Source: Nevskia sp.
Lineage (GTDB): Bacteria; Pseudomonadota; Gammaproteobacteria; Nevskiales; Nevskiaceae
Assembly: GCA_031291075.1 (NCBI GenBank)
Contig: JARLJS010000048.1
Coordinates: 1 to 64,000, forward strand
Direction: 5' to 3'
DNA: 64,000 bases
Under the pieces are notes generated by a model. That model did not search any database. It was not told the origin of the DNA and saw only the letters and a list, made by a program, of their open reading frames with translations. Both the position numbers and the translations under genes were made by a program. Positions 1 through 64,000 of this stretch are shown here, one piece after another (the first letter of the stretch is position 1; each line of letters begins with the position of its first letter).

Positions 1-149
1 AGTCCCCCGGGCGCGTGGGGGGGGCCGGGTGTGGGGCGCGGGGGGGGGGGTGGTGGTGTTTTTGTTGGTGGTTATCTGCGGCGGGCGGGGGGGGGGGGGG
101 GGCTAAAAGCGGGGCCCCAACGCAGCGCCAAAGTAATGGTCAACAGGCC
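1..149. other. G-homopolymer contig edge, no gene
   Basis: The first ~110 bases are almost only G and T, with uninterrupted guanine runs of 10 and more bases around 41-50 and 88-102. No believable reading frame or signal is present. Normal mixed sequence resumes at about base 125, just before the stop codon of the asparaginase homologue. This looks like a low-quality assembly end rather than biology. Confidence 0.7.
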
Positions 150-1274
150 CTAGTACTCGTCGAAAATGCGCTTGATCTCGCCGAGGTCGGTGGTCTTGGT
201 CAGGGCGAGCTGCAGCAGCAGGCGGGCCTTTTCCGGTTGCAGGTTGTCGCCGGGCACGATCTTCGACTCGCGCCGGCGCGGCGTGTCCTGCACGCGCCCG
301 CTGCGGGTACGGGTGGTCATCACCACCACCACGCCCTTGTCCTGGGCGCGCTTGATCGCCTCGTTCTGCGAATAGGTGGCGCTGCCGGCGCCGGTGCCGT
401 CGACCACGATGCCCTTGACCCCGTGCTCGACCATGGCGTCGATCAGATAGCCCGGCGCCTCCTGGTAACCGTAGGCGATCTCCACCGCCGGCACCGAGGT
501 GTAGTCGACTCCGGCGAACTCCGATTGCCAGGTATGCCGACGCAGCGGCTCGCGGTAGAAGACGACGCCGTCTGGGTCGGCGAAGCCGATCGCCCCCGCG
601 TCGACCCCCTTGAAGGTCTGCATGCGGTAGGCGCTGGTCTTCATCACGTCGCGCGCGGTATTGATGTACTGGTTCATGCATTGCAGGACGCCCTTGTCCC
701 AGGCGTCCCTGCTGGCGGCCACGCGCGCCGCGTTGTACAGGTTCAGCGGGCCGTCGCCCGAGAGTCCGGTCCAGGGCCGCTGCGAGCCGACGAACACGAT
801 CGGCTTGTGCGTCTTGACCACCAGGTCCATGTAGTAGGCGACCTCGGCCATGATGTTGGTGCCGTGGGTCACCACTACGCCGTCCACGTCCGGGTCGGCC
901 GCCAGCTCGTTGAGGCGCTTGGCGACCTTTTCCAGGTCCTCGAAGGACTCGGTCACCTTGCGGTCCTGCGCCGGGCGGAAGTCTTCCAGCGTGATGCGGG
1001 CGATATTGTTCAGCTCCGGCAGGTCGTGAACCCAGTCCTGCGGGTCGACGCGCGGCACGTCCTTGCCGCCGTAGTTGGTGATGTTGAGGCGGTCCGCCGC
1101 CCGGCTGGCGATGGTGCCGCCCATCGACATCAGCACCACGTGGGGCAGGTGATCCGGCTTGGCCGGGTCGGGCGGGATGCTGTTGGGGATCTCCTGCGCG
1201 GCGGCACCGGCGGCGCCCAGGAGGAACATTCCGGCCAGCAGGCCGCGCAGGGAATGAAAGGAAAGTGGAGTCAC
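150..1274 (-). CDS. Periplasmic type II asparaginase homologue with altered active site (copy B)
   Basis: A 374-residue member of the L-asparaginase/glutaminase family (asparagine to aspartate plus ammonia in active members). From the GTG start chosen here, residues 1-26 form a signal peptide ending in AGAAAQ, so the protein should be periplasmic. The first nucleophile motif is kept (MGGTIASR, Thr54), as are the second Thr (Thr139) and the catalytic-triad lysine (Lys212 in ARDVMK). However, the family signature HGTDTM reads HGTNIM: the triad aspartate (Asp90 of E. coli AnsB) is Asn140. The C-terminal helix ending in IKRIFDEY is typical. It follows copy A by 11 nt on the same strand, so the two are very likely cotranscribed and may assemble together. 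Membership of the family is certain; asparaginase activity is doubtful. No ATG lies near the start, and an AAGG about 10 nt upstream could serve as ribosome site. Confidence 0.88.
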   Translation of the reverse strand: MTPLSFHSLRGLLAGMFLLGAAGAAAQEIPNSIPPDPAKPDHLPHVVLMSMGGTIASRAADRLNITNYGGKDVPRVDPQDWVHDLPELNNIARITLEDFRPAQDRKVTESFEDLEKVAKRLNELAADPDVDGVVVTHGTNIMAEVAYYMDLVVKTHKPIVFVGSQRPWTGLSGDGPLNLYNAARVAASRDAWDKGVLQCMNQYINTARDVMKTSAYRMQTFKGVDAGAIGFADPDGVVFYREPLRRHTWQSEFAGVDYTSVPAVEIAYGYQEAPGYLIDAMVEHGVKGIVVDGTGAGSATYSQNEAIKRAQDKGVVVVMTTRTRSGRVQDTPRRRESKIVPGDNLQPEKARLLLQLALTKTTDLGEIKRIFDEY

Positions 1275-1285
1275 GGCACCGGCCT

Positions 1286-2338
1286 TTAGTACTCGTTGAA
1301 GATCCGCTGGATCTCTTTGGGATCGGAGGTCTTGGTGAGGGCCAGACGCAGCAGCACCCGCGACTTCTGGGCATTCAGATTGTCGGCGGTGACCACGCCG
1401 CGCGCGGCCACCTTCTCGCTGAGCACGACACGACCGCTGCCCTTGCGGTCGCTCTGCACGAACACCACGCCCTTGGCGCGGCCCTCCTTGACCGCATCGG
1501 TGAAGGAGGCGGCGCTGTCGTCGAGCACGATGCCCCGGTCGCCGCCTTTGACCAGCGCGTCGATCGGCGCGCGATCGGCTTCCTGGTAGCCGTAGACGAT
1601 GTCGACCTTGGGCAGGCTGGTGAGGGTGCCGACGTCGAACTCCGACTGGTCGGTGTGTTTGCGCAGATTGTTGCGGTAGAACACGATACGGTCGGAGTCG
1701 GCGAAGCCGATCGGGCCGAGGTCGCGGCTGACGAAGGTGTCGACGCGGTAGGTGTTGTTCTTGGTGACGTCGCGGGCGGCGTGGATCTCGTCGTTGAGCA
1801 GCACCATCACGCCCTTGCCGATGGCTTCCTTGCTGGCGGCGACGCGGACTGCGTTGTAGAGGTTGAAGGGACCGTCGCGGCTGATCGAGCTGAACGGGTG
1901 CATGGCGCCGACCACCACCACCGGCTTGGGCGACTTCACCACCAGGTCGAGGAAGTAGGCGGTCTCCTCCAGCGTCGCGGTGCCGTGGGTGACCACGGCG
2001 CCCGCGGCCTCGGGACGGGCCAGCCACTCGTTGATGCCCTTGGCCAGCTGCAGCAGCTTGGCGGTGTCGATGTTGCCCGAGCCGACATTGGAGACTTCGC
2101 TGTAGCTGACGTCGGCGACGGCTTTCAGCTCCGGCAGGTCGGCGATCAAATCCTGCGGGGTCACCTTGGGGCCGTCGTTGTATTCCATCAGCTTGTCGCG
2201 GTTGGAGGCGCGGCTCTGGATGGTGCCGCCGGTGGTGAACAACTTCACCTTGGGCAGGTCGGCCGCGCCGGCACTGGTTGCCGTGCCGATGGCGAGCAGC
2301 AGGGCCTGCAACAGCAGGATCGGTCGTAACTGGTTCAT
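1286..2338 (-). CDS. Periplasmic type II asparaginase homologue with altered active site (copy A)
   Basis: A 350-residue secreted asparaginase-family protein with a clear signal peptide (residues 1-25, ending TSAGAA). The first nucleophile loop is intact (TTGGTIQSR, Thr39), as are the second threonine (Thr120), the DGPFNLYNAV motif and the triad lysine (Lys193 in ARDVTK). The invariant aspartate of the HGTDT signature is missing: the motif reads HGTATLEETA with Ala121. In E. coli AnsB that aspartate binds the substrate amino group and belongs to the Thr-Asp-Lys triad. Everything else, including the IQRIFNEY tail, looks healthy, so this is a conserved protein rather than a decaying pseudogene. 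A GGGGAA ribosome site precedes the ATG. It is 34 nt downstream of the polytopic membrane protein gene and 11 nt upstream of copy B. A modified substrate range or a binding role is possible. Confidence 0.9.
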   Translation of the reverse strand: MNQLRPILLLQALLLAIGTATSAGAADLPKVKLFTTGGTIQSRASNRDKLMEYNDGPKVTPQDLIADLPELKAVADVSYSEVSNVGSGNIDTAKLLQLAKGINEWLARPEAAGAVVTHGTATLEETAYFLDLVVKSPKPVVVVGAMHPFSSISRDGPFNLYNAVRVAASKEAIGKGVMVLLNDEIHAARDVTKNNTYRVDTFVSRDLGPIGFADSDRIVFYRNNLRKHTDQSEFDVGTLTSLPKVDIVYGYQEADRAPIDALVKGGDRGIVLDDSAASFTDAVKEGRAKGVVFVQSDRKGSGRVVLSEKVAARGVVTADNLNAQKSRVLLRLALTKTSDPKEIQRIFNEY

Positions 2339-2372
2339 TTCCCCAAGGCCTTATGAATGCTGTCGATACGCG

Positions 2373-4124
2373 CTATGCCTGCAGCCGGGCCCGCTCCGCC
2401 CGCCACTTGTCGAGCAGGCGGCGGGCGTCGTCCTCTGTCATCTTCTCGTTGCCGGCTTGTCCAAGCGGTCCATTGAGGCGGATCGCGCGGTCGAGCGCGG
2501 CGACGGCTTCGTCTAGTCCGGCGCGATAGCGCTCCAACGCGGCCGCATCCGGCGCCTGTCCGTCCAGGGTCGGCAGCAGCAGCTCGCGGTACCTGGCGCG
2601 GTTGTAGAGCAGGATGGCCAAGGCCGCCTCGCGCGCGGAGGTCGGTTGCAGCGCGGCGAGCCGGCGCGCGAATGGGAGCTGGCGGTCCATCGAGTCGAGC
2701 GCGAGCCGCGCCTCGGCGCGCGCGGGTTCGGTCTGCCCCTGTTGATAGAACGTCTGTGCCTGGGCCATGTGGCGCAGGTAGTTGACGCCGGGACCTGTCC
2801 ACAGCATCACCGCGCCCGCGGTGAGCACGGCCATCGGCACGGCGAAGTAAAGCGTCTGCCTCAGCAGCATGGCGCCGGGACCGCGGCCGGCGCCGGAACT
2901 CCACCAGGAGACCGAGTTTCCGGCGGGACCGGTGACGGAGTCCGGCGCGAGATTCTCGCGGTTCTGCTGGTGACGCACCTTCCAGATGAAACCGTCGAAG
3001 TAGTAGTGCAGCAGGGTGGAGGTGAAGCCCAGGGCCATCACCACCGACATCAGCAGACGCCCGCCGTGGGTGCCGGTGAGGAGTTCGCCGTAGGACAGGC
3101 ACAACAGGACGTAGCCGACGCCGATCAGCAAGCCGCCGCGCGCATGCAGGCGGGTGAACAGGCCGGGACGTGAGCGCCCCGGGCGGGCGGCCAGGCTGCG
3201 GTCGTAGCGCCAGACGATCGCCAGGTACTGGGTCATGTGGACGATACCGACGGCGGCGAACCCGACCTTGAAACTCCAGCCCGGTGCCAGGCCGCGGATC
3301 CAGGGGTTGGGCGTGTAGGCGAGGTACATCACGCCGAAGGTGATGGCGAACAGGGCCAGCTTGGCCCAGCTGATGAAATAGCCAAGGCGTCTGCACCACA
3401 GGAGGTACATGCCGTAGCCGACGGTGACGCCGGAGGCGATCGCCTGCATCAGGCACGTGACGAGCGGCACCGCAGCGGCCGGTACGGCCAGGTAGGCCGG
3501 CAGGCGCGCGGTGGTGTAGAGGTCGTCGAGGATGCCGACGAGCCAGTCGGTGCTGGCCAGCATGATGAACGCGAACCAGCTCACGCACAGCGCCAGGTCC
3601 ATGCGCGCCGCCAGCCGCCGCGGGGCGAGGTTGGGGCGGTCGTAGATGCGCATGAAGCCGTAGTGCTGCATCAGGAAGTGATACGGGTCCCACAGCGCCA
3701 ACAGCACGAACAGGTAGAGGAAGTTCTCCACCGGCACCTGCCTGGCATTCATGTAGACGAGCACACAGGTGGCGAAGGCGAGCGGCACCAGCGGCCCGAG
3801 CAGGAAGCTCCACTTGAAGCGGCGGAACAGCTCGACATCGCCGTAGATGCGGATGAAGGTGGGCAGGTGGTGGGCAACGGTCAGCACCATGTGGGCAAGG
3901 ATCACCAGGGCGGCGGCATCGGCGGCGCCCATCGAGTGGAAGGCCGCCAGCGCCAGCCCCAGCACCAGCAGCGGCGCCACGATGATGAACAGGGCATCCT
4001 GAGCCGGGTCGAGAATCCAGTTCTGGCGCGGTTGCGATGCCGTGCCCGCGATCACCACGGAGGGTACCGGACCGGCGGCGGGCGGCGCCGCGTAGCCGGC
4101 GGCGGAGGACTGCCGGGCGCTCAC
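2373..4124 (-). CDS. Polytopic membrane protein with conserved histidines, function unknown
   Basis: I do not recognise this 583-residue protein. It has a short cytoplasmic N-terminus, then about ten hydrophobic segments (residues ~42-425), and ends in a soluble helical tail of ~140 residues that looks like degenerate TPR repeats. Histidines sit at or near membrane spans in repeated patterns: H78-x6-H85-H86, DPYHFLMQHYG (H149, H154), H296 in HMTQYLA, and H373 in LHYYFDGF. Two of the blocks also share a YDR ending. Such clusters are seen in membrane di-iron enzymes (desaturases, hydroxylases, Brp/Blh-type oxygenases), but the spacing matches none I can name. The start is a GTG without a clear ribosome site and may be wrong by a few codons. 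It sits between the TPR gene and the asparaginase pair on the same strand. Confidence 0.6.
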   Translation of the reverse strand: MSARQSSAAGYAAPPAAGPVPSVVIAGTASQPRQNWILDPAQDALFIIVAPLLVLGLALAAFHSMGAADAAALVILAHMVLTVAHHLPTFIRIYGDVELFRRFKWSFLLGPLVPLAFATCVLVYMNARQVPVENFLYLFVLLALWDPYHFLMQHYGFMRIYDRPNLAPRRLAARMDLALCVSWFAFIMLASTDWLVGILDDLYTTARLPAYLAVPAAAVPLVTCLMQAIASGVTVGYGMYLLWCRRLGYFISWAKLALFAITFGVMYLAYTPNPWIRGLAPGWSFKVGFAAVGIVHMTQYLAIVWRYDRSLAARPGRSRPGLFTRLHARGGLLIGVGYVLLCLSYGELLTGTHGGRLLMSVVMALGFTSTLLHYYFDGFIWKVRHQQNRENLAPDSVTGPAGNSVSWWSSGAGRGPGAMLLRQTLYFAVPMAVLTAGAVMLWTGPGVNYLRHMAQAQTFYQQGQTEPARAEARLALDSMDRQLPFARRLAALQPTSAREAALAILLYNRARYRELLLPTLDGQAPDAAALERYRAGLDEAVAALDRAIRLNGPLGQAGNEKMTEDDARRLLDKWRAERARLQA

Positions 4125-4253
4125 GTCGGCCGCACGCCTTCGCCGCGTTCCGGCAATGTCTGGCCGCTCGCACCCTTCACCGCGATTCTCCCCCCGCTAT
4201 CCGTATTCGGCCGCCGTGTCCGCACGCCCGGCGGACACGGCGGCCTTCGCCGA

Positions 4254-5693
4254 TCAGTTCTTGCTCGTCGCCACCTTGACCGGCTGCTCGGCCGAAGCCG
4301 ACGGCTTGGCCGGCTGGGCCGGCTGTCCGGCGGCCTGGGCCGGCTGGCCCTGCAGCGTATGCAGCCATTCCGTGGCCTGTTGCTTGGACTCTTCGTAGGT
4401 CGCCGCCTTTTGCAGCGCGGAGATAGCGCCCTTGATGTCACTGGTGCCGTAGTCCGCCACCGCGATGCGGAACCAGGCGTCGCCGGGCCGCTTGAGACCG
4501 CCCTTGTCGAGGGCGTGCTGAAGCATCTCCCTGGACTCCTTCCAGCGCTCCTGGTCGCCGTACATGGCGCCGAGCCGGAAGTAGTACTCGCCGCGGTCCG
4601 CCATGCCGGCGAGCTTCTTCAGGGTGTCCTCGGCCTTGTCGGTTTCGCGGGCGTTGATCCAGGCGTCGGAGACCATCTCCAGCGTCTTCTCGTCGCTCGG
4701 CAGCTTGTTGGCCGCGATCGCGCCGTCGACGAGCCGCGCCGCCTTGAGCGGTTCGCCGATCATCATGTAGGTGCTGTAGAGATTGCGGATGTCCTCCGGC
4801 TTCTCCAGCAGCCCGGACTGTTGCGCCATCGCCAGCACCGCGGTGGCGCGCTCCTGGTCATTGGCCTGCAGCAGTACGCCGGAAAGCTGCTTCCAGTAGT
4901 CGGACTTGCCGGGGGCCACGCTGATCAGGTGGATCAGGGTGTCGGCGCAGGCGTTGTAGTCCTTCATCTCGTACTGGATGCCGAGCTGGAACAGCAGCCA
5001 GGATTCCTTCGGCACCTTGGCCTTCGACATCACCACGTTGACCTCCTGCAGCGCCTCGGGGAAGCGCTTCTGCTGGGTGAGGGCGTTGGCCAGGAACATG
5101 TGCGCGTCGGCCGTCACCTTGTTGCAGGAGTTCCCGACATAGCTCTGCAGCAGCTTGATGCCCTCGTCGAGGTTGCCGCTGGCGACGTAGAGCTGTCCGG
5201 CGTTGTACTTGAGCTGCTCGTTCTGCTGCACCGGCAGTGCGTGGTACGACAAGGCTTTGGCGAAAGACTTGGCCGAGTTGGCGTAGTCGTTCTTCTCCGA
5301 GTAGGAGACCCCAAGGTTGTAGTTGACCAGCGCCTTGTCGTAGTCGCCGCCCTTGTCGGTTACGCCGTTGAGGATGGCGATGGCCTCGTCCAGCTTCTTC
5401 TGGCCCAGCAGCTCAGTGGCCTTCTTCAGGTCGTCGAAGACATCATCGCTGATGGTGGCGGGCTTCTGCGCGGCTGCTGCTGCTGCTGCCGCACACGCGG
5501 CTGCGTGCGGGTCGGCCGGACGCGCGGCCCCGGCGGCAGGCGCCGGGTTCGCCTTCGCCGCCGCAGCGGCGGCGGGAGCGTCCGCCGCATACACCTGGGC
5601 GCCGAGCAGGAAGGTCGCGCCTGCGACCAGGGCCGAATATAACAGGGTCGGGCCCCGCAACCGCTCGGCTGTATCGTTGGCTTTGAGCTTCAT
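4254..5693 (-). CDS. Periplasmic TPR protein of the TonB2 operon
   Basis: A 479-residue exported repeat protein. Residues 1-37 contain a hydrophobic export segment ending VYAADA, followed by a low-complexity Ala/Pro-rich stretch (about 38-80). The rest is a row of TPR-like helix pairs, for example LGQKKLDEAIAILNG and NLGVSYSEKNDYANSAK. The tail is rich in Pro, Ala and Gln. It directly follows tonB with a 15-nt gap and a GGGAG ribosome site. In Vibrio-type TonB2 clusters the gene after tonB2 is also a TPR protein, so a scaffolding role in the energising complex or its interplay with receptors is likely (inference). No enzymatic motif is visible. Confidence 0.85.
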   Translation of the reverse strand: MKLKANDTAERLRGPTLLYSALVAGATFLLGAQVYAADAPAAAAAAKANPAPAAGAARPADPHAAACAAAAAAAAQKPATISDDVFDDLKKATELLGQKKLDEAIAILNGVTDKGGDYDKALVNYNLGVSYSEKNDYANSAKSFAKALSYHALPVQQNEQLKYNAGQLYVASGNLDEGIKLLQSYVGNSCNKVTADAHMFLANALTQQKRFPEALQEVNVVMSKAKVPKESWLLFQLGIQYEMKDYNACADTLIHLISVAPGKSDYWKQLSGVLLQANDQERATAVLAMAQQSGLLEKPEDIRNLYSTYMMIGEPLKAARLVDGAIAANKLPSDEKTLEMVSDAWINARETDKAEDTLKKLAGMADRGEYYFRLGAMYGDQERWKESREMLQHALDKGGLKRPGDAWFRIAVADYGTSDIKGAISALQKAATYEESKQQATEWLHTLQGQPAQAAGQPAQPAKPSASAEQPVKVATSKN

Positions 5694-5708
5694 GGCGTGG
5701 CTCCCGCG

Positions 5709-6407
5709 TCAGTCGGCCTTGTTGATGTCGAACTCGATCGTCTGCGTGCCGTCGTACTCGACCGGCTTGCCGTTGATGATTTTCGGCTTGAAGCGGAACT
5801 TGCGGACCGCGGTGATCGAGGCGGCTTCGAACATGCCCTTGGGATTGGCTTCGATGATTTTCGCGCCGCCGACGCTGCCGTCGGCGAGGACGTGAATCGT
5901 CAACTTCACCTTGCCGCCGATGCCCGCGCGCCGTGCCTCGGCCGGGTACTGCGGGGGAATCCGCTGCAGCGGTACCAGGTCGCTGTCCAGCATGCCGGAG
6001 ACGGACGCGCCGCCGCCGGAGATGCCGCCGCCGACGCTGGGTGGCGGGATGCTGCTCGGCACCGCGATTGCCGGTCCGGCGGATGCGGTGTTTTCCACCT
6101 CCACCTGCATCTTCGACGGTGCCGGCGGCTGCTTCGCGGCGGGCGGGGGAGGCGGCTTGCGCCGTTCCATCTGCTCGGGCGGGACGTCGCGCTTGAGGCG
6201 CACGAAGTCCACCGTGGGCAGTGTCTCGATCTTGTTCACGCCGTGGCCGGTGACGTGGATGATCCCGTAAAGCAGCCAGAACAGGCCCAGCGAGGTGGCG
6301 CCGGACAGCACCAGGGCGGTCGCCCAGCGGAAGCTGGACAGGGGAGAGGGGACGCGCCCCGTCGGGTAGGCGACGGCGCCGGGTACGGTCATTACTGAGG
6401 TGGACAT
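5709..6407 (-). CDS. tonB2: TonB energy transducer (TonB2 type)
   Basis: A 232-residue TonB. It spans the inner membrane once (about residues 31-50, ALVLSGATSLGLFWLLYGII), has a proline-rich periplasmic spacer (RRKPPPPPAAKQPPAP), and ends in a TonB C-terminal domain with the hallmark YPAEARRAGIGGKVKL and FRFKPKIINGKPVE. It should couple the proton motive force harvested by ExbB/ExbD to the TonB-dependent receptors. The ATG at 6407 is chosen because it lies just after the stop of the upstream exbD (11 nt); the in-frame extension would overlap it. The short spacer agrees with TonB2-like proteins, which depend on TtpC. Gene order in this operon supports that assignment. Confidence 0.93.
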   Translation of the reverse strand: MSTSVMTVPGAVAYPTGRVPSPLSSFRWATALVLSGATSLGLFWLLYGIIHVTGHGVNKIETLPTVDFVRLKRDVPPEQMERRKPPPPPAAKQPPAPSKMQVEVENTASAGPAIAVPSSIPPPSVGGGISGGGASVSGMLDSDLVPLQRIPPQYPAEARRAGIGGKVKLTIHVLADGSVGGAKIIEANPKGMFEAASITAVRKFRFKPKIINGKPVEYDGTQTIEFDINKAD

Positions 6408-6417
6408 GGGAAGGCTC

Positions 6418-6828
6418 TCAGGCGGAGGGAGGGGCCGCCGCAATGGACACGTCGCCGATGCCGCCGAGCTTCACCTGGTCCATGACCTTGGTGAGCACGC
6501 CGGTCTGCGAGGCCTTGTCGGCGATGATGACCACGGTGTCGTCCGGCCGCTCTATATGGAGCTTTTCGATCTGGTCGCGTACCTCGCGCAGGTCGATGTG
6601 GCGCTTGTCCATCCAGATCTCGCCGTTGGGACGGATCGCGATCAGGATGTTGCCGGACTCCTTGTGCTCCGCCGTCAGGGCCTGCGGGCGGGTGACGTTG
6701 ATGCCCGATTCCTTGACGAAGGAGGTGGTGATGATGAAGAAGATGAGCAGGTTGAGGACGAAGTCCAGCATCGGCGCCAAATCGATGCCGGTCTCCTCGC
6801 TTTCGATGGCATGGCGGCGTGACTGCAT
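6418..6828 (-). CDS. exbD2: ExbD-type biopolymer transport protein (second copy)
   Basis: A 136-residue ExbD. It has a short cytoplasmic N-terminus, one membrane span with the proton-carrying aspartate (LAPMLDFVLNLLIFF), and a periplasmic domain with GEIWMDKR and VIIADKASQTGVL. It is the downstream of two adjacent exbD genes; an extra copy is unusual because most ExbB/ExbD sets have one. The N-termini of the two copies are alike (RRHAIESEETGIDLAP versus RRYHAENYEESTGIDLAP), suggesting duplication, while the periplasmic parts differ. A GGAG ribosome site precedes the ATG. Confidence 0.93.
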   Translation of the reverse strand: MQSRRHAIESEETGIDLAPMLDFVLNLLIFFIITTSFVKESGINVTRPQALTAEHKESGNILIAIRPNGEIWMDKRHIDLREVRDQIEKLHIERPDDTVVIIADKASQTGVLTKVMDQVKLGGIGDVSIAAAPPSA

Positions 6829-6853
6829 GGCAATGTCTCCGGGGTGGGGCTGG

Positions 6854-7267
6854 CTAACTTTTCGAAGCGGCGATGGAGACGCTCTGCACGCCTCCCTGCC
6901 GTACCTGGTCGATCACGTCCACCAGGATGCCGGTGGCGGCGCCCTGGTCGGCCACCACGACGACCGGGTCGTCGGGCTTCTCGGCATGCAGCCGCTCGAT
7001 GTTGGCCCGTACCGTGCGCTCGTCGACGATCTTCTTGTCGATCACGATCTGGCCGTCGGCGTCGATGGAGATCACGATGCTGCTGGACTCCTTCTTCTCC
7101 TGGTTGGAGGAGGAGTTGGGCCGGCTCACGGTGATGCCGAACTCCTTCAGGAACACCGCGGTGATGATGAAGAAGATCAGCAGGTTGAGGACGAAGTCCA
7201 GCATCGGCGCAAGGTCGATGCCGGTGCTTTCCTCGTAATTCTCGGCGTGGTATCTGCGTAGGCGCAT
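6854..7267 (-). CDS. exbD: ExbD-type biopolymer transport protein (first copy)
   Basis: A 137-residue ExbD with the same single membrane span and its essential aspartate (APMLDFVLNLLIFF). The periplasmic domain contains QIVIDKKIVDERTV and VVVADQGAATGIL. The gene starts one base after the exbB stop codon, so it is translationally coupled. With the neighbouring copy it could form mixed ExbD dimers inside the ExbB pentamer (inference). Family assignment is secure. Confidence 0.93.
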   Translation of the reverse strand: MRLRRYHAENYEESTGIDLAPMLDFVLNLLIFFIITAVFLKEFGITVSRPNSSSNQEKKESSSIVISIDADGQIVIDKKIVDERTVRANIERLHAEKPDDPVVVVADQGAATGILVDVIDQVRQGGVQSVSIAASKS

Positions 7268-7268
7268 G

Positions 7269-7793
7269 TCAGTACACGAACTTGTCGGAGAGCCGCTCGG
7301 TCTCGCGGGTGATGCGGCGGCGGAAGTAGAAATTCGGATACAGCCCGGTGATGCTGACCGCGAGGCCGGACAGGGTGCAGACCATCGCCTCGGACACGCC
7401 GTTGGCCATCGAGCGGGCGTCGGCGGAGCCGCGCGCGGCCATCACGTCGAACACGTTGAGCATGCCGGTGACGGTGCCGAGCAGGCCCAGCAGGGGGCAT
7501 AGCGGCACCAGCACCCGCAGCAGCTGCAGGTTGGCCGACATGCCGGCGTTGAGCCTGGAGATCATCGACTTGCGCACCTGGTGCGCGGTCCAGCTCAGGT
7601 GCTCGCTGCGCGCCTGCCAGTCGGCCAGCAGCCTGGCCGACTGGCAGGGCAGCACGCTGGTGAAGTACCACCAGCGCTCGATGACGATCGCCCACATGAT
7701 CAGGCATGCGCCGAAGATCAGCACCACGACGAATCCACCCAGCGCCACCATGTTGGAGAGCGCGGTGATCGGGCCGAACAGCAGCTCACGCAT
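7269..7793 (-). CDS. exbB2: ExbB/TolQ-type proton channel protein
   Basis: A 174-residue MotA/TolQ/ExbB-family inner-membrane protein. It has an N-terminal span (about residues 17-38, VALGGFVVVLIFGACLIMWAI) and the conserved two-helix channel region (VLVPLCPLLGLLGTVTGMLNVF, then MVCTLSGLAVSITGLYP). The ATG at 7793 overlaps the stop of the upstream ttpC-like gene by 8 nt, which indicates translational coupling. It would form the proton-conducting pore with the two ExbD proteins and drive TonB. The length matches ExbB2 proteins, shorter than ExbB1. Confidence 0.92.
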   Translation of the reverse strand: MRELLFGPITALSNMVALGGFVVVLIFGACLIMWAIVIERWWYFTSVLPCQSARLLADWQARSEHLSWTAHQVRKSMISRLNAGMSANLQLLRVLVPLCPLLGLLGTVTGMLNVFDVMAARGSADARSMANGVSEAMVCTLSGLAVSITGLYPNFYFRRRITRETERLSDKFVY

Positions 7794-9156
7794 GGCGCGC
7801 GCCTTCCAGCCGGCCGGCAAGCAGGCCGGTGCTCTGCTCGTCGAGGATCTGCATGATCGCCCGTGACATCGACGTCAGCCAGGCGTTGGCGAACAGCAGC
7901 GGGATGGCGATGCCCAGCCCCAGCACGGTGGCGATCATCGCCTGCGAGATGCCGGCGGCCATCAGTTTGGGATCGCTGGAGCCGGACTCGGTGATGCTCT
8001 GGAAGGTGATGATCATGCCCACCACCGTGCCGATCAGGCCGAGCAGCGGGCCGGCGGCGACCGCCAGGCGCAGGAACGACTGGAACCGTTCCAGCTTCGG
8101 CACCTCCTTGAGCACCGCCTCGGAGATGCGCAGCTCCACGATTTCGGCGTCCTCTTCCAGGCGCTTGGCGTCGCCCTGGAAGGTGGCGAGCACGCGGCCC
8201 AGCGGGTTGTCGGCCTTCGGCGCGTCGATGTTGCGCAGCTGGCTCTTGACCCGGCCGCGCACCAGGAAGAGATAGACGAACTGGAACACCGCCAGCGCCG
8301 CGCCGATGATGCCGACGGTGAGGATGATGTAGCCCACCGCGTGGCCTCTCTCGATGCGCTCCCCCAGATTCGGCCGCAGCGAGTAGATGGTCAGCATCAC
8401 GCCGCGGGTGGGGTCGATGACCGCCTTGACGTAGCCGGAATGCGCCGCTTCCAGGTTGGAGGCTGCCTTCCGGAAGTCCTCGCCGGGCTGGCGGGCCATG
8501 ATCTGCAGCGTCTTCTGGCCCGGCAGGTAGGCCAGGTACTTGCCCCCGGTGGAGGCGCTGAACGGCCCCACCCGTACCACCTCGGCGTCGCTGGGGCTGC
8601 CGCCCGCGGTGACGATCTTGCTCTTGAAGCGTACCACCTTGCCGCTCTCGGTCATTTCACGCTGCAGCTCGTACCAGAACCGTTCCAGGTCCTGCACCGA
8701 GGGCAGGGCCTTGGATTGCGACAGGTTGGTCACGAAATCCTCGCGGTCTGGGAATTGCGCGCTGACGATCGAGCTGCGCACCACCGAGGAGAAGTCGTTC
8801 GAGACCTGGCGCACCACGCCGAACATTTCGCCGAGGTTGCCGCTGCGCGACTGCAGCTGCTGCTGCAGCTCGGCGATCTTCTTTTCGTTGGCGTCGAAGG
8901 TGGCGGAGAGGTCGGCGCCGCGCTTCTTCTGCGCCTCCAGCTCCGCCTTGGCCTCAGCCATCATCGAGGCCTGCTTGTCGTGCTCCGCCTGGAAGCGCGC
9001 CTCGCGTTCCGCGTTGGCCTGGTCCTCGCGCTCGTGCACGGTCTTGGTCTGCTCGAGCAGCTCGTCCAGGTTGGTCGGACCGGCGGCGCCGGCGATCGGT
9101 CCGAAAGTCATGGCGACCACGGCAAAGGCGGTCGCGAACAGGGTACGGCAGGACAT
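7786..9156 (-). CDS. ttpC: TtpC-like MotA/TolQ/ExbB protein with periplasmic coiled coil
   Basis: A 456-residue protein. It has a signal peptide (residues 1-24, ending IAGAAG), a long charged coiled coil (~residues 30-115, heptads such as EKKIAELQQQLQSR), a periplasmic globular part, then three membrane spans ending in an ExbB/TolQ channel domain (VAAGPLLGLIGTVVGMIITF). This is the layout of TtpC, the extra component that Vibrio TonB2 systems need for energy transfer. It begins on the base next to the DUF3450 stop and overlaps exbB by 8 nt. The gene order DUF3450-ttpC-exbB-exbD-tonB-TPR is the same as that of the Vibrio cluster, apart from the added exbD. Confidence 0.88.
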   Translation of the reverse strand: MSCRTLFATAFAVVAMTFGPIAGAAGPTNLDELLEQTKTVHEREDQANAEREARFQAEHDKQASMMAEAKAELEAQKKRGADLSATFDANEKKIAELQQQLQSRSGNLGEMFGVVRQVSNDFSSVVRSSIVSAQFPDREDFVTNLSQSKALPSVQDLERFWYELQREMTESGKVVRFKSKIVTAGGSPSDAEVVRVGPFSASTGGKYLAYLPGQKTLQIMARQPGEDFRKAASNLEAAHSGYVKAVIDPTRGVMLTIYSLRPNLGERIERGHAVGYIILTVGIIGAALAVFQFVYLFLVRGRVKSQLRNIDAPKADNPLGRVLATFQGDAKRLEEDAEIVELRISEAVLKEVPKLERFQSFLRLAVAAGPLLGLIGTVVGMIITFQSITESGSSDPKLMAAGISQAMIATVLGLGIAIPLLFANAWLTSMSRAIMQILDEQSTGLLAGRLEGARHA

Positions 9157-9939
9157 TTACTTGGCCTCCACGGGCGCGTGAATGGGGATGGTCAGGAAAT
9201 CGGGAGCGGCCTGCTTCTTGGCCACCTTCATGGCGGCCTTGACGTCCTGGTCGTAGCTGTTGTCCTGCTTCCAGCTCTTGGCATCGACGTCCCAATAGCC
9301 CGTCTCCTTGCCGTCCAGCGTCTGGTACAGCAGCGCGACGCGGCCGCCGCGCAGGAAGTCCACGGTCTTGTCGCCGACCTTGCCCTGGTAGGACTCGAGG
9401 GTGCGGCCGTACTCCATCTCGATCTGGTAGGCCTCGACGATGCGCCGGTACTTCTCCGACAGGGAGACGTCGGCCCGGGTCATCATGTCCTTCAGCGTCG
9501 CGATGCGCTTGGCGCGCTCCTCGGGCAGGAAAGGCATGTCGAGCTGCACGAACTGATCGAGGGTGGAAAGCATGTTCGTCATCAGCGGCAGCACTTCGCG
9601 CGAGGTGGTGTCGACCTGCGCCAGTTGCCTGGTCAGATCCGCCAGCTCCTCGTTCTGCGATTGCACCTGCACCGAGATCTGGTCGTTGTACCCCTTCACG
9701 CTGCTGGTTTCAGCGAGGGCGGCGCGATACTCGCCGGCGAGGCTGGTGACGTCCGTGTCCATCTTGTCGATGCGGCTCTGCGAAGCCTTGCCGGCCTGCT
9801 CGGTCTTCGACTGCACGCCGATGGCTTCGCCGATCTTGGACGGGTCCGCGCTGGCCGCGAGCGCTGCGCCGGTATAGAGGAATGCGCTGCAAGCGGCGGC
9901 GCAGAGGAGGGACTTCTTCAGTGTTGTCGATTCAAGCAT
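9157..9939 (-). CDS. DUF3450 periplasmic coiled-coil protein
   Basis: A 260-residue secreted protein of the DUF3450 family. The signal peptide spans about residues 1-28 (CSAFLYTGAALAAS). A coiled coil follows (IDKMDTDVTSLAGEY, SQNEELADLTRQLAQVDTT), then the conserved DUF3450 tail with FLRGGRVALLYQTLDG and YWDVDAKSW. Family members are found beside TtpC-type TonB systems; the biochemical role is unproven, but a periplasmic accessory to the energising complex is likely. The ATG at 9939 is chosen because it begins the signal peptide. It is the first gene of the operon running to tonB and the TPR gene, and probably further to the asparaginases. Confidence 0.87.
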   Translation of the reverse strand: MLESTTLKKSLLCAAACSAFLYTGAALAASADPSKIGEAIGVQSKTEQAGKASQSRIDKMDTDVTSLAGEYRAALAETSSVKGYNDQISVQVQSQNEELADLTRQLAQVDTTSREVLPLMTNMLSTLDQFVQLDMPFLPEERAKRIATLKDMMTRADVSLSEKYRRIVEAYQIEMEYGRTLESYQGKVGDKTVDFLRGGRVALLYQTLDGKETGYWDVDAKSWKQDNSYDQDVKAAMKVAKKQAAPDFLTIPIHAPVEAK

Positions 9940-10474
9940 GATCGAATACCTGCTCAATGTGTTTCCTTCGGTGCAACGCGGCACGTGCCGGTTGATGGAA
10001 CGGGACGGCCGGTGTTCGCCGGCGGGCTCCGCTACGGTTAGCAACGTCGGGTATCGCCGTGGACCTGCAAAAAACTTGCAGCCATTGACTCTTTCATTGC
10101 ATCGCCCGTGCCAACTTCGCTGCTGCCGGACGACGGCCGGCGAAGATAGCGATGTTGTCTACGCAAAGACGCATCGGAACCCCCCAAAAATGGTCGAACC
10201 TTGCGCGCAAGAAAGACGGGAATAGCCCTTCTGTCATATGAGACGAGGGGTTTGCGGTGCCCCCTACCTGGGCAGACGCCGGGAAACGCCTTTCAACTCT
10301 TCGGACTACGGGCTGATTCGAACAAGCAGTGCAGCCGCCTTGGTAGGGCGCTTTCCTGGAGGCGTCGGCGGCGTGGTGTGATGCAGAAAAGCCATGGGAA
10401 TGCCGCGCTGAACAGGCCCGCCAGGAGGAATGCAGACTCGGGCGTGTGCACCCGCTTGGTGCCCGCGCCGCAAC
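9940..10474. other. Intergenic gap upstream of the TonB2 operon
   Basis: A 535-base gap between the DUF3450 gene and the end of the TPR-glycosyltransferase gene, both on the minus strand. It must hold the operon promoter, but no good -35/-10 pair is evident. Short reading frames here have no domain, no convincing ribosome site and no neighbour logic. The only clear structure is the inverted repeat at 10065-10081, listed separately. Confidence 0.5.
10065..10081. promoter_or_regulatory. Inverted repeat, possible operator of the TonB2 operon
   Basis: CTGCAA-AAAAC-TTGCAG: two perfect 6-base arms with a 5-base spacer, about 126-142 nt upstream of the DUF3450 start. The symmetry suits a dimeric regulator, but no known family consensus fits. 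A Fur box (AT-rich 19-mer) was looked for and not seen. Confidence 0.25.
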
Positions 10475-12139
10475 TTAGGCGGCCATGGTGCTCCGGGAGG
10501 CGGCGCGGGGCGATGGGCTTGCGTGATCCGAGGCGGCTCCGTCGAGTAGCTCCGATAGCGCTGAGCGAACCTGATCCACCACGCTGGCCCAGTCGTCGAA
10601 TGACGTCTGTTTGAACAACCGGGCGGTGGGATACCAGGGGGAATCGGTGCGGCCGCGCAGCCAGCGCCAGCATGGTGCGTAACAGTTCATCACCCATACC
10701 GGTTTGCCGAGCGCGCCGGCGAGATGGACCGTCGACGTCTCGGCGGCGATGACCAGGTCCATGTTCGCGATCAGCGCGGCGGTATCGGCAAAATCGGCCA
10801 CCGATTCGCCCAGCCGCGCGACGGGGAGGCTGGATAGCTCCGCCGCGTCTTCGGGGGCGACGTCCTTTTGCAGGCTGACGAATTCGGCATTCAGGGCCAG
10901 CAGGGGCCGCAGGGCGGTCAAAGGGATGTCGCGGGAATAGTTGATCGGCGCAACCCGATGGCCGGCCCAGACCAGGCCGACGCGCAGGCGGCTCGCTGCA
11001 CCCAGCCGTTCGCTCCAGAGGCGCACGCGAGCCGGGTCGGCGTGCAGGTAGGGGGTCCCTGCCGGTATGGTCTGCAGGGTGGTACCGAACGCCATCGGCA
11101 GGCTCATGATCGGGCAGTGGACGTCGTGCGCCGGCAGCGGTGCGTCGTCGCCGACCACCTCCGCCACGCCCTCGACGGTCCGCAGCAGTTCAATCAACGC
11201 GGCGGGCGCGCGCAGCACCACCTTCGCGCCGCGCTGCGCCAGCAGCGGCGCATAGCGCACGAACTGCAGGGTGTCGCCCATGCCCTGCTCGTGGTGCAGC
11301 AGGATGGTCCTGCCGGACAGAGGCTCGCCGCCGAGCCACGGCGGAGCGGGGGTGTTCAGGCGGCGGTCCTTGTAGGGAGGCAGCTTCCAGCGCACTTCCT
11401 GGCCGCGGAAGCCTTCCGGCAGGCGGCCTTGGGCAAGGTGGATGAAACTGCGGTTGTTGATCGCGATCGGCAGGTCGGGGTGGATGCGCAAGGCCTGGCG
11501 CAGGCACTCGAGCGCATCGTCGAGCCGGTCGAGACCCGCGAGCGCGGCGGCGCGGCCCACCAGGACGAAAGGATCGCGCGGCCGCTCCGCTTGCAGGCGG
11601 TCGTAGCATTCCAGCGCTTGCGGGAAGCGGTGCAGATTGTTCAAGGCGTCGCCGAAGCACATCAGGGCTTCCACCGGCCTGCCGAGAACCTGCAGAACCT
11701 GGGCGAGATCGAGCTGCGCACCAATATGGCGCGGATCGAGCCGCAACACCGACGCGTAGCATTCCGCCGCTTCGGCCGGGCGTCTGAGCCGGGCCAGGAT
11801 TTGTCCGCGGTGCATCCAGGCCTCCATGTGGCCGGGGTCGGTCACGGTAGCCGTGGTGAATCTTTCGAGCGCGGCGGTGTTGCAGCCGAGGTGGGCAAGC
11901 CCGATGCCGCTGTTGACCAGGGCGGAGACGTTGCCGGGATCGAGCGCCAGGATCTCGGCAAAGCACTGCAGCGCCTCCTCGATCCGGTTCGCGCGTCCCA
12001 GCAGTACGCCGCGATTGTGGAGGGCGTTCAAATGGCGAGGATCGGCCTCCAGGATACGGCTGAAGCAGTCGAGGGCCAGGGGCTCGTCGCCACGGGCAAA
12101 GGCCGCGTGGCCCTGCTCCAGCAACCCCTCAACATTCAT
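10475..12139 (-). CDS. TPR protein with glycosyltransferase family 9 domain
   Basis: A 554-residue cytoplasmic protein with no signal peptide. About seven TPR repeats fill residues 1-240 (for example LLEQGHAAFARGDEPLALDC and LDPGNVSALVNSGIGLAHLG). A C-terminal domain resembling GT9 heptosyltransferases follows: ILLHHEQGMGDTLQF near the start of the domain, and the signature AAETSTVHLAGALGKPVW near the end. Such TPR-GT9 fusions are widespread and usually uncharacterised; protein or envelope glycosylation is plausible. It lies 173 nt downstream of a TonB-dependent receptor on the same strand, an arrangement that suggests it may modify the receptor or its cargo (inference). The ATG at 12139 is preferred over a GTG 12 bases upstream; neither has a strong ribosome site. 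Confidence 0.82.
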   Translation of the reverse strand: MNVEGLLEQGHAAFARGDEPLALDCFSRILEADPRHLNALHNRGVLLGRANRIEEALQCFAEILALDPGNVSALVNSGIGLAHLGCNTAALERFTTATVTDPGHMEAWMHRGQILARLRRPAEAAECYASVLRLDPRHIGAQLDLAQVLQVLGRPVEALMCFGDALNNLHRFPQALECYDRLQAERPRDPFVLVGRAAALAGLDRLDDALECLRQALRIHPDLPIAINNRSFIHLAQGRLPEGFRGQEVRWKLPPYKDRRLNTPAPPWLGGEPLSGRTILLHHEQGMGDTLQFVRYAPLLAQRGAKVVLRAPAALIELLRTVEGVAEVVGDDAPLPAHDVHCPIMSLPMAFGTTLQTIPAGTPYLHADPARVRLWSERLGAASRLRVGLVWAGHRVAPINYSRDIPLTALRPLLALNAEFVSLQKDVAPEDAAELSSLPVARLGESVADFADTAALIANMDLVIAAETSTVHLAGALGKPVWVMNCYAPCWRWLRGRTDSPWYPTARLFKQTSFDDWASVVDQVRSALSELLDGAASDHASPSPRAASRSTMAA

Positions 12140-12312
12140 CGATCGGCCCACCGGGTCCAGTCACCAGACCGGCCCGTGGCTGCTGCCGGAACGGATTCCG
12201 CGGCCGCGAGCCGGTGCAGCGCACATCCCCTCCTGCCGTCCGGCAGAGGCTTCCACGCGCTCCGGTCCAGGTTGGAGCGTGTGGAATCCCTGCCGGCACG
12301 GCAGATGACATC

Positions 12313-15300
12313 TCAGAACGTGATCTTGGCTTTCAACTGGTATTGGGCCCCCGGCATCACGGTCACGATCTCGGCGTCGGTGTCGCCGCCGCCGCCACCC
12401 GGCTGGAAGTAATGCTTGTTGAAGATGTTGGTGCCGAGCATCGTCAGGTGGAAGTGGCCCATGTCGTACGACAGGCTGGCGTCGAAGGTGGTCGCCTGCG
12501 GCAGGTAGACGGTATCGATGCGGTCCGCCCACAAGCCCTGGAGCCAGTTCATGTTGCCCAGCAGGCTGAAGCCGTGCCCGAGCTGGTAGGTCGCCGACAG
12601 GCCGTAGGTGTGGTCCGGGTAGATCACGTACTTGTTGTAGCGCGACGCCAGTGCCGGCGGGATGTTGATGTTGGCCTTGCCGCCGTAGATGAAGGATTCC
12701 GCCGGGTAGATGACGTTGCCGCTGTTGTCGCGGATGTCCGGGAAGCCCAGGGTGCGGCCGCTGACGGTGATCGAGGCCACGCTGTTGAACACGTAGTGCG
12801 CATCCTCGTAGTAGCTGAATGCATTGAAGCTCAGCTTGCGGGTGGCGGCCCAGGTGATCTTGTTCTCCCAGCCCTTGGTCTTGGTGCTGGTGACGTTGGC
12901 GGCCGCGGTGGGGTCGGAGGGCGTGGACACATCGGTGCGGCTCTGCACGAAGTAGTCCGTGGTCCACAGCAGGGTGTCGCCGAAGTAGCTTCCCTTCATG
13001 CCGACTTCGCGCAACTGCGCCGTTCCGATGTGCCCGACCGGCCCGCCGATGACCGCGGCGGAAAGACGGTTGTTGGAGTCGTCCAGCGTCAGCGAGGCAC
13101 GGGACGCCGTCGCGTAAGGCCGGAAGCCGTAGGGCAGCTGTTCCGAGATGCTGATGCTGTTGGACGTGCCGTGGCTCCAGCCCTGGCAGTGGTCGCCGGC
13201 AAGCTGCTGCGGCGTGGCCGAAACCTGGGTGATGCCACAGGTGGTGTTGCTGATGCCCGTTCCGGTGATGTAGTTGGAATTATTGGCGATGGACTGGGAC
13301 GTGACCAGGGCGTTGCCGCCGCCGGAAGGCGTGGGGTTGAAGCGCGTGTAGTCATAACCCTGCGCGTTGGATCCGTCCCAACGATAGCCGAGCACCACGT
13401 TGGTGTCCTTCAGCACCGGGATCTGGTTCTTGAACAGGTCGATGTCCAGCATCGCGCCGGCGCCCATCGAGTTGAACGAGCTCCAGGCGCTGGTGTCGTA
13501 TGGGTTGCCGTTGGAGTAGCTCGGGTAATCCAGGAAGTTGGTGAAGCTGTTGTTGATGAACAGCTGGTTGTTGCCCTGGTTGACGGTGTTGTCCTGGCGC
13601 CAGTCGTAGTCGCCGCTGCCGGAACTGCTGATGACCCTGGCGTGGGTGATGCGGTAGTTGAGCGAGCCCAGGGTGTTCACATTCAGCCAGTGCGGCAGGT
13701 ACTCGTCGATGCGGCGGGTGGCGGTGATCTTGTCCTCGAGGGCGCGCTGCACCAGGTATTCGCCATACGGCTGATACGAGTCCTTCTGTGCCGTGACGTT
13801 GTCCGAGAAGACCTGGTTCTTCAAGGTGAAGTTGGGATCGCTGTCGTAGATCAGGTCGGCGTAGAACAGCTCGAGGTCGGCGTTCTGCAGGCGTTCCAGC
13901 ACGCCGCCGCCGTGGTAGTTGATCGACTTGTAGCCGGTGGTCTGCGGGTCCAGCACCATGCCCACCGGCAGCCAGCCCGAAACCGGCACCGGCCCGTAGG
14001 AGCCGGGGTTGGCCTTGGCATAGTTCAGCACCGCCGTCAGCCTGCCGGTGGGGTCCGCGCCCTTGGTGGCGGCCAGCATGTTCTGGATGTACAGGTTCAT
14101 CGAAGTCGGAATGCCGGCGACCGTCGGGAACTGTCCGGGCAGGTAAAACTGACCCGTGGCCTTGTTGTACGGCCACTGGAAGGTCTGCACCAGCGGCGCG
14201 TTGGTGACCGAAGCGCTGGAGGCGTTGGCGCCTGACCCGGTCGCCTGCTGGCTGCCGTCGAGCAGCTTCAACTGGGTGTTGGTATACGGTGAGGCACATC
14301 CCGACAGACCCGGTGCAACACCCTGGATGCTCACCGTCTTGGTGCTTGCGCACGAAGCTGTAAATCCGGCCGCCATGGAGGGATCCCCGCCCTGGCTCGG
14401 TCCGGTGCTGGCGCTGTACGAGCCGGTCGTTCCACTGGTCTGGTTGGAGCCGTACTGGTTGCCCAGCGGAGAGTTGATGTGCGTTTCGCGGTAGCTCACC
14501 GCGTTCTGGTTGGCCGCGTTGAGAGTGGCGGCAACCGGATCCGGGCTGGTCTGGGTCAACGGATTCTGGAACGTGTTCAGCGGAACCAACGGGCTGCCAC
14601 CGACGTACATGCCCCGGCTCACCAGATCCTGGGTGACACGGTTGATGTAGTCGCCGGAGGTCTTGGAGTTCTGGTACTGCACGCCCGCTTCCAGGCGGAA
14701 GGGACCGATGAAGTTGTCGAGCGTGCCGGTGCTCTGCAGGATCTTCTGCTGGTTTTTGACGTCGTCCATGAAGCTGTTGGAGTCCTCCAACAGCGAGAAG
14801 ATGTAGAAGCCGCCGTGCTTGCCGGCCACGTCCAGCGGACCGCCGACACCAACCTGACCTTCGGTCTTCTGGTAGGAGCCGACAGTGGCCTGGGCGAAGC
14901 CGCTGATGTCGGAGAGGTAGGAGCCGGTGCTGGCGCGGGCCGACTTCGGATAGACGTTGAGGTAGCCGCCCATCGAGCCCATGCCGAACAGCGGCGAGGG
15001 CGGGCCCTCGATGATTTCGATGCTATCGAAACCGTTGAAGTCGCTGCGCGAATGGCCTTGCAGGAACAGGCGCTTCATGCCGCGCCAGTACTCGTCCGCC
15101 TGCACGCCGCGGATGTTGGTGCCGCCTTGCAGGCCGTAACGCGTGGTGGTGTAGGTGCCGGGCACCGCGCGCATGATGTCCTGTACGCCGTTGATGCCCA
15201 TGATGTTGAGCTGGTCGGCGTCGAGGAACGACACCGAGCGCGGCGTTTCGAGCAGCGGCTTGGCGAAGCCGATCGAGGAAGCCGTGGTGGGATTCACCGA

Positions 15301-15591
15301 CGAGGACATCGAATCGGCAGTGACCTTGACCGTGGACAGCTCGGTGGAATTGGCCGTGGCGGCAGGCTTTTCGGCGGCCTCCGCTTCGGGCTTGTCGTCG
15401 GCGTCGGTCTTGTCGGTGGCGTCCGCGGGCGCCGCGGCAGGCGCTTCGGTGCCTGCGGCCGGTGCGCTCTGCGCGAGCGCGAGCGCCGGAATGCCCAGCG
15501 TTACCAGGGTCGCGGCCAAAGGTGCCGCGAGCACACTGCCGACCACGCGTCGAAGGACCCCAATATCGATACTCTCGCTGCCGCTGCGCAT
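12313..15591 (-). CDS. TonB-dependent outer-membrane receptor without STN domain
   Basis: A 1092-residue receptor. The signal peptide spans ~residues 1-41 (IPALALAQS). An acidic Ala/Pro/Asp/Glu linker (~42-85) leads to a plug domain (YGLQGGTNIRGVQADEYWRG; EIIEGPPSPLFGMGSMGGYL) and a 22-strand barrel ending in the classical terminal Phe (LKAKITF). It has no N-terminal signalling domain, so it should transport without signalling. A Ser/Thr/Gly-rich insert with cysteines (~residues 350-470) occupies an outer loop and is absent in the upstream paralogue. The two receptors are clearly related, for example GPFRLEAGVQYQNSKTSG versus GPFRLESGVQYQNSNTSG. The substrate is unknown. A GGGAGA ribosome site precedes the ATG. 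Confidence 0.9.
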   Translation of the reverse strand: MRSGSESIDIGVLRRVVGSVLAAPLAATLVTLGIPALALAQSAPAAGTEAPAAAPADATDKTDADDKPEAEAAEKPAATANSTELSTVKVTADSMSSSVNPTTASSIGFAKPLLETPRSVSFLDADQLNIMGINGVQDIMRAVPGTYTTTRYGLQGGTNIRGVQADEYWRGMKRLFLQGHSRSDFNGFDSIEIIEGPPSPLFGMGSMGGYLNVYPKSARASTGSYLSDISGFAQATVGSYQKTEGQVGVGGPLDVAGKHGGFYIFSLLEDSNSFMDDVKNQQKILQSTGTLDNFIGPFRLEAGVQYQNSKTSGDYINRVTQDLVSRGMYVGGSPLVPLNTFQNPLTQTSPDPVAATLNAANQNAVSYRETHINSPLGNQYGSNQTSGTTGSYSASTGPSQGGDPSMAAGFTASCASTKTVSIQGVAPGLSGCASPYTNTQLKLLDGSQQATGSGANASSASVTNAPLVQTFQWPYNKATGQFYLPGQFPTVAGIPTSMNLYIQNMLAATKGADPTGRLTAVLNYAKANPGSYGPVPVSGWLPVGMVLDPQTTGYKSINYHGGGVLERLQNADLELFYADLIYDSDPNFTLKNQVFSDNVTAQKDSYQPYGEYLVQRALEDKITATRRIDEYLPHWLNVNTLGSLNYRITHARVISSSGSGDYDWRQDNTVNQGNNQLFINNSFTNFLDYPSYSNGNPYDTSAWSSFNSMGAGAMLDIDLFKNQIPVLKDTNVVLGYRWDGSNAQGYDYTRFNPTPSGGGNALVTSQSIANNSNYITGTGISNTTCGITQVSATPQQLAGDHCQGWSHGTSNSISISEQLPYGFRPYATASRASLTLDDSNNRLSAAVIGGPVGHIGTAQLREVGMKGSYFGDTLLWTTDYFVQSRTDVSTPSDPTAAANVTSTKTKGWENKITWAATRKLSFNAFSYYEDAHYVFNSVASITVSGRTLGFPDIRDNSGNVIYPAESFIYGGKANINIPPALASRYNKYVIYPDHTYGLSATYQLGHGFSLLGNMNWLQGLWADRIDTVYLPQATTFDASLSYDMGHFHLTMLGTNIFNKHYFQPGGGGGDTDAEIVTVMPGAQYQLKAKITF

Positions 15592-15729
15592 GTGTTCTCC
15601 CGTGTTGGCAAGGCCGCTCGAACGGATGTCTTGAGCCGGCTCTTGTTCATACAGACGGAAGCTTTACCAAGCCCCCTACATGCTGCGGTGCAGAAAGTGG
15701 CGGGCATCGCGCCGCATGCGGTGCGGCGA

Positions 15730-18726
15730 TCAGAAATCGACTTTCGCGCTGAACTCCACGCGCTGCCCCGGCAGCACCGTGGCCATGTTGTTGCTGGCGT
15801 CGGTGCTGCGTGCCCGGAAGTACAGCTCGTTGCCGATGTTGTAGCCGTTCAGCTTGAAGTGCAGCCGCTGCATATCCCAGCTCAACCCGGCGTTGAACAC
15901 CAGCGAGCTGGGCAGCACCACGCTCTGCAGCCGGTCGAGGTAGGTGGACGACAGCCAGGTGCCGCCGGCGTGGAAGCCGAAGCCGCGGCCGAGCAGTGCG
16001 AAGGCGTTGAGGCCGAACTGGCGTTCCGGATCGCCGGTGCGCTTGGAGTATCTGCCCAGCAGGGAGGGCGGGATGGTCATCAGAGTGCGGCCGCCGTAGA
16101 GGAAGGCCTCGGCCGGATAGATCACCTTCCCTGTCGCGGGATCGGTCACGTCCTTGAAGCCGAGTTCGCGGCCGTTGAGTTCGACCATCTCCTGGCTGTT
16201 GAGCAGATACTTGGAAGTCTGGTAGAGGGCGTAGCCGTCCAGCTCGTAGCGCTTCGACGGCGCCCACCTGAGCTGGGTCTCGACCCCGCCGGCACGCGTT
16301 CTCGTCACGTACGCCGAGCCGGCGGGGCTGCTCGGCGGCGCCACGTCGGTGCGGGTCTGCTGGAACACGGAAGTCGCTGCGTACAACCGGTCGTCGAACA
16401 GGCTGGCCTTGATCCCCGCCTCCTTCAGATGCGAGGTGCCGACGAAGCCCCCGGGCGCATTGATGATGGGCACGCTCAGCACGTCGTTGATGTCGTCCAG
16501 CACCCGGGCCGACTGGGCGATCGTGACGTAGGGGTGCAAACCGTACGGCAGCTTCTGCGACAGGCTCAGGCTCCACGACGTGCCGGAGTTCCAGCCGCCG
16601 GCCGAATCGTAGGGCAGCCAGCCGCCCGGGGCCGCCGGGGTGCCGGCCCCCTGGTTGAAGCGCTGGTAGTCCCTGCCGCTGGCCTGGGCGCCATCCCAGC
16701 GTCCGCCGGCGAGCAGGTCGGTGCCGCTGCGGGCGTTCAGGTCGACCATCATGCCCGCGCCGAACTCGTCGTAGGAACTCTTGCGGTTGATCGTGGCCGG
16801 GGCCCCGGTTGCGTAGGACGGGTTGTCCACCCAATTCCAGAAGCTGGTGTTGGGGTAGAGGCGTCCTGCGTTGGGTCCCATCACATCCTGCCGGTAGTCG
16901 AAGTCGTCGCCGGAGCTGATGATGGCGGCGCGCGTCAGCCGGTACCTGAGCGAGCCGGAACCGTCGACGTGCAGCCAGGCCGGCAGCAGCAGGGCGGGCA
17001 CGCGGCGCGTGACCGTCAGCTTGTCCTCCAGCGCGTGCATGTCCAGGAATTCGCCGTAAGGCAGGTAGGAATCCTTGGTCTGGGTCAGATTGTCGAGGAA
17101 GACCTGGTTCTTGGTGGTGAACTCGGGGTTCGCGTCGTCGATCAGGTCGAAGTAATAGAGCCAGACGTCGGCGTCCTGCCGCCGCTCGAAGGCGCCGTTG
17201 CGGTGCCAGTTGACCTGGGTGTAGCCGACCGTGCGCGGGTCGAGCACGAAGCCTGCCGGCAGGTGGCCGGAGATCGGCAGCGGCCCGCCCGCACCCTGCA
17301 CGCGCAACTGACCGGTGGGATCGGCTTCCGGATGTTGGTTCAGGTAGTCCAGCATCGATTGCGGGATGCCGGCCTTCACCGGGAACTGCCCCAGTGGATA
17401 GGGCATGCCCGTGGCCGCGTTGATCGGCCAGGCGTAGTACTGAAGGAGCGGTTGGTTGCCCGAGCTCACGGCGCCCACCACCGGCGAATTGCGGTGCTCG
17501 TCGAGGAAACCGATGCGGCCGTCCCCGTTCGAGTCCAGGCTCACCAGCGGCGAGCCGGTGATGTACCGGCCGTGGTCGACGAGATCCTGGGTTCCCCGGT
17601 TCATGTAAGAGCCGGAGGTGTTGGAGTTCTGGTACTGGACGCCTGACTCCAGCCGGAACGGCCCGACGAAGTTGTTCAGGCTGGTGCTCGCCTGGATGAT
17701 CTTCTGCCGCACGCCCACCTGCTCCACGAAGTCGTCGGAGTTCTCGGCCAGGGCGTAGAGGTAGTAGCCGCCCTGCTTGCCCTCCAGCGAGTAGGGCTGG
17801 CCGAGTCCGGCCTGCGCCATCCGGTTCTGGTAGGAGCCGTAGGAGGCCTCGACGAAGCCCTGCAGCTCCGGGAGGTAGGCGCCGGACTGGGCGCGCGCGG
17901 ACTTGGGCGTCATGTTCACGTAGCCACCCATGGCGCCCATCCCGTAGATCGGCGACGGCGGTCCCTCCACGATCTCCAGCGAGTTCATCGCCACCAGATC
18001 GGTGCGCGCGTGACCCTGGAAGGTCAGGCGCTTCATGCCGCGGAAGTAAACGTCGGCGGCGACGCTGCGTACGTTGATGCCGCCCTGCAGATCGTAGCGC
18101 GTGGTGGTGAAGGTGCCGGGCACCACCCGCAGCATGTCCTCGATGGTGGAGATGCCCTGCAGGTTCAACTGTTCGCCGCTGATGGTGGAAACGGTGCGCG
18201 GCGTTTCCAGCAGGGATTTGTTGAAGCCGAGCGCGAAGTCGCTGACCTGCCCGGCGGGCGAGGGCCAATGGCTTGCGGTGACGCGGACTTCGCTGAGCTG
18301 CGTGACGCCGGCGGGCTTCGGGGAGCCGGGAGCGGATTGCCCGCGCCAGCTGGAGTCAACCTGCTGCGGTTCCGGCGTGGCCGCCGGAATGCTTTGCAGC
18401 ACCACGGTTTTCGCGTTGATGTAGCTCCAGGAGATACCCGACCCGGACAGCAGCTGGTCGAGAACAATCTCCGCTTTGAACTGGCCCGCCACGCGAGCCG
18501 CACGCTTGCCGACCACCAGGTCCTGGTCGTAGGCCACCTGGAGCCCGCTTTGTTCGCCGAAGCGGTCCAGCGCGTCGGCCAGGCTGCCGGCGGGAATGTC
18601 GAATGTCACGGTGGTCGTGGCGGGAGGTTCCGCAAGTGCATAGCCGACGGAGTTCAAGGTCGCGGCCGCGATGATCAGCCCGCCGGCGAACAGGCTTGAG
18701 CGGCCCCCGCTCCGTGTATCCGGCAT
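15730..18726 (-). CDS. TonB-dependent transducer with STN signalling domain and EF-hand-like loop
   Basis: A 998-residue FecA-like receptor. After a signal peptide (~residues 1-31, SVGYALAEPP) comes an STN domain (~36-105: FDIPAGSLADALDRFGEQSG), which in this family touches the FecR anti-sigma factor. The plug (YDLQGGINVRSVAADVYFRG, IEDMLRVVPGT) and barrel follow, ending EFSAKVDF. The outer loop at residues 398-410 reads DSNGDGRIGFLDE, a canonical calcium-binding EF-hand/dockerin-type loop, rare in such receptors. FecR and FecI are encoded directly upstream on the same strand, so this is most likely their partner. The ATG at 18726 is picked because the signal peptide starts there; the frame is open 61 codons further upstream. 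Confidence 0.92.
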   Translation of the reverse strand: MPDTRSGGRSSLFAGGLIIAAATLNSVGYALAEPPATTTVTFDIPAGSLADALDRFGEQSGLQVAYDQDLVVGKRAARVAGQFKAEIVLDQLLSGSGISWSYINAKTVVLQSIPAATPEPQQVDSSWRGQSAPGSPKPAGVTQLSEVRVTASHWPSPAGQVSDFALGFNKSLLETPRTVSTISGEQLNLQGISTIEDMLRVVPGTFTTTRYDLQGGINVRSVAADVYFRGMKRLTFQGHARTDLVAMNSLEIVEGPPSPIYGMGAMGGYVNMTPKSARAQSGAYLPELQGFVEASYGSYQNRMAQAGLGQPYSLEGKQGGYYLYALAENSDDFVEQVGVRQKIIQASTSLNNFVGPFRLESGVQYQNSNTSGSYMNRGTQDLVDHGRYITGSPLVSLDSNGDGRIGFLDEHRNSPVVGAVSSGNQPLLQYYAWPINAATGMPYPLGQFPVKAGIPQSMLDYLNQHPEADPTGQLRVQGAGGPLPISGHLPAGFVLDPRTVGYTQVNWHRNGAFERRQDADVWLYYFDLIDDANPEFTTKNQVFLDNLTQTKDSYLPYGEFLDMHALEDKLTVTRRVPALLLPAWLHVDGSGSLRYRLTRAAIISSGDDFDYRQDVMGPNAGRLYPNTSFWNWVDNPSYATGAPATINRKSSYDEFGAGMMVDLNARSGTDLLAGGRWDGAQASGRDYQRFNQGAGTPAAPGGWLPYDSAGGWNSGTSWSLSLSQKLPYGLHPYVTIAQSARVLDDINDVLSVPIINAPGGFVGTSHLKEAGIKASLFDDRLYAATSVFQQTRTDVAPPSSPAGSAYVTRTRAGGVETQLRWAPSKRYELDGYALYQTSKYLLNSQEMVELNGRELGFKDVTDPATGKVIYPAEAFLYGGRTLMTIPPSLLGRYSKRTGDPERQFGLNAFALLGRGFGFHAGGTWLSSTYLDRLQSVVLPSSLVFNAGLSWDMQRLHFKLNGYNIGNELYFRARSTDASNNMATVLPGQRVEFSAKVDF

Positions 18727-19230
18727 ATGCCTGCCGGGTGTGACCTTGCGTGGCGGGCGGACACGGATCGTCCGCAGCAAAAGCGCCAATACCGCCGCGC
18801 TGTCGCGTATTGGACAGATTTTCATGAAGAATTCTGAACAACCCACGTAAACCGGAATGGTCATCCCGGCTGTAGTTACCCGTTTCCACGAGCCCTTTAA
18901 ATCTGCCAAGCAATAATTGGTCCCTGCCGCAAAAACGGCAGAGCCTGCCCGCCGTCGAAACCGATGGACGGGGAGGATTGGAATAGAAATGGTGCCCGCC
19001 GTGCCGATGCACGGCAGCCCTTGGCAGCCTATGTGTTCGCCTGCGCCTCCCGAGTCGGTGCCGTCGTTACCCCCGGTGCTCCAGGGACAAAAGCACGTGC
19101 GAGCAGCCGCGCTCCTGCCGCTGTGCGGACCGGGTCATGTCATTGAGACGTCGAAACGGCGCCGCACCCTACCTGGGCGGGCGTGGCTTCATGCGGGGGG
19201 GCGATCGAATGGGTCTGCCGGCGCGGCCGC
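18727..19230. other. Intergenic gap between fecR and the STN receptor
   Basis: A 504-base gap where the receptor promoter, presumably driven by the FecI-type sigma factor, should lie. Reading the minus strand, GGAAAC (18887-18882) is followed 17 bases later by ATGACC; this faintly resembles ECF-type promoter spacing but is not convincing. A small hairpin at 18924-18941 is listed separately. No supportable gene is present. Confidence 0.45.
18924..18941. repeat. Small hairpin between fecR and the STN receptor
   Basis: CTGCCG-CAAAAA-CGGCAG: perfect 6-base arms and a 6-base A-rich loop, about 200 nt upstream of the receptor start. No U-tract follows on the minus strand. It may damp read-through from fecI-fecR or be incidental. 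Confidence 0.3.
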
Positions 19231-20247
19231 TCAGCCCTGGGTGGCGTTGTCTTCGTCCCGCCGGAACAGCACGATTTCCTGTCCGGCATCGACGGCGCGC
19301 ACGGGCAGCACGGCCGCAAACGCCGACACGACCAGGCCGCTGTCGCCCGCGATGAAACTGCCGCTGACCGGAAGCTCGCCCAAAGTGGCATCGCCCAGCC
19401 GCACCTTTTTGCTGGCGTAGCGGTTCACTTCCTCCAGGGCTTCGGCGAGCGGCGTGGCGCGGAAGATGAGGCGTCCGTGCGACCAGCTGGTTGCCACCTG
19501 CGGATCCACCGTGCGCTTGATCCAGGTGCCGTCGGCGAGCTTGATCTTGAGCTGATCGCCGACCTGCAGGATCTCCTGCTGCGAAGCCGCGTCGGCGGCC
19601 TCCGGCGCCACGCTGACCGAGCCATCCGTCAAGGTCACCACCACGAACTGGTCCTCGCGCTCCACCTGGAAGCGGGTGCCGATGGCGGTGACGCGCTCGC
19701 CGCCCGACGATACCGTGAATGGCCGGATGGCGTCGTGGGCCACTTCGAACAAGGCACGGCCCGCCAGCAACGAGATCTGGCGCTGGCTTACGCCCATGCG
19801 CACCTTGATGTTGCTGGCTACGTCCAGGTGGACGACCGAGCCGTCCTGCAGGGTGAGGTCGCGGTGCTCGCCGGCGGCCGTGGCATAGACCACCTCGGCG
19901 GGGCTGGTATTGATCGAGGGTGCCAGGCGGTAGCCGAGGAGGGCGACCGCCAGCCCGGCGGCAAGCGTAGCCGGAACGGCCCAGCGGCGGACACTGCCGG
20001 ACCGCGCGGCGCCGCCCATGGCATAGGCACGGCTTGCCATGGCTTGCAGCCGCGGATCCATCGTGCCGAACTGGCCCAGCACCTGGGATAACTGCTGGGC
20101 GGCCGCATAAGCTTTCTCGTGAGCCGGACTCTGACGTCTCCAGCCCTCGCAGCCAGCCCTGTCCTCCTCAGTGCAGTCGGGCGCACTAACCCGCGCGTAC
20201 CACCTGGCCGCTGCCTCCAGCACTGCGTCGTTGTTTTTTATAGGCAT
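19231..20247 (-). CDS. fecR: FecR-type anti-sigma factor
   Basis: A 338-residue inner-membrane regulator. The N-terminal cytoplasmic part (residues 1-85, WYARVSAPDCTEEDRAGCEGW) is the DUF4880-like sigma-binding region. A single span follows (~88-106, WAVPATLAAGLAVALLGYRL), then a periplasmic FecR domain (LTLQDGSVVHLDVASNIKV, FEVAHDAIRPFTV, IGTRFQV) and a C-terminal STN-like fold. In this family the periplasmic end receives the signal from the receptor and the cytoplasmic end holds or activates the sigma factor. It lies 20 nt downstream of the fecI gene on the same strand. The ATG has no strong ribosome site, so coupling is probable. Confidence 0.93.
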   Translation of the reverse strand: MPIKNNDAVLEAAARWYARVSAPDCTEEDRAGCEGWRRQSPAHEKAYAAAQQLSQVLGQFGTMDPRLQAMASRAYAMGGAARSGSVRRWAVPATLAAGLAVALLGYRLAPSINTSPAEVVYATAAGEHRDLTLQDGSVVHLDVASNIKVRMGVSQRQISLLAGRALFEVAHDAIRPFTVSSGGERVTAIGTRFQVEREDQFVVVTLTDGSVSVAPEAADAASQQEILQVGDQLKIKLADGTWIKRTVDPQVATSWSHGRLIFRATPLAEALEEVNRYASKKVRLGDATLGELPVSGSFIAGDSGLVVSAFAAVLPVRAVDAGQEIVLFRRDEDNATQG

Positions 20248-20267
20248 GTCTGTCTAGACTGGCCACG

Positions 20268-20828
20268 TTAAGCTCCACCTACCTTTTTCAGACAGACGGA
20301 AAGCGCGCGGCCTATGTGCTTTTCTACCATTTTCACCGAGATCCCGCAATGTTGCGCGATCTCCGGATAGGTCATTCCGCGGACCCGGCTGAGCAGGAAA
20401 ACCTGCTGGCATTTCGGGGGTAAATGGGCAATCGCATCGTACAGCAGCGATAGGTCCTGCATGCCGGCGACGATGCGCTCGGGAGGCGGCTGATCGGAGG
20501 CGAGCTCCAGGTCGTCGATCGACGTCTGGTCGCTGGCGCGCCGCACCTGCTCCGACCGGCCCAGGTCGTTCGCCACGTTGATGGCGATCCGGTAGAGCAT
20601 GGACGACGGCGACTGCACTTCGGTCGAGCCGTTGTACTGCATCATGCGGATGTAGGTTTCCTGGGCGACGTCGGAGGCGTCTTCCGGGGTGCGCAATCGC
20701 TTGCGCAGGAAGCGGATCAACGCGTCGTGATGACGTCGGATGACGTCCTCGACCGATAGTCCCTTGCGTACGTGCCCGCTGTCGAATGGTACGTTGCCCG
20801 CATACGCATGCTCTGTTGCATTGTTCAT
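20268..20828 (-). CDS. fecI: FecI-type ECF sigma factor
   Basis: A 186-residue ECF sigma-70 factor. Region 2 lies at about residues 28-95 (DALIRFLRKRLRTPEDASDVAQETYIRM), and region 4 at about 125-180 with its helix-turn-helix (HLPPKCQQVFLLSRVRGMTY; YPEIAQHCGISVKMVEKHIG). It should direct RNA polymerase to the neighbouring receptor promoter when the FecR partner is triggered. The length and the VEKHIGRAL motif are typical of the FecI subgroup. It is the first gene of the fecI-fecR pair. Confidence 0.93.
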   Translation of the reverse strand: MNNATEHAYAGNVPFDSGHVRKGLSVEDVIRRHHDALIRFLRKRLRTPEDASDVAQETYIRMMQYNGSTEVQSPSSMLYRIAINVANDLGRSEQVRRASDQTSIDDLELASDQPPPERIVAGMQDLSLLYDAIAHLPPKCQQVFLLSRVRGMTYPEIAQHCGISVKMVEKHIGRALSVCLKKVGGA

Positions 20829-21214
20829 GTGATCGTCTGCAATCAGACCGCCGCCCTAGTTCAGTCTCGCCCGGTTCCGCTGTGCTTCTGCCGCGTGTCG
20901 TTCGCGCCTCTGTTGTCCCCGAACCGCTTGGGCGCTGTTACGACACAGGTAGTAGAGCAGCAAGATCCATGCCGGGATTCTTTCGATAGATCCATCGGTG
21001 CTGTTCCGCCCGCTTGAAGTGGCGGTCCGGCGGGCGGAATTTCCAGGCGCGGCGCGGCTTCGGCGGGACCATGCGACCGGCTGCCGGGGTTGTCTCCGCG
21101 CTGCCCGCAGCCGCACGCGCGGCGGTAGCGGTGCGGGCCGCCATGGGAGGATATGCACTCGAAGTGGGCAGCGCGCGGTACGGCCGACCGTGTTCCGGCT
21201 GGCCGCGGCCAGGC
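20829..21214. other. Intergenic gap between glgC and fecI
   Basis: A 386-base gap between two minus-strand genes. It should contain the end of the glgC transcript and the fecI promoter. A strong inverted repeat at 21004-21039 is the only obvious structure. No gene is supportable, and no clear promoter hexamers or Fur box were seen. Confidence 0.5.
21004..21039 (-). terminator. Perfect GC-rich inverted repeat, possible glgC terminator
   Basis: TTCCGCCCGC (21004-21013) pairs perfectly with GCGGGCGGAA (21030-21039) across a 16-base loop. On the minus strand it lies ~175 nt after the glgC stop and a similar distance before fecI. There is no U-run after it, so a true intrinsic terminator is not proved; an operator or mRNA-stabilising hairpin is possible. 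Confidence 0.35.
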
Positions 21215-22471
21215 TCAGAGCAGAAGCATTTCTTTAGTCACCAGCGTGATGCCGGATTTGGTGACGTGATAGAGGTTGGAGTCCCCTGCGGGATTGTGGC
21301 CGATACTGGTGCCGTCCGGGATCTCGCAGCCTTCGTCGATGATCGCCCTGGTGATGTGGCAGTTGCGCCCGACGGTCACGTCCGGGAGCAGCAGCGAGTG
21401 TTCGATGACGCTGCCGGTTTCGACGCGCGCGTTGACGAACAGTACGGAGTGCTCGATCGCGGCGCCGGCGACGATGCAGCCTCCACTGATCAGCGAATCC
21501 ACCGCGAAGCCGCGCGCCTTGGTGTTGTTGAGGATGAATTTCGCCGGCGGCACCTGCGCGGCGTAGGTCCAGATGGGCCAGTGGTCGTCGTAGAGGTTGA
21601 GCTCCGGCAGCACGTCGGTCAGCTCCAGGTTGGCCTTCCAGTACGCGTCCACCGTGCCGACGTCGCGCCAGTAACCCTGCTTCTGCGGCAAGTAGAGATC
21701 ACGGAACGGATGGGCAAAGACCTGCGCCTCGGCGATCGCGCGCGGGATCACGTCGCGGCCGAAGTCGTGACTCGATTCGCTCACGCCCGCGTCCCGCTTC
21801 AGCAGTTCCAGCAGGAAGCGCGCGTCGAAGACGTAGATGCCCATGCTGGCCAAAGCCGTGTCGGACTTGCCCGGAATCGGCCTGGGCGAGGCGGGCTTTT
21901 CGTCGAAGCGGACGATGCGCATCTCCTCGTCGGTGCTCATCACGCCGAAATCGCACGCGTCGCTCAGCGGCACCTCCAGGCAGCCCACCGTGCACTGCGC
22001 CCCGCGCGCGACGTGCTGGGCGATCATGGGGCCGTAGTCCATCTTGTAGATGTGGTCGCCGGCCAGGATCAGGATGTGCGCCGGCTGGTGGGTCATGATG
22101 AAGTCGAGGTTCTGGTACACCGCGTCGGCGGTGCCGGCGTACCAGGAAGCAACCTCGGTGCGCTGCTCGGCCGGCAGCAGCTCGATGAACTCGCCGAACT
22201 GTCCGCGCAGGAAGCCCCAGCCCTGCTGCAGGTGGCGGATCAGCGAGTGGCTCTTGTACTGGGTCAGCACGCCGATGCGCCGTACGCCGCTGTTGATGCA
22301 GTTGGACAGCGTGAAGTCGATGATACGGAACTTGCCGCCGAAGGGTACCGCCGGCTTGGCCGTATGCGCTGTCATCTGCATCAGGCGCGAGCCGCGACCG
22401 CCCGCCATCACCAGCGCCAGGGTATCGCGCGTGGCACGGCTGACGAAACGGGATTCGGGTGGGTGGAGCAA
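21215..22471 (-). CDS. glgC: Glucose-1-phosphate adenylyltransferase
   Basis: A 418-residue ADP-glucose pyrophosphorylase, which makes ADP-glucose from glucose-1-phosphate and ATP in the first committed step of bacterial glycogen synthesis. The N-terminal nucleotidyltransferase motif reads [12 protein letters not shown]. The catalytic and substrate loops are present ([33 protein letters not shown]), and a C-terminal left-handed beta-helix is indicated by [17 protein letters not shown] and [11 protein letters not shown]. The length is normal. It is divergent from the glgA operon, sharing a 254-base control region. Confidence 0.96.
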
Positions 22472-22668
22472 GGCGAGGTTCCTTATATTCAGTGACTGGG
22501 CGCCGCTGCGTGGACTTGCGCGTGCCAGGCGAAAGATGCGTTGGACAAGATGGCCTTCCGTTCGAACATACTATGCGGACACCCCGATGACGCGACGTTC
22601 ACCGTCCCCCCCGGCCTGAGGCTTCCTATCCTACGCCGGATGTGTGACGGTAGCGGTAATGTGTCCGC

Positions 22669-22674
22669 TCTAAT
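22669..22674 (+). promoter_or_regulatory. Possible -10 element of the glgA operon
   Basis: TCTAAT (5 of 6 matches to TATAAT) lies 51 bases before the glgA start, in the 254-base region shared with divergent glgC. The best -35 candidate, GTGACG at 22644-22649, is 19 bases away, which is long. No other regulatory site was recognised in this region. Confidence 0.25.
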
Positions 22675-22725
22675 GTGGTGCATGCGAAAACAATGCCAAA
22701 TCCGGCGAAGGGAGACTTGGGTTCG

Positions 22726-24173
<1,448 letters not shown>

Positions 24174-24177
<4 letters not shown>

Positions 24178-26408
24178 GCAAGTCGATGCGTAAGGGGCAC
24201 CAAGCGGAACCTCCATTCGATGCCGCCGCGGCGGCGGCCCTGGTGCGCGGGGAGCTGAAAGATCCCTTCGCGGTGCTGGGGCCGCATCGCGATGGCGCCG
24301 GCGTGACAGTGCGCGCCTTCCTGCCCGGCGCGGAGGCGGTCGAGGCGGTGGCGCGCGACGGCGGCGCTTCCCTGGGGACGTTGCTCCCGGTGCCGCCGGA
24401 GGGGCTGTTCGCCGGCCGCCTGCAGGCCGATACGGCCTATAGCCTGCGCATCCGCTGGCCCAGCGGAATGCAGGAGACCGAAGACCCCTATGCCTTCGGC
24501 CTGCTGCTGGGCGAGATGGATCTGCATCTGCTGGCGGAAGGGCGGCACCAGGAACTCGGCCGCTGCCTGGGCGCGCATCCGATGACAGTGGATGGCGTCG
24601 CCGGCGTACGTTTCGCCGTGTGGGCGCCCAACGCCCGCCGGGTCGCGGTGATCGGCGACTTCAATGGCTGGGACAGCCGCCGCCATGGCATGCGGCTGCG
24701 CCACGATGCCGGTGTGTGGGAATTGTTCGTGCCGCGCCTGGGCGTGGGCGAGGTCTACAAATACGAAGTGCTCGGCGCGGATGGCGGCCGGCACCTCAAG
24801 GCCGACCCGGTGGCCTGGTGCACCGAGCTGCCGCCGGCGACCGCCTCGGTGGTCGCCGATACCGCCGCCGCTTTCCGCTGGACCGACCAGAAGTGGCTCG
24901 AATCGCGTCGCGCGCGGCAGTCGCTGGGCGCTCCAATATCGATCTACGAGGTGCACGTCGGTTCCTGGCAGCGCGACATCTACGCCGGCGGCCGCTGGCT
25001 GAACTGGGACGAACTGGCGCAGCGGCTGGTGCCCTACGTGGCCGACCTCGGCTTCACCCATATCGAGCTGCTGCCGATCATGGAGCACCCCTTCGGCGGC
25101 TCCTGGGGCTACCAGCCGCTGGCGATGTTCGCGCCGACGGCGCGCTACGGCACGCCGGAGGGCTTCGCCCGCTTCGTCGACGCCTGCCACGCGGCAAACA
25201 TCGGCGTCCTGCTCGACTGGGTGCCGGCGCATTTCCCCAGCGACTCGCACGGCCTGGGCCGCTTCGATGGCACCGCCCTGTACGAGTATGCCGACCCGCG
25301 CGAAGGTCTCCATCCCGACTGGGGCACGCTGATCTACAACTTCGGCCGCCACGAGGTGGCCGGTTTCCTCATCGGCAGCGCGCTGCACTGGATCGAGCAC
25401 TACCACGTGGACGGGCTGCGCGTCGACGCCGTGGCCTCGATGCTCTACCGCGACTACAGCCGCAATCCGGGCGAGTGGGTGCCCAACGTGCATGGCGGGC
25501 GCGAGAACCTCGACGCCGTGGAATTCGTCCGGCGCCTCAACCAGACGGTGGCGCAGCGCTGCCCCGGCGCAATCGTGGTGGCGGAGGAATCCACCTCCTG
25601 GCCCGGCGTGACGCGCGACCCGGCCTACGGCGGCCTCGGCTTCGCCTACAAGTGGAACATGGGCTGGATGCACGACACCCTGCATTACATGAAGCTGGAT
25701 CCGGTGTACCGCGGCTATCACGACCGCGACCTGACGTTCGGGCTGATGTACGCCTTCAGCGAGCACTTCATGCTGCCGCTGTCGCACGACGAGGTGGTGC
25801 ACCTCAAGCGCTCGCTGTTCAGCAAGATGTCGGGCGACCGCTGGCAGCAGTTCGCCAACCTGCGTGCCTACCTCGGACTGATGTGGGGCTACCCGGGCAA
25901 GAAGCTGCTGTTCATGGGGGCGGAGCTCGCGCAGGAACGCGAATGGGATCACGACAGCGAGCTGCAGTGGCACCTGCTCGCCGACCCCCGGCACCGCGGC
26001 GTGCAGAACCTGGTGCGCGACCTCAACCGGCTCTATGTGGCGGAGCCCGCGCTGCACGCCGGCGATTGTCACGGTCACGGCTTCCGCTGGGTGGTGGTCG
26101 ACGACCGCGAGAACTGCGTGTTCGCCTGGCTGCGCCATGATCCGCAGGGCGGGACTCCGGTCCTGGTGGTCTGCAACATGACGCCGGTGCCACGGCATCA
26201 CTACCGGGTCGGTGTGCCCCAGGGCGGTCGCTGGCGCGAGCTGCTCAACACCGATGCCGGGCACTACGCCGGCAGCAACATGGGCAACGCCGGTGCGATC
26301 CTTGCGGAAACCGATTCCGCCCGCAAGGCCAGCCACGGCCTGCCGGAGTCTCTGGTGCTGACGCTGCCGCCCCTGGCCACCCTGATGCTGCGCCCGGAGA
26401 CGCCGTGA
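24174..26408 (+). CDS. glgB: 1,4-alpha-glucan branching enzyme
   Basis: A 744-residue GH13 branching enzyme that makes alpha-1,6 branches in glycogen. It has the full N-terminal region (two beta-sandwich modules, ~residues 20-250), the TIM-barrel core with catalytic [12 protein letters not shown] (nucleophile Asp), VVAEEST (Glu) and LSHDEV (Asp), and a C-terminal beta-domain. The start is taken as TTG at 24174, which overlaps the glgA stop by 4 nt and follows GGTGGG at a good distance; ATG at 24186 is the alternative. It overlaps glgX by 4 nt (GTGA). Confidence 0.95.
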
Positions 26409-28513
26409 CCGCCGGCCCCGAGCGCCTGTTTGCGGGGTCGCCGTATCCCCTCGGCGCGACGTGGGACGGTTCCGGGGTGAATTTCGCGGTTTTCTCCGCG
26501 CATGCCGAGCGGGTGGAACTCTGCCTGTTCGACAGCAGCGGCAGGCGCGAAGTCAGGCGCCTGCCGTTGCCCGAATGCACCGACGAGGTATGGCACGGCT
26601 ACCTCCCGCATGCCAAAGTCGGCCAGCTCTACGGCTACCGCGCCCACGGGCCCTATGATCCCGCCCAGGGCCACCGCTTCAACCCCCACAAGCTGCTGCT
26701 CGATCCTTACGCGCGCCGCATAGCGGGTAGCCTGAGCTGGTCGGATTCGCTCTACGGCTATCGCGTCGGCTCGCAGCGCGAGGATCTGTCCTTCGACCGG
26801 CGCGACAGCGCCGCCTGCATGCCCAAGGCCGTGGTGGTCGATCCGGCGATGAGCTGGGGCGAGGACCGTCCGCCGCGCACGCGCTGGTCCAGGACCGTGA
26901 TCTACGAGGCGCACCTGCGCGGCCTGACCATGCTGCGGCAGGATATCGCCGCCGCCGAGCGCGGCACTTTCGCCGGCCTGGCCAATCCGCGGGTGATCGA
27001 GCACCTGGTGCGGCTGGGCGTGACCACGATCGAGCTGCTGCCGGTCCATGCTTTCGTGCAGGACCGCTTCCTGGTCGACCGCAAGCTGTCCAACTACTGG
27101 GGCTACAACACGCTGGCGTTCTTCGCGCCGGAACCGCGCTACCTGTCCGACGGCAGCCTTGGCGAGATCCGCACGGCGGTGCACCGGCTGCACGCGGCCG
27201 GCATCGAGGTGCTGCTGGACGTGGTGTACAACCACACCGGCGAGGGCAACGAGCTGGGGCCCACGCTTTCGTTCCGTGGCCTGGACAACCTTAGCTACTA
27301 CCGGCTGCTGCCCGACAACCGGCGTCGCTACATCAACGACACCGGTTGCGGCAACACCGTCAACGTTTGCCATCCGCGCGTGATCCAGCTGGTCATGGAT
27401 TCGCTGCGCTACTGGGTGGAAGTCTTCCATGTCGACGGCTTTCGCTTCGACTTGTGCACCACCCTGGGCCGCGAACCCGAGGGATTCTCGCCGGAGAGCG
27501 GCTTTTTCGACGCGCTACGCCAGGACCCGGTGCTGTCGCAGGTCAAGCTGATCGCGGAACCCTGGGACGTCGGCCTGGGTGGCTACCAGCTGGGCCGGCA
27601 TCCCCCCGGCTTCGCCGAGTGGAACGACCGCTTCCGTGACGATACACGCCGCTTCTGGCGCGGCGACGGCGGCATGCGCGGCGCGCTGGCCGGGCGCTTG
27701 CACGGCTCGGCCGAGTTTTTCGACCACCACAAGCGGCGGCCCTGGGCCTCGGTCAATTTCGTCACCGCCCACGACGGGTTCACCCTGGAGGACCTGGTCA
27801 GCTATTCGGGCAAGCACAACCTGGCCAACGGCGAGGACAACCGGGACGGGCACTCGGAGAACTTCAGCTCAAACTACGGTGTGGAGGGTCCGACCACGGA
27901 TGCGGAGATCCTGCGCCGCCGTGGCGCCGTCAAGCGCGCCCTGTTGACCACGCTGCTGTGCGCCCACGGCACCCCCATGCTGGTGGCGGGCGACGAGTTC
28001 GGCCACACGCAAAACGGCAACAACAATGCCTATTGCCAGGACAACCGCACCAGCTGGATCAACTGGGCCCTGGCCGACACACCGGCGGCACGTGACTTGC
28101 AGCGCCTGGTGAGGCGGCTCACTGCCGCCCGGCGCGAGCACCCTTCCCTGCAGCGCGCGCGTTTCCTGCATGGCAGGGAAGAGCCGGCGCCGGGTCTGAG
28201 CGATATCACCTGGTTCAATCTTCAAGGCGAAGTCATGACGGGAGACGGGTGGCAGGACGGCAACGGCCGCGACCTGGTGTTGCGCCGCGCGGTACGGGTC
28301 GACGACGGGCAGGTGGACGTCAGCCTGCTGCTGCTCAACGGCGCGGCGGAGCCGCGCACCTTCCGCCTGCCGCCGCCGTCGCTGCCCTGGCGGCTGCTTG
28401 TCGACAGCGACGAGCCGCACGCGGTCGAGCGTATGCTCGACGCCGAGACGCTCGAAGTCGCAGCCCACTCCGTGGTGCTGCTGACCGCCTACGTCGACGG
28501 AGCCGTCGCATGA
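26405..28513 (+). CDS. glgX: Glycogen debranching enzyme
   Basis: A 702-residue GH13 debranching enzyme (isoamylase type) that removes alpha-1,6 branches after phosphorylase has shortened the outer chains. The N-terminal CBM48 region is visible ([21 protein letters not shown]). The catalytic core has [28 protein letters not shown] (nucleophile Asp), LIAEPWDVG (Glu) and [14 protein letters not shown] (Asp). The GTG start overlaps the glgB stop, and the TGA overlaps the malQ ATG (ATGA). All catalytic residues are present. Confidence 0.95.
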
Positions 28514-30603
28514 GCGACAAGGCGCTGCACGAACTGGCCGAAGCCGCCGGGCTGTCGATGCAATGGACCGACTACCAGGGCAAGCCGCACACGGTATCGC
28601 CCGAGGTCGCGCGGCGCATACTGGAAGCGCTGGAGCTGCCCTGCGGCTCGCCCCGCCAGGTCGCCGAAAGCCACGCTTTGCTGGAACAGGAGCGCAGCGG
28701 GCAGGGCGGCCTGCCCGCCCTGCTCGTCGGCAGCGCGGGGGTGCCGCTCGGGCTGCCGGCGACCGCGGGTGGCGAGCAGCGCTATCGGCTCGTGCTGGAA
28801 AGCGGTGCCACGGTTGAAGGTGCGCTGCAGGGCGGTCCCAATGGGCAGGTTTCGCTGCCCCCCGTCGCCGAATACGGCTACCACCGCCTGCAACTGGGCG
28901 ATCGGGAGACCGGGGTGGCGATCGCGCCACCGCGCGGCTACAGCCTCGACGACGTCGCGGGGAAGCGCAAGCTCTGGGGACTTACCGCCCAGCTCTATTC
29001 GCTGCGGCGCAAGGGGGATGGTGGCATCGGCGACTTCACCGCCCTGGGCCGGCTGGCGCGCGATGCCGGCGCGCGCGGGGCCGACGCGGTGGCGATCAGC
29101 CCGATCCACGCCCTGTTCGGAGCGGATCTCGATCGTTACAGCCCGTATGCGCCGTCGAGCCGTCTCCACTACAACCCGCTGTACGCCGATCCTGCCGGGA
29201 TCTTCGGCGAAGCCGCCGTGGCCTCCGCCGCGGCGGCGGAGGGTGTCGCCGATGCGCGTCTCCGCCTGGAAGGCGCGACGCTGATCGAGTGGCCGGAGGC
29301 CGCGCGGGCCAAGCTGGCCCTGATGCGGCGGTTGTATCGCGGCTTCGTGCAGGACGGGGCGGGGGAGTTCGCGGGCCGGAGGTCGGAGTTCGAGCGCTTC
29401 TGCAGCGCCGGCGGCGAGGCCTTGCGCGATCACGCCGTGTTCGAGACGCTGCATGCCCACTGCGTCCAGTCCGAACCGCGGCGCTGGCACTGGCGCGACT
29501 GGCCGCCGGAGTTCCGCGATCCGCGCGGCGCCGCGGTGGCCGCGTTCGCCTCCGAGCATGCCGACGAAGTGCGCTTTCACATGTTCCTGCAGTGGCAGGC
29601 CGCCTGCGGCCTGCGCGATGCCCAGGCCGCCGCGCGGCAGGGTGGCATGGCGATCGGCATCGTCGGTGACCTCGCCGTCGGCGCCGACGGCGGCGGCAGC
29701 CACGGCTGGAGCCGGCAGCATGACCTCCTGGGAGGGATCAGCGTCGGCGCGCCGCCGGACCTGATCAACAGCGTCGGCCAGAACTGGGGCCTTACCGCTT
29801 TTTCGCCGCAGGGCATGACGCATCACGGCTATGCCCCGTTCATCGAGATGATCCGGGCGTCCTTGCGCCACTGCGGCGGTCTGCGCATCGACCACGTGCT
29901 CGGCATGCAACGCATGTGGCTGGTGCCGGAAGGTGTGAAAGCCACCGAAGGGGCGTATCTGCGCTACCCGATGGAGGATCTGCTGCGCCTGATCGCGCTG
30001 GAATCGCGGCGCCACCGGGCGGTCATCATCGGCGAGGACCTCGGCACCGTGCCCGAGGGCTTCCGTCCCCGGCTGTCGGCCGCCGGCATCCTCGGCCTGC
30101 GCGTGCTGTGGTTCGAGCGCGAGTGGGGGCTCTATTCCGCGCCCGGACGCTGGCAGCGCGACGCCGTGGCGATGACCACCACCCACGACCTGCCCACCGT
30201 GGCCGGCTGGTGGCGCGGACGGGACATCGACTGGCGCACCAGGCTCGGCCTGCTGGGGCCCGGCCGCACCGAGAAATCCGAACGCGAGGAGCGTGGCAGG
30301 GACCGCGTCGCGCTGTGGAATGCATTTCTTTATGACGGCGTGGCACAGGGCGCCGTTCCGCCGCCGGAGCAGGGCGAAGCCGTGGCCGACGCCGCCGTGG
30401 CCTACGTCGCCCGCACCGCCTCGCAGCTTGCGCTGGTGCCGGTGGAAGACCTGTTGGGCCTGGTGGAGCAGCCCAACCTGCCGGGCACCATCGACGAACA
30501 CCCGAACTGGCGGCGGCGGCTGCCGTGCGAGGTGGAGGAAGTCGGGGAAAAGGGTGCGGCGCGGATGGCGTTGTTGGAGAAGGAGCGGCCGCGGGGCGGG
30601 TGA
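28510..30603 (+). CDS. malQ: 4-alpha-glucanotransferase (amylomaltase)
   Basis: A 697-residue GH77 enzyme that transfers glucan segments between maltodextrins, recycling short chains left by debranching. Motifs are GLRIDHVLGMQRMWLVPEG (nucleophile Asp), IIGEDLGTVPEGF (acid/base Glu) and MTTTHDLPTVAGWW (Asp). The N-terminal ~140 residues form an extra beta domain, as in long proteobacterial MalQ. The ATG overlaps the glgX stop by 4 nt. The gene ends only 5 nt from the convergent end of the kinase gene. Confidence 0.95.
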   Translation: MSDKALHELAEAAGLSMQWTDYQGKPHTVSPEVARRILEALELPCGSPRQVAESHALLEQERSGQGGLPALLVGSAGVPLGLPATAGGEQRYRLVLESGATVEGALQGGPNGQVSLPPVAEYGYHRLQLGDRETGVAIAPPRGYSLDDVAGKRKLWGLTAQLYSLRRKGDGGIGDFTALGRLARDAGARGADAVAISPIHALFGADLDRYSPYAPSSRLHYNPLYADPAGIFGEAAVASAAAAEGVADARLRLEGATLIEWPEAARAKLALMRRLYRGFVQDGAGEFAGRRSEFERFCSAGGEALRDHAVFETLHAHCVQSEPRRWHWRDWPPEFRDPRGAAVAAFASEHADEVRFHMFLQWQAACGLRDAQAAARQGGMAIGIVGDLAVGADGGGSHGWSRQHDLLGGISVGAPPDLINSVGQNWGLTAFSPQGMTHHGYAPFIEMIRASLRHCGGLRIDHVLGMQRMWLVPEGVKATEGAYLRYPMEDLLRLIALESRRHRAVIIGEDLGTVPEGFRPRLSAAGILGLRVLWFEREWGLYSAPGRWQRDAVAMTTTHDLPTVAGWWRGRDIDWRTRLGLLGPGRTEKSEREERGRDRVALWNAFLYDGVAQGAVPPPEQGEAVADAAVAYVARTASQLALVPVEDLLGLVEQPNLPGTIDEHPNWRRRLPCEVEEVGEKGAARMALLEKERPRGG

Positions 30604-30608
30604 TCCGG

Positions 30609-33350
30609 CTACTCGCGCGCCTGCAGTTGGTGAAGCGTTTGCAGACGGGCCTTGATGTCCCGCGTATCGGGGAAGTTTGCGCCTTCTGTTTCTTCCATCA
30701 GTGTAGCTGCTTCCGTTAAGTATCCGATTGCGGCCGGCATGTCGTTCAGCTGTTGAGCGCGGATGCCCTGCATATACACCAAGTACGACTTTTCCAGGTG
30801 ATAGCCATCCGTCAGTTGGGTTTGGCGCAGGCCGTCGGCAAGCTCATCGATCAACGGACTCGCTTGCGCCAGGTTGCCGGTATCCAGCAGGGTCTTCCCA
30901 CACGCTATCAAGATGTACAGGTACGCAATATCGGTCTTACCAAAGCTATGACGGCCTTGCCCGAGCAGCTTCGGCACCAGCGGGATGGCTTCGTTCGAAC
31001 GCCCGGCAAGATTGAGCGTGTCCACCAAGCGGATTTGCGAGCGGAGCGCCAGATAGTTGTCCGGACCGACCTGTTTTTCCAGCCCCTTATGCACACGTCT
31101 GTATATTTCTATCGCCTCGGCAAAGCGGCTGGAGATCACGTAAAGGTCTGCCAGCAGTTCTTCGCCATCCAGTGCCTCGACGCTGTCCGGTCCATACAGC
31201 GCAGCGAATCCGGAAGCTGCCTTATGGGTTTCCGCCTCCGCTTCGGCGAAGGCCGACGCCCGCTCGCTTCCGAAAAAACCCAGGCAGCCTAGCGCCTGCC
31301 CCAGTTCTTGACGCACGCTCAGGGTCGGCCGCCCGTTCTCGCCGTAGGTGGCTACGAAATGCGGCAGCCACTGGTGGCTCAGTTCCACGGCCTCCTTGCA
31401 CTGGCGCAATTCCCCGAGCGCTCGCAGATAGTAGGGTCGGGCCGTGTCGATCACTCTTGAATCCTCCATGGTCGCAGAGGATGCGCGGTCCTTTAGCACG
31501 GTGCCGAGCAGTCGCGCGGCCGCGACTGCGTCGCCTGTCCGGTTCTTGAGTTCCCCTTCGATCACCCTGGCTTTGAGCATGACCGGATCGCTTGGCGAGA
31601 CCACCTTCCTGAGCTTCGCGTAGATCTCTTCGAAATCCGGCCCCACATCGGCCTCTCGAACGATCAGAAGACGATAGCTCAGCGCGTCGATCCCGGCGGC
31701 GAGCGTATGCAAATCGTCCGCGCCGAGGTTGTCACTGTATAGCTGCGCGGAGCGTTGGGCCAGCCTGATTGCCTCTTGGGGCTCGCTCAACGTATCGAGC
31801 GTATCCGCCAGCGCCCGGTCGAGCGCGGCCTCCACCAAAGGACTACTAGCTAGCCTCTTGGGAATTTCCGGCAGGCTGCTGACGATCGCCTGCTTGAGTG
31901 TGATGTCATAGCGCCCGCCGTAATCCGGGCTGGCCGCCTTGATGATGTCCCGGTTGAGGAATTCGTTGAACTGCGTGGCGATGTTGCGCTGAAGTTCTGC
32001 GGCCTGGACCGCCTGCCGTTCCCGCAGCAACAGGAATGTGCTGATCCCGAGACCCAGTACGAGCACGATGCCGGTGAGCACGACCCACGGCCGTTTCGCC
32101 CGAGCCCGATCCAACTCACGTCGTGCCTGCTGCAAACGCTCCTGCTCCGTTTGCTGCCGGAGTTGTTCCGCCCGCCGAGCCGGCAGGTTACGCAACCGTT
32201 CCGCCAGCAGTTGTGCCGAAGGCAGCCGTCTCTGTGGCGTACCGTTGGTGGCCTGCCGGATGTCGTCGCGCAGCAGTTCGTCTGGGACATCCGCTTCCCA
32301 GCCTGAGGCGATCGGCCGCCACTGGCCTGTTACCAGTTGATAAAGCAGTACACCCAGGGCAAACACATCCGACTGCACGCTGGCACTGCCGCCGGAGAAG
32401 AGCTCCGGCGCCATGTACACGAGAGTTCCGGCTCCCGAGTTGTCAGCATGGGCTACGGTCTGGGTGAACCCCAACATGGTGATTCCCAAGGAGTTGAGCC
32501 GTCCGGCTTCGGCCTGCCCGGCGCCGAAGTCGCAGAGCCGGATCCGGGGGCGGCCATCGACTTCCTCCACCAGGATGTTCTGGGGTTTCAGATCCTTGTG
32601 CAGCACGCCGACCGAGTGGGCTGCGCCGACCGCTTCTGCGATTTGTGCTACGAGCTCGATGCGCAGCCCCAGGTCCACGCTGGTAGGGCCGCCCTGTTCA
32701 TCCAGCCAACTGCGCAGGTCTGCACCCACGTATTCGGACTCGATGAAGTAGGGTGCCAGCTCGAACTGCCAGTCCAGGATCCTGGCGACTGCGGCCCCCT
32801 CTCCCAGCGCTTCACGCAGCAGGCGGTAAAGGGTGACCTCGCGTTTCAGCGCACGCAGTTGGGAGCCTTCTGCACCGAACTTGAAGAACCGCTGCTCGCG
32901 GGTCTTGGCGTGCTCGGCCAGCCAGGCGTTGCCGCCTCCGCCCAGCAGCTTGACCAGTGTCCAGTGCGGCCGTCCCGGCACGCTGTCGCCAGCCTGCAAG
33001 CCCAGCTGTACCGGCGGTTCCGCATCCGAGCTACGCTCGACCTCAGCCACCAGCCGGTAGCCGACCTTTGGAATGGTGACGATCAGGCTCTGGTCGTCGT
33101 CGCCCAGGGCCCGGCGCAGCTTGCCGATGGCGTTGGACACCGCGGCTTCATGGACCGGGCGTCCTTCCCACACCGTTTCCAGGATTTCCTCGGAAGTGAC
33201 GACTTCCCCGGCATGCTCCAGCAGCAGGCGGAGGGCTTCCAGCGGCTTGGGCTCGATGCCGACGGACTGGCCGCGCACCCGCACCTCATGGGTGCGTGCG
33301 TCCAACTCCGCTTCGGCGAAGCGCCAGAGGGTTGTGCGTTCGTCGCCCAT
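30609..33350 (-). CDS. Winged-helix / Ser-Thr kinase / TM / TPR fusion protein (downstream copy)
   Basis: A 913-residue multidomain protein. Residues 1-105 are an OmpR/ToxR-type winged helix (EPKPLEALRLLLEHAGEVVT, HEAAVSNAIGKLRRALGDDD, IPKVGYRLVAEV). Residues ~130-390 are a eukaryotic-type Ser/Thr kinase with all key residues: Gly-rich loop LLGGGGNAW, Lys157, helix-C Glu171, HKDLKPQN (Asp253, Asn258), DFG (Asp274) and MAPE (Glu316). A charged helix leads to one membrane span (421-443), after which TPR-like helices fill ~450-913. The likely topology is DNA-binding and kinase domains in the cytoplasm, TPR sensor outside. It lies 14 nt after a close paralogue and ends 5 nt from malQ. Winged-helix/TPR and kinase/TPR proteins are known; the combination is unusual. 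The role is unknown: a membrane-bound regulator that phosphorylates itself or a partner is my inference. Confidence 0.85.
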   Translation of the reverse strand: MGDERTTLWRFAEAELDARTHEVRVRGQSVGIEPKPLEALRLLLEHAGEVVTSEEILETVWEGRPVHEAAVSNAIGKLRRALGDDDQSLIVTIPKVGYRLVAEVERSSDAEPPVQLGLQAGDSVPGRPHWTLVKLLGGGGNAWLAEHAKTREQRFFKFGAEGSQLRALKREVTLYRLLREALGEGAAVARILDWQFELAPYFIESEYVGADLRSWLDEQGGPTSVDLGLRIELVAQIAEAVGAAHSVGVLHKDLKPQNILVEEVDGRPRIRLCDFGAGQAEAGRLNSLGITMLGFTQTVAHADNSGAGTLVYMAPELFSGGSASVQSDVFALGVLLYQLVTGQWRPIASGWEADVPDELLRDDIRQATNGTPQRRLPSAQLLAERLRNLPARRAEQLRQQTEQERLQQARRELDRARAKRPWVVLTGIVLVLGLGISTFLLLRERQAVQAAELQRNIATQFNEFLNRDIIKAASPDYGGRYDITLKQAIVSSLPEIPKRLASSPLVEAALDRALADTLDTLSEPQEAIRLAQRSAQLYSDNLGADDLHTLAAGIDALSYRLLIVREADVGPDFEEIYAKLRKVVSPSDPVMLKARVIEGELKNRTGDAVAAARLLGTVLKDRASSATMEDSRVIDTARPYYLRALGELRQCKEAVELSHQWLPHFVATYGENGRPTLSVRQELGQALGCLGFFGSERASAFAEAEAETHKAASGFAALYGPDSVEALDGEELLADLYVISSRFAEAIEIYRRVHKGLEKQVGPDNYLALRSQIRLVDTLNLAGRSNEAIPLVPKLLGQGRHSFGKTDIAYLYILIACGKTLLDTGNLAQASPLIDELADGLRQTQLTDGYHLEKSYLVYMQGIRAQQLNDMPAAIGYLTEAATLMEETEGANFPDTRDIKARLQTLHQLQARE

Positions 33351-33364
33351 GGATAGGTCGTGGC

Positions 33365-36109
33365 TCAGCTTTGTGCTTCTGCCTTTCTGAGCGCCTGCAG
33401 GCGTGACCTGGCGTCGCGGGCTGTAAAGCAGTTCGGGCCGAGTGTGTTTTCGAAGCGACGCGTGGCGTCGGTCAGATACGCAATAGCTGCTTGAATATCC
33501 CCTTGTTGCTGCGCACGAATGCCTTGTAGATACGACAACAACGATCGTTGTGTCCGAGTGAACTGGGTGTCAGGCGCTTGGACAAGATTCACCATCAGCT
33601 CATCGATTAGAACGTTCGCTTCGGCTGTGTGCCCACCATACAAGAGTGCTTGGGCCGAAATAAGCAGTGTGTATCGATAACGGTAGTCGGTTTTACCGAG
33701 ATCGCGGCCCGTTTGGTCGAGAAGCTTTTGCGCGAGGGGGATAGCGTCGTTTATTTGCCCGGATTGATTGAGGCACGACAGGCGTATAAATTGAGGTCGG
33801 TAAGCTGCTAGGCTACTGGTACCCAACTGCGTACCTATCCCTTCATAGACACGCTGAGATAGAGCTATGCATTCGGAATTGCGCTCGAAGAAGAAATATA
33901 TGTAAGCGAGATCTTCTTCGCCGATCAGCGTCTCGAGACTATCCGGGCCGTACAGTTCTGAATATCCGGAAATAGCCGCACGAAGCTCTGTTTCCGCTTC
34001 CGCAAAATGGGCCAATTCGGGACGTCCGACGCCATGACAGGCAAGTGCGTCTCCCAGCGCCTCACGCAAGTTGAGGGTTGGGCGCCCTTTCTCGCCGTAG
34101 GTGGAGACAAAATGCGGAAGCCATTGGCGAGCCAATTCAACGTTCTTTGTGCATTCGTCTAAATCGAAGAGGCGCGCGCCTAGATAATCGATTCGAGTTT
34201 TATCAATCCACTCAGAGAGTTCCTTCGAGGACGGCGACGGGTACTCCTTCAGGGCATTGCCCCAGATCTGGCTGGCAGTGTCCATATTCCCTGCTTTGTA
34301 AGCAAGCATGCCTTCGATCGTTCTTGCCTTTAGCATTACCAGATCATCCGGAGAAGCCGTGCGCCTGAGCTTGGCGTACGTATCGTCAAAAATCCGATGA
34401 AGACCGTCCGGTCCGACAATCTCAAGGCTGTGCTCGACGACACCTATCTTCGCTGTTAATGTCTGGAGATCGTCGGGTCCCAGATTGTCGCTATACAGTT
34501 GTGCTGAGCGCTCAGCCAGCTTGATGGCCTCTTTTTGTTCGCTCAACGTGTCTAGCGTATCCGCCAGGACCAAATCGAGAGCCGCTTCAACGAGCGGGCT
34601 GCCGCCCAGCCTCTTCGGAATCTCCGGCAAGCTGCTGACCACCGCCTGCTTGAGCGTAATGTCATAACGCCCGCCGTAATCCGGGCTGGCCGCCTTGATG
34701 ATGTCCCGGTTCAGGAATTCGTTGAACTGAGTGGCGATGTTGCGCTGCAGTTCTGCGGCCTGGACCGCCTGACGCTCCTGCAGCAGCAGCGCTGTGCTGG
34801 CCGTCAAGCCCAATATCAGCACAATGCCGGTGAGCATCACCCAGGGCCGTTTCGCCCGGGTCCGATCCAGCTCGCGGCGCGCCTGCTGCAAGCGCTCCTG
34901 CTCCGCCAGTTGCCGTGCCTGTTCGGCGCGCCGCTGCGGCAGGCTGCGCAGCCGTTCCGCCAGCAGTTGTGCCGAAGGCAGTCGTCTCTGCGGCGTACCA
35001 TTGGTGGCCTGGCGGATGTCGTCGCGCAGCAACTCGTCAGGGACATCGGCCTCCCAGCCCGAAGCGATGGGCCGCCACTGGCCGGTCACCAGCTGGTAGA
35101 GCAGTACTCCCAGGGCAAACACGTCGGACTGCACGCTGGCGCTGCCGCCTGAAAACAGCTCCGGTGCCATGTAGACCAGCGTCCCGGCTCCTGAGTTGTC
35201 GGCATGGGCCACGGTCTGGGTGAACCCCAGCATGGTGATTCCCAGGGAGTTGAGCCGGCCGGCTTCGGCCTGCCCGGCGCCGAAGTCGCACAGGCGGATT
35301 CTCGGCAGGCCGTCGATCTCCTCGACCAGGATGTTCTGGGGTTTCACGTCCTTGTGCAGCACGCCGACCGAGTGGGCGGCGCCGACCGCTTCTGCGATTT
35401 GCGCCACGAGCTCGATGCGCAGCCCCAGGTCCATGCCGGCAGGGCCGCCCTGACCATCCAGCCAACTACGCAGGTCTGCGCCCACATATTCGGACTCTAC
35501 GAAGTAGGGCTCCTTCTCGAACTGCCAGTCCAGGATCCTGGCGACCGCGGCCCCCTCTCCCAGCGCTTCATGCAGCAGGCGGTAAAGGGTGACTTCGCGC
35601 TTGAGCGCGCGCAGCTGCTGGCTTTCGTTGCAGAACTTGAAGAAGCGCAGCTCGCGCGTCTTGACGTGCTCGGCCAGCCAGGCGTTGCCCGATCCGCCGC
35701 CGAGTGGCTTCACCAGTCTCCAGTGAGGCCGGTCCGGAACGCAATCACCCGCTTGCAGCCCCAGTTGAACGGACGACTCCGCGTCGGTGCTGCGCTCGAC
35801 CTCGGCCATCAGGCGGTAGCCGACCTTGGGAACGGTGAGGATCAGGCTCTGATCGTCGTCGCCCAGGGCCCGACGCAGCTTGCCGATAGCGTTGGACACA
35901 GCAGCTTCGTGGACGGGCCGTCCTCCCCAGACCGTTTCCAGGATCTCATCGGTGGTGACAACCTCGCCGGCGTGCTCCAGCAGCAGGCGCAAAACCTCGA
36001 GCGGCTTGGGCTCGATACCGACGCTCAGCCCCCGCACCCGCACCTCGTGGGTGCGTGCGTCAAGCTCCGCTTGCGCGAAGCGCCAGATGGCTGTGCGTTC
36101 GTCTCCCAT
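33365..36109 (-). CDS. Winged-helix / Ser-Thr kinase / TM / TPR fusion protein (upstream copy)
   Basis: A 914-residue tandem paralogue of the next gene with the same order: winged helix (1-105), kinase (~130-391, Lys158, Asp254 in HKDVKPQN, Asp275 in DFG, APE), membrane span (~422-444), extracytoplasmic TPR region. The Gly-rich loop has one extra residue (LGGGSGNAW). Kinase residues from PRIRLCDFG to LLAERLR are identical in both copies, and so is the block after the membrane span (RQAVQAAELQ...DITLKQA). The rest of the sensor part has diverged strongly and its DNA (33400-34500) is visibly poorer in GC than the neighbourhood. No Shine-Dalgarno precedes the ATG; instead one arm of an inverted repeat abuts it. 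CRP-like sites lie 122 and 234 bases upstream. Confidence 0.85.
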   Translation of the reverse strand: MGDERTAIWRFAQAELDARTHEVRVRGLSVGIEPKPLEVLRLLLEHAGEVVTTDEILETVWGGRPVHEAAVSNAIGKLRRALGDDDQSLILTVPKVGYRLMAEVERSTDAESSVQLGLQAGDCVPDRPHWRLVKPLGGGSGNAWLAEHVKTRELRFFKFCNESQQLRALKREVTLYRLLHEALGEGAAVARILDWQFEKEPYFVESEYVGADLRSWLDGQGGPAGMDLGLRIELVAQIAEAVGAAHSVGVLHKDVKPQNILVEEIDGLPRIRLCDFGAGQAEAGRLNSLGITMLGFTQTVAHADNSGAGTLVYMAPELFSGGSASVQSDVFALGVLLYQLVTGQWRPIASGWEADVPDELLRDDIRQATNGTPQRRLPSAQLLAERLRSLPQRRAEQARQLAEQERLQQARRELDRTRAKRPWVMLTGIVLILGLTASTALLLQERQAVQAAELQRNIATQFNEFLNRDIIKAASPDYGGRYDITLKQAVVSSLPEIPKRLGGSPLVEAALDLVLADTLDTLSEQKEAIKLAERSAQLYSDNLGPDDLQTLTAKIGVVEHSLEIVGPDGLHRIFDDTYAKLRRTASPDDLVMLKARTIEGMLAYKAGNMDTASQIWGNALKEYPSPSSKELSEWIDKTRIDYLGARLFDLDECTKNVELARQWLPHFVSTYGEKGRPTLNLREALGDALACHGVGRPELAHFAEAETELRAAISGYSELYGPDSLETLIGEEDLAYIYFFFERNSECIALSQRVYEGIGTQLGTSSLAAYRPQFIRLSCLNQSGQINDAIPLAQKLLDQTGRDLGKTDYRYRYTLLISAQALLYGGHTAEANVLIDELMVNLVQAPDTQFTRTQRSLLSYLQGIRAQQQGDIQAAIAYLTDATRRFENTLGPNCFTARDARSRLQALRKAEAQS

Positions 36110-36110
36110 G

Positions 36111-36154
36111 GCAGCGTGTGTATCCGTACCGACGTCCGCGGTCGCTCACGCTGC
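36111..36154 (-). promoter_or_regulatory. Inverted repeat touching the start of the upstream kinase gene
   Basis: GCAGCGTG (36111-36118) and CACGCTGC (36147-36154) are perfect 8-base arms. On the mRNA the second arm ends one base before the ATG at 36109, where a ribosome site would be expected but is absent. It could hide the start codon region, or be an operator for the protein's own winged helix. Confidence 0.3.
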
Positions 36155-36230
36155 CGCAGTCCCCGTGTCGTCCCCGATCCGGTTCTTGCAGCGAGTTTAA
36201 ACTGGCACCGAATGCGCCACGATGGCGTTT

Positions 36231-36246
36231 TGTGACATATGTCGCA
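36231..36246. promoter_or_regulatory. CRP/Clp-like binding site (9 of 10)
   Basis: TGTGA-CATATG-TCGCA matches the CRP-family consensus TGTGA-N6-TCACA at 9 of 10 bases, within an 18-base near-palindrome (36230-36247). It is centred 129 bases before the upstream kinase start, with an AT-rich TTTAAA (36196-36201) downstream that might be part of a -10 element. Gammaproteobacterial CRP, Vfr and Clp recognise this consensus. Confidence 0.5.
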
Positions 36247-36342
36247 AGCGCCTTATGGGTAGAATCTACTAGCCGACGTACGGAGTGCATCCAGATGCTT
36301 GGGATGTGACGTACACGAGGCCGGAACCGGCGACGATCGTAT

Positions 36343-36358
36343 TGTGACGCCGCTCACA
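36343..36358. promoter_or_regulatory. CRP/Clp-like binding site (10 of 10)
   Basis: TGTGA-CGCCGC-TCACA is a perfect match to the CRP-family consensus. It lies 9 bases past the DUF3617 stop codon and 234 bases upstream of the kinase pair, 112 bases (centre to centre) from the second site. With no other gene start nearby, the kinase pair is the natural target. Confidence 0.55.
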
Positions 36359-36367
36359 TCCGAGCGT

Positions 36368-36934
36368 TCAGGGTTGTCCGAACGGGCGCACCGCACCGCA
36401 GTCGGCAGCTTGCCAGCGGCCGGAAAAATCGGTCCTGGTTTCGGTGGGGCCGCCGTCCGCGTTCTTGCCGGCGAACTGTATGCTGCCGCTGTAGTGCTCA
36501 TCGTTGTCGTAAGTGACGCTTACGTGACCGCTGCCTTGCATGTCGCCGCTGCAGGCGAGGTCGGCCGTATAGCTGCGTCCGCTATGCTTGACGTTCCTCA
36601 CCAGGCAGCCCTGCTGCAGATCGAGTTCGGGCGGTGCGGTCAGAGCCGCCTGGGCTGGTGTGACGCAGATCTGCGAGGTCATCGGGCCGGTGCCGGGAAC
36701 GCTGATGCCCATCTGCTTGATCATGGCCAGTTGTTCGGGCGACACGTCCGGAATCTGCATGCCCATCTGCCTGGCCAGGGCCAGCTTCTCAGCCGAGACC
36801 TGCGGGATGCCGCCGCTGAAGTTCATCTGGGTCGTGACCTGCCACAGGCCTGGCTTGCCATGGTCGTAGGACAGGGCGACACCCGGCAACACGAGCAGCG
36901 CGGCGATCACCAATACTACGCTTCGGTAGTGCAT
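36368..36934 (-). CDS. DUF3617 family exported protein
   Basis: A 188-residue secreted protein of the DUF3617 family. The signal peptide is residues 1-22 (LLVLPGVALS). Mature features are the N-terminal GKPGLWQVTTQMNF, a Gln/Met-rich middle with two similar segments (LALARQMGMQIPDVS and LAMIKQMGISVPGTG), the conserved SQICVTPAQA, and a C-terminal beta domain with paired cysteines (QQGCLVRN, LACSGDMQG). The function of the family is unknown. It is a single gene between pgl and the kinase pair, all on the minus strand. Confidence 0.82.
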   Translation of the reverse strand: MHYRSVVLVIAALLVLPGVALSYDHGKPGLWQVTTQMNFSGGIPQVSAEKLALARQMGMQIPDVSPEQLAMIKQMGISVPGTGPMTSQICVTPAQAALTAPPELDLQQGCLVRNVKHSGRSYTADLACSGDMQGSGHVSVTYDNDEHYSGSIQFAGKNADGGPTETRTDFSGRWQAADCGAVRPFGQP

Positions 36935-36983
36935 GCGTCGGCACCCGGGTGGAATGAGGCGGCTGCATCATAGCAGCCGGCGC

Positions 36984-37688
36984 TCAGTCAATCAGGTACA
37001 CGTACACCGGGACCCTGGTCTGCCGCAGCACGGCCGCGATCGGCAGCAGGCGGGCCGTCACGTGCTGGCGCGCCTCCTCGTAGACGCGATGCTTGGCCTC
37101 GCCCTGGATCTGCAGGTACAAGCCGCGCGCATCGAGCAGGCCGGCGAGGGTGAAGCTCAGGCGCGGGTGCTCGGCAGCCGAGGGTTGCACCGCCGTGAGC
37201 ACTGCCTTGCCGCCGGGGTCCAGGGCGGCTGCGGTGGCGGTGGCGTCCGGGAACAAGGACGCCGTATGGCCGTCCTCGCCCATGCCGAGTACCACGGCGT
37301 CGAAGGGGCGGGGCAGTGCTTCGAGTGCGCGCGTGCGCTCGGCGATGGCCTCGGCCGGACTGGCCGCCGCGGTCTTGAGCGGCACGAAGTGGGCTTCCGC
37401 CACCGCGCCGCTCAGCAGGCTCTGCCGCAGGAGGTGTTCGTTGCTGTCCGGGGACGGCGGGTCCACCCAGCGTTCGTCCACCAGGCTGATATAGACGTGC
37501 GCCCATTCCAGGGGTTGCTGTGCCAGGGCCTGCAGGAATGCCAGCGGGCTGCGGCCGCCGGACAGGATCATCGAAGCGCGGGCCCGGCAGCGCAGGCCCT
37601 CGCGCAACGCGGCGGCGACGTCCTGCGCCAGGGCTTCGGCCGAGGCCGCGGCGTCGCCGAACCTGCGCTCGACGACTTCGGCACTCAA
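36984..37688 (-). CDS. pgl: 6-phosphogluconolactonase
   Basis: A 234-residue SugarP-isomerase-fold lactonase that hydrolyses 6-phosphogluconolactone to 6-phosphogluconate. Motifs are MILSGGRSPLAFLQAL, ISLVDERWVDPPSPDSNE and VVLGMGEDGHTASLFP, all diagnostic of the DevB-type enzyme. The start is a TTG overlapping the zwf stop (TTGA), with GGAGG 8 bases before it. Cotranscribed with zwf, which makes its substrate. Confidence 0.94.
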   Translation of the reverse strand: MSAEVVERRFGDAAASAEALAQDVAAALREGLRCRARASMILSGGRSPLAFLQALAQQPLEWAHVYISLVDERWVDPPSPDSNEHLLRQSLLSGAVAEAHFVPLKTAAASPAEAIAERTRALEALPRPFDAVVLGMGEDGHTASLFPDATATAAALDPGGKAVLTAVQPSAAEHPRLSFTLAGLLDARGLYLQIQGEAKHRVYEEARQHVTARLLPIAAVLRQTRVPVYVYLID

Positions 37689-39142
37689 GTCTCTTCCCTC
37701 CAGGCCAGGCCCTCGCGCGCGATCAGCGCGCTGGAGGCGGTGGGGCCCCAGGTGCCGGAGGTATAGGGCTTCGGCGGATCGCCCTGCACGGCCCAGGCCT
37801 CCTGGATCGGGTCGATCCAGCGCCAGGCCGCGTCCAGCTCGTCGCGGCGCATGAACAGGGTGAGGTTGCCCGAGATCGCGTCCATCAGCAGGCGCTCATA
37901 GGCATCCCAGCGGCGCGTCTTGAAAGTCTTGCCGAAGTCCAGGTCCAGGTCCACCGGCCGCACCCGCATCTCCGCCCCGGGGATCTTGGCCGACACGAAC
38001 AGCTTGATGCCTTCGTCCGGCTGCAGGCGGATCACCAGCCGGTTGGTGTCGCCGTCGGTGCCGGGGAGAATCGCGTACGGCACCCCACGGAAGTTGATCA
38101 CGATCTCCGATACGCGTTCCTGCATACGCTTGCCGGTGCGCAGGTAGAACGGCACCCGGGCCCAGCGCCAGTTGTCGAGGTCCACCCGCATGGCGATGAA
38201 GGTCTCGGTGGTGCTGTGGGCGGGAATTCCTTTCTCTTCCAGGTATCCGGGCACCGCCTTGCCGTCGATGGCGCCCGGGCGGTACTGCCCGCGCACGATC
38301 TTGGCCCGCACCGTGTCCGGCGTGAACGGGCGCAGCGCCTTCAGCACCTTGAGCTTTTCGTCGCGCACGGCATCGGGATCGATGCTCACCGGCGGCTCCA
38401 TGGCGATGATGCACAGCAGCTGCAGCAGGTGGTTCTGCACCATGTCGCGCAGCGAGCCGTAGTGATCGAAGTAGCCGCCGCGTTCCTCCACGCCCACCGT
38501 TTCGGCCAGGGTGATCTGCACGTCGCGCACCGCCACGCGGTGCCACAAGGGCTCGAAGATGGAGTTGGCGAAACGCAGCGCCAGCAGGTTCTGCACCGTT
38601 TCCTTGCCCAGGTAATGGTCGATCCGGTAGATCTGCCGCTCCTCGAAGATCTTGCCCACCTCCTCGTTGATGCGCGTGGCCGAGGCCAGGTCGCGACCGA
38701 GCGGCTTCTCCAGCACCACGCGCGACAGCGGCGTCACCAGCCCGGCGGCGGCGAGGTGGGCGCAGATGGTGGAAAACAGGTCAGCGGCGGTCGACAGGTA
38801 GAACACGCGGATGCGCTGGCCGGAGTCGCGCAGGCGCTCCGCCAGCTCGGCGAAGCCGGTTCCGCCGGCGCCGTCGATGGACAGGTAATCGATCGACTGG
38901 GTGAAAGCGGTCCAGGCGCGCTCGTCGAAGTCCGCGGCGGGAATGTAGCGCCGGCAGGTTGCGGTGATCATCTCGATGTACTGCTCGCGGCCCAGCTTCT
39001 GCCGGGAGGCGGCATAGCTGCGCCAGCCGCGCGTGTCCTTGCTGTCGCGGTGGCGGTAATACAGGCCCGGCAGCAGCTTGCGCAAGGCGAGGTCCCCGGT
39101 GCCTCCGAAAAAGATCAGGTCGAAGCTGTCGGGTAAAGCCAT
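37685..39142 (-). CDS. zwf: Glucose-6-phosphate 1-dehydrogenase
   Basis: A 485-residue enzyme oxidising glucose-6-phosphate to the lactone with NAD(P)+. The N-terminal cofactor motif is IFFGGTGDLALRKLLPGLYY, and the active-site signature RIDHYLGKETVQNLLALRF is intact, as is EKPLGRDLASA. The length is normal. It overlaps pgl by 4 nt and is divergent from edd across 144 bases, so the whole upper Entner-Doudoroff route is grouped here. Confidence 0.96.
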   Translation of the reverse strand: MALPDSFDLIFFGGTGDLALRKLLPGLYYRHRDSKDTRGWRSYAASRQKLGREQYIEMITATCRRYIPAADFDERAWTAFTQSIDYLSIDGAGGTGFAELAERLRDSGQRIRVFYLSTAADLFSTICAHLAAAGLVTPLSRVVLEKPLGRDLASATRINEEVGKIFEERQIYRIDHYLGKETVQNLLALRFANSIFEPLWHRVAVRDVQITLAETVGVEERGGYFDHYGSLRDMVQNHLLQLLCIIAMEPPVSIDPDAVRDEKLKVLKALRPFTPDTVRAKIVRGQYRPGAIDGKAVPGYLEEKGIPAHSTTETFIAMRVDLDNWRWARVPFYLRTGKRMQERVSEIVINFRGVPYAILPGTDGDTNRLVIRLQPDEGIKLFVSAKIPGAEMRVRPVDLDLDFGKTFKTRRWDAYERLLMDAISGNLTLFMRRDELDAAWRWIDPIQEAWAVQGDPPKPYTSGTWGPTASSALIAREGLAWREET

Positions 39143-39286
39143 GATCCATGCCCTCGCAGGTCAGACACCATATTGTCCGGGATTACTTCTTGCACGGATA
39201 TTGCCGGCCGCGCAGGATGCTCATGGTTTCGCTAGCGTGTTCCTTGCCATGTGTCCGCACGCCGGCCCGGACCGCACGGAGGTACT

Positions 39287-41167
<1,881 letters not shown>

Positions 41168-41233
41168 TCCGATTCAAAATGGCAAGCCGCGGGAGGGCAT
41201 GGAGTTATTCAGGGGTTCCTTAGGGGAGAACCG

Positions 41234-41863
41234 ATGCTGGACATCGAAGCCTTACTCAACGACGGGCCGGTGATCCCGGTGATCGTCATCCAGGACGCCG
41301 AGCAGGCCCTGCCGCTGGCCCGGGCGTTGCTGGCCGGCGGCGTGCGGGTACTGGAGGTGACCCTGCGCACACCGGCCGCCCTCGACGCGGTGGCCGCGAT
41401 CGCGGCGGAGCACCCGCAGGCCATCGTCGGCGTCGGCACCGTGACGCGGCCGGAAGACCTGGCGCGGTCCGCGGCGGCCGGAGCCCAGTTCGCCGTCAGT
41501 CCGGCTCTGACCCGCTCGCTGGTGGCAGCGGCGCGCGAGGGTGCCCTGCCGCTGCTGCCGGGGGCGATGACCCCGTCCGAGGTGCTGCAGGCCCGCGAGG
41601 CCGGCTTCACGGCGCTCAAGCTGTTTCCGGCCGCCCAGGCCGGGGGCATCGGCATGCTCAGGGCCCTGGGCTCGGTGTTTCCCGACGTGACGTTTTGCCC
41701 CACCGGCGGCATCGACGCCGTCTCGGCGCCCGACTACCTGGCACTGCCCAACGTCGCCTGCGTGGGCGGGTCCTGGCTGGCGCCGCCGGCCCTGTTGAAG
41801 GCCGGCGACTGGGGCGCCATCGAAAAGCTGGCGCGGGCGACGTCGGCCTTGGCGCGCACGTAG
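41234..41863 (+). CDS. eda: KDPG aldolase
   Basis: A 209-residue class I aldolase splitting 2-keto-3-deoxy-6-phosphogluconate into pyruvate and glyceraldehyde-3-phosphate. The motifs VTLRTPAALDAV (Glu/Arg active site), VGVGTVTRPED and the Schiff-base lysine in FTALKLFPAAQAGG are present. A GGGGAG ribosome site precedes the ATG. It completes the Entner-Doudoroff pathway with edd; its end is 21 nt from the convergent MFS gene. Confidence 0.95.
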   Translation: MLDIEALLNDGPVIPVIVIQDAEQALPLARALLAGGVRVLEVTLRTPAALDAVAAIAAEHPQAIVGVGTVTRPEDLARSAAAGAQFAVSPALTRSLVAAAREGALPLLPGAMTPSEVLQAREAGFTALKLFPAAQAGGIGMLRALGSVFPDVTFCPTGGIDAVSAPDYLALPNVACVGGSWLAPPALLKAGDWGAIEKLARATSALART

Positions 41864-41884
41864 GGAACCTGGGCTGAAACGGCT

Positions 41885-43228
41885 TCAGCGGGGCGCGGCC
41901 GCGGCCAGCGCGCTGCCGGCGAACACCGCCGCCGCGCCGCAGGCCATCGCCAGACGCAGGCCCGTGGCGGCGTCAGCGGCCAGGCCGTATACCGCGCCCG
42001 CCACCGCCACGCCGAGCGAGGCGCCCACCATGCGCGCGGTGTTGACCAGTGCCGAGGCGGTGCCGGCACGCGCCGCGCTCACCGCGGCAACGGCCGCTGC
42101 CAGCACCGGCCCGGTGTTGCAGGCCATGCCGATGCCGGTCAGCAACAGCCCTGATTCCGCCAGCCACAGCGGCCGCCCGCCGTGCGTGGCCGCCATCGTC
42201 GCCAGCCCGCAACCGATCAGCGCCATGCCGGCCGCCATCGTGCGGGCGGCGCCGAAGCGCGCGGACCAGCGGCCGGAGCGGTGCGACAGGCCGGCGAACA
42301 CCAGCGACATCGGCAGCAGCGCCAGCCCGCAATGCGCGACGTCGAACACGCCGCCGCGCAACCACGTCAGCGGCAGCAGGAAGATCAGGCCATACATGCC
42401 GAAGGTCATCGCCGCCGCCACTCCCAGCGCGCAGGCGAGCTTCCCGTTCGCCAGCAGTTCCATCGGCACCATCGCGGCCGCGCCCAGGCGGCGCTCGATC
42501 GCCGCGAAGGCGCCGAACGTGCACACCGCGACCAGACCCGGCACGACTTCGCGCTCGATCATGCCGAGCACCGCGCCGCCGAGCGCGAGCGCGGCCAGCG
42601 CCTGGCCGGCCAGGTCGATCCTGCGGCCCTGCGGATCGGAGGATTCGGGAATCGTCCGCGGCCCCAGCGCCACCACGGCGAGGCCGACCGGCAGCGTCAG
42701 CAGGAAGATGCAGCGCCAGCCCGCCGCCTGGATCAGCCCGCCGCCGAGGGAGGGGCCGATGGCGAAGGCGGCGCCGTTGATGCCGGCCCACACGCCGATG
42801 ACATGGGCACGCTCCTGCGCATCGGTCCAGATGACGCGGATCAGCGCCAGGCTGGCCGGCAGCATCAGGGCGGCGCCGAGGCCGGTCAGGACCCGGCCGG
42901 CGATCAGCGCCGCCGCACCGGGTGCCAGCGCGCACACGGCGGATCCGGCGGTGAAGGCGAGGGCGCCGGCCAGCAGCACCCGCCTGCGCCCGATCAGGTC
43001 GGCGAGCGTGCCGCCGCTCATCAGCAGTACGGCGTAGCTGAGGTTGTAGCCGTCGATCACCCACTGCAGGGCGCGCAAGGAGGCATGCAGGTCCACCCCG
43101 ATGTCATGGACGGCGAGATTGACCACAGAAGTGTCGATCTGCGCCAGCAGCACGCTCAGGCACAGGATGGCCAGGATCCGGCTGCGCGATCGGCCGGCGA
43201 GAACCGGCGCGGGGGAATACATGTCCAT
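41885..43228 (-). CDS. MFS drug/metabolite exporter (EmrB/QacA type)
   Basis: A 447-residue major facilitator with many membrane spans. It resembles the 14-helix DHA2 group: LLAQIDTSVVNLAVHDIG in helix 1, LQWVIDGYNLSYAVLLMSGGTLADLIGRRR around the helix 2-3 loop, and GRVLTGLGAALMLPASLALI. Such pumps export drugs, dyes or metabolites by proton antiport; the substrate cannot be read from sequence. It is divergent from an ArsR-type regulator across 107 bases, which probably controls it. The length is at the short end of the group. Confidence 0.88.
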   Translation of the reverse strand: MDMYSPAPVLAGRSRSRILAILCLSVLLAQIDTSVVNLAVHDIGVDLHASLRALQWVIDGYNLSYAVLLMSGGTLADLIGRRRVLLAGALAFTAGSAVCALAPGAAALIAGRVLTGLGAALMLPASLALIRVIWTDAQERAHVIGVWAGINGAAFAIGPSLGGGLIQAAGWRCIFLLTLPVGLAVVALGPRTIPESSDPQGRRIDLAGQALAALALGGAVLGMIEREVVPGLVAVCTFGAFAAIERRLGAAAMVPMELLANGKLACALGVAAAMTFGMYGLIFLLPLTWLRGGVFDVAHCGLALLPMSLVFAGLSHRSGRWSARFGAARTMAAGMALIGCGLATMAATHGGRPLWLAESGLLLTGIGMACNTGPVLAAAVAAVSAARAGTASALVNTARMVGASLGVAVAGAVYGLAADAATGLRLAMACGAAAVFAGSALAAAAPR

Positions 43229-43282
43229 GGCATAGCTCGCGAAAGGCCTGGTTCGATCGTAGGCGGCGCGGTCACCCCACGT

Positions 43283-43298
43283 TTCGGCGCCGCCCGAA
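43283..43298. promoter_or_regulatory. Weak inverted repeat in the MFS/ArsR control region
   Basis: TTCGG-CGCCGC-CCGAA lies in the 107-base region between the divergent exporter and regulator genes. ArsR-family proteins bind such dyads, but the arms are only 5 bases in GC-rich DNA, so chance is likely. Confidence 0.2.
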
Positions 43299-43335
43299 GC
43301 ATTCCGGCTCCGGTCCGGCGCACAATAACCGCGAC

Positions 43336-44073
43336 ATGGCCCCGCTCTCCGAACAAGTGCGACTCGCCGAGGTGGCCGCCGTAGTCGGCGAGCCGGCGCG
43401 CGCGGCGATGCTGCTGGCGCTCGGCGACGGCAGCGCCCTGCCGGCGGGCGAGCTCGCCGCCTGCGCGGAAGTGAGCGCGGCGACGGCCAGCGAGCACCTG
43501 CTGAAGATGCTCGACGCCGGGCTGGTGCGGGTGGAGCGCCAGGGGCGGCACCGCTACTACCGGCTGGCGTCGGCGGAAGTGGCGGAACTGCTGGAGTCGC
43601 TGATGGTCGTGGCCCACCGTTCGCCGGAGCCGCGGCGGCAGGTGCGGGTGCCGCCGCAGCTGCGCACTGCGCGCAGCTGCTACAAGCACCTCGCCGGCCG
43701 CCTGGGGGTGGCTGTTTGCGATGCCCTGTCCGGGCGGCGCTGCATCGAGGTGGAGGAGGGGCTGGCGGTCGTCACCGCCGGCGGGCTGCGGTTCCTGGAG
43801 GATTTCGGCGTCGACGTCACCCGCCTGCGCAGCCACCCCGCCACCCGCACCTGCATCGACTGGAGCGAGCGGCGCCCGCACCTGGGCGGCGCGGTCGGTG
43901 TGGCGATCCACCGCCGCTGCCTGGAGCTGCGCTGGATCCGCCCGCACCTCGACAGCCGCGCCATCAGCCTGACCCCGGCCGGCGTGCGCGGTTTCCACGC
44001 CGTGTTCGGCTTCGACCCCGCCCGCTTCGCCGCCGCCGTGGAGCGGCTGCCGGCCTCGCTCAGCCGCGCCTAG
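43336..44073 (+). CDS. ArsR-family transcriptional regulator
   Basis: A 245-residue regulator. Residues 1-95 form the ArsR winged helix (AEVAAVVGEPARAAMLLALG, ATASEHLLKMLDAGLVRVER, GRHRYYRLAS). A C-terminal domain follows with the conserved RTARSCYKHLAGRLGV and TCIDWSERRPHLGGAVG found in a longer ArsR subgroup. Cys and His in this domain could bind a ligand or metal, but no classical metal site is present. Divergent from the exporter, which it probably represses. It ends 3 bases from glgP. Confidence 0.88.
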   Translation: MAPLSEQVRLAEVAAVVGEPARAAMLLALGDGSALPAGELAACAEVSAATASEHLLKMLDAGLVRVERQGRHRYYRLASAEVAELLESLMVVAHRSPEPRRQVRVPPQLRTARSCYKHLAGRLGVAVCDALSGRRCIEVEEGLAVVTAGGLRFLEDFGVDVTRLRSHPATRTCIDWSERRPHLGGAVGVAIHRRCLELRWIRPHLDSRAISLTPAGVRGFHAVFGFDPARFAAAVERLPASLSRA

Positions 44074-44076
44074 GCT

Positions 44077-46605
<2,529 letters not shown>

Positions 46606-46681
46606 GCCGCTTCTCCGGTGGTGCGAGGGTCCCTCGGCCGGAATGCCCAAGCAAGTTCCATGCTGCCGCCGCCGGCCGTAT

Positions 46682-47608
46682 TCATCGCGATGCCGCCAAT
46701 GCGGCCAATCCCAGCAGCGCGGGGTCCGGGCAGGTGACGATCCAGGCCGGGATGGCGGCCAGCCATGCCGAAAACGGCGCCTTGTCCTCGAAGCCGGCAC
46801 GGAAGGTTTCGATCGAGAACCACTCCCCCAGGGCCGGCACGATGCCGCCGGCGATGTAGACGCCGCCGCGCGCTCCCAGTGTCAGCGCCGCGTTGCCGGC
46901 CACCCGGCCGAGCCAGCGGGTCCACAGTCGCAGCGCGGTCTGCGCCTGGCGGTGGCCGGCCGCGGCGGCCTCCGCCACCTGCGGTGCCGCCAGCGGCTCG
47001 GGGGCGCCCAGCGCGCGCACCAGCTTTTCCAGGCCGGGGCCGGCCAGGACGGTCTCGGCCGAGATGCGGCCGTAGCGCGCGCGCAGGACGTGCCAGGCCT
47101 GCAGCTCCTCGTCATCGACCGGGGCCAGGTCGGCATGCCCGCCTTCGCCCGGCAGTACGCGCCAGCCGCCAGGCACGGGCAGCACGGTCGCCATGCCCAG
47201 CCCGGTGCCCGCGCCGATCACGATGCAGGGGGCTGACATGTCGGCGCCGCCGCCGCCGCAGGAACGCAGATCGCAGGGCCGCAGCACGGCGACGGCGTGG
47301 CCTACCGCTTCGAAGTCGTTGACCAGCGTCACCCGGGTGGTGCCTGCCGCCAGCGCGATCGTCGCCGGCAGCAGGGTGCAGGCGTGATTGGTCAGCGCGA
47401 TGCTGCCGTCCGGTCTGACCGGGCCGGCGCCGCACAGCGCCACTGCCGACACGCTGGCGCCGCATCCGGCCAGGTAGCCCTGCAGCAGCGCCGGCAGGTC
47501 CGCCTGGGTGGGGTAGTTGTGCTGCGCCGTCAAGCGGATCGCTCCGTCCTCGACGCTGGCCAGCGCGAGGCGTGTATTGGTGCCGCCGATATCCCCGACC
47601 AGGATCAT
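46682..47608 (-). CDS. glk: Glucokinase
   Basis: A 308-residue bacterial glucokinase phosphorylating free glucose with ATP. The N-terminal phosphate loop is GDIGGTNTRLAL; VNDFEAVGHAVAVL, IGAGTGLGMATVLP and PGEGGHADLAP are the family blocks. It would recover glucose freed by MalQ and other glucan enzymes and feed Zwf. First gene of the glk-glgP pair. Confidence 0.94.
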   Translation of the reverse strand: MILVGDIGGTNTRLALASVEDGAIRLTAQHNYPTQADLPALLQGYLAGCGASVSAVALCGAGPVRPDGSIALTNHACTLLPATIALAAGTTRVTLVNDFEAVGHAVAVLRPCDLRSCGGGGADMSAPCIVIGAGTGLGMATVLPVPGGWRVLPGEGGHADLAPVDDEELQAWHVLRARYGRISAETVLAGPGLEKLVRALGAPEPLAAPQVAEAAAAGHRQAQTALRLWTRWLGRVAGNAALTLGARGGVYIAGGIVPALGEWFSIETFRAGFEDKAPFSAWLAAIPAWIVTCPDPALLGLAALAASR

Positions 47609-47786
47609 GACTTCATCCTATGCGAAGCCGCGCCACCGCGTCACATCCGGACGCGGACCGGTAGGGTGGCGAGGGGTGCGCGGCCTGCACCACACTGGCG
47701 CGTCTTTTGCCTTCGGATAGGATAGGCGTTCCGGACGGCCTGGCGTCGCCGGTATCCGCCTTACAACAATCACTGAGCAGGGGCCC

Positions 47787-50700
47787 GTGTTCCATATCAA
47801 GAAGCTTCTTGTCGCCAATCGCTCCGAGATCGCCATCCGCGTCATGCGCGCAGCAGCCGAGCTGGGCATCCGCACGGTCGCGATCTACGCCAACGAGGAC
47901 CGTTTCGCGCTGCACCGCTTCAAGGCCGACGAAAGCTACCTTGTGGGGCAGGGGCGCAAGCCGATCGCCGCCTACCTGGACATCCCCGGCATCATCCGCA
48001 TCGCCAAGCAGGCCAAGGTGGATGCCATCCATCCCGGCTACGGCTTCCTGTCCGAGAATCCGGATTTCGCCCAGGCCTGCGCCGACGCCGGCATCCTGTT
48101 CATCGGCCCCTCGCCGGAGGTGATGCGCACCCTCGGCAACAAGGTGGCGGCGCGCAACGCCGCCGTCGCCGCCGGCGTGCCGGTGATGCCGGCCACCGGC
48201 CCGCTGCCGCGCGACCTGGGCGAATGCAAGCGCCTGGCCGCCGAGGTGGGCTACCCGCTGATGCTCAAGGCGAGCTGGGGTGGCGGCGGGCGCGGCATGC
48301 GGGTGATCGAGTCCGAGGCCGACCTGTCGACGCAACTCGAGGTCGCGCGCCGCGAGGCCGCCGCCGCGTTCGGCAACGACGAGGTCTATCTCGAAAAGCT
48401 GGTGCGCCGCGCCCGTCATGTCGAAGTCCAGATCCTGGGCGATACCCACGGCAACATTATCCACCTGTTCGAGCGCGATTGTTCGGTGCAGCGCCGCAAC
48501 CAGAAGGTGGTCGAGCGTGCCCCGGCGCCCTACCTGGACGCGGCCCGCCGTGCCGAGCTGTGCGACTACGCGCTGCGCCTCGGGCGTGCCGTGCGCTACA
48601 CCCATGCCGGTACGGTCGAGTTCCTGATGGACGCCGACACCGGCAAGTTCTACTTCATCGAGGTCAACCCGCGCATCCAGGTCGAGCACACCGTGACCGA
48701 GATGGTCACCGGCATCGACATCGTCAAGGCGCAGATCCGGATCAGCCTGGACACCCGCATCGGCGAGCACATCAGCCTGCCGGCGCAGGCGGACATCCGC
48801 CTTAACGGCCACGCCCTGCAATGCCGCGTCACCACCGAGGACCCGGAAAACAACTTCACCCCGGACTACGGCCGGCTGATCGCCTACCGCAGCGCCTCCG
48901 GCTTCGGCATCCGTCTCGACGGCGGCACCGCCTACGCCGGCGCCGTGATCACGCCGTATTACGACTCGCTGCTGGTCAAGGTCACCGCGTGGGCCTCCAC
49001 CGCCGACGAGGCCATCCACCGCATGGAACGCGCCCTGCGCGAATTCCGCATCCGCGGCCTGGCCACCAACCTGCCGTTCCTGGAAAACGTCATCAACCAC
49101 CCGCTGTTCCAGTCCGGCGAGTGCACCACCCGGTTCATCGATACCACGCCGGAGCTGTTCACTTTCAAGAAGCGCCGCGATCGCGCCAGCAAGGTGCTGC
49201 GCTTCGTCGGCGACGTCACCGTCAACGGCAACCCCGAGATGAAGGGGCGCAAGCCGCCGGACGGCGTGCTGCCGCAGCCGCTGCTGCCCGAAGCCGACCC
49301 CACCATCGCAGTGCCGCGGGGCACCCGCGACATCCTTATGGAGCACGGTCCCAAGGCCTTCGCCGAGTGGCTGCGCGGGCAGGACAAGGTGATGCTGACC
49401 GACACCACCATGCGCGACGCCCACCAGTCGCTGTTCGCCACCCGCATGCGCAGCCGCGACATGCTGGCCATCGCGCCCTACTACGCCCGCCTGCTGCCTG
49501 GCCTGCTGTCGCTGGAATGCTGGGGCGGCGCGACCTTCGACGTGGCGCTGCGCTTCCTCAAGGAGGACCCGTGGGAGCGGCTGGCGGCGCTGCGCGAGGC
49601 GATCCCCAACATCCCGCTGCAGATGTTGCTGCGGTCGGCCAACGCGGTCGGTTACACCAACTACGCCGACAACGTGGTGAAGTTCTTCATCGGCGAGGCG
49701 GCCAAGGCCGGCGTCGACATCTTCCGCATTTTCGATTGCCTCAACAACGTCGGCAACATGCGCCTGGCGATCGATGCGGTGGGTGCCGCCGGCGGCGTGG
49801 TGGAAGCGGCGATCTGCTACAGCGGCGACCTGTTCGACGCCAGCCGGCCGAAGTACAACCTGCGCTACTACGTCGAAATGGCCAAGGAGCTGGAGCGCGC
49901 CGGCGCCCACATCCTCGGCATCAAGGACATGGCCGGTGTCTGCAAGCCGCGGGCGGCACGTGCGCTGGTCACGGCGCTGAAGCAGGAGATCGGCCTGCCG
50001 ATCCACTTCCATACCCACGACACCAGCGGCATTGCGGCTGCCAGCGTGCTCGCCGCGGTAGAGGCGGGCTGCGACGCGGTCGACGGCGCCATGGACTCGA
50101 TGAGCGGCCTCACCTCCCAGCCCAATCTCGGCGCCATCGTCGCCAGCCTGGTCGGCACGGAGCGCGAGCCGGACGTTGCCGTGCCCGCGCTGCGAGCGAT
50201 CTCCCACTACTGGGAGGGCGTGCGGCGCTACTACGCGCCGTTCGAAGCGGACATCCGCTCCGGTACTTCCGACGTGTACCGTCACGAGATGCCGGGCGGG
50301 CAGTACACCAACCTGCGCGAGCAGGCCCGCGCCATGGGCCTGGAGCACCGCTGGGACGCCGTGGCCCAGGCCTACGCCGACGTCAACCGCCTGTTCGGCG
50401 ACATCGTCAAGGTGACGCCCACCTCCAAGGTGGTCGGCGACATGGCCTTGTACATGGTCGCCAACGACCTTTCGCCCGAGGCGGTGACGGACCCTGCACG
50501 CGAGATCGCCTTCCCGGAATCCGTGGTGTCGCTGTTCAAGGGCGAACTCGGCGTTCCACCAGGGGGCTGGCCGCCGGAACTGCAGCACAAGGTCCTGCGG
50601 GGCCAGCCGCCGCTGCAGGGACGGCCGGGCGATTCCATCCCCCCGGTCGATCTGGAGCAGGCGCGCGAGACCGCCGAGAAAGCGGTGGGGCACAAGATCG

Positions 50701-51230
50701 ACGATCAGGATCTCGCCTCGTACCTGATGTACCCCAAGGTGTTCAAGGAATACGCCGAGCACCTGCGCAGCTACGGCGATGTCAGCGTGCTGCCGACACC
50801 AGTGTTTTTCTACGGCTTGAAGGAGCAGCAGGAGATCGCCGTGGACCTCGAGCCCGGCAAGACCCTGGTGGTGCGCCTGCAGGGGACCGCGGAAGCGAAG
50901 GAAGAGGGCGAGGAGCGCCTGTTCTTCGAACTGAACGGCCAGCCGCGTGTGATCCGCGTGGCCAAGGCCGGGGCGGTGCGCACCAAGGCCGCCCTGCCCA
51001 AGGCCGAGGACGACAATCCGAACCAGATCGGCGCGCCGATGCCGGGCATGGTGGTCACGGTGTCGGTCAAGGCCGGGCAGAAGGTGGAGAAGGGCGATCC
51101 GCTGGTGTCGATCGAAGCAATGAAGATGGAAAGCCAGCTGCGCGCGGATCGGGCCGGCACGGTGAAGCACGTACTGGTGCACGCCGGGCAGAGCGTGGCG
51201 GCGAGGGACCTGATGATCGAAATGCAGTGA
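47787..51230 (+). CDS. pyc: Pyruvate carboxylase (single chain)
   Basis: A 1147-residue biotin enzyme making oxaloacetate from pyruvate, bicarbonate and ATP. Biotin carboxylase fills ~1-450 (LLVANRSEIAIRVMRAA, KASWGGGGRGMRV, EVNPRIQVEHTVTEM). The carboxyltransferase starts near residue 530 (MLTDTTMRDAHQSLFATRM, FRIFDCLNNVGNM, FHTHDTSGIA). The biotinyl domain carries Lys1113 in SIEAMKMES. All active-site blocks are intact. The GTG start is preceded by a CAGGGG. Many gammaproteobacteria refill the TCA cycle with PEP carboxylase instead, so a full-length Pyc is a useful lineage marker. Stand-alone gene. Confidence 0.95.
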   Translation: MFHIKKLLVANRSEIAIRVMRAAAELGIRTVAIYANEDRFALHRFKADESYLVGQGRKPIAAYLDIPGIIRIAKQAKVDAIHPGYGFLSENPDFAQACADAGILFIGPSPEVMRTLGNKVAARNAAVAAGVPVMPATGPLPRDLGECKRLAAEVGYPLMLKASWGGGGRGMRVIESEADLSTQLEVARREAAAAFGNDEVYLEKLVRRARHVEVQILGDTHGNIIHLFERDCSVQRRNQKVVERAPAPYLDAARRAELCDYALRLGRAVRYTHAGTVEFLMDADTGKFYFIEVNPRIQVEHTVTEMVTGIDIVKAQIRISLDTRIGEHISLPAQADIRLNGHALQCRVTTEDPENNFTPDYGRLIAYRSASGFGIRLDGGTAYAGAVITPYYDSLLVKVTAWASTADEAIHRMERALREFRIRGLATNLPFLENVINHPLFQSGECTTRFIDTTPELFTFKKRRDRASKVLRFVGDVTVNGNPEMKGRKPPDGVLPQPLLPEADPTIAVPRGTRDILMEHGPKAFAEWLRGQDKVMLTDTTMRDAHQSLFATRMRSRDMLAIAPYYARLLPGLLSLECWGGATFDVALRFLKEDPWERLAALREAIPNIPLQMLLRSANAVGYTNYADNVVKFFIGEAAKAGVDIFRIFDCLNNVGNMRLAIDAVGAAGGVVEAAICYSGDLFDASRPKYNLRYYVEMAKELERAGAHILGIKDMAGVCKPRAARALVTALKQEIGLPIHFHTHDTSGIAAASVLAAVEAGCDAVDGAMDSMSGLTSQPNLGAIVASLVGTEREPDVAVPALRAISHYWEGVRRYYAPFEADIRSGTSDVYRHEMPGGQYTNLREQARAMGLEHRWDAVAQAYADVNRLFGDIVKVTPTSKVVGDMALYMVANDLSPEAVTDPAREIAFPESVVSLFKGELGVPPGGWPPELQHKVLRGQPPLQGRPGDSIPPVDLEQARETAEKAVGHKIDDQDLASYLMYPKVFKEYAEHLRSYGDVSVLPTPVFFYGLKEQQEIAVDLEPGKTLVVRLQGTAEAKEEGEERLFFELNGQPRVIRVAKAGAVRTKAALPKAEDDNPNQIGAPMPGMVVTVSVKAGQKVEKGDPLVSIEAMKMESQLRADRAGTVKHVLVHAGQSVAARDLMIEMQ

Positions 51231-51313
51231 ACCCAGGCGCGTCGACGCTCCCGTCGCGCATAGCCATTTGGATTCCTTGGCCGATCCTGTGGCAAACTTA
51301 TTTGAGCATGTGA

Positions 51314-51319
51314 TATAAA
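51314..51319 (+). promoter_or_regulatory. Possible -10 of the DUF1302 gene
   Basis: TATAAA in a locally AT-rich stretch (51295-51355) 88 bases before the DUF1302 start. No good -35 is found; TGGCAA 18 bases upstream matches poorly. A sigma-54 site was considered and does not fit. Confidence 0.3.
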
Positions 51320-51406
51320 AATACGAGAAGTTAAAGGACCGTTCGTTTAATTCAGGTCCTGAATGCCAGCATCCAAGGAATAGGGTGTGCGAGGGGGAGG
51401 CAGGGA

Positions 51407-53971
51407 ATGCGCCTGAAGGGTTTGCGTTGCGGAGCTTTGCGAGCCGGGTTTGCGGCCGTGATGCTGTCGGTTGCCGTGGTTCCGGGTGGCGCACGCGCCA
51501 TCGATTTCAGCTTCGAGCCGCCGTTGGCCTCGGACAACGTCAAGGGCGTGCTGAACACCACCTTCACCGCCGGCTTGGGCATCCGCATGCAGAGCCCCAG
51601 CCAGAGCCTCATTGGCAAGTCCAATCTCAACCCCAACGTCTGCGCGCCGCCCTACCAGAGCTGCCAGGGGCTGTTCCGCGCCCAGGTGTTTCCGGCGCAG
51701 CACCTGGCGGCCGCGCCGGGTGCGATGAGCAACAACGGCGACGACGGAGATCTGAACTATCCGCACCGGGGCGACATCTTCCAGGCGCCGCTCAAGCTGA
51801 CCCAGGACCTGACGCTGACCTACAAGGATTTCGGCTTCTTCGCCCGCGGGCTGTTCTTTTACGACGCCGTCAACAACGATTTGACCGAGAACCACCCCAA
51901 CCGCATCACGCCGCAGAACTACAAGGACGTGGGCTGGGTCGGCAGCACCCTGCCGAACGGCGCCATCAACAACGTGATCACTGGGCTCGCCAAGATCCTG
52001 CCCGGCGTGCTCAACGCCACCGCCGTCACCGGCCGCTTTTACGGCCCCGGCGGCATGGTGCACAACAAGCGCAACGACGGCGAAATCCTGGCCCAGGCCG
52101 GCACCAATCTGCAGTACCTCGACAGCTATTTCTTCGGCAAGCTGCCGCTGTGGGAGGGTCACGACCTCACCTTCAAGATCGGCCGCCAGCTGGTGAACTG
52201 GGGCGAGAGCACCACCCTGCAGATCAACAGCATCAACTCGGCCAACCCGATCAACGCCAACAACTTCTACCGTATCGGCTCCCAGGTCGAAGAAGTGTTC
52301 ACGCCGGTCAACATGATCGACCTGAGCTTCAGCCCCGCCGAGGGCCTGACCACCGAGGCGTTCTACCAGCTGGAATGGCAGTCCACCGAGGCGCCAACGC
52401 CGGGGACCTATTTCTCCGATCTCGACATCGGCACCAGCAACGCGGTCAACAACGTCAACGCCGGCTTCGGCGGCACCGCCGAGGACCCGAACTGCCTGGG
52501 CAAGCTGCTCGACAACGTGCTGTCGGGATTGACCCCGACCTGCGCCACCATTTCGCGCCTGCCCGACTGGACACCGCGCACCGCGGGCCAGTTCGGCATC
52601 AAGCTGGACTATTACTCGGACCGCTTCAACAACGGCACCGACTTCTCGCTGTATTACGAGAACTACCACTCGCGGCTGCCTTACCTGAGCTTGTTCTCGG
52701 CCTACCCGAGCTGCGCCGACAAGGAGGGCAACAAGTACCACGCCAACGCGCTGAACGCGCTGAACCTGGTGGTGGACTGCCCGGATCTGCCGCTGCTGCA
52801 CCTGGGCGATCCCGCCGCGGCGACCTCCAGCGTGCTCAACGTCGACACCGCTCGTTTCGTGCTCGAGTACCCGGAGGATATCCATCTCATCGGCGCCAGT
52901 TTCAACACCACCGTGGGCAGCTACTCGATCCAGGGCGAGGTGGCTTACCGGCCGAACAAGCCGATGCAGGTCGACGCCCACGACCTGGCCTTCGCCGCCC
53001 TCGGCGCGCAGGGCACCCGCTGCGGCCAGCCGGGTGTGAACTGCGAAGGCACCACGGGCGTGCTCGGCACCCTTGGCCTGAACGGCGTCGGCTACGGTCC
53101 GGACGGCGGTACCGCGCTGTACGGCGGCAGCGACGCGGTCAACTCCGCCGGCCGGGCCTACGTCACCGACACCTTCAACCTGCTGGTGGGGCACGGCACC
53201 GGCTCGCAGCGCTATTTTCCGAACTTCATCATCCCGTACCGCGGCGGCGTGGTGGGCGAAAACACCCCCTGCTATCCGCAGCCGGGCAGCCCGGACGACG
53301 CCAAGTACGGCTTCAACCGGTTCCAGCACCCCTATTACGCCTACGACCGCAACAGTCCCTGCTACATCCAGGGCTACCAGCGCATGCAGGATTTCGAATT
53401 CAACCTGGGGGCGACGCGGGTGTACGGCTCTACCGACAACGTGATCGGCGCCGACCAGGTGATCCTGCTCTATGAGCTGGGCGGCGAGTACGTGCCGTTC
53501 CTGCCGGCCTACGACCAGCTGGTGCTGCAAGGGCCGAATTCCACCTCCAGCCCCACCGCGGGCGCGGACGGCTCCGGCGCGGACGGCTCGAGAATGGGTT
53601 GCTCCAATATTCCCGACTGCTCCTACGGCCCCGACGGCCTGCGCTTCAATCCGCACCAGCAGGACCACGCCGGTTATCCGCGCGCCTTCTCCTGGGGCTA
53701 TCGTGTGCTGGGCCTGATCGACTACGAGCAGATCCTGCCCAACATCACGCTCAAGCCCCTGATCGTCTGGTCGCAGGACGTCGGCGGCATCGCGCCGGGG
53801 CCGGCCGGCAACTTCATCAAGGGCCGCAAGAGCGTCAACAGCCTGTTTGAATTCCGCTACAAGCAGAACGCCTCGCTCGGGCTGGGCTACGTCTGGTACT
53901 GGGGCGGCGGGGTCTACAACACCCTGTCGGATCGCGATTTCGCGCAGGCGTACCTGAAATACCAGTTTTGA
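51407..53971 (+). CDS. DUF1302 outer-membrane barrel protein
   Basis: An 854-residue exported protein of the DUF1302 family. The signal peptide is about residues 1-34 (VVPGGARA), and the mature start IDFSFEPPLASDNVKGVLNT is typical. Alternating strands suggest an outer-membrane beta-barrel, with long loops holding many cysteines, ending in YLKYQF. Such proteins often accompany DUF1329 genes and lipid or steroid metabolism; no such partner is in view, so the cargo is unknown. A strong GGGGGAGG ribosome site precedes the ATG. Single gene, convergent with nadB. Confidence 0.88.
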   Translation: MRLKGLRCGALRAGFAAVMLSVAVVPGGARAIDFSFEPPLASDNVKGVLNTTFTAGLGIRMQSPSQSLIGKSNLNPNVCAPPYQSCQGLFRAQVFPAQHLAAAPGAMSNNGDDGDLNYPHRGDIFQAPLKLTQDLTLTYKDFGFFARGLFFYDAVNNDLTENHPNRITPQNYKDVGWVGSTLPNGAINNVITGLAKILPGVLNATAVTGRFYGPGGMVHNKRNDGEILAQAGTNLQYLDSYFFGKLPLWEGHDLTFKIGRQLVNWGESTTLQINSINSANPINANNFYRIGSQVEEVFTPVNMIDLSFSPAEGLTTEAFYQLEWQSTEAPTPGTYFSDLDIGTSNAVNNVNAGFGGTAEDPNCLGKLLDNVLSGLTPTCATISRLPDWTPRTAGQFGIKLDYYSDRFNNGTDFSLYYENYHSRLPYLSLFSAYPSCADKEGNKYHANALNALNLVVDCPDLPLLHLGDPAAATSSVLNVDTARFVLEYPEDIHLIGASFNTTVGSYSIQGEVAYRPNKPMQVDAHDLAFAALGAQGTRCGQPGVNCEGTTGVLGTLGLNGVGYGPDGGTALYGGSDAVNSAGRAYVTDTFNLLVGHGTGSQRYFPNFIIPYRGGVVGENTPCYPQPGSPDDAKYGFNRFQHPYYAYDRNSPCYIQGYQRMQDFEFNLGATRVYGSTDNVIGADQVILLYELGGEYVPFLPAYDQLVLQGPNSTSSPTAGADGSGADGSRMGCSNIPDCSYGPDGLRFNPHQQDHAGYPRAFSWGYRVLGLIDYEQILPNITLKPLIVWSQDVGGIAPGPAGNFIKGRKSVNSLFEFRYKQNASLGLGYVWYWGGGVYNTLSDRDFAQAYLKYQF

Positions 53972-53976
53972 AGGCG

Positions 53977-54040
53977 GTTTCCAGTTTCCGGTTTCCGGAG
54001 AAGCCAGGAAAACCTCCCGGCTCCTGCTTTCTCTGGAAAC
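53977..54040. terminator. Inverted repeat between convergent DUF1302 and nadB genes
   Basis: GTTTCCAG (53977-53984) pairs with CTGGAAAC (54033-54040); further complementarity exists between AAGGCGGTTTCC and GGAACTGCCTTT outside it. Placement between two convergent genes suggests a bidirectional terminator. The first arm overlaps a triple direct repeat, TTTCCRG three times at 53978-53998. Confidence 0.45.
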
Positions 54041-54062
54041 TGTTTCCTGCCGGAACTGCCTT

Positions 54063-55655
54063 TCAGGGCGCCAGCACCGTGGGCTTCGCGATGGCGTCCG
54101 TCTGCGGATAGTCCAGTGTGTGATGCAGGCCGCGACTCTCGCGCCGCTCCAGCGCCGAGCGCACGATCAGCTCGGCCACGGTGACCAGGTTGCGCAACTC
54201 GATCAGGTGATGGGTGACGCGGTAATTGCGGTAGAACTCGATGATCTCGCGCTTGAGCAGGTCGACCCGGTGGTGCGCGCGCAGCAGGCGCTTGCTGGTG
54301 CGGACGATGCCGACGTAGTCCCACATGAAGGTGCGCAGTTCCAGCCAGTTGTGCGAAACCACCACGTCCTCGTCGGAATCCGACACACGGCTTTCGTCCC
54401 AGGGCTTGAGCGGGGGCGGCTCGGGCAGGTGGGGTAGCTGCTCCAGCAGGTCGGTGGCGGCGGCCTTGGCAAAGGCCAGGCACTCCAGCAGCGAATTGCT
54501 GGCGAGGCGGTTGGCGCCATGCAGCCCGGTGCAGGCCACCTCGCCGGCGGCGTACAGCCCGGCCACGTCGGTACGGGCGCGCAGGTCGGTGAGCACGCCG
54601 CCGCAGGTGAAGTGCGCCGACGGCACCACCGGGATCGGCTGCCGCGTGATGTCGATGCCGAGCTTGAGGCAGTGCTCGTAGATGGAGGGAAAGTGCCCGC
54701 GCACGAACTCCGCCGGCCGGTGCGAGATATCGAGCCAGACGTGCTTGACGCCGAGCCGCTTCATCTCGTGATCGATGGCGCGGGCCACGATGTCGCGCGG
54801 CGCCAGTTCGCCGCGCTCGTCGAAGCGCGGCATGAAGCGTTCGCCTACACTGCCGTCGGGGTTGGGTGCGTGCAGCGTGGCGCCTTCGCCACGCAGGGCC
54901 TCGGAGATCAGGAAGGAGCGCGCCTCGCCGTGGTACAGGCAGGTCGGGTGGAACTGCATGAATTCCATGTTCGCCACCCGGCAGCCGGCGCGCCAGGCCA
55001 TGGCGATGCCGTCGCCGGAGGCGCCGAACGGGTTGCTCGAGTAGAGATAGACCTGGTTGGCGCCGCCGGTGGCCAGGATCACCGCCTTGGCCGGCACCGC
55101 CGCAATGCGGCCGGTCTTGCGGTCCAGCAGGTAGGCGCCTAGCACCCGGCGGGCGCCGCGGTCGGTGACCAGGTCGATGGCGACGTTCTGTTCCAGCACC
55201 TTGATGTTGGGGTGCGCCGCGACGAGCCCGGCCAGGGTGGTCTCCACCACCCGGCCGGTGGCATCGGCGGCGTGCACTACCCGGCGATGGCTGTGGCCGC
55301 CCTCGCGGGTCAGGTGCAGCCCCAGCCCATTGGGTTCGTCGCCCTCGTGGGTGAACGCGACGCCCTGATCGATCAGCCAGCGGATGCATTCGGGGCCGCG
55401 CGCCACCGTGAAGCGCACGGCATGCTCATCACACAGACCGGCGCCGGCGACCAGGGTGTCCTGCACATGCGCTTCGAGCGAATCGTTGTGGTCGAGCACG
55501 GCCGAGATGCCCCCCTGCGCCCATAGCGTGCTGCCGCTGGCCAGCGTGCTCTTGGAGACGACGGTGACGCGGTGGCCGCTGCCGGCCAGGTGCAGGGCGG
55601 CGGACAGTCCCGCGGCGCCGCTGCCGAGGATCAGGACTTCGGTGGCAGAATTCAC
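54063..55655 (-). CDS. nadB: L-aspartate oxidase
   Basis: A 530-residue FAD enzyme oxidising aspartate to iminoaspartate in NAD synthesis. The FAD motif is [21 protein letters not shown]. Other blocks are [33 protein letters not shown] and [21 protein letters not shown]. The catalytic [21 protein letters not shown] region separates it from succinate dehydrogenase. A GTG start at 55655 places the FAD motif at the normal distance from the N-terminus. It is divergent from rpoE, a conserved arrangement in gammaproteobacteria. Confidence 0.94.
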
Positions 55656-55792
55656 GAGTTGGGCGGATAGGTTGTTACAATGTTGCGGGGACTGCGGCGG
55701 TACCAGGCAGAGCAGGGGGGTAGAAACGACGAAGTTTATCCGGAAATCCAGGCGGCCGGCCGGAAAATCGGCTGCTGACTCACTACCTGCGC

Positions 55793-56368
55793 ATGAGCGA
55801 AGAACAAACTGACGAACAGCTGGTCGCCCGCGCGCAGGAAGGCGACGAGCGTGCATTCGAGCTGCTGGTGCGCAAGTACCAGTACAAGATCATCCAGCTG
55901 GTCGGGCGCCTGGTCGGCGAAGCCGACGCCCCCGACGTGGCGCAGGAGACCTTCATCAAGGCCTACCGCGCCCTTGCCGGCTTCCGCGGGCAGAGCGCGT
56001 TCTACACCTGGCTGTACCGCATCGGCATCAACACCGCCAAGAACCAGATCGTGTCCCGCGGGCGCCGGCCGGCCAACCAGGACATCGACATCGTCGATGC
56101 GGAACAATATGGCCACACCGAGCATCTGAGCGATGTGAACACGCCGGAGTCACTTCTGCTGTCCGAGGAAATCAAGCAGAAGGTCGCCGAAGTGATCCAG
56201 AAGCTGCCGCCGGATCTGCGCCAGGCCATCACCTTGCGCGAGCTTGAGGGGCTGAGCTACGAGGAGATCGCCGAAGCGATGGACTGCCCGATCGGCACCG
56301 TGCGTTCGCGCATTTTCCGCGCACGCGAGGCGATTGATGCGGTGGTGCAGCCGCTGCTCAAGGATTGA
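55793..56368 (+). CDS. rpoE: ECF sigma factor RpoE/AlgU
   Basis: A 191-residue sigma-E factor for envelope stress. Region 2 is [20 protein letters not shown] and [19 protein letters not shown]; region 4 is [20 protein letters not shown]. The sequence is close to AlgU of Pseudomonas. It begins the envelope-stress cluster with its anti-sigma factor, RseB and a DegP protease downstream. The AT-rich 147-base gap before rseA is unusual and is described separately. Confidence 0.95.
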
Positions 56369-56372
56369 CCAT

Positions 56373-56437
56373 GGTAGAAATTGCTCAGTACGCAACGGTA
56401 TGGCATTCCATATGAGTAATTTTTACCTAATTCTACC
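56373..56437 (+). promoter_or_regulatory. Structured AT-rich RNA element between rpoE and rseA
   Basis: Three nested helices can be drawn. GGTAGAA (56373-56379) pairs with TTCTACC (56431-56437). ATTGCTCA (56380-56387) pairs with TGAGTAAT (56413-56420) with one G-U. An inner hairpin, TATGG-CATT-CCATA, occupies 56399-56412. The whole sits 5 nt after the rpoE stop in unusually AT-rich DNA. Right after it, GGAACTTTT (56441-56449) recalls a sigma-E -35 box, but no matching -10 follows. It may tune the sigma to anti-sigma ratio. Confidence 0.4.
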
Positions 56438-56515
56438 TATGGAACTTTTTACAAAGCTTGTGGTTTATTGAGGTAGTACCTTAACCGCCGCTGAATGGCC
56501 CGACTGACGAGTCCC

Positions 56516-57235
56516 ATGTCTGACCTCATAGCTAAATCCCAGATGGTCCCTCCGATGGCAACGCACGGCGCAACGGCTGACGAGTCCTTGTCCGCCTTGC
56601 TCGATGGGGAGTGCAGCGCCGACGAGATCGACCACCTGCTGGCCGAACTGGATGGCGCACCCGCCCTGAAAGGGCGCTGGAGCCGCATGTGTCTGGTGCG
56701 GGAAGCCTTGCAGAATACGCAGGTCGAAGCGCCCGCGGCCGGCTTCAGCGCCGGGGTGATGGCTGCCATCCGACAGGACCAGGCCGCTTCCCGCGGCGGC
56801 AAGGTGGTGCCCCTGCCGGTTGTTGCGGCAAACCGTGGCGGCGTGCCGCGTTGGCGGCCGCTGGCCGGCATGGCCATGGCGGCTTCGCTCGGGGCGCTGG
56901 CCGTGGTCGGCGCCAATCGCTGGCTGGGCCGGACGGCGGTACCCGAGGCGGTCCCGGCCGGCGTCGCCCAGGCGGTTCCGGCGCCCGGGGCGAGTGGCTT
57001 GCAGCCGGTGACGTTCCCCGCGCAGCAGCCGGGCCGGCTGGTGCCGGTATCGGCGGTCGGGGCGGAGCCGCTGGAGACGCGCTGGTCGCAGCTGGATGCC
57101 GAAACCGCGAGCCAGCTCAACGAATTCATGTTGGAACACAGCAACTTGCGCGCCGAACAGGGCATGGGCGGCACACTGGCTTATCCCCGCATGGCGGTGC
57201 ACACAGCAGAATATCGCGCGGGCGAGCCGCGCTAA
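56516..57235 (+). CDS. rseA: Anti-sigma factor RseA/MucA
   Basis: A 239-residue regulator. The N-terminal cytoplasmic domain (ESLSALLDGECSADEIDHLLAEL) binds the sigma factor; a single membrane span lies at about residues 118-137 (LAGMAMAASLGALAVVGANR); the rest is periplasmic. Start at ATG 56516; an in-frame ATG at 56543 is possible. Its stop overlaps the rseB start (TAATG). Under envelope stress such proteins are cut by DegS/RseP-type proteases to free the sigma factor. Confidence 0.88.
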   Translation: MSDLIAKSQMVPPMATHGATADESLSALLDGECSADEIDHLLAELDGAPALKGRWSRMCLVREALQNTQVEAPAAGFSAGVMAAIRQDQAASRGGKVVPLPVVAANRGGVPRWRPLAGMAMAASLGALAVVGANRWLGRTAVPEAVPAGVAQAVPAPGASGLQPVTFPAQQPGRLVPVSAVGAEPLETRWSQLDAETASQLNEFMLEHSNLRAEQGMGGTLAYPRMAVHTAEYRAGEPR

Positions 57236-58254
57236 TGCACGCGTTGCTGTATCGGGCGACGGCAGCCTGTTCCGCCGCGGTGCTCTCGGCGTACGCGGCC
57301 GATCCTTCCGAGACGCTGATCCGGGCCGCCGACGCCGACCGTACCACCACCTATGAGGGCGTGGTGCTGTACCGCGGCGACGAGCAGTACGATGTCCTGA
57401 AGGTGCAGCACCGCTTCAGTGACGGCATCGAACGCGAGCACATCGTGTCCCTCACCGGCGAACCGCGCCAGCTGCTGCGCATCGACCATCGGCTGATCTG
57501 CATCCTGCCGAAGGATCGCATGGTCAGCATCGACCGGCCCGCCGGCATGAAGAACTTCCTCAGCCAGCTCAAGGCCGAGCGCCTGCACGAGCTGGCGCAG
57601 TGGTACGAATTCCGCGACCAGGGCAGCGGCCGCATCGCGGGGCGCGACTGCAACGGGGTGGTGGTGATGCCGCGCGACCAGTACCGCTACGGCTACGAGA
57701 TGTGGGCCGACAAGATCACCGGCATGCCGCTCAAGCTGACCCTGGTCGGGCAGCAGGGCGAGGTGCTGGAGCAGGTGATGTTCACGGAGGTGTCGTTTCC
57801 GGCCTCGATCGAGGACGCGGCGTTCCTGGAGCCCCCGGTTGACGCGTCCAAGTTCAAGCTGATCGCCTCCGATCTGCCGTCGCTCGACGCGGCCCCGGCC
57901 AACGACGATCGGCCACAGGTGACCTTCGAGAAGCTGCCGCCCGGATACCGGGTAGTGGCGCGCGAGCAGCGGCCGCTGCCGGGCAGTCCGAACGGGCAGG
58001 TCGAGCACCTGCTGCTGTCGGACGGGCTGTCGGCGGTCTCGGTGTTCAGTGCGGTCGAACAGCATGCCCCGGAAAAGAGCTTCCGCGGGGTATCCCACAT
58101 GGGGCCGGTGGAGGCCTACGGCCGCATGGTGGGCTCGTACCACATCACCATCATGGGCGAAGTCCCGCCGCAGGCGGTGCGCATGATCGGCGACGGGGTG
58201 CGTCCGGTGTTCGACTTCGAGTCACCGCCGCCCGCCCCGGCGCACAATCCCTAA
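57235..58254 (+). CDS. rseB: Sigma-E regulatory protein RseB/MucB
   Basis: A 339-residue periplasmic protein. The short signal peptide is residues 1-22 (AVLSAYAAD). MucB/RseB blocks are TTYEGVVLYRGDEQYDVLKV, HRFSDGIEREHIVSLTGEP and YEMWADKITGMPLKLTLV, with the small C-terminal domain from GYRVVAREQRPLP. It shields the anti-sigma factor from proteolysis and senses mislocalised lipopolysaccharide or lipoproteins in other species. The ATG overlaps the rseA stop, showing coupling. Confidence 0.92.
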   Translation: MHALLYRATAACSAAVLSAYAADPSETLIRAADADRTTTYEGVVLYRGDEQYDVLKVQHRFSDGIEREHIVSLTGEPRQLLRIDHRLICILPKDRMVSIDRPAGMKNFLSQLKAERLHELAQWYEFRDQGSGRIAGRDCNGVVVMPRDQYRYGYEMWADKITGMPLKLTLVGQQGEVLEQVMFTEVSFPASIEDAAFLEPPVDASKFKLIASDLPSLDAAPANDDRPQVTFEKLPPGYRVVAREQRPLPGSPNGQVEHLLLSDGLSAVSVFSAVEQHAPEKSFRGVSHMGPVEAYGRMVGSYHITIMGEVPPQAVRMIGDGVRPVFDFESPPPAPAHNP

Positions 58255-58388
58255 GCCGGCTTCCCTGTACTTGCCGCGACGGCGCGGCCATGTTCAACTG
58301 CTGCCCCAGCCAGCCGCGGGAGGATGTCGCCGGGCCGCCTGCAACGACCCCGAACCCGCCCGTCATCCCACCACCGGAGTTTCGACCC

Positions 58389-59915
58389 ATGCGTTTTGCC
58401 CTCGCCTTGCGGATCGGTCTGATCTGCACGCTGACGCTGGCGGCGGGCTGTTCGAGCAAGAACAAGACGCTGCCGGATTTCGCCGACCTGGTCGAGCAGG
58501 TCAGCCCTTCCGTGGTCAATATCAGTGCGGTTTCCACGGTTCCCCAGGCCGACGACAAGGGCGGGGACGATTCCGGTCAGATGCCGGACTGGCTCAAGAA
58601 ATTCCTCGAAAAGCACGGCAAGGACGGCAAGGGCGAGACTCCGGGCGACGGCGATGCCGGCAAGGGCGGCGACGAGGCGCCGGACGAGGGTTCCGGCGGC
58701 GGACAGGGCCCCAGCAGCGAGCAGTCGCTCGGTTCCGGCTTCATCCTGTCCGAGGATGGCTACATCCTTACCAACCAGCATGTCGTCAGCGATGCCCGCG
58801 AGGTCACCGTGCGCCTGTCCGACCACCGCCAGCTGCCGGCCGTGGTGGTGGGCAGCGACGAGCGCGCCGACATCGCTTTGCTCAAGATCGATGCCAAGGG
58901 TCTGCCCGCGGTCAAGCTCGCCGACATGGGCAAGACCCGGGTGGGCGAATGGGTGCTGGCCATCGGCTCGCCGTTCGGCTTCGATTACTCGGTCACCGCC
59001 GGCATCATCTCGGCCAAGGGCCGCAATCTCGACACTGAGCAGTACGTGCCGTTCGTGCAGACCGACGCCGCCATCAATCCCGGCAACTCGGGCGGCCCGC
59101 TGTTCAACCTGCGCGGCGAGGTGGTGGGCGTCAATTCGCAGATCTACAGCCAGACGGGCGGGTTCATGGGCGTGGCGTTCGCCATCCCCATCGATATCGC
59201 CGCCAAGGTGGCGCGCGAGCTGAAGGAACATGGCAAGGTCACGCGCGGCTGGCTCGGCGTGGTGGTGCAGGAAGTGGACCTGAACCTGGCCAAGTCCTTC
59301 AACCTGCCCAAGCCGGAGGGCGCGCTGGTGGCCAAGGTCCTGCCCGACAGCCCGGCGCAGCAGGCCGGCCTGCGCGCCGGCGACGTGATCATGAAGTACA
59401 ACGGCGCGGAGCTGGTCAGTTCCCGTTCGCTGCCGCCGCTGGTGGGCGAGAGCGAGCCTGGCAGCACGGTCAACCTGGATCTGTTGCGCAACGGCAAGGC
59501 CGTCACCGTCCGGGTCGAGGTCGGCACCCTGGATACCCAGGACCTGCCGGATCAGGATGCCGGAGAGACTCCGCCGCCCAAGTCCAAGGTGCCGGCGCCG
59601 GACCAGGCTCCCGGCGGCGACCAGCTCTTGCTGGGGTTGATCGTGGAGGACCTCAGCGCCGAACAGCGCAGCCGCGCCAAGGTGGTCGGCGGCGGTGCGC
59701 GCGTGGCCTCCGTCGCCGCCGGTCCGGGCCGCGAGGGCGGAGTGCTGGGCGGGGACGTGATCCTCAGCCTGGCCGGCCAGCAGGTCGACAGCGCGGCGCG
59801 CTACCGCGAGGTCGCCGGCCGCCTGACCCCCGGCCAGACGGTGCCGATGCTGGTGCAGCGCCAGGGCTCGCCGCTGTTCCTTGCGATCCGCGTGCCGCCG
59901 AAGAGTCCGGGGTGA
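58389..59915 (+). CDS. mucD: DegP/MucD-type serine protease, predicted lipoprotein
   Basis: A 508-residue HtrA-family protease/chaperone with catalytic His131 (TNQHVV), Asp161 (RADIALLKI) and Ser234 (PGNSGGPLFN), then two PDZ domains (~275-360 and ~405-500). Unusually, the export signal ends in a lipobox, TLTLAAGC with Cys21 followed by SSKNK, so it should be lipid-anchored, and the +2 Ser suggests the outer membrane. A low-complexity Gly/Asp/Lys linker (~residues 52-112) lies in the LA-loop region. Last gene of the rpoE cluster, as mucD is in Pseudomonas. The ATG at 58389 is chosen because it opens the signal peptide. Confidence 0.92.
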   Translation: MRFALALRIGLICTLTLAAGCSSKNKTLPDFADLVEQVSPSVVNISAVSTVPQADDKGGDDSGQMPDWLKKFLEKHGKDGKGETPGDGDAGKGGDEAPDEGSGGGQGPSSEQSLGSGFILSEDGYILTNQHVVSDAREVTVRLSDHRQLPAVVVGSDERADIALLKIDAKGLPAVKLADMGKTRVGEWVLAIGSPFGFDYSVTAGIISAKGRNLDTEQYVPFVQTDAAINPGNSGGPLFNLRGEVVGVNSQIYSQTGGFMGVAFAIPIDIAAKVARELKEHGKVTRGWLGVVVQEVDLNLAKSFNLPKPEGALVAKVLPDSPAQQAGLRAGDVIMKYNGAELVSSRSLPPLVGESEPGSTVNLDLLRNGKAVTVRVEVGTLDTQDLPDQDAGETPPPKSKVPAPDQAPGGDQLLLGLIVEDLSAEQRSRAKVVGGGARVASVAAGPGREGGVLGGDVILSLAGQQVDSAARYREVAGRLTPGQTVPMLVQRQGSPLFLAIRVPPKSPG

Positions 59916-59922
59916 GCGGATC

Positions 59923-60171
59923 GTGCTGCTGCTGACCCGCCCGGACTGCCCCCTCTGCGACGAGTTCGCCGAGGAGCTGGCGCACGAGTTTCCCGCCCTG
60001 GCGGCCGCGCTTTACACCGCCGACGTGGACAGCCGGGACGACTGGCGCGAGCTTTACGGCCGGCGCATTCCGGTGCTGCTGGGCGCGGACGGCGCGGTAT
60101 GGAGCGAGGGCGTGTTCGACCCCGCGCCGATCCGGCGCCGCCTGGCGGCCGCTGCCGCCGGCGGTCTTTAG
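59923..60171 (+). CDS. Glutaredoxin-like protein (DUF836)
   Basis: A small thioredoxin-fold protein of 82 residues starting [18 protein letters not shown], with a Cys-Pro-Leu-Cys redox pair, RRIPVLLG (cis-Pro loop) and a helical end. The GTG start at 59923 lies 7 bases after a GGTGA and 8 after the mucD stop. Frequent in gammaproteobacteria between mucD/degP and lepA; the substrate is unknown. Confidence 0.8.
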
Positions 60172-60233
60172 GCCGGGCCAAACCGGTATACTTCGCCGCT
60201 ATTTCGCTGCCCATCGCTGATCCCCGGCCTTTA

Positions 60234-62039
<1,806 letters not shown>

Positions 62040-62060
62040 AAACCAAGAGAAGCAGACACC

Positions 62061-62849
62061 ATGAGCTTTGTCGTCGTATTCAACCTGGTACTGACCATCC
62101 TGACCGCCATCACCGGCCTGGTCTGGCTGCTGGACAAGTTCTGGCTGGCCGGGCGTCGTGGCGCCGGCCCCACCGCCGACAAGCCGGCGCCACCGCCGGG
62201 CGCGATCGTCGATTTCTGCGTCAGCCTGTTCCCGGTGATCTTTGCGGTGTTCGTGCTGCGCTCGTTCGTGGTCGAGCCGTTCCGCATCCCGTCCGGTTCG
62301 ATGATCCCGACGCTGTACCCCGGCGATTTCATCCTGGTCAACAAGTTCGGCTATGGCCTGCGTTGCCCGGTGGGCAGCTGCAAGCTGGTCGACATCGGCG
62401 AGCCGAAGCGCGGCGACGTGGTGGTGTTCCGCTATCCGGCACGGTCGGAGGCCGATCCCAATTTCGGCAACGACTTCATCAAGCGTGTGATCGGGGTTCC
62501 CGGCGACCACCTCCAGTACATCGACAAGGTGTTGACCGTGAACGGCCAGAAGGTGGAGGTGCAGCCGGCCGGGGTATTCCCTGAAGACAGTATTTCCCAG
62601 CGCTTCATGGAGGACCTGAACGGCGTGCGGCACAACATCCTGGAGAACCCAGGGCAGCCCAGCCCCAATGTCGACCTGATCGTGCCGGCCGGGCGCTACT
62701 TCATGATGGGCGACAACCGCGACGGCTCCAACGACAGCCGCTACTGGGGCTTCGTTCCGGAACAGAACCTCAAGGGACGCGCCATCCTGATCTGGATGAG
62801 CTGGGACGGCGGACCGGCCCTGTCCCGCTTCGGCCGGCTGATCCGGTAA
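62061..62849 (+). CDS. lepB: Signal peptidase I
   Basis: A 262-residue inner-membrane protease that removes signal peptides. Two membrane spans (~2-28 and ~51-70) are followed by catalytic Ser in EPFRIPSGSMIPTLYPGD and Lys in FIKRVIGVPGDHL; the GDNRDGSNDSRYWGFVP box is intact. It is 21 nt after lepA, with an AGAAG-type ribosome site. Confidence 0.96.
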   Translation: MSFVVVFNLVLTILTAITGLVWLLDKFWLAGRRGAGPTADKPAPPPGAIVDFCVSLFPVIFAVFVLRSFVVEPFRIPSGSMIPTLYPGDFILVNKFGYGLRCPVGSCKLVDIGEPKRGDVVVFRYPARSEADPNFGNDFIKRVIGVPGDHLQYIDKVLTVNGQKVEVQPAGVFPEDSISQRFMEDLNGVRHNILENPGQPSPNVDLIVPAGRYFMMGDNRDGSNDSRYWGFVPEQNLKGRAILIWMSWDGGPALSRFGRLIR

Positions 62850-62880
62850 TATGAGTGAAAAACCCGGAGGAGGTAAGCAG

Positions 62881-63273
62881 ATGAAGATGCCCCGGTTGCA
62901 GCGTGGTCTGGGCCTGTTCGGCCTGATCTTCCTGCTGTCGCTGATCGGTTTCGTGGCGCTGGTTCTGATCAAGTGCGTGCCGCTGTACATGAACCAGATG
63001 ACGATCAAGCGCGACCTGCACGAGGTCGCGGACCATGCCAGCAGCACCGGCAGCGACACCGATCTGGCGGATGTGCACCGCGAGGTCGAGCGACGCTGGG
63101 ATATCGATTATGTCAGCCAGCTGGAGGCCAAGGACGTCAAGGTCGGCCGCACCAGGATGGGGCTGACCATCTCGTACGATTACGAGGCGCGTGCGCACCT
63201 GTTCGCGAACGTCTACGTGGTGATGCACTTCGCCGAAGACATCCCGGTCAAGCCCTCGCGTAGCGTCGGTTGA
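62881..63273 (+). CDS. DUF4845 small membrane protein
   Basis: A 130-residue protein with one N-terminal membrane span (~residues 10-31, LFGLIFLLSLIGFVALVLI) and a soluble rest (NQMTIKRDLHEVADHA). It belongs to the DUF4845 family that sits between lepB and rnc in many gammaproteobacteria. The ATG at 62881 is preferred to the one at 62851 because GGAGGAGGT lies 7 bases before it. The stop overlaps the TTG start of rnc. Confidence 0.88.
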   Translation: MKMPRLQRGLGLFGLIFLLSLIGFVALVLIKCVPLYMNQMTIKRDLHEVADHASSTGSDTDLADVHREVERRWDIDYVSQLEAKDVKVGRTRMGLTISYDYEARAHLFANVYVVMHFAEDIPVKPSRSVG

Positions 63274-63962
63274 ACCTCGATCCGGACCGCCTGCAGCGGG
63301 CTCTCGGCTATCGCTTCCGGGACGGCGCGCAGCTCGAACGTGCGCTGACGCACCGCAGCGCCAGCCACGACAACAACGAGCGGCTCGAATTCCTCGGTGA
63401 CGCGCTGCTCAACTTCGTGATCGGCGAAGCCGTATACCTGCAGCTGGGCGGAGCCGCCGAGGGCGACCTGTCGCGTATGCGCGCCACCCTGGTGCGGGAG
63501 GAAACCCTTGCCGTAGTGGCGCGGCGGATCGACCTGGGCGAGTCGATGCGCCTGGGTTCCGGGGAGCTTAAAAGTGGCGGCTACCGGCGCGATTCGATCC
63601 TGGCGGACGGGCTGGAGGCGGTGATCGGGGCGGTGTACCTGGACGGAGGCTTCGGTGCGGCGCGCGACCTGTGCCTGCACCTGTTCGGGCCGGAACTGGC
63701 CAACCTGCCGGACCCTGGCACGCTGAAGGATGCCAAGACCCGCCTGCAGGAGCATCTGCAGGCCGTTGCCAGGCCCCTGCCGGAATATACTGTGCTGGAC
63801 GAAGCGGGGCCGCCGCACCGGCGCAGCTTCCGCGTACGCTGCCGCTTGCCGGACGACGGTCGTGAAACCACCGGCACCGGCGCCAGCCGCAAGTTCGCCG
63901 AGCAGCAGTCGGCCGAGCGTATGCTGCAGAATCTCACCGGCGGGGAGGCGGATCATGCGTAG
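63270..63962 (+). CDS. rnc: Ribonuclease III
   Basis: A 230-residue double-strand RNA endonuclease processing rRNA and mRNA. The signature NERLEFLGDALLNFVI and the second metal site LADGLEAVIGAVYLDGG are intact; a dsRNA-binding domain fills ~155-225 (KTRLQEHLQA, GTGASRKFAEQQSAERML). The TTG start overlaps the upstream stop by 4 nt; the stop overlaps era by 8 nt. Confidence 0.95.
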   Translation: MNLDPDRLQRALGYRFRDGAQLERALTHRSASHDNNERLEFLGDALLNFVIGEAVYLQLGGAAEGDLSRMRATLVREETLAVVARRIDLGESMRLGSGELKSGGYRRDSILADGLEAVIGAVYLDGGFGAARDLCLHLFGPELANLPDPGTLKDAKTRLQEHLQAVARPLPEYTVLDEAGPPHRRSFRVRCRLPDDGRETTGTGASRKFAEQQSAERMLQNLTGGEADHA

Positions 63963-64000
63963 CGGCATCGTGGCGATCGTCGGCCGGCCCAACGTGGGCA
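63955..64000 (+). CDS. era: GTPase Era, 5' end only
   Basis: Only 15 codons are in the window: MRSGIVAIVGRPNVG, the start of the Era G1 motif. A GGGGAGG ribosome site precedes the ATG, which overlaps rnc. The rnc-era order is conserved. The gene continues beyond the window edge. Confidence 0.88.
   Translation, partial: MRSGIVAIVGRPNVG

Follow-up and report, generated by a model that had tools for sequence, protein, structure and literature searches.

The window (the complete 64-kb stretch of DNA analysed) contains two adjacent ORFs on the minus strand, P0001 and P0002, the first and second gene of a pair (Table 1). A sequence-only reading had described two neighboring proteins of about 914 residues here, and both ORFs are present, with 914 and 913 amino acids. 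The 14-bp gap between them suggests that they are on one transcript.

Table 1. Coordinates of the gene pair, its domains and its upstream DNA
Feature	Position	Strand	Details
P0001, first gene, 914 aa	33365..36109	-	wHTH, Ser/Thr kinase, TM, TPR
P0001 winged-helix DNA-binding domain, aa 8-105	35795..36088	-	PF00486 at 30-100
P0001 kinase domain, aa 128-405	34895..35728	-	K158, E172, H252-K253-D254, N259, D275, APE 315-317
P0001 membrane span, aa about 423-445	34775..34843	-	hydropathy peak 2.21
P0001 TPR region, aa about 505-913	33371..34597	-	presumed periplasmic sensor
P0001/P0002 intergenic gap, 14 bp	33351..33364	.	
P0002, second gene, 913 aa	30609..33350	-	architecture as in P0001
P0002 winged helix, aa 8-105	33036..33329	-	PF00486 at 27-100
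P0002 kinase domain, aa 128-404	32139..32969	-	K157, E171, D253, D274; limits transferred from P0001
P0002 membrane span, aa about 422-444	32019..32087	-	hydropathy peak 2.53
P0002 TPR region, aa about 504-912	30615..31841	-	extent transferred from P0001
TGTGAGCGGCGTCACA palindrome, CRP-like site or candidate operator	36343..36358	-	holds first GTCACA, 36343-36348
Second GTCACA direct repeat	36305..36310	-	
Third GTCACA direct repeat	36231..36236	-	
DUF3617 protein, 5'-side neighbor, same strand as pair	36368..36934	-	PF12276 2.8e-15

Domain architecture of the gene pair

A domain search with PF00486, PF00069 and TPR families recovered all three in the pair. The proposed OmpR/ToxR-like DNA-binding domain was found in both proteins as Trans_reg_C (PF00486; 2.7e-16 in P0001, 1.6e-15 in P0002) and the kinase as Pkinase (PF00069; 2.5e-22 and 1.3e-21). 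The TPR region is borne out by TPR_12 matches (8e-10 in P0002; 6.1e-7 in P0001, whose 30.0 bits fall just short of the 30.1 cut-off) and by 19 predicted helices between residues 505 and 913 of P0001 in an AlphaFold model. This model, built from four sequences only, is good in the TPR region and poor in the kinase N-lobe and activation segment (pLDDT <50 at residues 124–209 and 275–313); conclusions on the kinase are limited to its fold match with PknS. Among the best 25 NCBIfam matches per protein nothing exceeded the cut-off.

The catalytic residues Lys157, Asp253 and Asp274 had correctly been assigned to the downstream copy (30609–33350); their equivalents in P0001 are Lys158, Asp254 and Asp275. 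The long DFG–APE stretch of about 40 residues was likewise confirmed: from the DFG Asp to the APE Glu we counted 43 residues inclusive in both copies, compared with 28–38 in 22 of the 24 measurable sibling kinases (26 in the set).

As had been claimed, there is one strong hydrophobic segment, at residues ~423–445. The N-side of the span carries more positive charge in 67 of 73 aligned family members; in 11 the segment is weak, its mean being about 1.6 or lower, and three contain more than one strong segment. Judged by hydropathy and charge alone, the proteins have a single span with the N-terminus inside, clearly so in P0001 and P0002. The TPR part would then lie outside the cytoplasm.

Family distribution and upstream DNA

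A census of the architecture revealed a sizeable, recurrent and multi-copy family, which the earlier reading could not have known. Of 85 genomes from the same order, 47 contained matches (140 altogether, at most 10 in one genome), compared with 4 of the 369 genomes sampled from the class. The family is apparently uncharacterised, and no paper on the wHTH-kinase-TM-TPR architecture was among those listed in open-access literature searches. Since PF00486 and PF00069 both matched in all 50 scanned relatives, the domain combination is beyond chance; a chance fusion is ruled out by the occurrence in 47 genomes of the order. Plasmid records gave no match at 1e-30; with the wHTH and kinase part there were 758 plasmid matches at 1e-5, none with 80% query coverage, and the 32 phage matches likewise included none with this coverage. 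A plasmid or phage origin was rejected on this basis.

In the alignment of 73 members the kinase residues K158, E172, H252, D254, K256, N259, D275, E317, D329 and R376 as well as R79, G97 and R99 of the winged helix are invariant. The relatives' genes were called with our own GC-position heuristic, by which start sites are uncertain; the family gene was missing from the calls at L041, L046, L090 and L096, and L041 alone was put back into the alignment by hand. HKD replaces HRD in 68 of the 73; Gly137 of the degenerate glycine loop is present in 49, and 70 have Ser or Thr at the position of Thr297. In a tree with 26 other kinases from nine related genomes, the kinase domains of 20 family members formed one deep branch apart (support 100/100, length 1.89). 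HKD and the longer activation segment are traits of this branch.

Three of the 7 GTCACA copies in the 64 kb (both strands) lie within 258 bp upstream of the pair, and TGTGAGCGGCGTCACA is the sole TGTGA-N6-TCACA palindrome of the window. The pattern TGTG-N7-TCWCA occurred upstream in 13 of 93 family regions versus 1 of 616 control genes; it was derived from loci A and B and is elsewhere present only at the window gene. A dyad scan for a family-wide upstream motif (351,956 dyads counted) yielded none that stood out, and when the DNA preceding P0001 was compared with that preceding the C265 paralogue, no blastn match exceeded 9 bases.

The DUF3617 neighbor agrees with a crude signal-peptide rule and is probably exported; it is possibly a target of the receptors, or a mere neighbor. 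The same rule was passed by 27 of 44 divergent 5' neighbors as called, compared with 130 of 429 background genes, so crude a rule that 30% of the background passes it. Three divergent neighbors (L049, L111, L119) are probable wrong-frame calls, one of which had counted as exported; their removal leaves 26 of 41. Neighbor-gene clusters around family genes were small, and searches of 29 loci plus the window, and then of 69 loci, turned up no operon partner conserved across the whole family.

These data bear on the possibility that the kinase is the true output and that the winged helix merely parks it at promoters, where it would phosphorylate RNA polymerase, a sigma factor or another regulator. 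The solved kinase nearest in sequence, PknS (9eed), is a kinase-TM-TPR receptor that indeed has a sigma factor as its target (PMC13147305). However, no sigma factor was present among six scanned window neighbors or 20 scanned neighbors of relatives (19 of them divergent 5' neighbors), the winged helix is conserved as well as the kinase (mean column majority 0.65 and 0.66, 31 sequences), and the receptor gene itself has candidate binding sites upstream. We regard this explanation as unlikely.

Histories of the cytoplasmic and TPR halves

New to this analysis is the observation that the two halves of the protein, cytoplasmic and TPR, differ in history. Of 23 pairs with a cytoplasmic identity of at least 0.80, 10 have a TPR identity below 0.50. 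P0002 is 90% identical to P0001 over residues 8–440 and 55% (blastp) beyond the TM. L055 and L058 occupy the same locus in different genomes, with flanking proteins 78% and 86% alike; their kinase blocks show identities of 0.90–0.96 up to residue 350, the following block 0.76, and the C-terminal identity is 21% (blastp).

For twelve members, spread over three chromosomal loci, the cytoplasmic half tracks the locus and the TPR half tracks the genes directly downstream, the cargo and locus groups having been defined once the identities had been seen. The downstream cargo classes are radical SAM, tyrosinase and Cys-rich proteins. Several downstream genes look like those for a small peptide or protein substrate and for a radical SAM enzyme or tyrosinase that would modify it; the small cargo proteins had no NCBIfam match above cut-off. 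The cytoplasmic-half tree joins L106 with L119 (100/100), while the TPR-half tree joins L106 with L112 (100/100) and L104 with L119 (100/99), in line with the downstream genes. AU tests rejected four discordant groupings (p 1.4e-5 to 1.9e-30). This tree conflict shows that the TPR half has been exchanged and the wHTH-kinase half kept with the locus.

Several observations point the other way. The TPR tree also clusters by locus (3 changes, minimum 2; 3 of 200 shuffles were as low), and in the cytoplasmic tree locus A is supported at only 79/84 and locus B at only 84/86. A known cargo class was recognised at 3 of 20 further loci, of which L162 and L171 agree and L175 disagrees. The TPR half of L160 is closest to the radical-SAM group, yet no radical-SAM gene lies downstream; of the 6 cargo pairs within the Cx4CP class, only 4 had a blastp match; and the 5' neighbor of L112 is of the locus-C type.

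Gene conversion among paralogues together with fast TPR drift could produce the contrast between the halves without any sensor exchange. Conversion between tandem copies leads one to expect what P0001 and P0002 show, namely more divergence at fourfold sites across the TPR half than across the cytoplasmic half, and the C-terminal halves of other kinases also diverge rapidly (L143/L151: core 71%, C-terminal 23%). This account is difficult to reconcile with L055 and L058, whose C-terminal halves differ at one and the same locus, with TPR halves 60–73% alike that follow cytoplasmic halves 68–72% alike and are matched by downstream gene, and with the AU tests, which reject a shared history of the halves. 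We consider it distinctly improbable and retain exchange of the TPR half.

Proposed mechanism and relation to known systems

We think it fairly probable, if well short of certain, that the proteins are kinase-coupled one-component receptors controlling their own operon and neighboring genes, with a TPR half exchanged during family evolution. Judging from the domain order, one protein could sense outside, phosphorylate inside and bind DNA. A cue would bind the periplasmic TPR superhelix, and the single membrane helix may relay the change, by analogy to CadC and PknS, as dimerisation or altered orientation of the cytoplasmic half. The Hanks-type kinase, with its catalytic residues kept, would autophosphorylate on the long activation segment, putatively at Thr297, and then phosphorylate the winged helix or linker, its own or its partner's. 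The winged helix would bind upstream of its own gene, in the window at the candidate GTCACA-type repeats, and upstream of the neighboring operon. The predicted kinase and DNA-binding role fits because catalytic residues and candidate binding sites are present. The wHTH-kinase half would stay with its chromosomal locus, the TPR half being swapped, at some loci along with downstream operon genes; because one is fixed and the other exchanged, the TPR half may be read as input and the wHTH half as locus-specific output. The tandem pair of the window could represent two diverged sensors reading into one output. Among the findings that argue against this reading, TGTG-N7-TCWCA is similar to a CRP site, and no cargo follows the window pair: a 4-alpha-glucanotransferase gene on the opposite strand ends 6 bp from it.

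The kinase fold might instead be an ATP-binding switch or scaffold linking sensor to winged helix without phosphotransfer, for which HKD and the degenerate glycine loop could be cited. Pseudokinases usually lack some of the catalytic residues, whereas here none of the 73 aligned members deviates at the VAIK Lys, alpha-C Glu, catalytic Asp, Asn, DFG Asp or APE Glu. This rules out a pseudokinase as the main reading and makes a switch without phosphotransfer very improbable.

A bacterial Ser/Thr kinase often has numerous targets, and the signal it responds to is rarely known. For the proposed kinase-coupled receptors the likely target is the DNA-binding domain of the same molecule, and sensor exchange with downstream genes hints at what each sensor may read. 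Because of these two properties substrate and signal are directly testable, and the family offers a natural set of sensor-swap chimeras. A doubtful extension, to which we give little weight, is a modular receptor-and-cargo system in which the TPR sensor and downstream genes form an exchangeable cassette, the sensor recognises the cassette's product and the wHTH-kinase half is the socket, fixed in the chromosome. If true, any cassette inserted there would be driven by the wHTH-kinase half, and the system would be a Gram-negative, kinase-based analogue of the peptide-receptor pairs exemplified by Rap/Phr.

An OmpR-type DNA-binding domain is also paired with a Ser/Thr kinase in EmbR/PknH of Mycobacterium tuberculosis, where phosphorylation of the regulator is described as stimulating promoter interaction (PMC4601284). 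EmbR and PknH, unlike the window proteins, are separate proteins interacting via an FHA domain. The SARP domain is OmpR-like; a bacterial transcriptional activation domain (SARP/AfsR) was absent from the families listed for P0001 and P0002 and from the 24 families counted over 50 members. In Streptomyces the Ser/Thr kinase AfsK is coupled to AfsR, a DNA-binding regulator described with SARP, NOD and TPR domains; activation by AfsR in vitro is hardly affected by phosphorylation (PMC10936776). In contrast to these two proteins, kinase and DNA-binding domain are here in one chain.

ToxR/CadC-like regulators are described as having a cytoplasmic OmpR-type winged helix, one membrane helix and a periplasmic sensor (PMC5430869). 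The window proteins share the N-terminal winged helix (CadC structure 5ju7 matches residues 21–104, 8.5e-11), the single helix and a presumed periplasmic sensor, the latter a long TPR array unlike that of ToxR/CadC. Where CadC has a disordered linker they have a complete Ser/Thr kinase domain, so that an enzyme domain of ~275 residues sits between sensor and DNA-binding domain; the contrast to CadC and ToxR, which lack a kinase, thus holds. PknS of Xanthomonas citri is reported to combine a cytoplasmic kinase with an 83-residue N-terminal extension, one membrane helix and periplasmic TPRs, and to control transcription via phosphorylation of EcfK, a sigma factor encoded as a separate protein (PMC13147305). 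The kinase-TM-TPR order is the same in the window proteins, and 9eed is both their best solved-structure match by sequence (9.8e-15) and the top kinase of the fold search. Unlike for PknS and ECF43-type receptors, no ECF sigma factor gene is among the scanned neighbors of the window pair or its relatives, although a partner may lie farther away. The proposed contrast to TPR receptor kinases also stands, as the descriptions of PknS in that source name no DNA-binding domain (PMC13147305); the window proteins differ from PknS in the HKD of their kinase core and in carrying the winged helix in the same chain.

Domain order, conserved residues and spread of the receptor family

The two tandem receptor proteins of the window, P0001 and P0002, are encoded by genes separated by 14 bp. 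Both show Pfam matches to a Trans_reg_C winged helix (wHTH), a Pkinase domain and TPRs, the TPR_12 score of P0001 lying 0.1 bit below the cut-off, and the strongest hydrophobic segment of each is located near residues 423-445. This agrees with the sequence-only reading, which had described two adjacent proteins of about 914 residues composed of wHTH, kinase, one membrane span and TPR region. The catalytic residues it had named for the downstream copy (Lys157, Asp253, Asp274) correspond to Lys158, Asp254 and Asp275 of P0001, whose numbering is used throughout; as for these, the counterpart of Glu172 is numbered one lower in P0002. From the DFG Asp to the APE Glu we counted 43 residues in both proteins, bearing out the claim of an unusually long stretch (about 40). 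Residues 21-104 of P0001 are matched by the CadC DNA-binding domain (5ju7), and among solved kinases PknS (9eed, 9.8e-15), from Xanthomonas citri, matches best by sequence. In a predicted structure built from four sequences, residues 505-913 form 19 helices with good confidence; the kinase N-lobe is poor. GC content is 0.621 over window positions 32001-36000, coincident with the receptor pair, and 0.64-0.73 in the other 4-kb blocks.

A census of the architecture, which the sequence-only reading had proposed, was carried out with the wHTH and kinase part as query (1e-30 or better). Within the order of the source genome, 47 of 85 genomes (12 of 21 genera) gave matches, in total 140 from per-genome counts. 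Counted from the listing, 126 of these span query residue 9 or lower to 358 or higher; several others stop at contig ends. At least 4 of 369 genomes of a class sample (two outside the order) and at least 6 of 398 of a phylum sample (three outside the class) contain a match, both being lower bounds since up to five candidates were scored per genome. The neighbourhoods L010 (Hydrocarboniphaga daqingensis) and L083 (a genome of the same family, G007) represent the same locus. Four of the nine Pkinase matches in the source genome belong to the receptor family. The third copy is apparently split between two contigs, the match on C33 beginning only at base 141, and near-repeats may have caused an assembly break there; the fourth copy lies at a contig end (C249). 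The only match to PF13672, the sole phosphatase family looked for in this genome, adjoins a kinase domain and is a candidate phosphatase for the receptors.

Across 73 aligned members ten kinase residues (Lys158, Glu172, His252, Asp254, Lys256, Asn259, Asp275, Glu317, Asp329, Arg376) and three winged-helix residues (Arg79, Gly97, Arg99) are invariant. HKD replaces HRD in 68 members (Arg in 4, Leu in 1), position 297 of the activation segment (Thr in P0001) holds Ser or Thr in 70, and DFG-APE lengths range from 38 to 47. Among 50 of the 73 members, those scanned with Pfam, PF00486 and PF00069 were each found in all and TPR_12 in 41. For a kinase tree we combined 20 hand-picked members with 26 kinases from outside the family, which represent 24 different sequences and come from nine related genomes. 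Judged by sequence, the family kinases are a distinct, deep branch, because a single branch (length 1.89, support 100/100) divides them from the others, all 26 of the latter have HRD instead of HKD, and their DFG-APE lengths differ (28-38 in 22 of 24 measurable; the values of 68 and 132 for the remaining two probably reflect parsing errors). The wHTH-kinase fusion may have a single origin.

Probable exchange of the sensor half

P0001 and P0002 share 90% identity over residues 8-440 and 47% over residues 540-900 in the multiple alignment (55% when compared by blastp beginning at the membrane span), and identity at fourfold-degenerate sites also drops in the TPR half. In the multiple alignment, 10 of 23 family pairs with a cytoplasmic identity of at least 0.80 fall below 0.50 in the TPR half; blastp on seven of these gave C-terminal identities of 21-55%, or only short or non-significant matches. 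The cleanest case of a probable exchange is L055/L058, one locus in two genomes, whose flanking proteins are 78% (5' side) and 86% (3' side) identical: block identity is 0.90-0.96 in the kinase up to residue 350 and falls to 0.76, 0.42 and about 0.2 in the blocks that follow, with 21% C-terminal identity by blastp. A further swap is L159, with a cytoplasmic half 93% identical to L043 and a TPR half nearest to L050 (64%). Fast C-terminal divergence is partly general, since other kinases with a C-terminal extension also diverge there (core and C-terminal identity: L129/L130, 84% and 50%; L152/L157, 76% and 65%; L143/L151, 71% and 23%; L134/L158, 69% and 28%). In two members (L060, L085) the TPR matches of the C-terminal half are all weak, and by eye this half looked like the TolB-like region of some CadC-type proteins.

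The trees of the two halves conflict. Twelve members were assigned to loci from their flanking genes. At locus A (L079, L092, L098, L111, L114, L117) rlmJ (PF04378) flanks the receptor gene 3', and five of the six members have a 5' gene of 157-163 aa that matched nothing in Pfam. At locus B (L104, L106, L112, L119) all four members carry a deacetylase-domain gene (PF00850) 3' of the receptor gene; the 5' gene is SelO (PF02696) in L104, L106 and L119 and locus-C-like in L112. Locus C (L103, L108) is marked by gamma-glutamyltranspeptidase (PF01019). The cargo, meaning the gene just downstream of the receptor gene, falls into four classes: a Cys-rich protein of 222 aa in L106 and L112, a radical SAM protein in L104 and L119, tyrosinase in L103, L108, L114 and L117, and, in L079, L092, L098 and L111, a protein of 171-183 aa bearing a Cx4CP motif (blastp match in 4 of 6 pairs). 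The cytoplasmic tree is grouped by locus with the minimum of 2 changes (0 of 200 shuffles as low), with support for loci A and B no higher than 79/84 and 84/86, and does not cluster by cargo (6 changes; 65 of 200). The TPR tree is grouped by the gene directly downstream with the minimum of 3 changes (0 of 200) and clusters by locus too (3 changes, minimum 2; 3 of 200). L106 and L119 share 85% in the cytoplasmic half and a TPR match of 77 residues only; L106 and L112 share 72% and 73%. AU tests reject four discordant groups, named after the identities had been seen (p = 1.9e-30, 1.8e-13, 1.4e-5 and 4.6e-12). Among 20 further loci from the same-order matches, three could be assigned to a known cargo class; the TPR half agrees with it in L162 and L171 and disagrees in L175. 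The TPR half of L160 is nearest to the radical SAM group (40-47%), yet no radical SAM gene lies downstream.

Radical SAM genes are located directly 3' of the receptor gene in three neighbourhoods, that of L119 having YydG as best NCBIfam match (2.6e-28, below cut-off). A small ORF of about 112 aa follows in L119 and L175, and the two genes look like a putative peptide-modification pair.

Coordinates of genes and sites in the window, on contigs of the source genome (G000, C) and in gene neighbourhoods of relatives (L)
Feature	Position	Strand	Length
P0001 gene	window 33365-36109	minus	914 aa
P0002 gene	window 30609-33350	minus	913 aa
Region upstream of P0001 gene	window 36110-36367		258 bp
Palindrome	window 36343-36358
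Isoamylase-type	window 26405-28513
4-alpha-glucanotransferase	window 28249-30603
Phosphogluconolactonase family	window 36984-37688
Glucose-6-phosphate dehydrogenase	window 37685-39142
6-phosphogluconate/dihydroxy-acid dehydratase	window 39251-41167
Third receptor copy, apparently split	C265:119-2116 + C33:141-902
PF13672 protein	G000:C117:4316-5823
Radical SAM genes	L104:8714-9643; L119:8576-9942; L175:6304-7643
LNG/ING-repeat proteins	L044:1807-2229, 5331-5630, 8924-9346; L125:3203-3589; L082:5002-5448
Receptor gene divergent from subtilase gene	L043:5561-8341; L050:7376-10258; L116:6031-8859
Members with weak TPR matches	L060:7169-10357; L085:6935-10144

Upstream sites and neighbouring genes

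The upstream regions yielded no motif shared by the whole family. Of 93 family genes, 13 (12 from loci A and B, plus P0001) are preceded by the pattern TGTG-N7-TCWCA, which was derived from these two loci themselves, compared with 1 of 616 control genes (shuffle mean 0.2). The perfect palindrome TGTGA-N6-TCACA is present once in the window, upstream of P0001, and in 3 of 100 shuffles. As a candidate site it fits equally the CRP consensus and an operator of the receptor itself. The most enriched hexamer of the upstream region is GTCACA: of 7 copies counted on both strands of the 64-kb window, 3 lie in this region in direct orientation, and an equally extreme hexamer occurs in 7 of 1000 random segments.

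By our own heuristic gene calls, 44 of the 69 genes on the 5' side are divergent. A crude signal-peptide rule is passed by 27 of these 44 versus 130 of the 429 genes used as background (Fisher p = 7e-5), or by 26 of 41 after three probable miscalls were dropped; for same-strand 5' neighbours the count is 7 of 25 and for 3' neighbours 28 of 67 (p = 0.07). Pfam was run on 19 called divergent neighbours and one small secreted protein of L044, which gave no match. The former comprise three subtilases with Calx-beta, one TonB receptor, one OmpA/Calx-beta and one FG-GAP protein, two RND pumps (membrane proteins, not secreted), two with matches below cut-off only and nine without any match, the L119 miscall among them. 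In three genomes the receptor gene is divergent from a subtilase-Calx-beta-DUF1573 gene; the subtilases of L043 and L050 are 49% and 60% identical to that of L116, and the C-terminal match between the L043 and L116 receptors is non-significant. Small signal-peptide proteins with LNG/ING repeat runs occur in three neighbourhoods; L044 has three, placed alternately with its three tandem receptor genes. Of these proteins, one was scanned in Pfam and one in NCBIfam, neither with a match. On the 5' side of the window pair lies a same-strand gene for a DUF3617 protein. The 4-alpha-glucanotransferase gene converges on the pair from the other side and is one of five sugar-metabolism genes around it.

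Proposed mechanism and known systems

We propose that the TPR half would sense in the periplasm, that the receptor would be activated as a dimer and autophosphorylate, that phosphorylation would alter DNA binding by the wHTH, and that the receptor would control neighbouring genes as well as its own operon. Such a pattern of exchange would be expected if the TPR half were input and the wHTH half output. In a bold form, suggested by the tree match, the sensor would read the product of its own cassette. Rap-type TPR peptide receptors are among the fold matches of the P0001 model, which indicates a shared TPR fold and nothing more. According to PMC10075063, RRNPP systems pair a receptor with a propeptide.

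No winged-helix kinase is named in the kinase-architecture table in section 6 of PMC1262709, and the terms winged, DNA-binding and helix-turn-helix gave no hit in PMC2877116 or PMC11032199. Among the matches listed from open-access full text, no title or displayed abstract described the architecture. CadC/ToxR share the domain order of the receptors but, as the sequence-only reading had it, lack a kinase (PMC5430869, in part). In PknS, which phosphorylates the sigma factor EcfK, a kinase is combined with a membrane helix and TPRs in the periplasm (PMC13147305, in part). In contrast to the receptors, kinase and DNA-binding regulator are two proteins in AfsK/AfsR and in PknH/EmbR, according to parts of PMC10936776 and PMC4601284, respectively.
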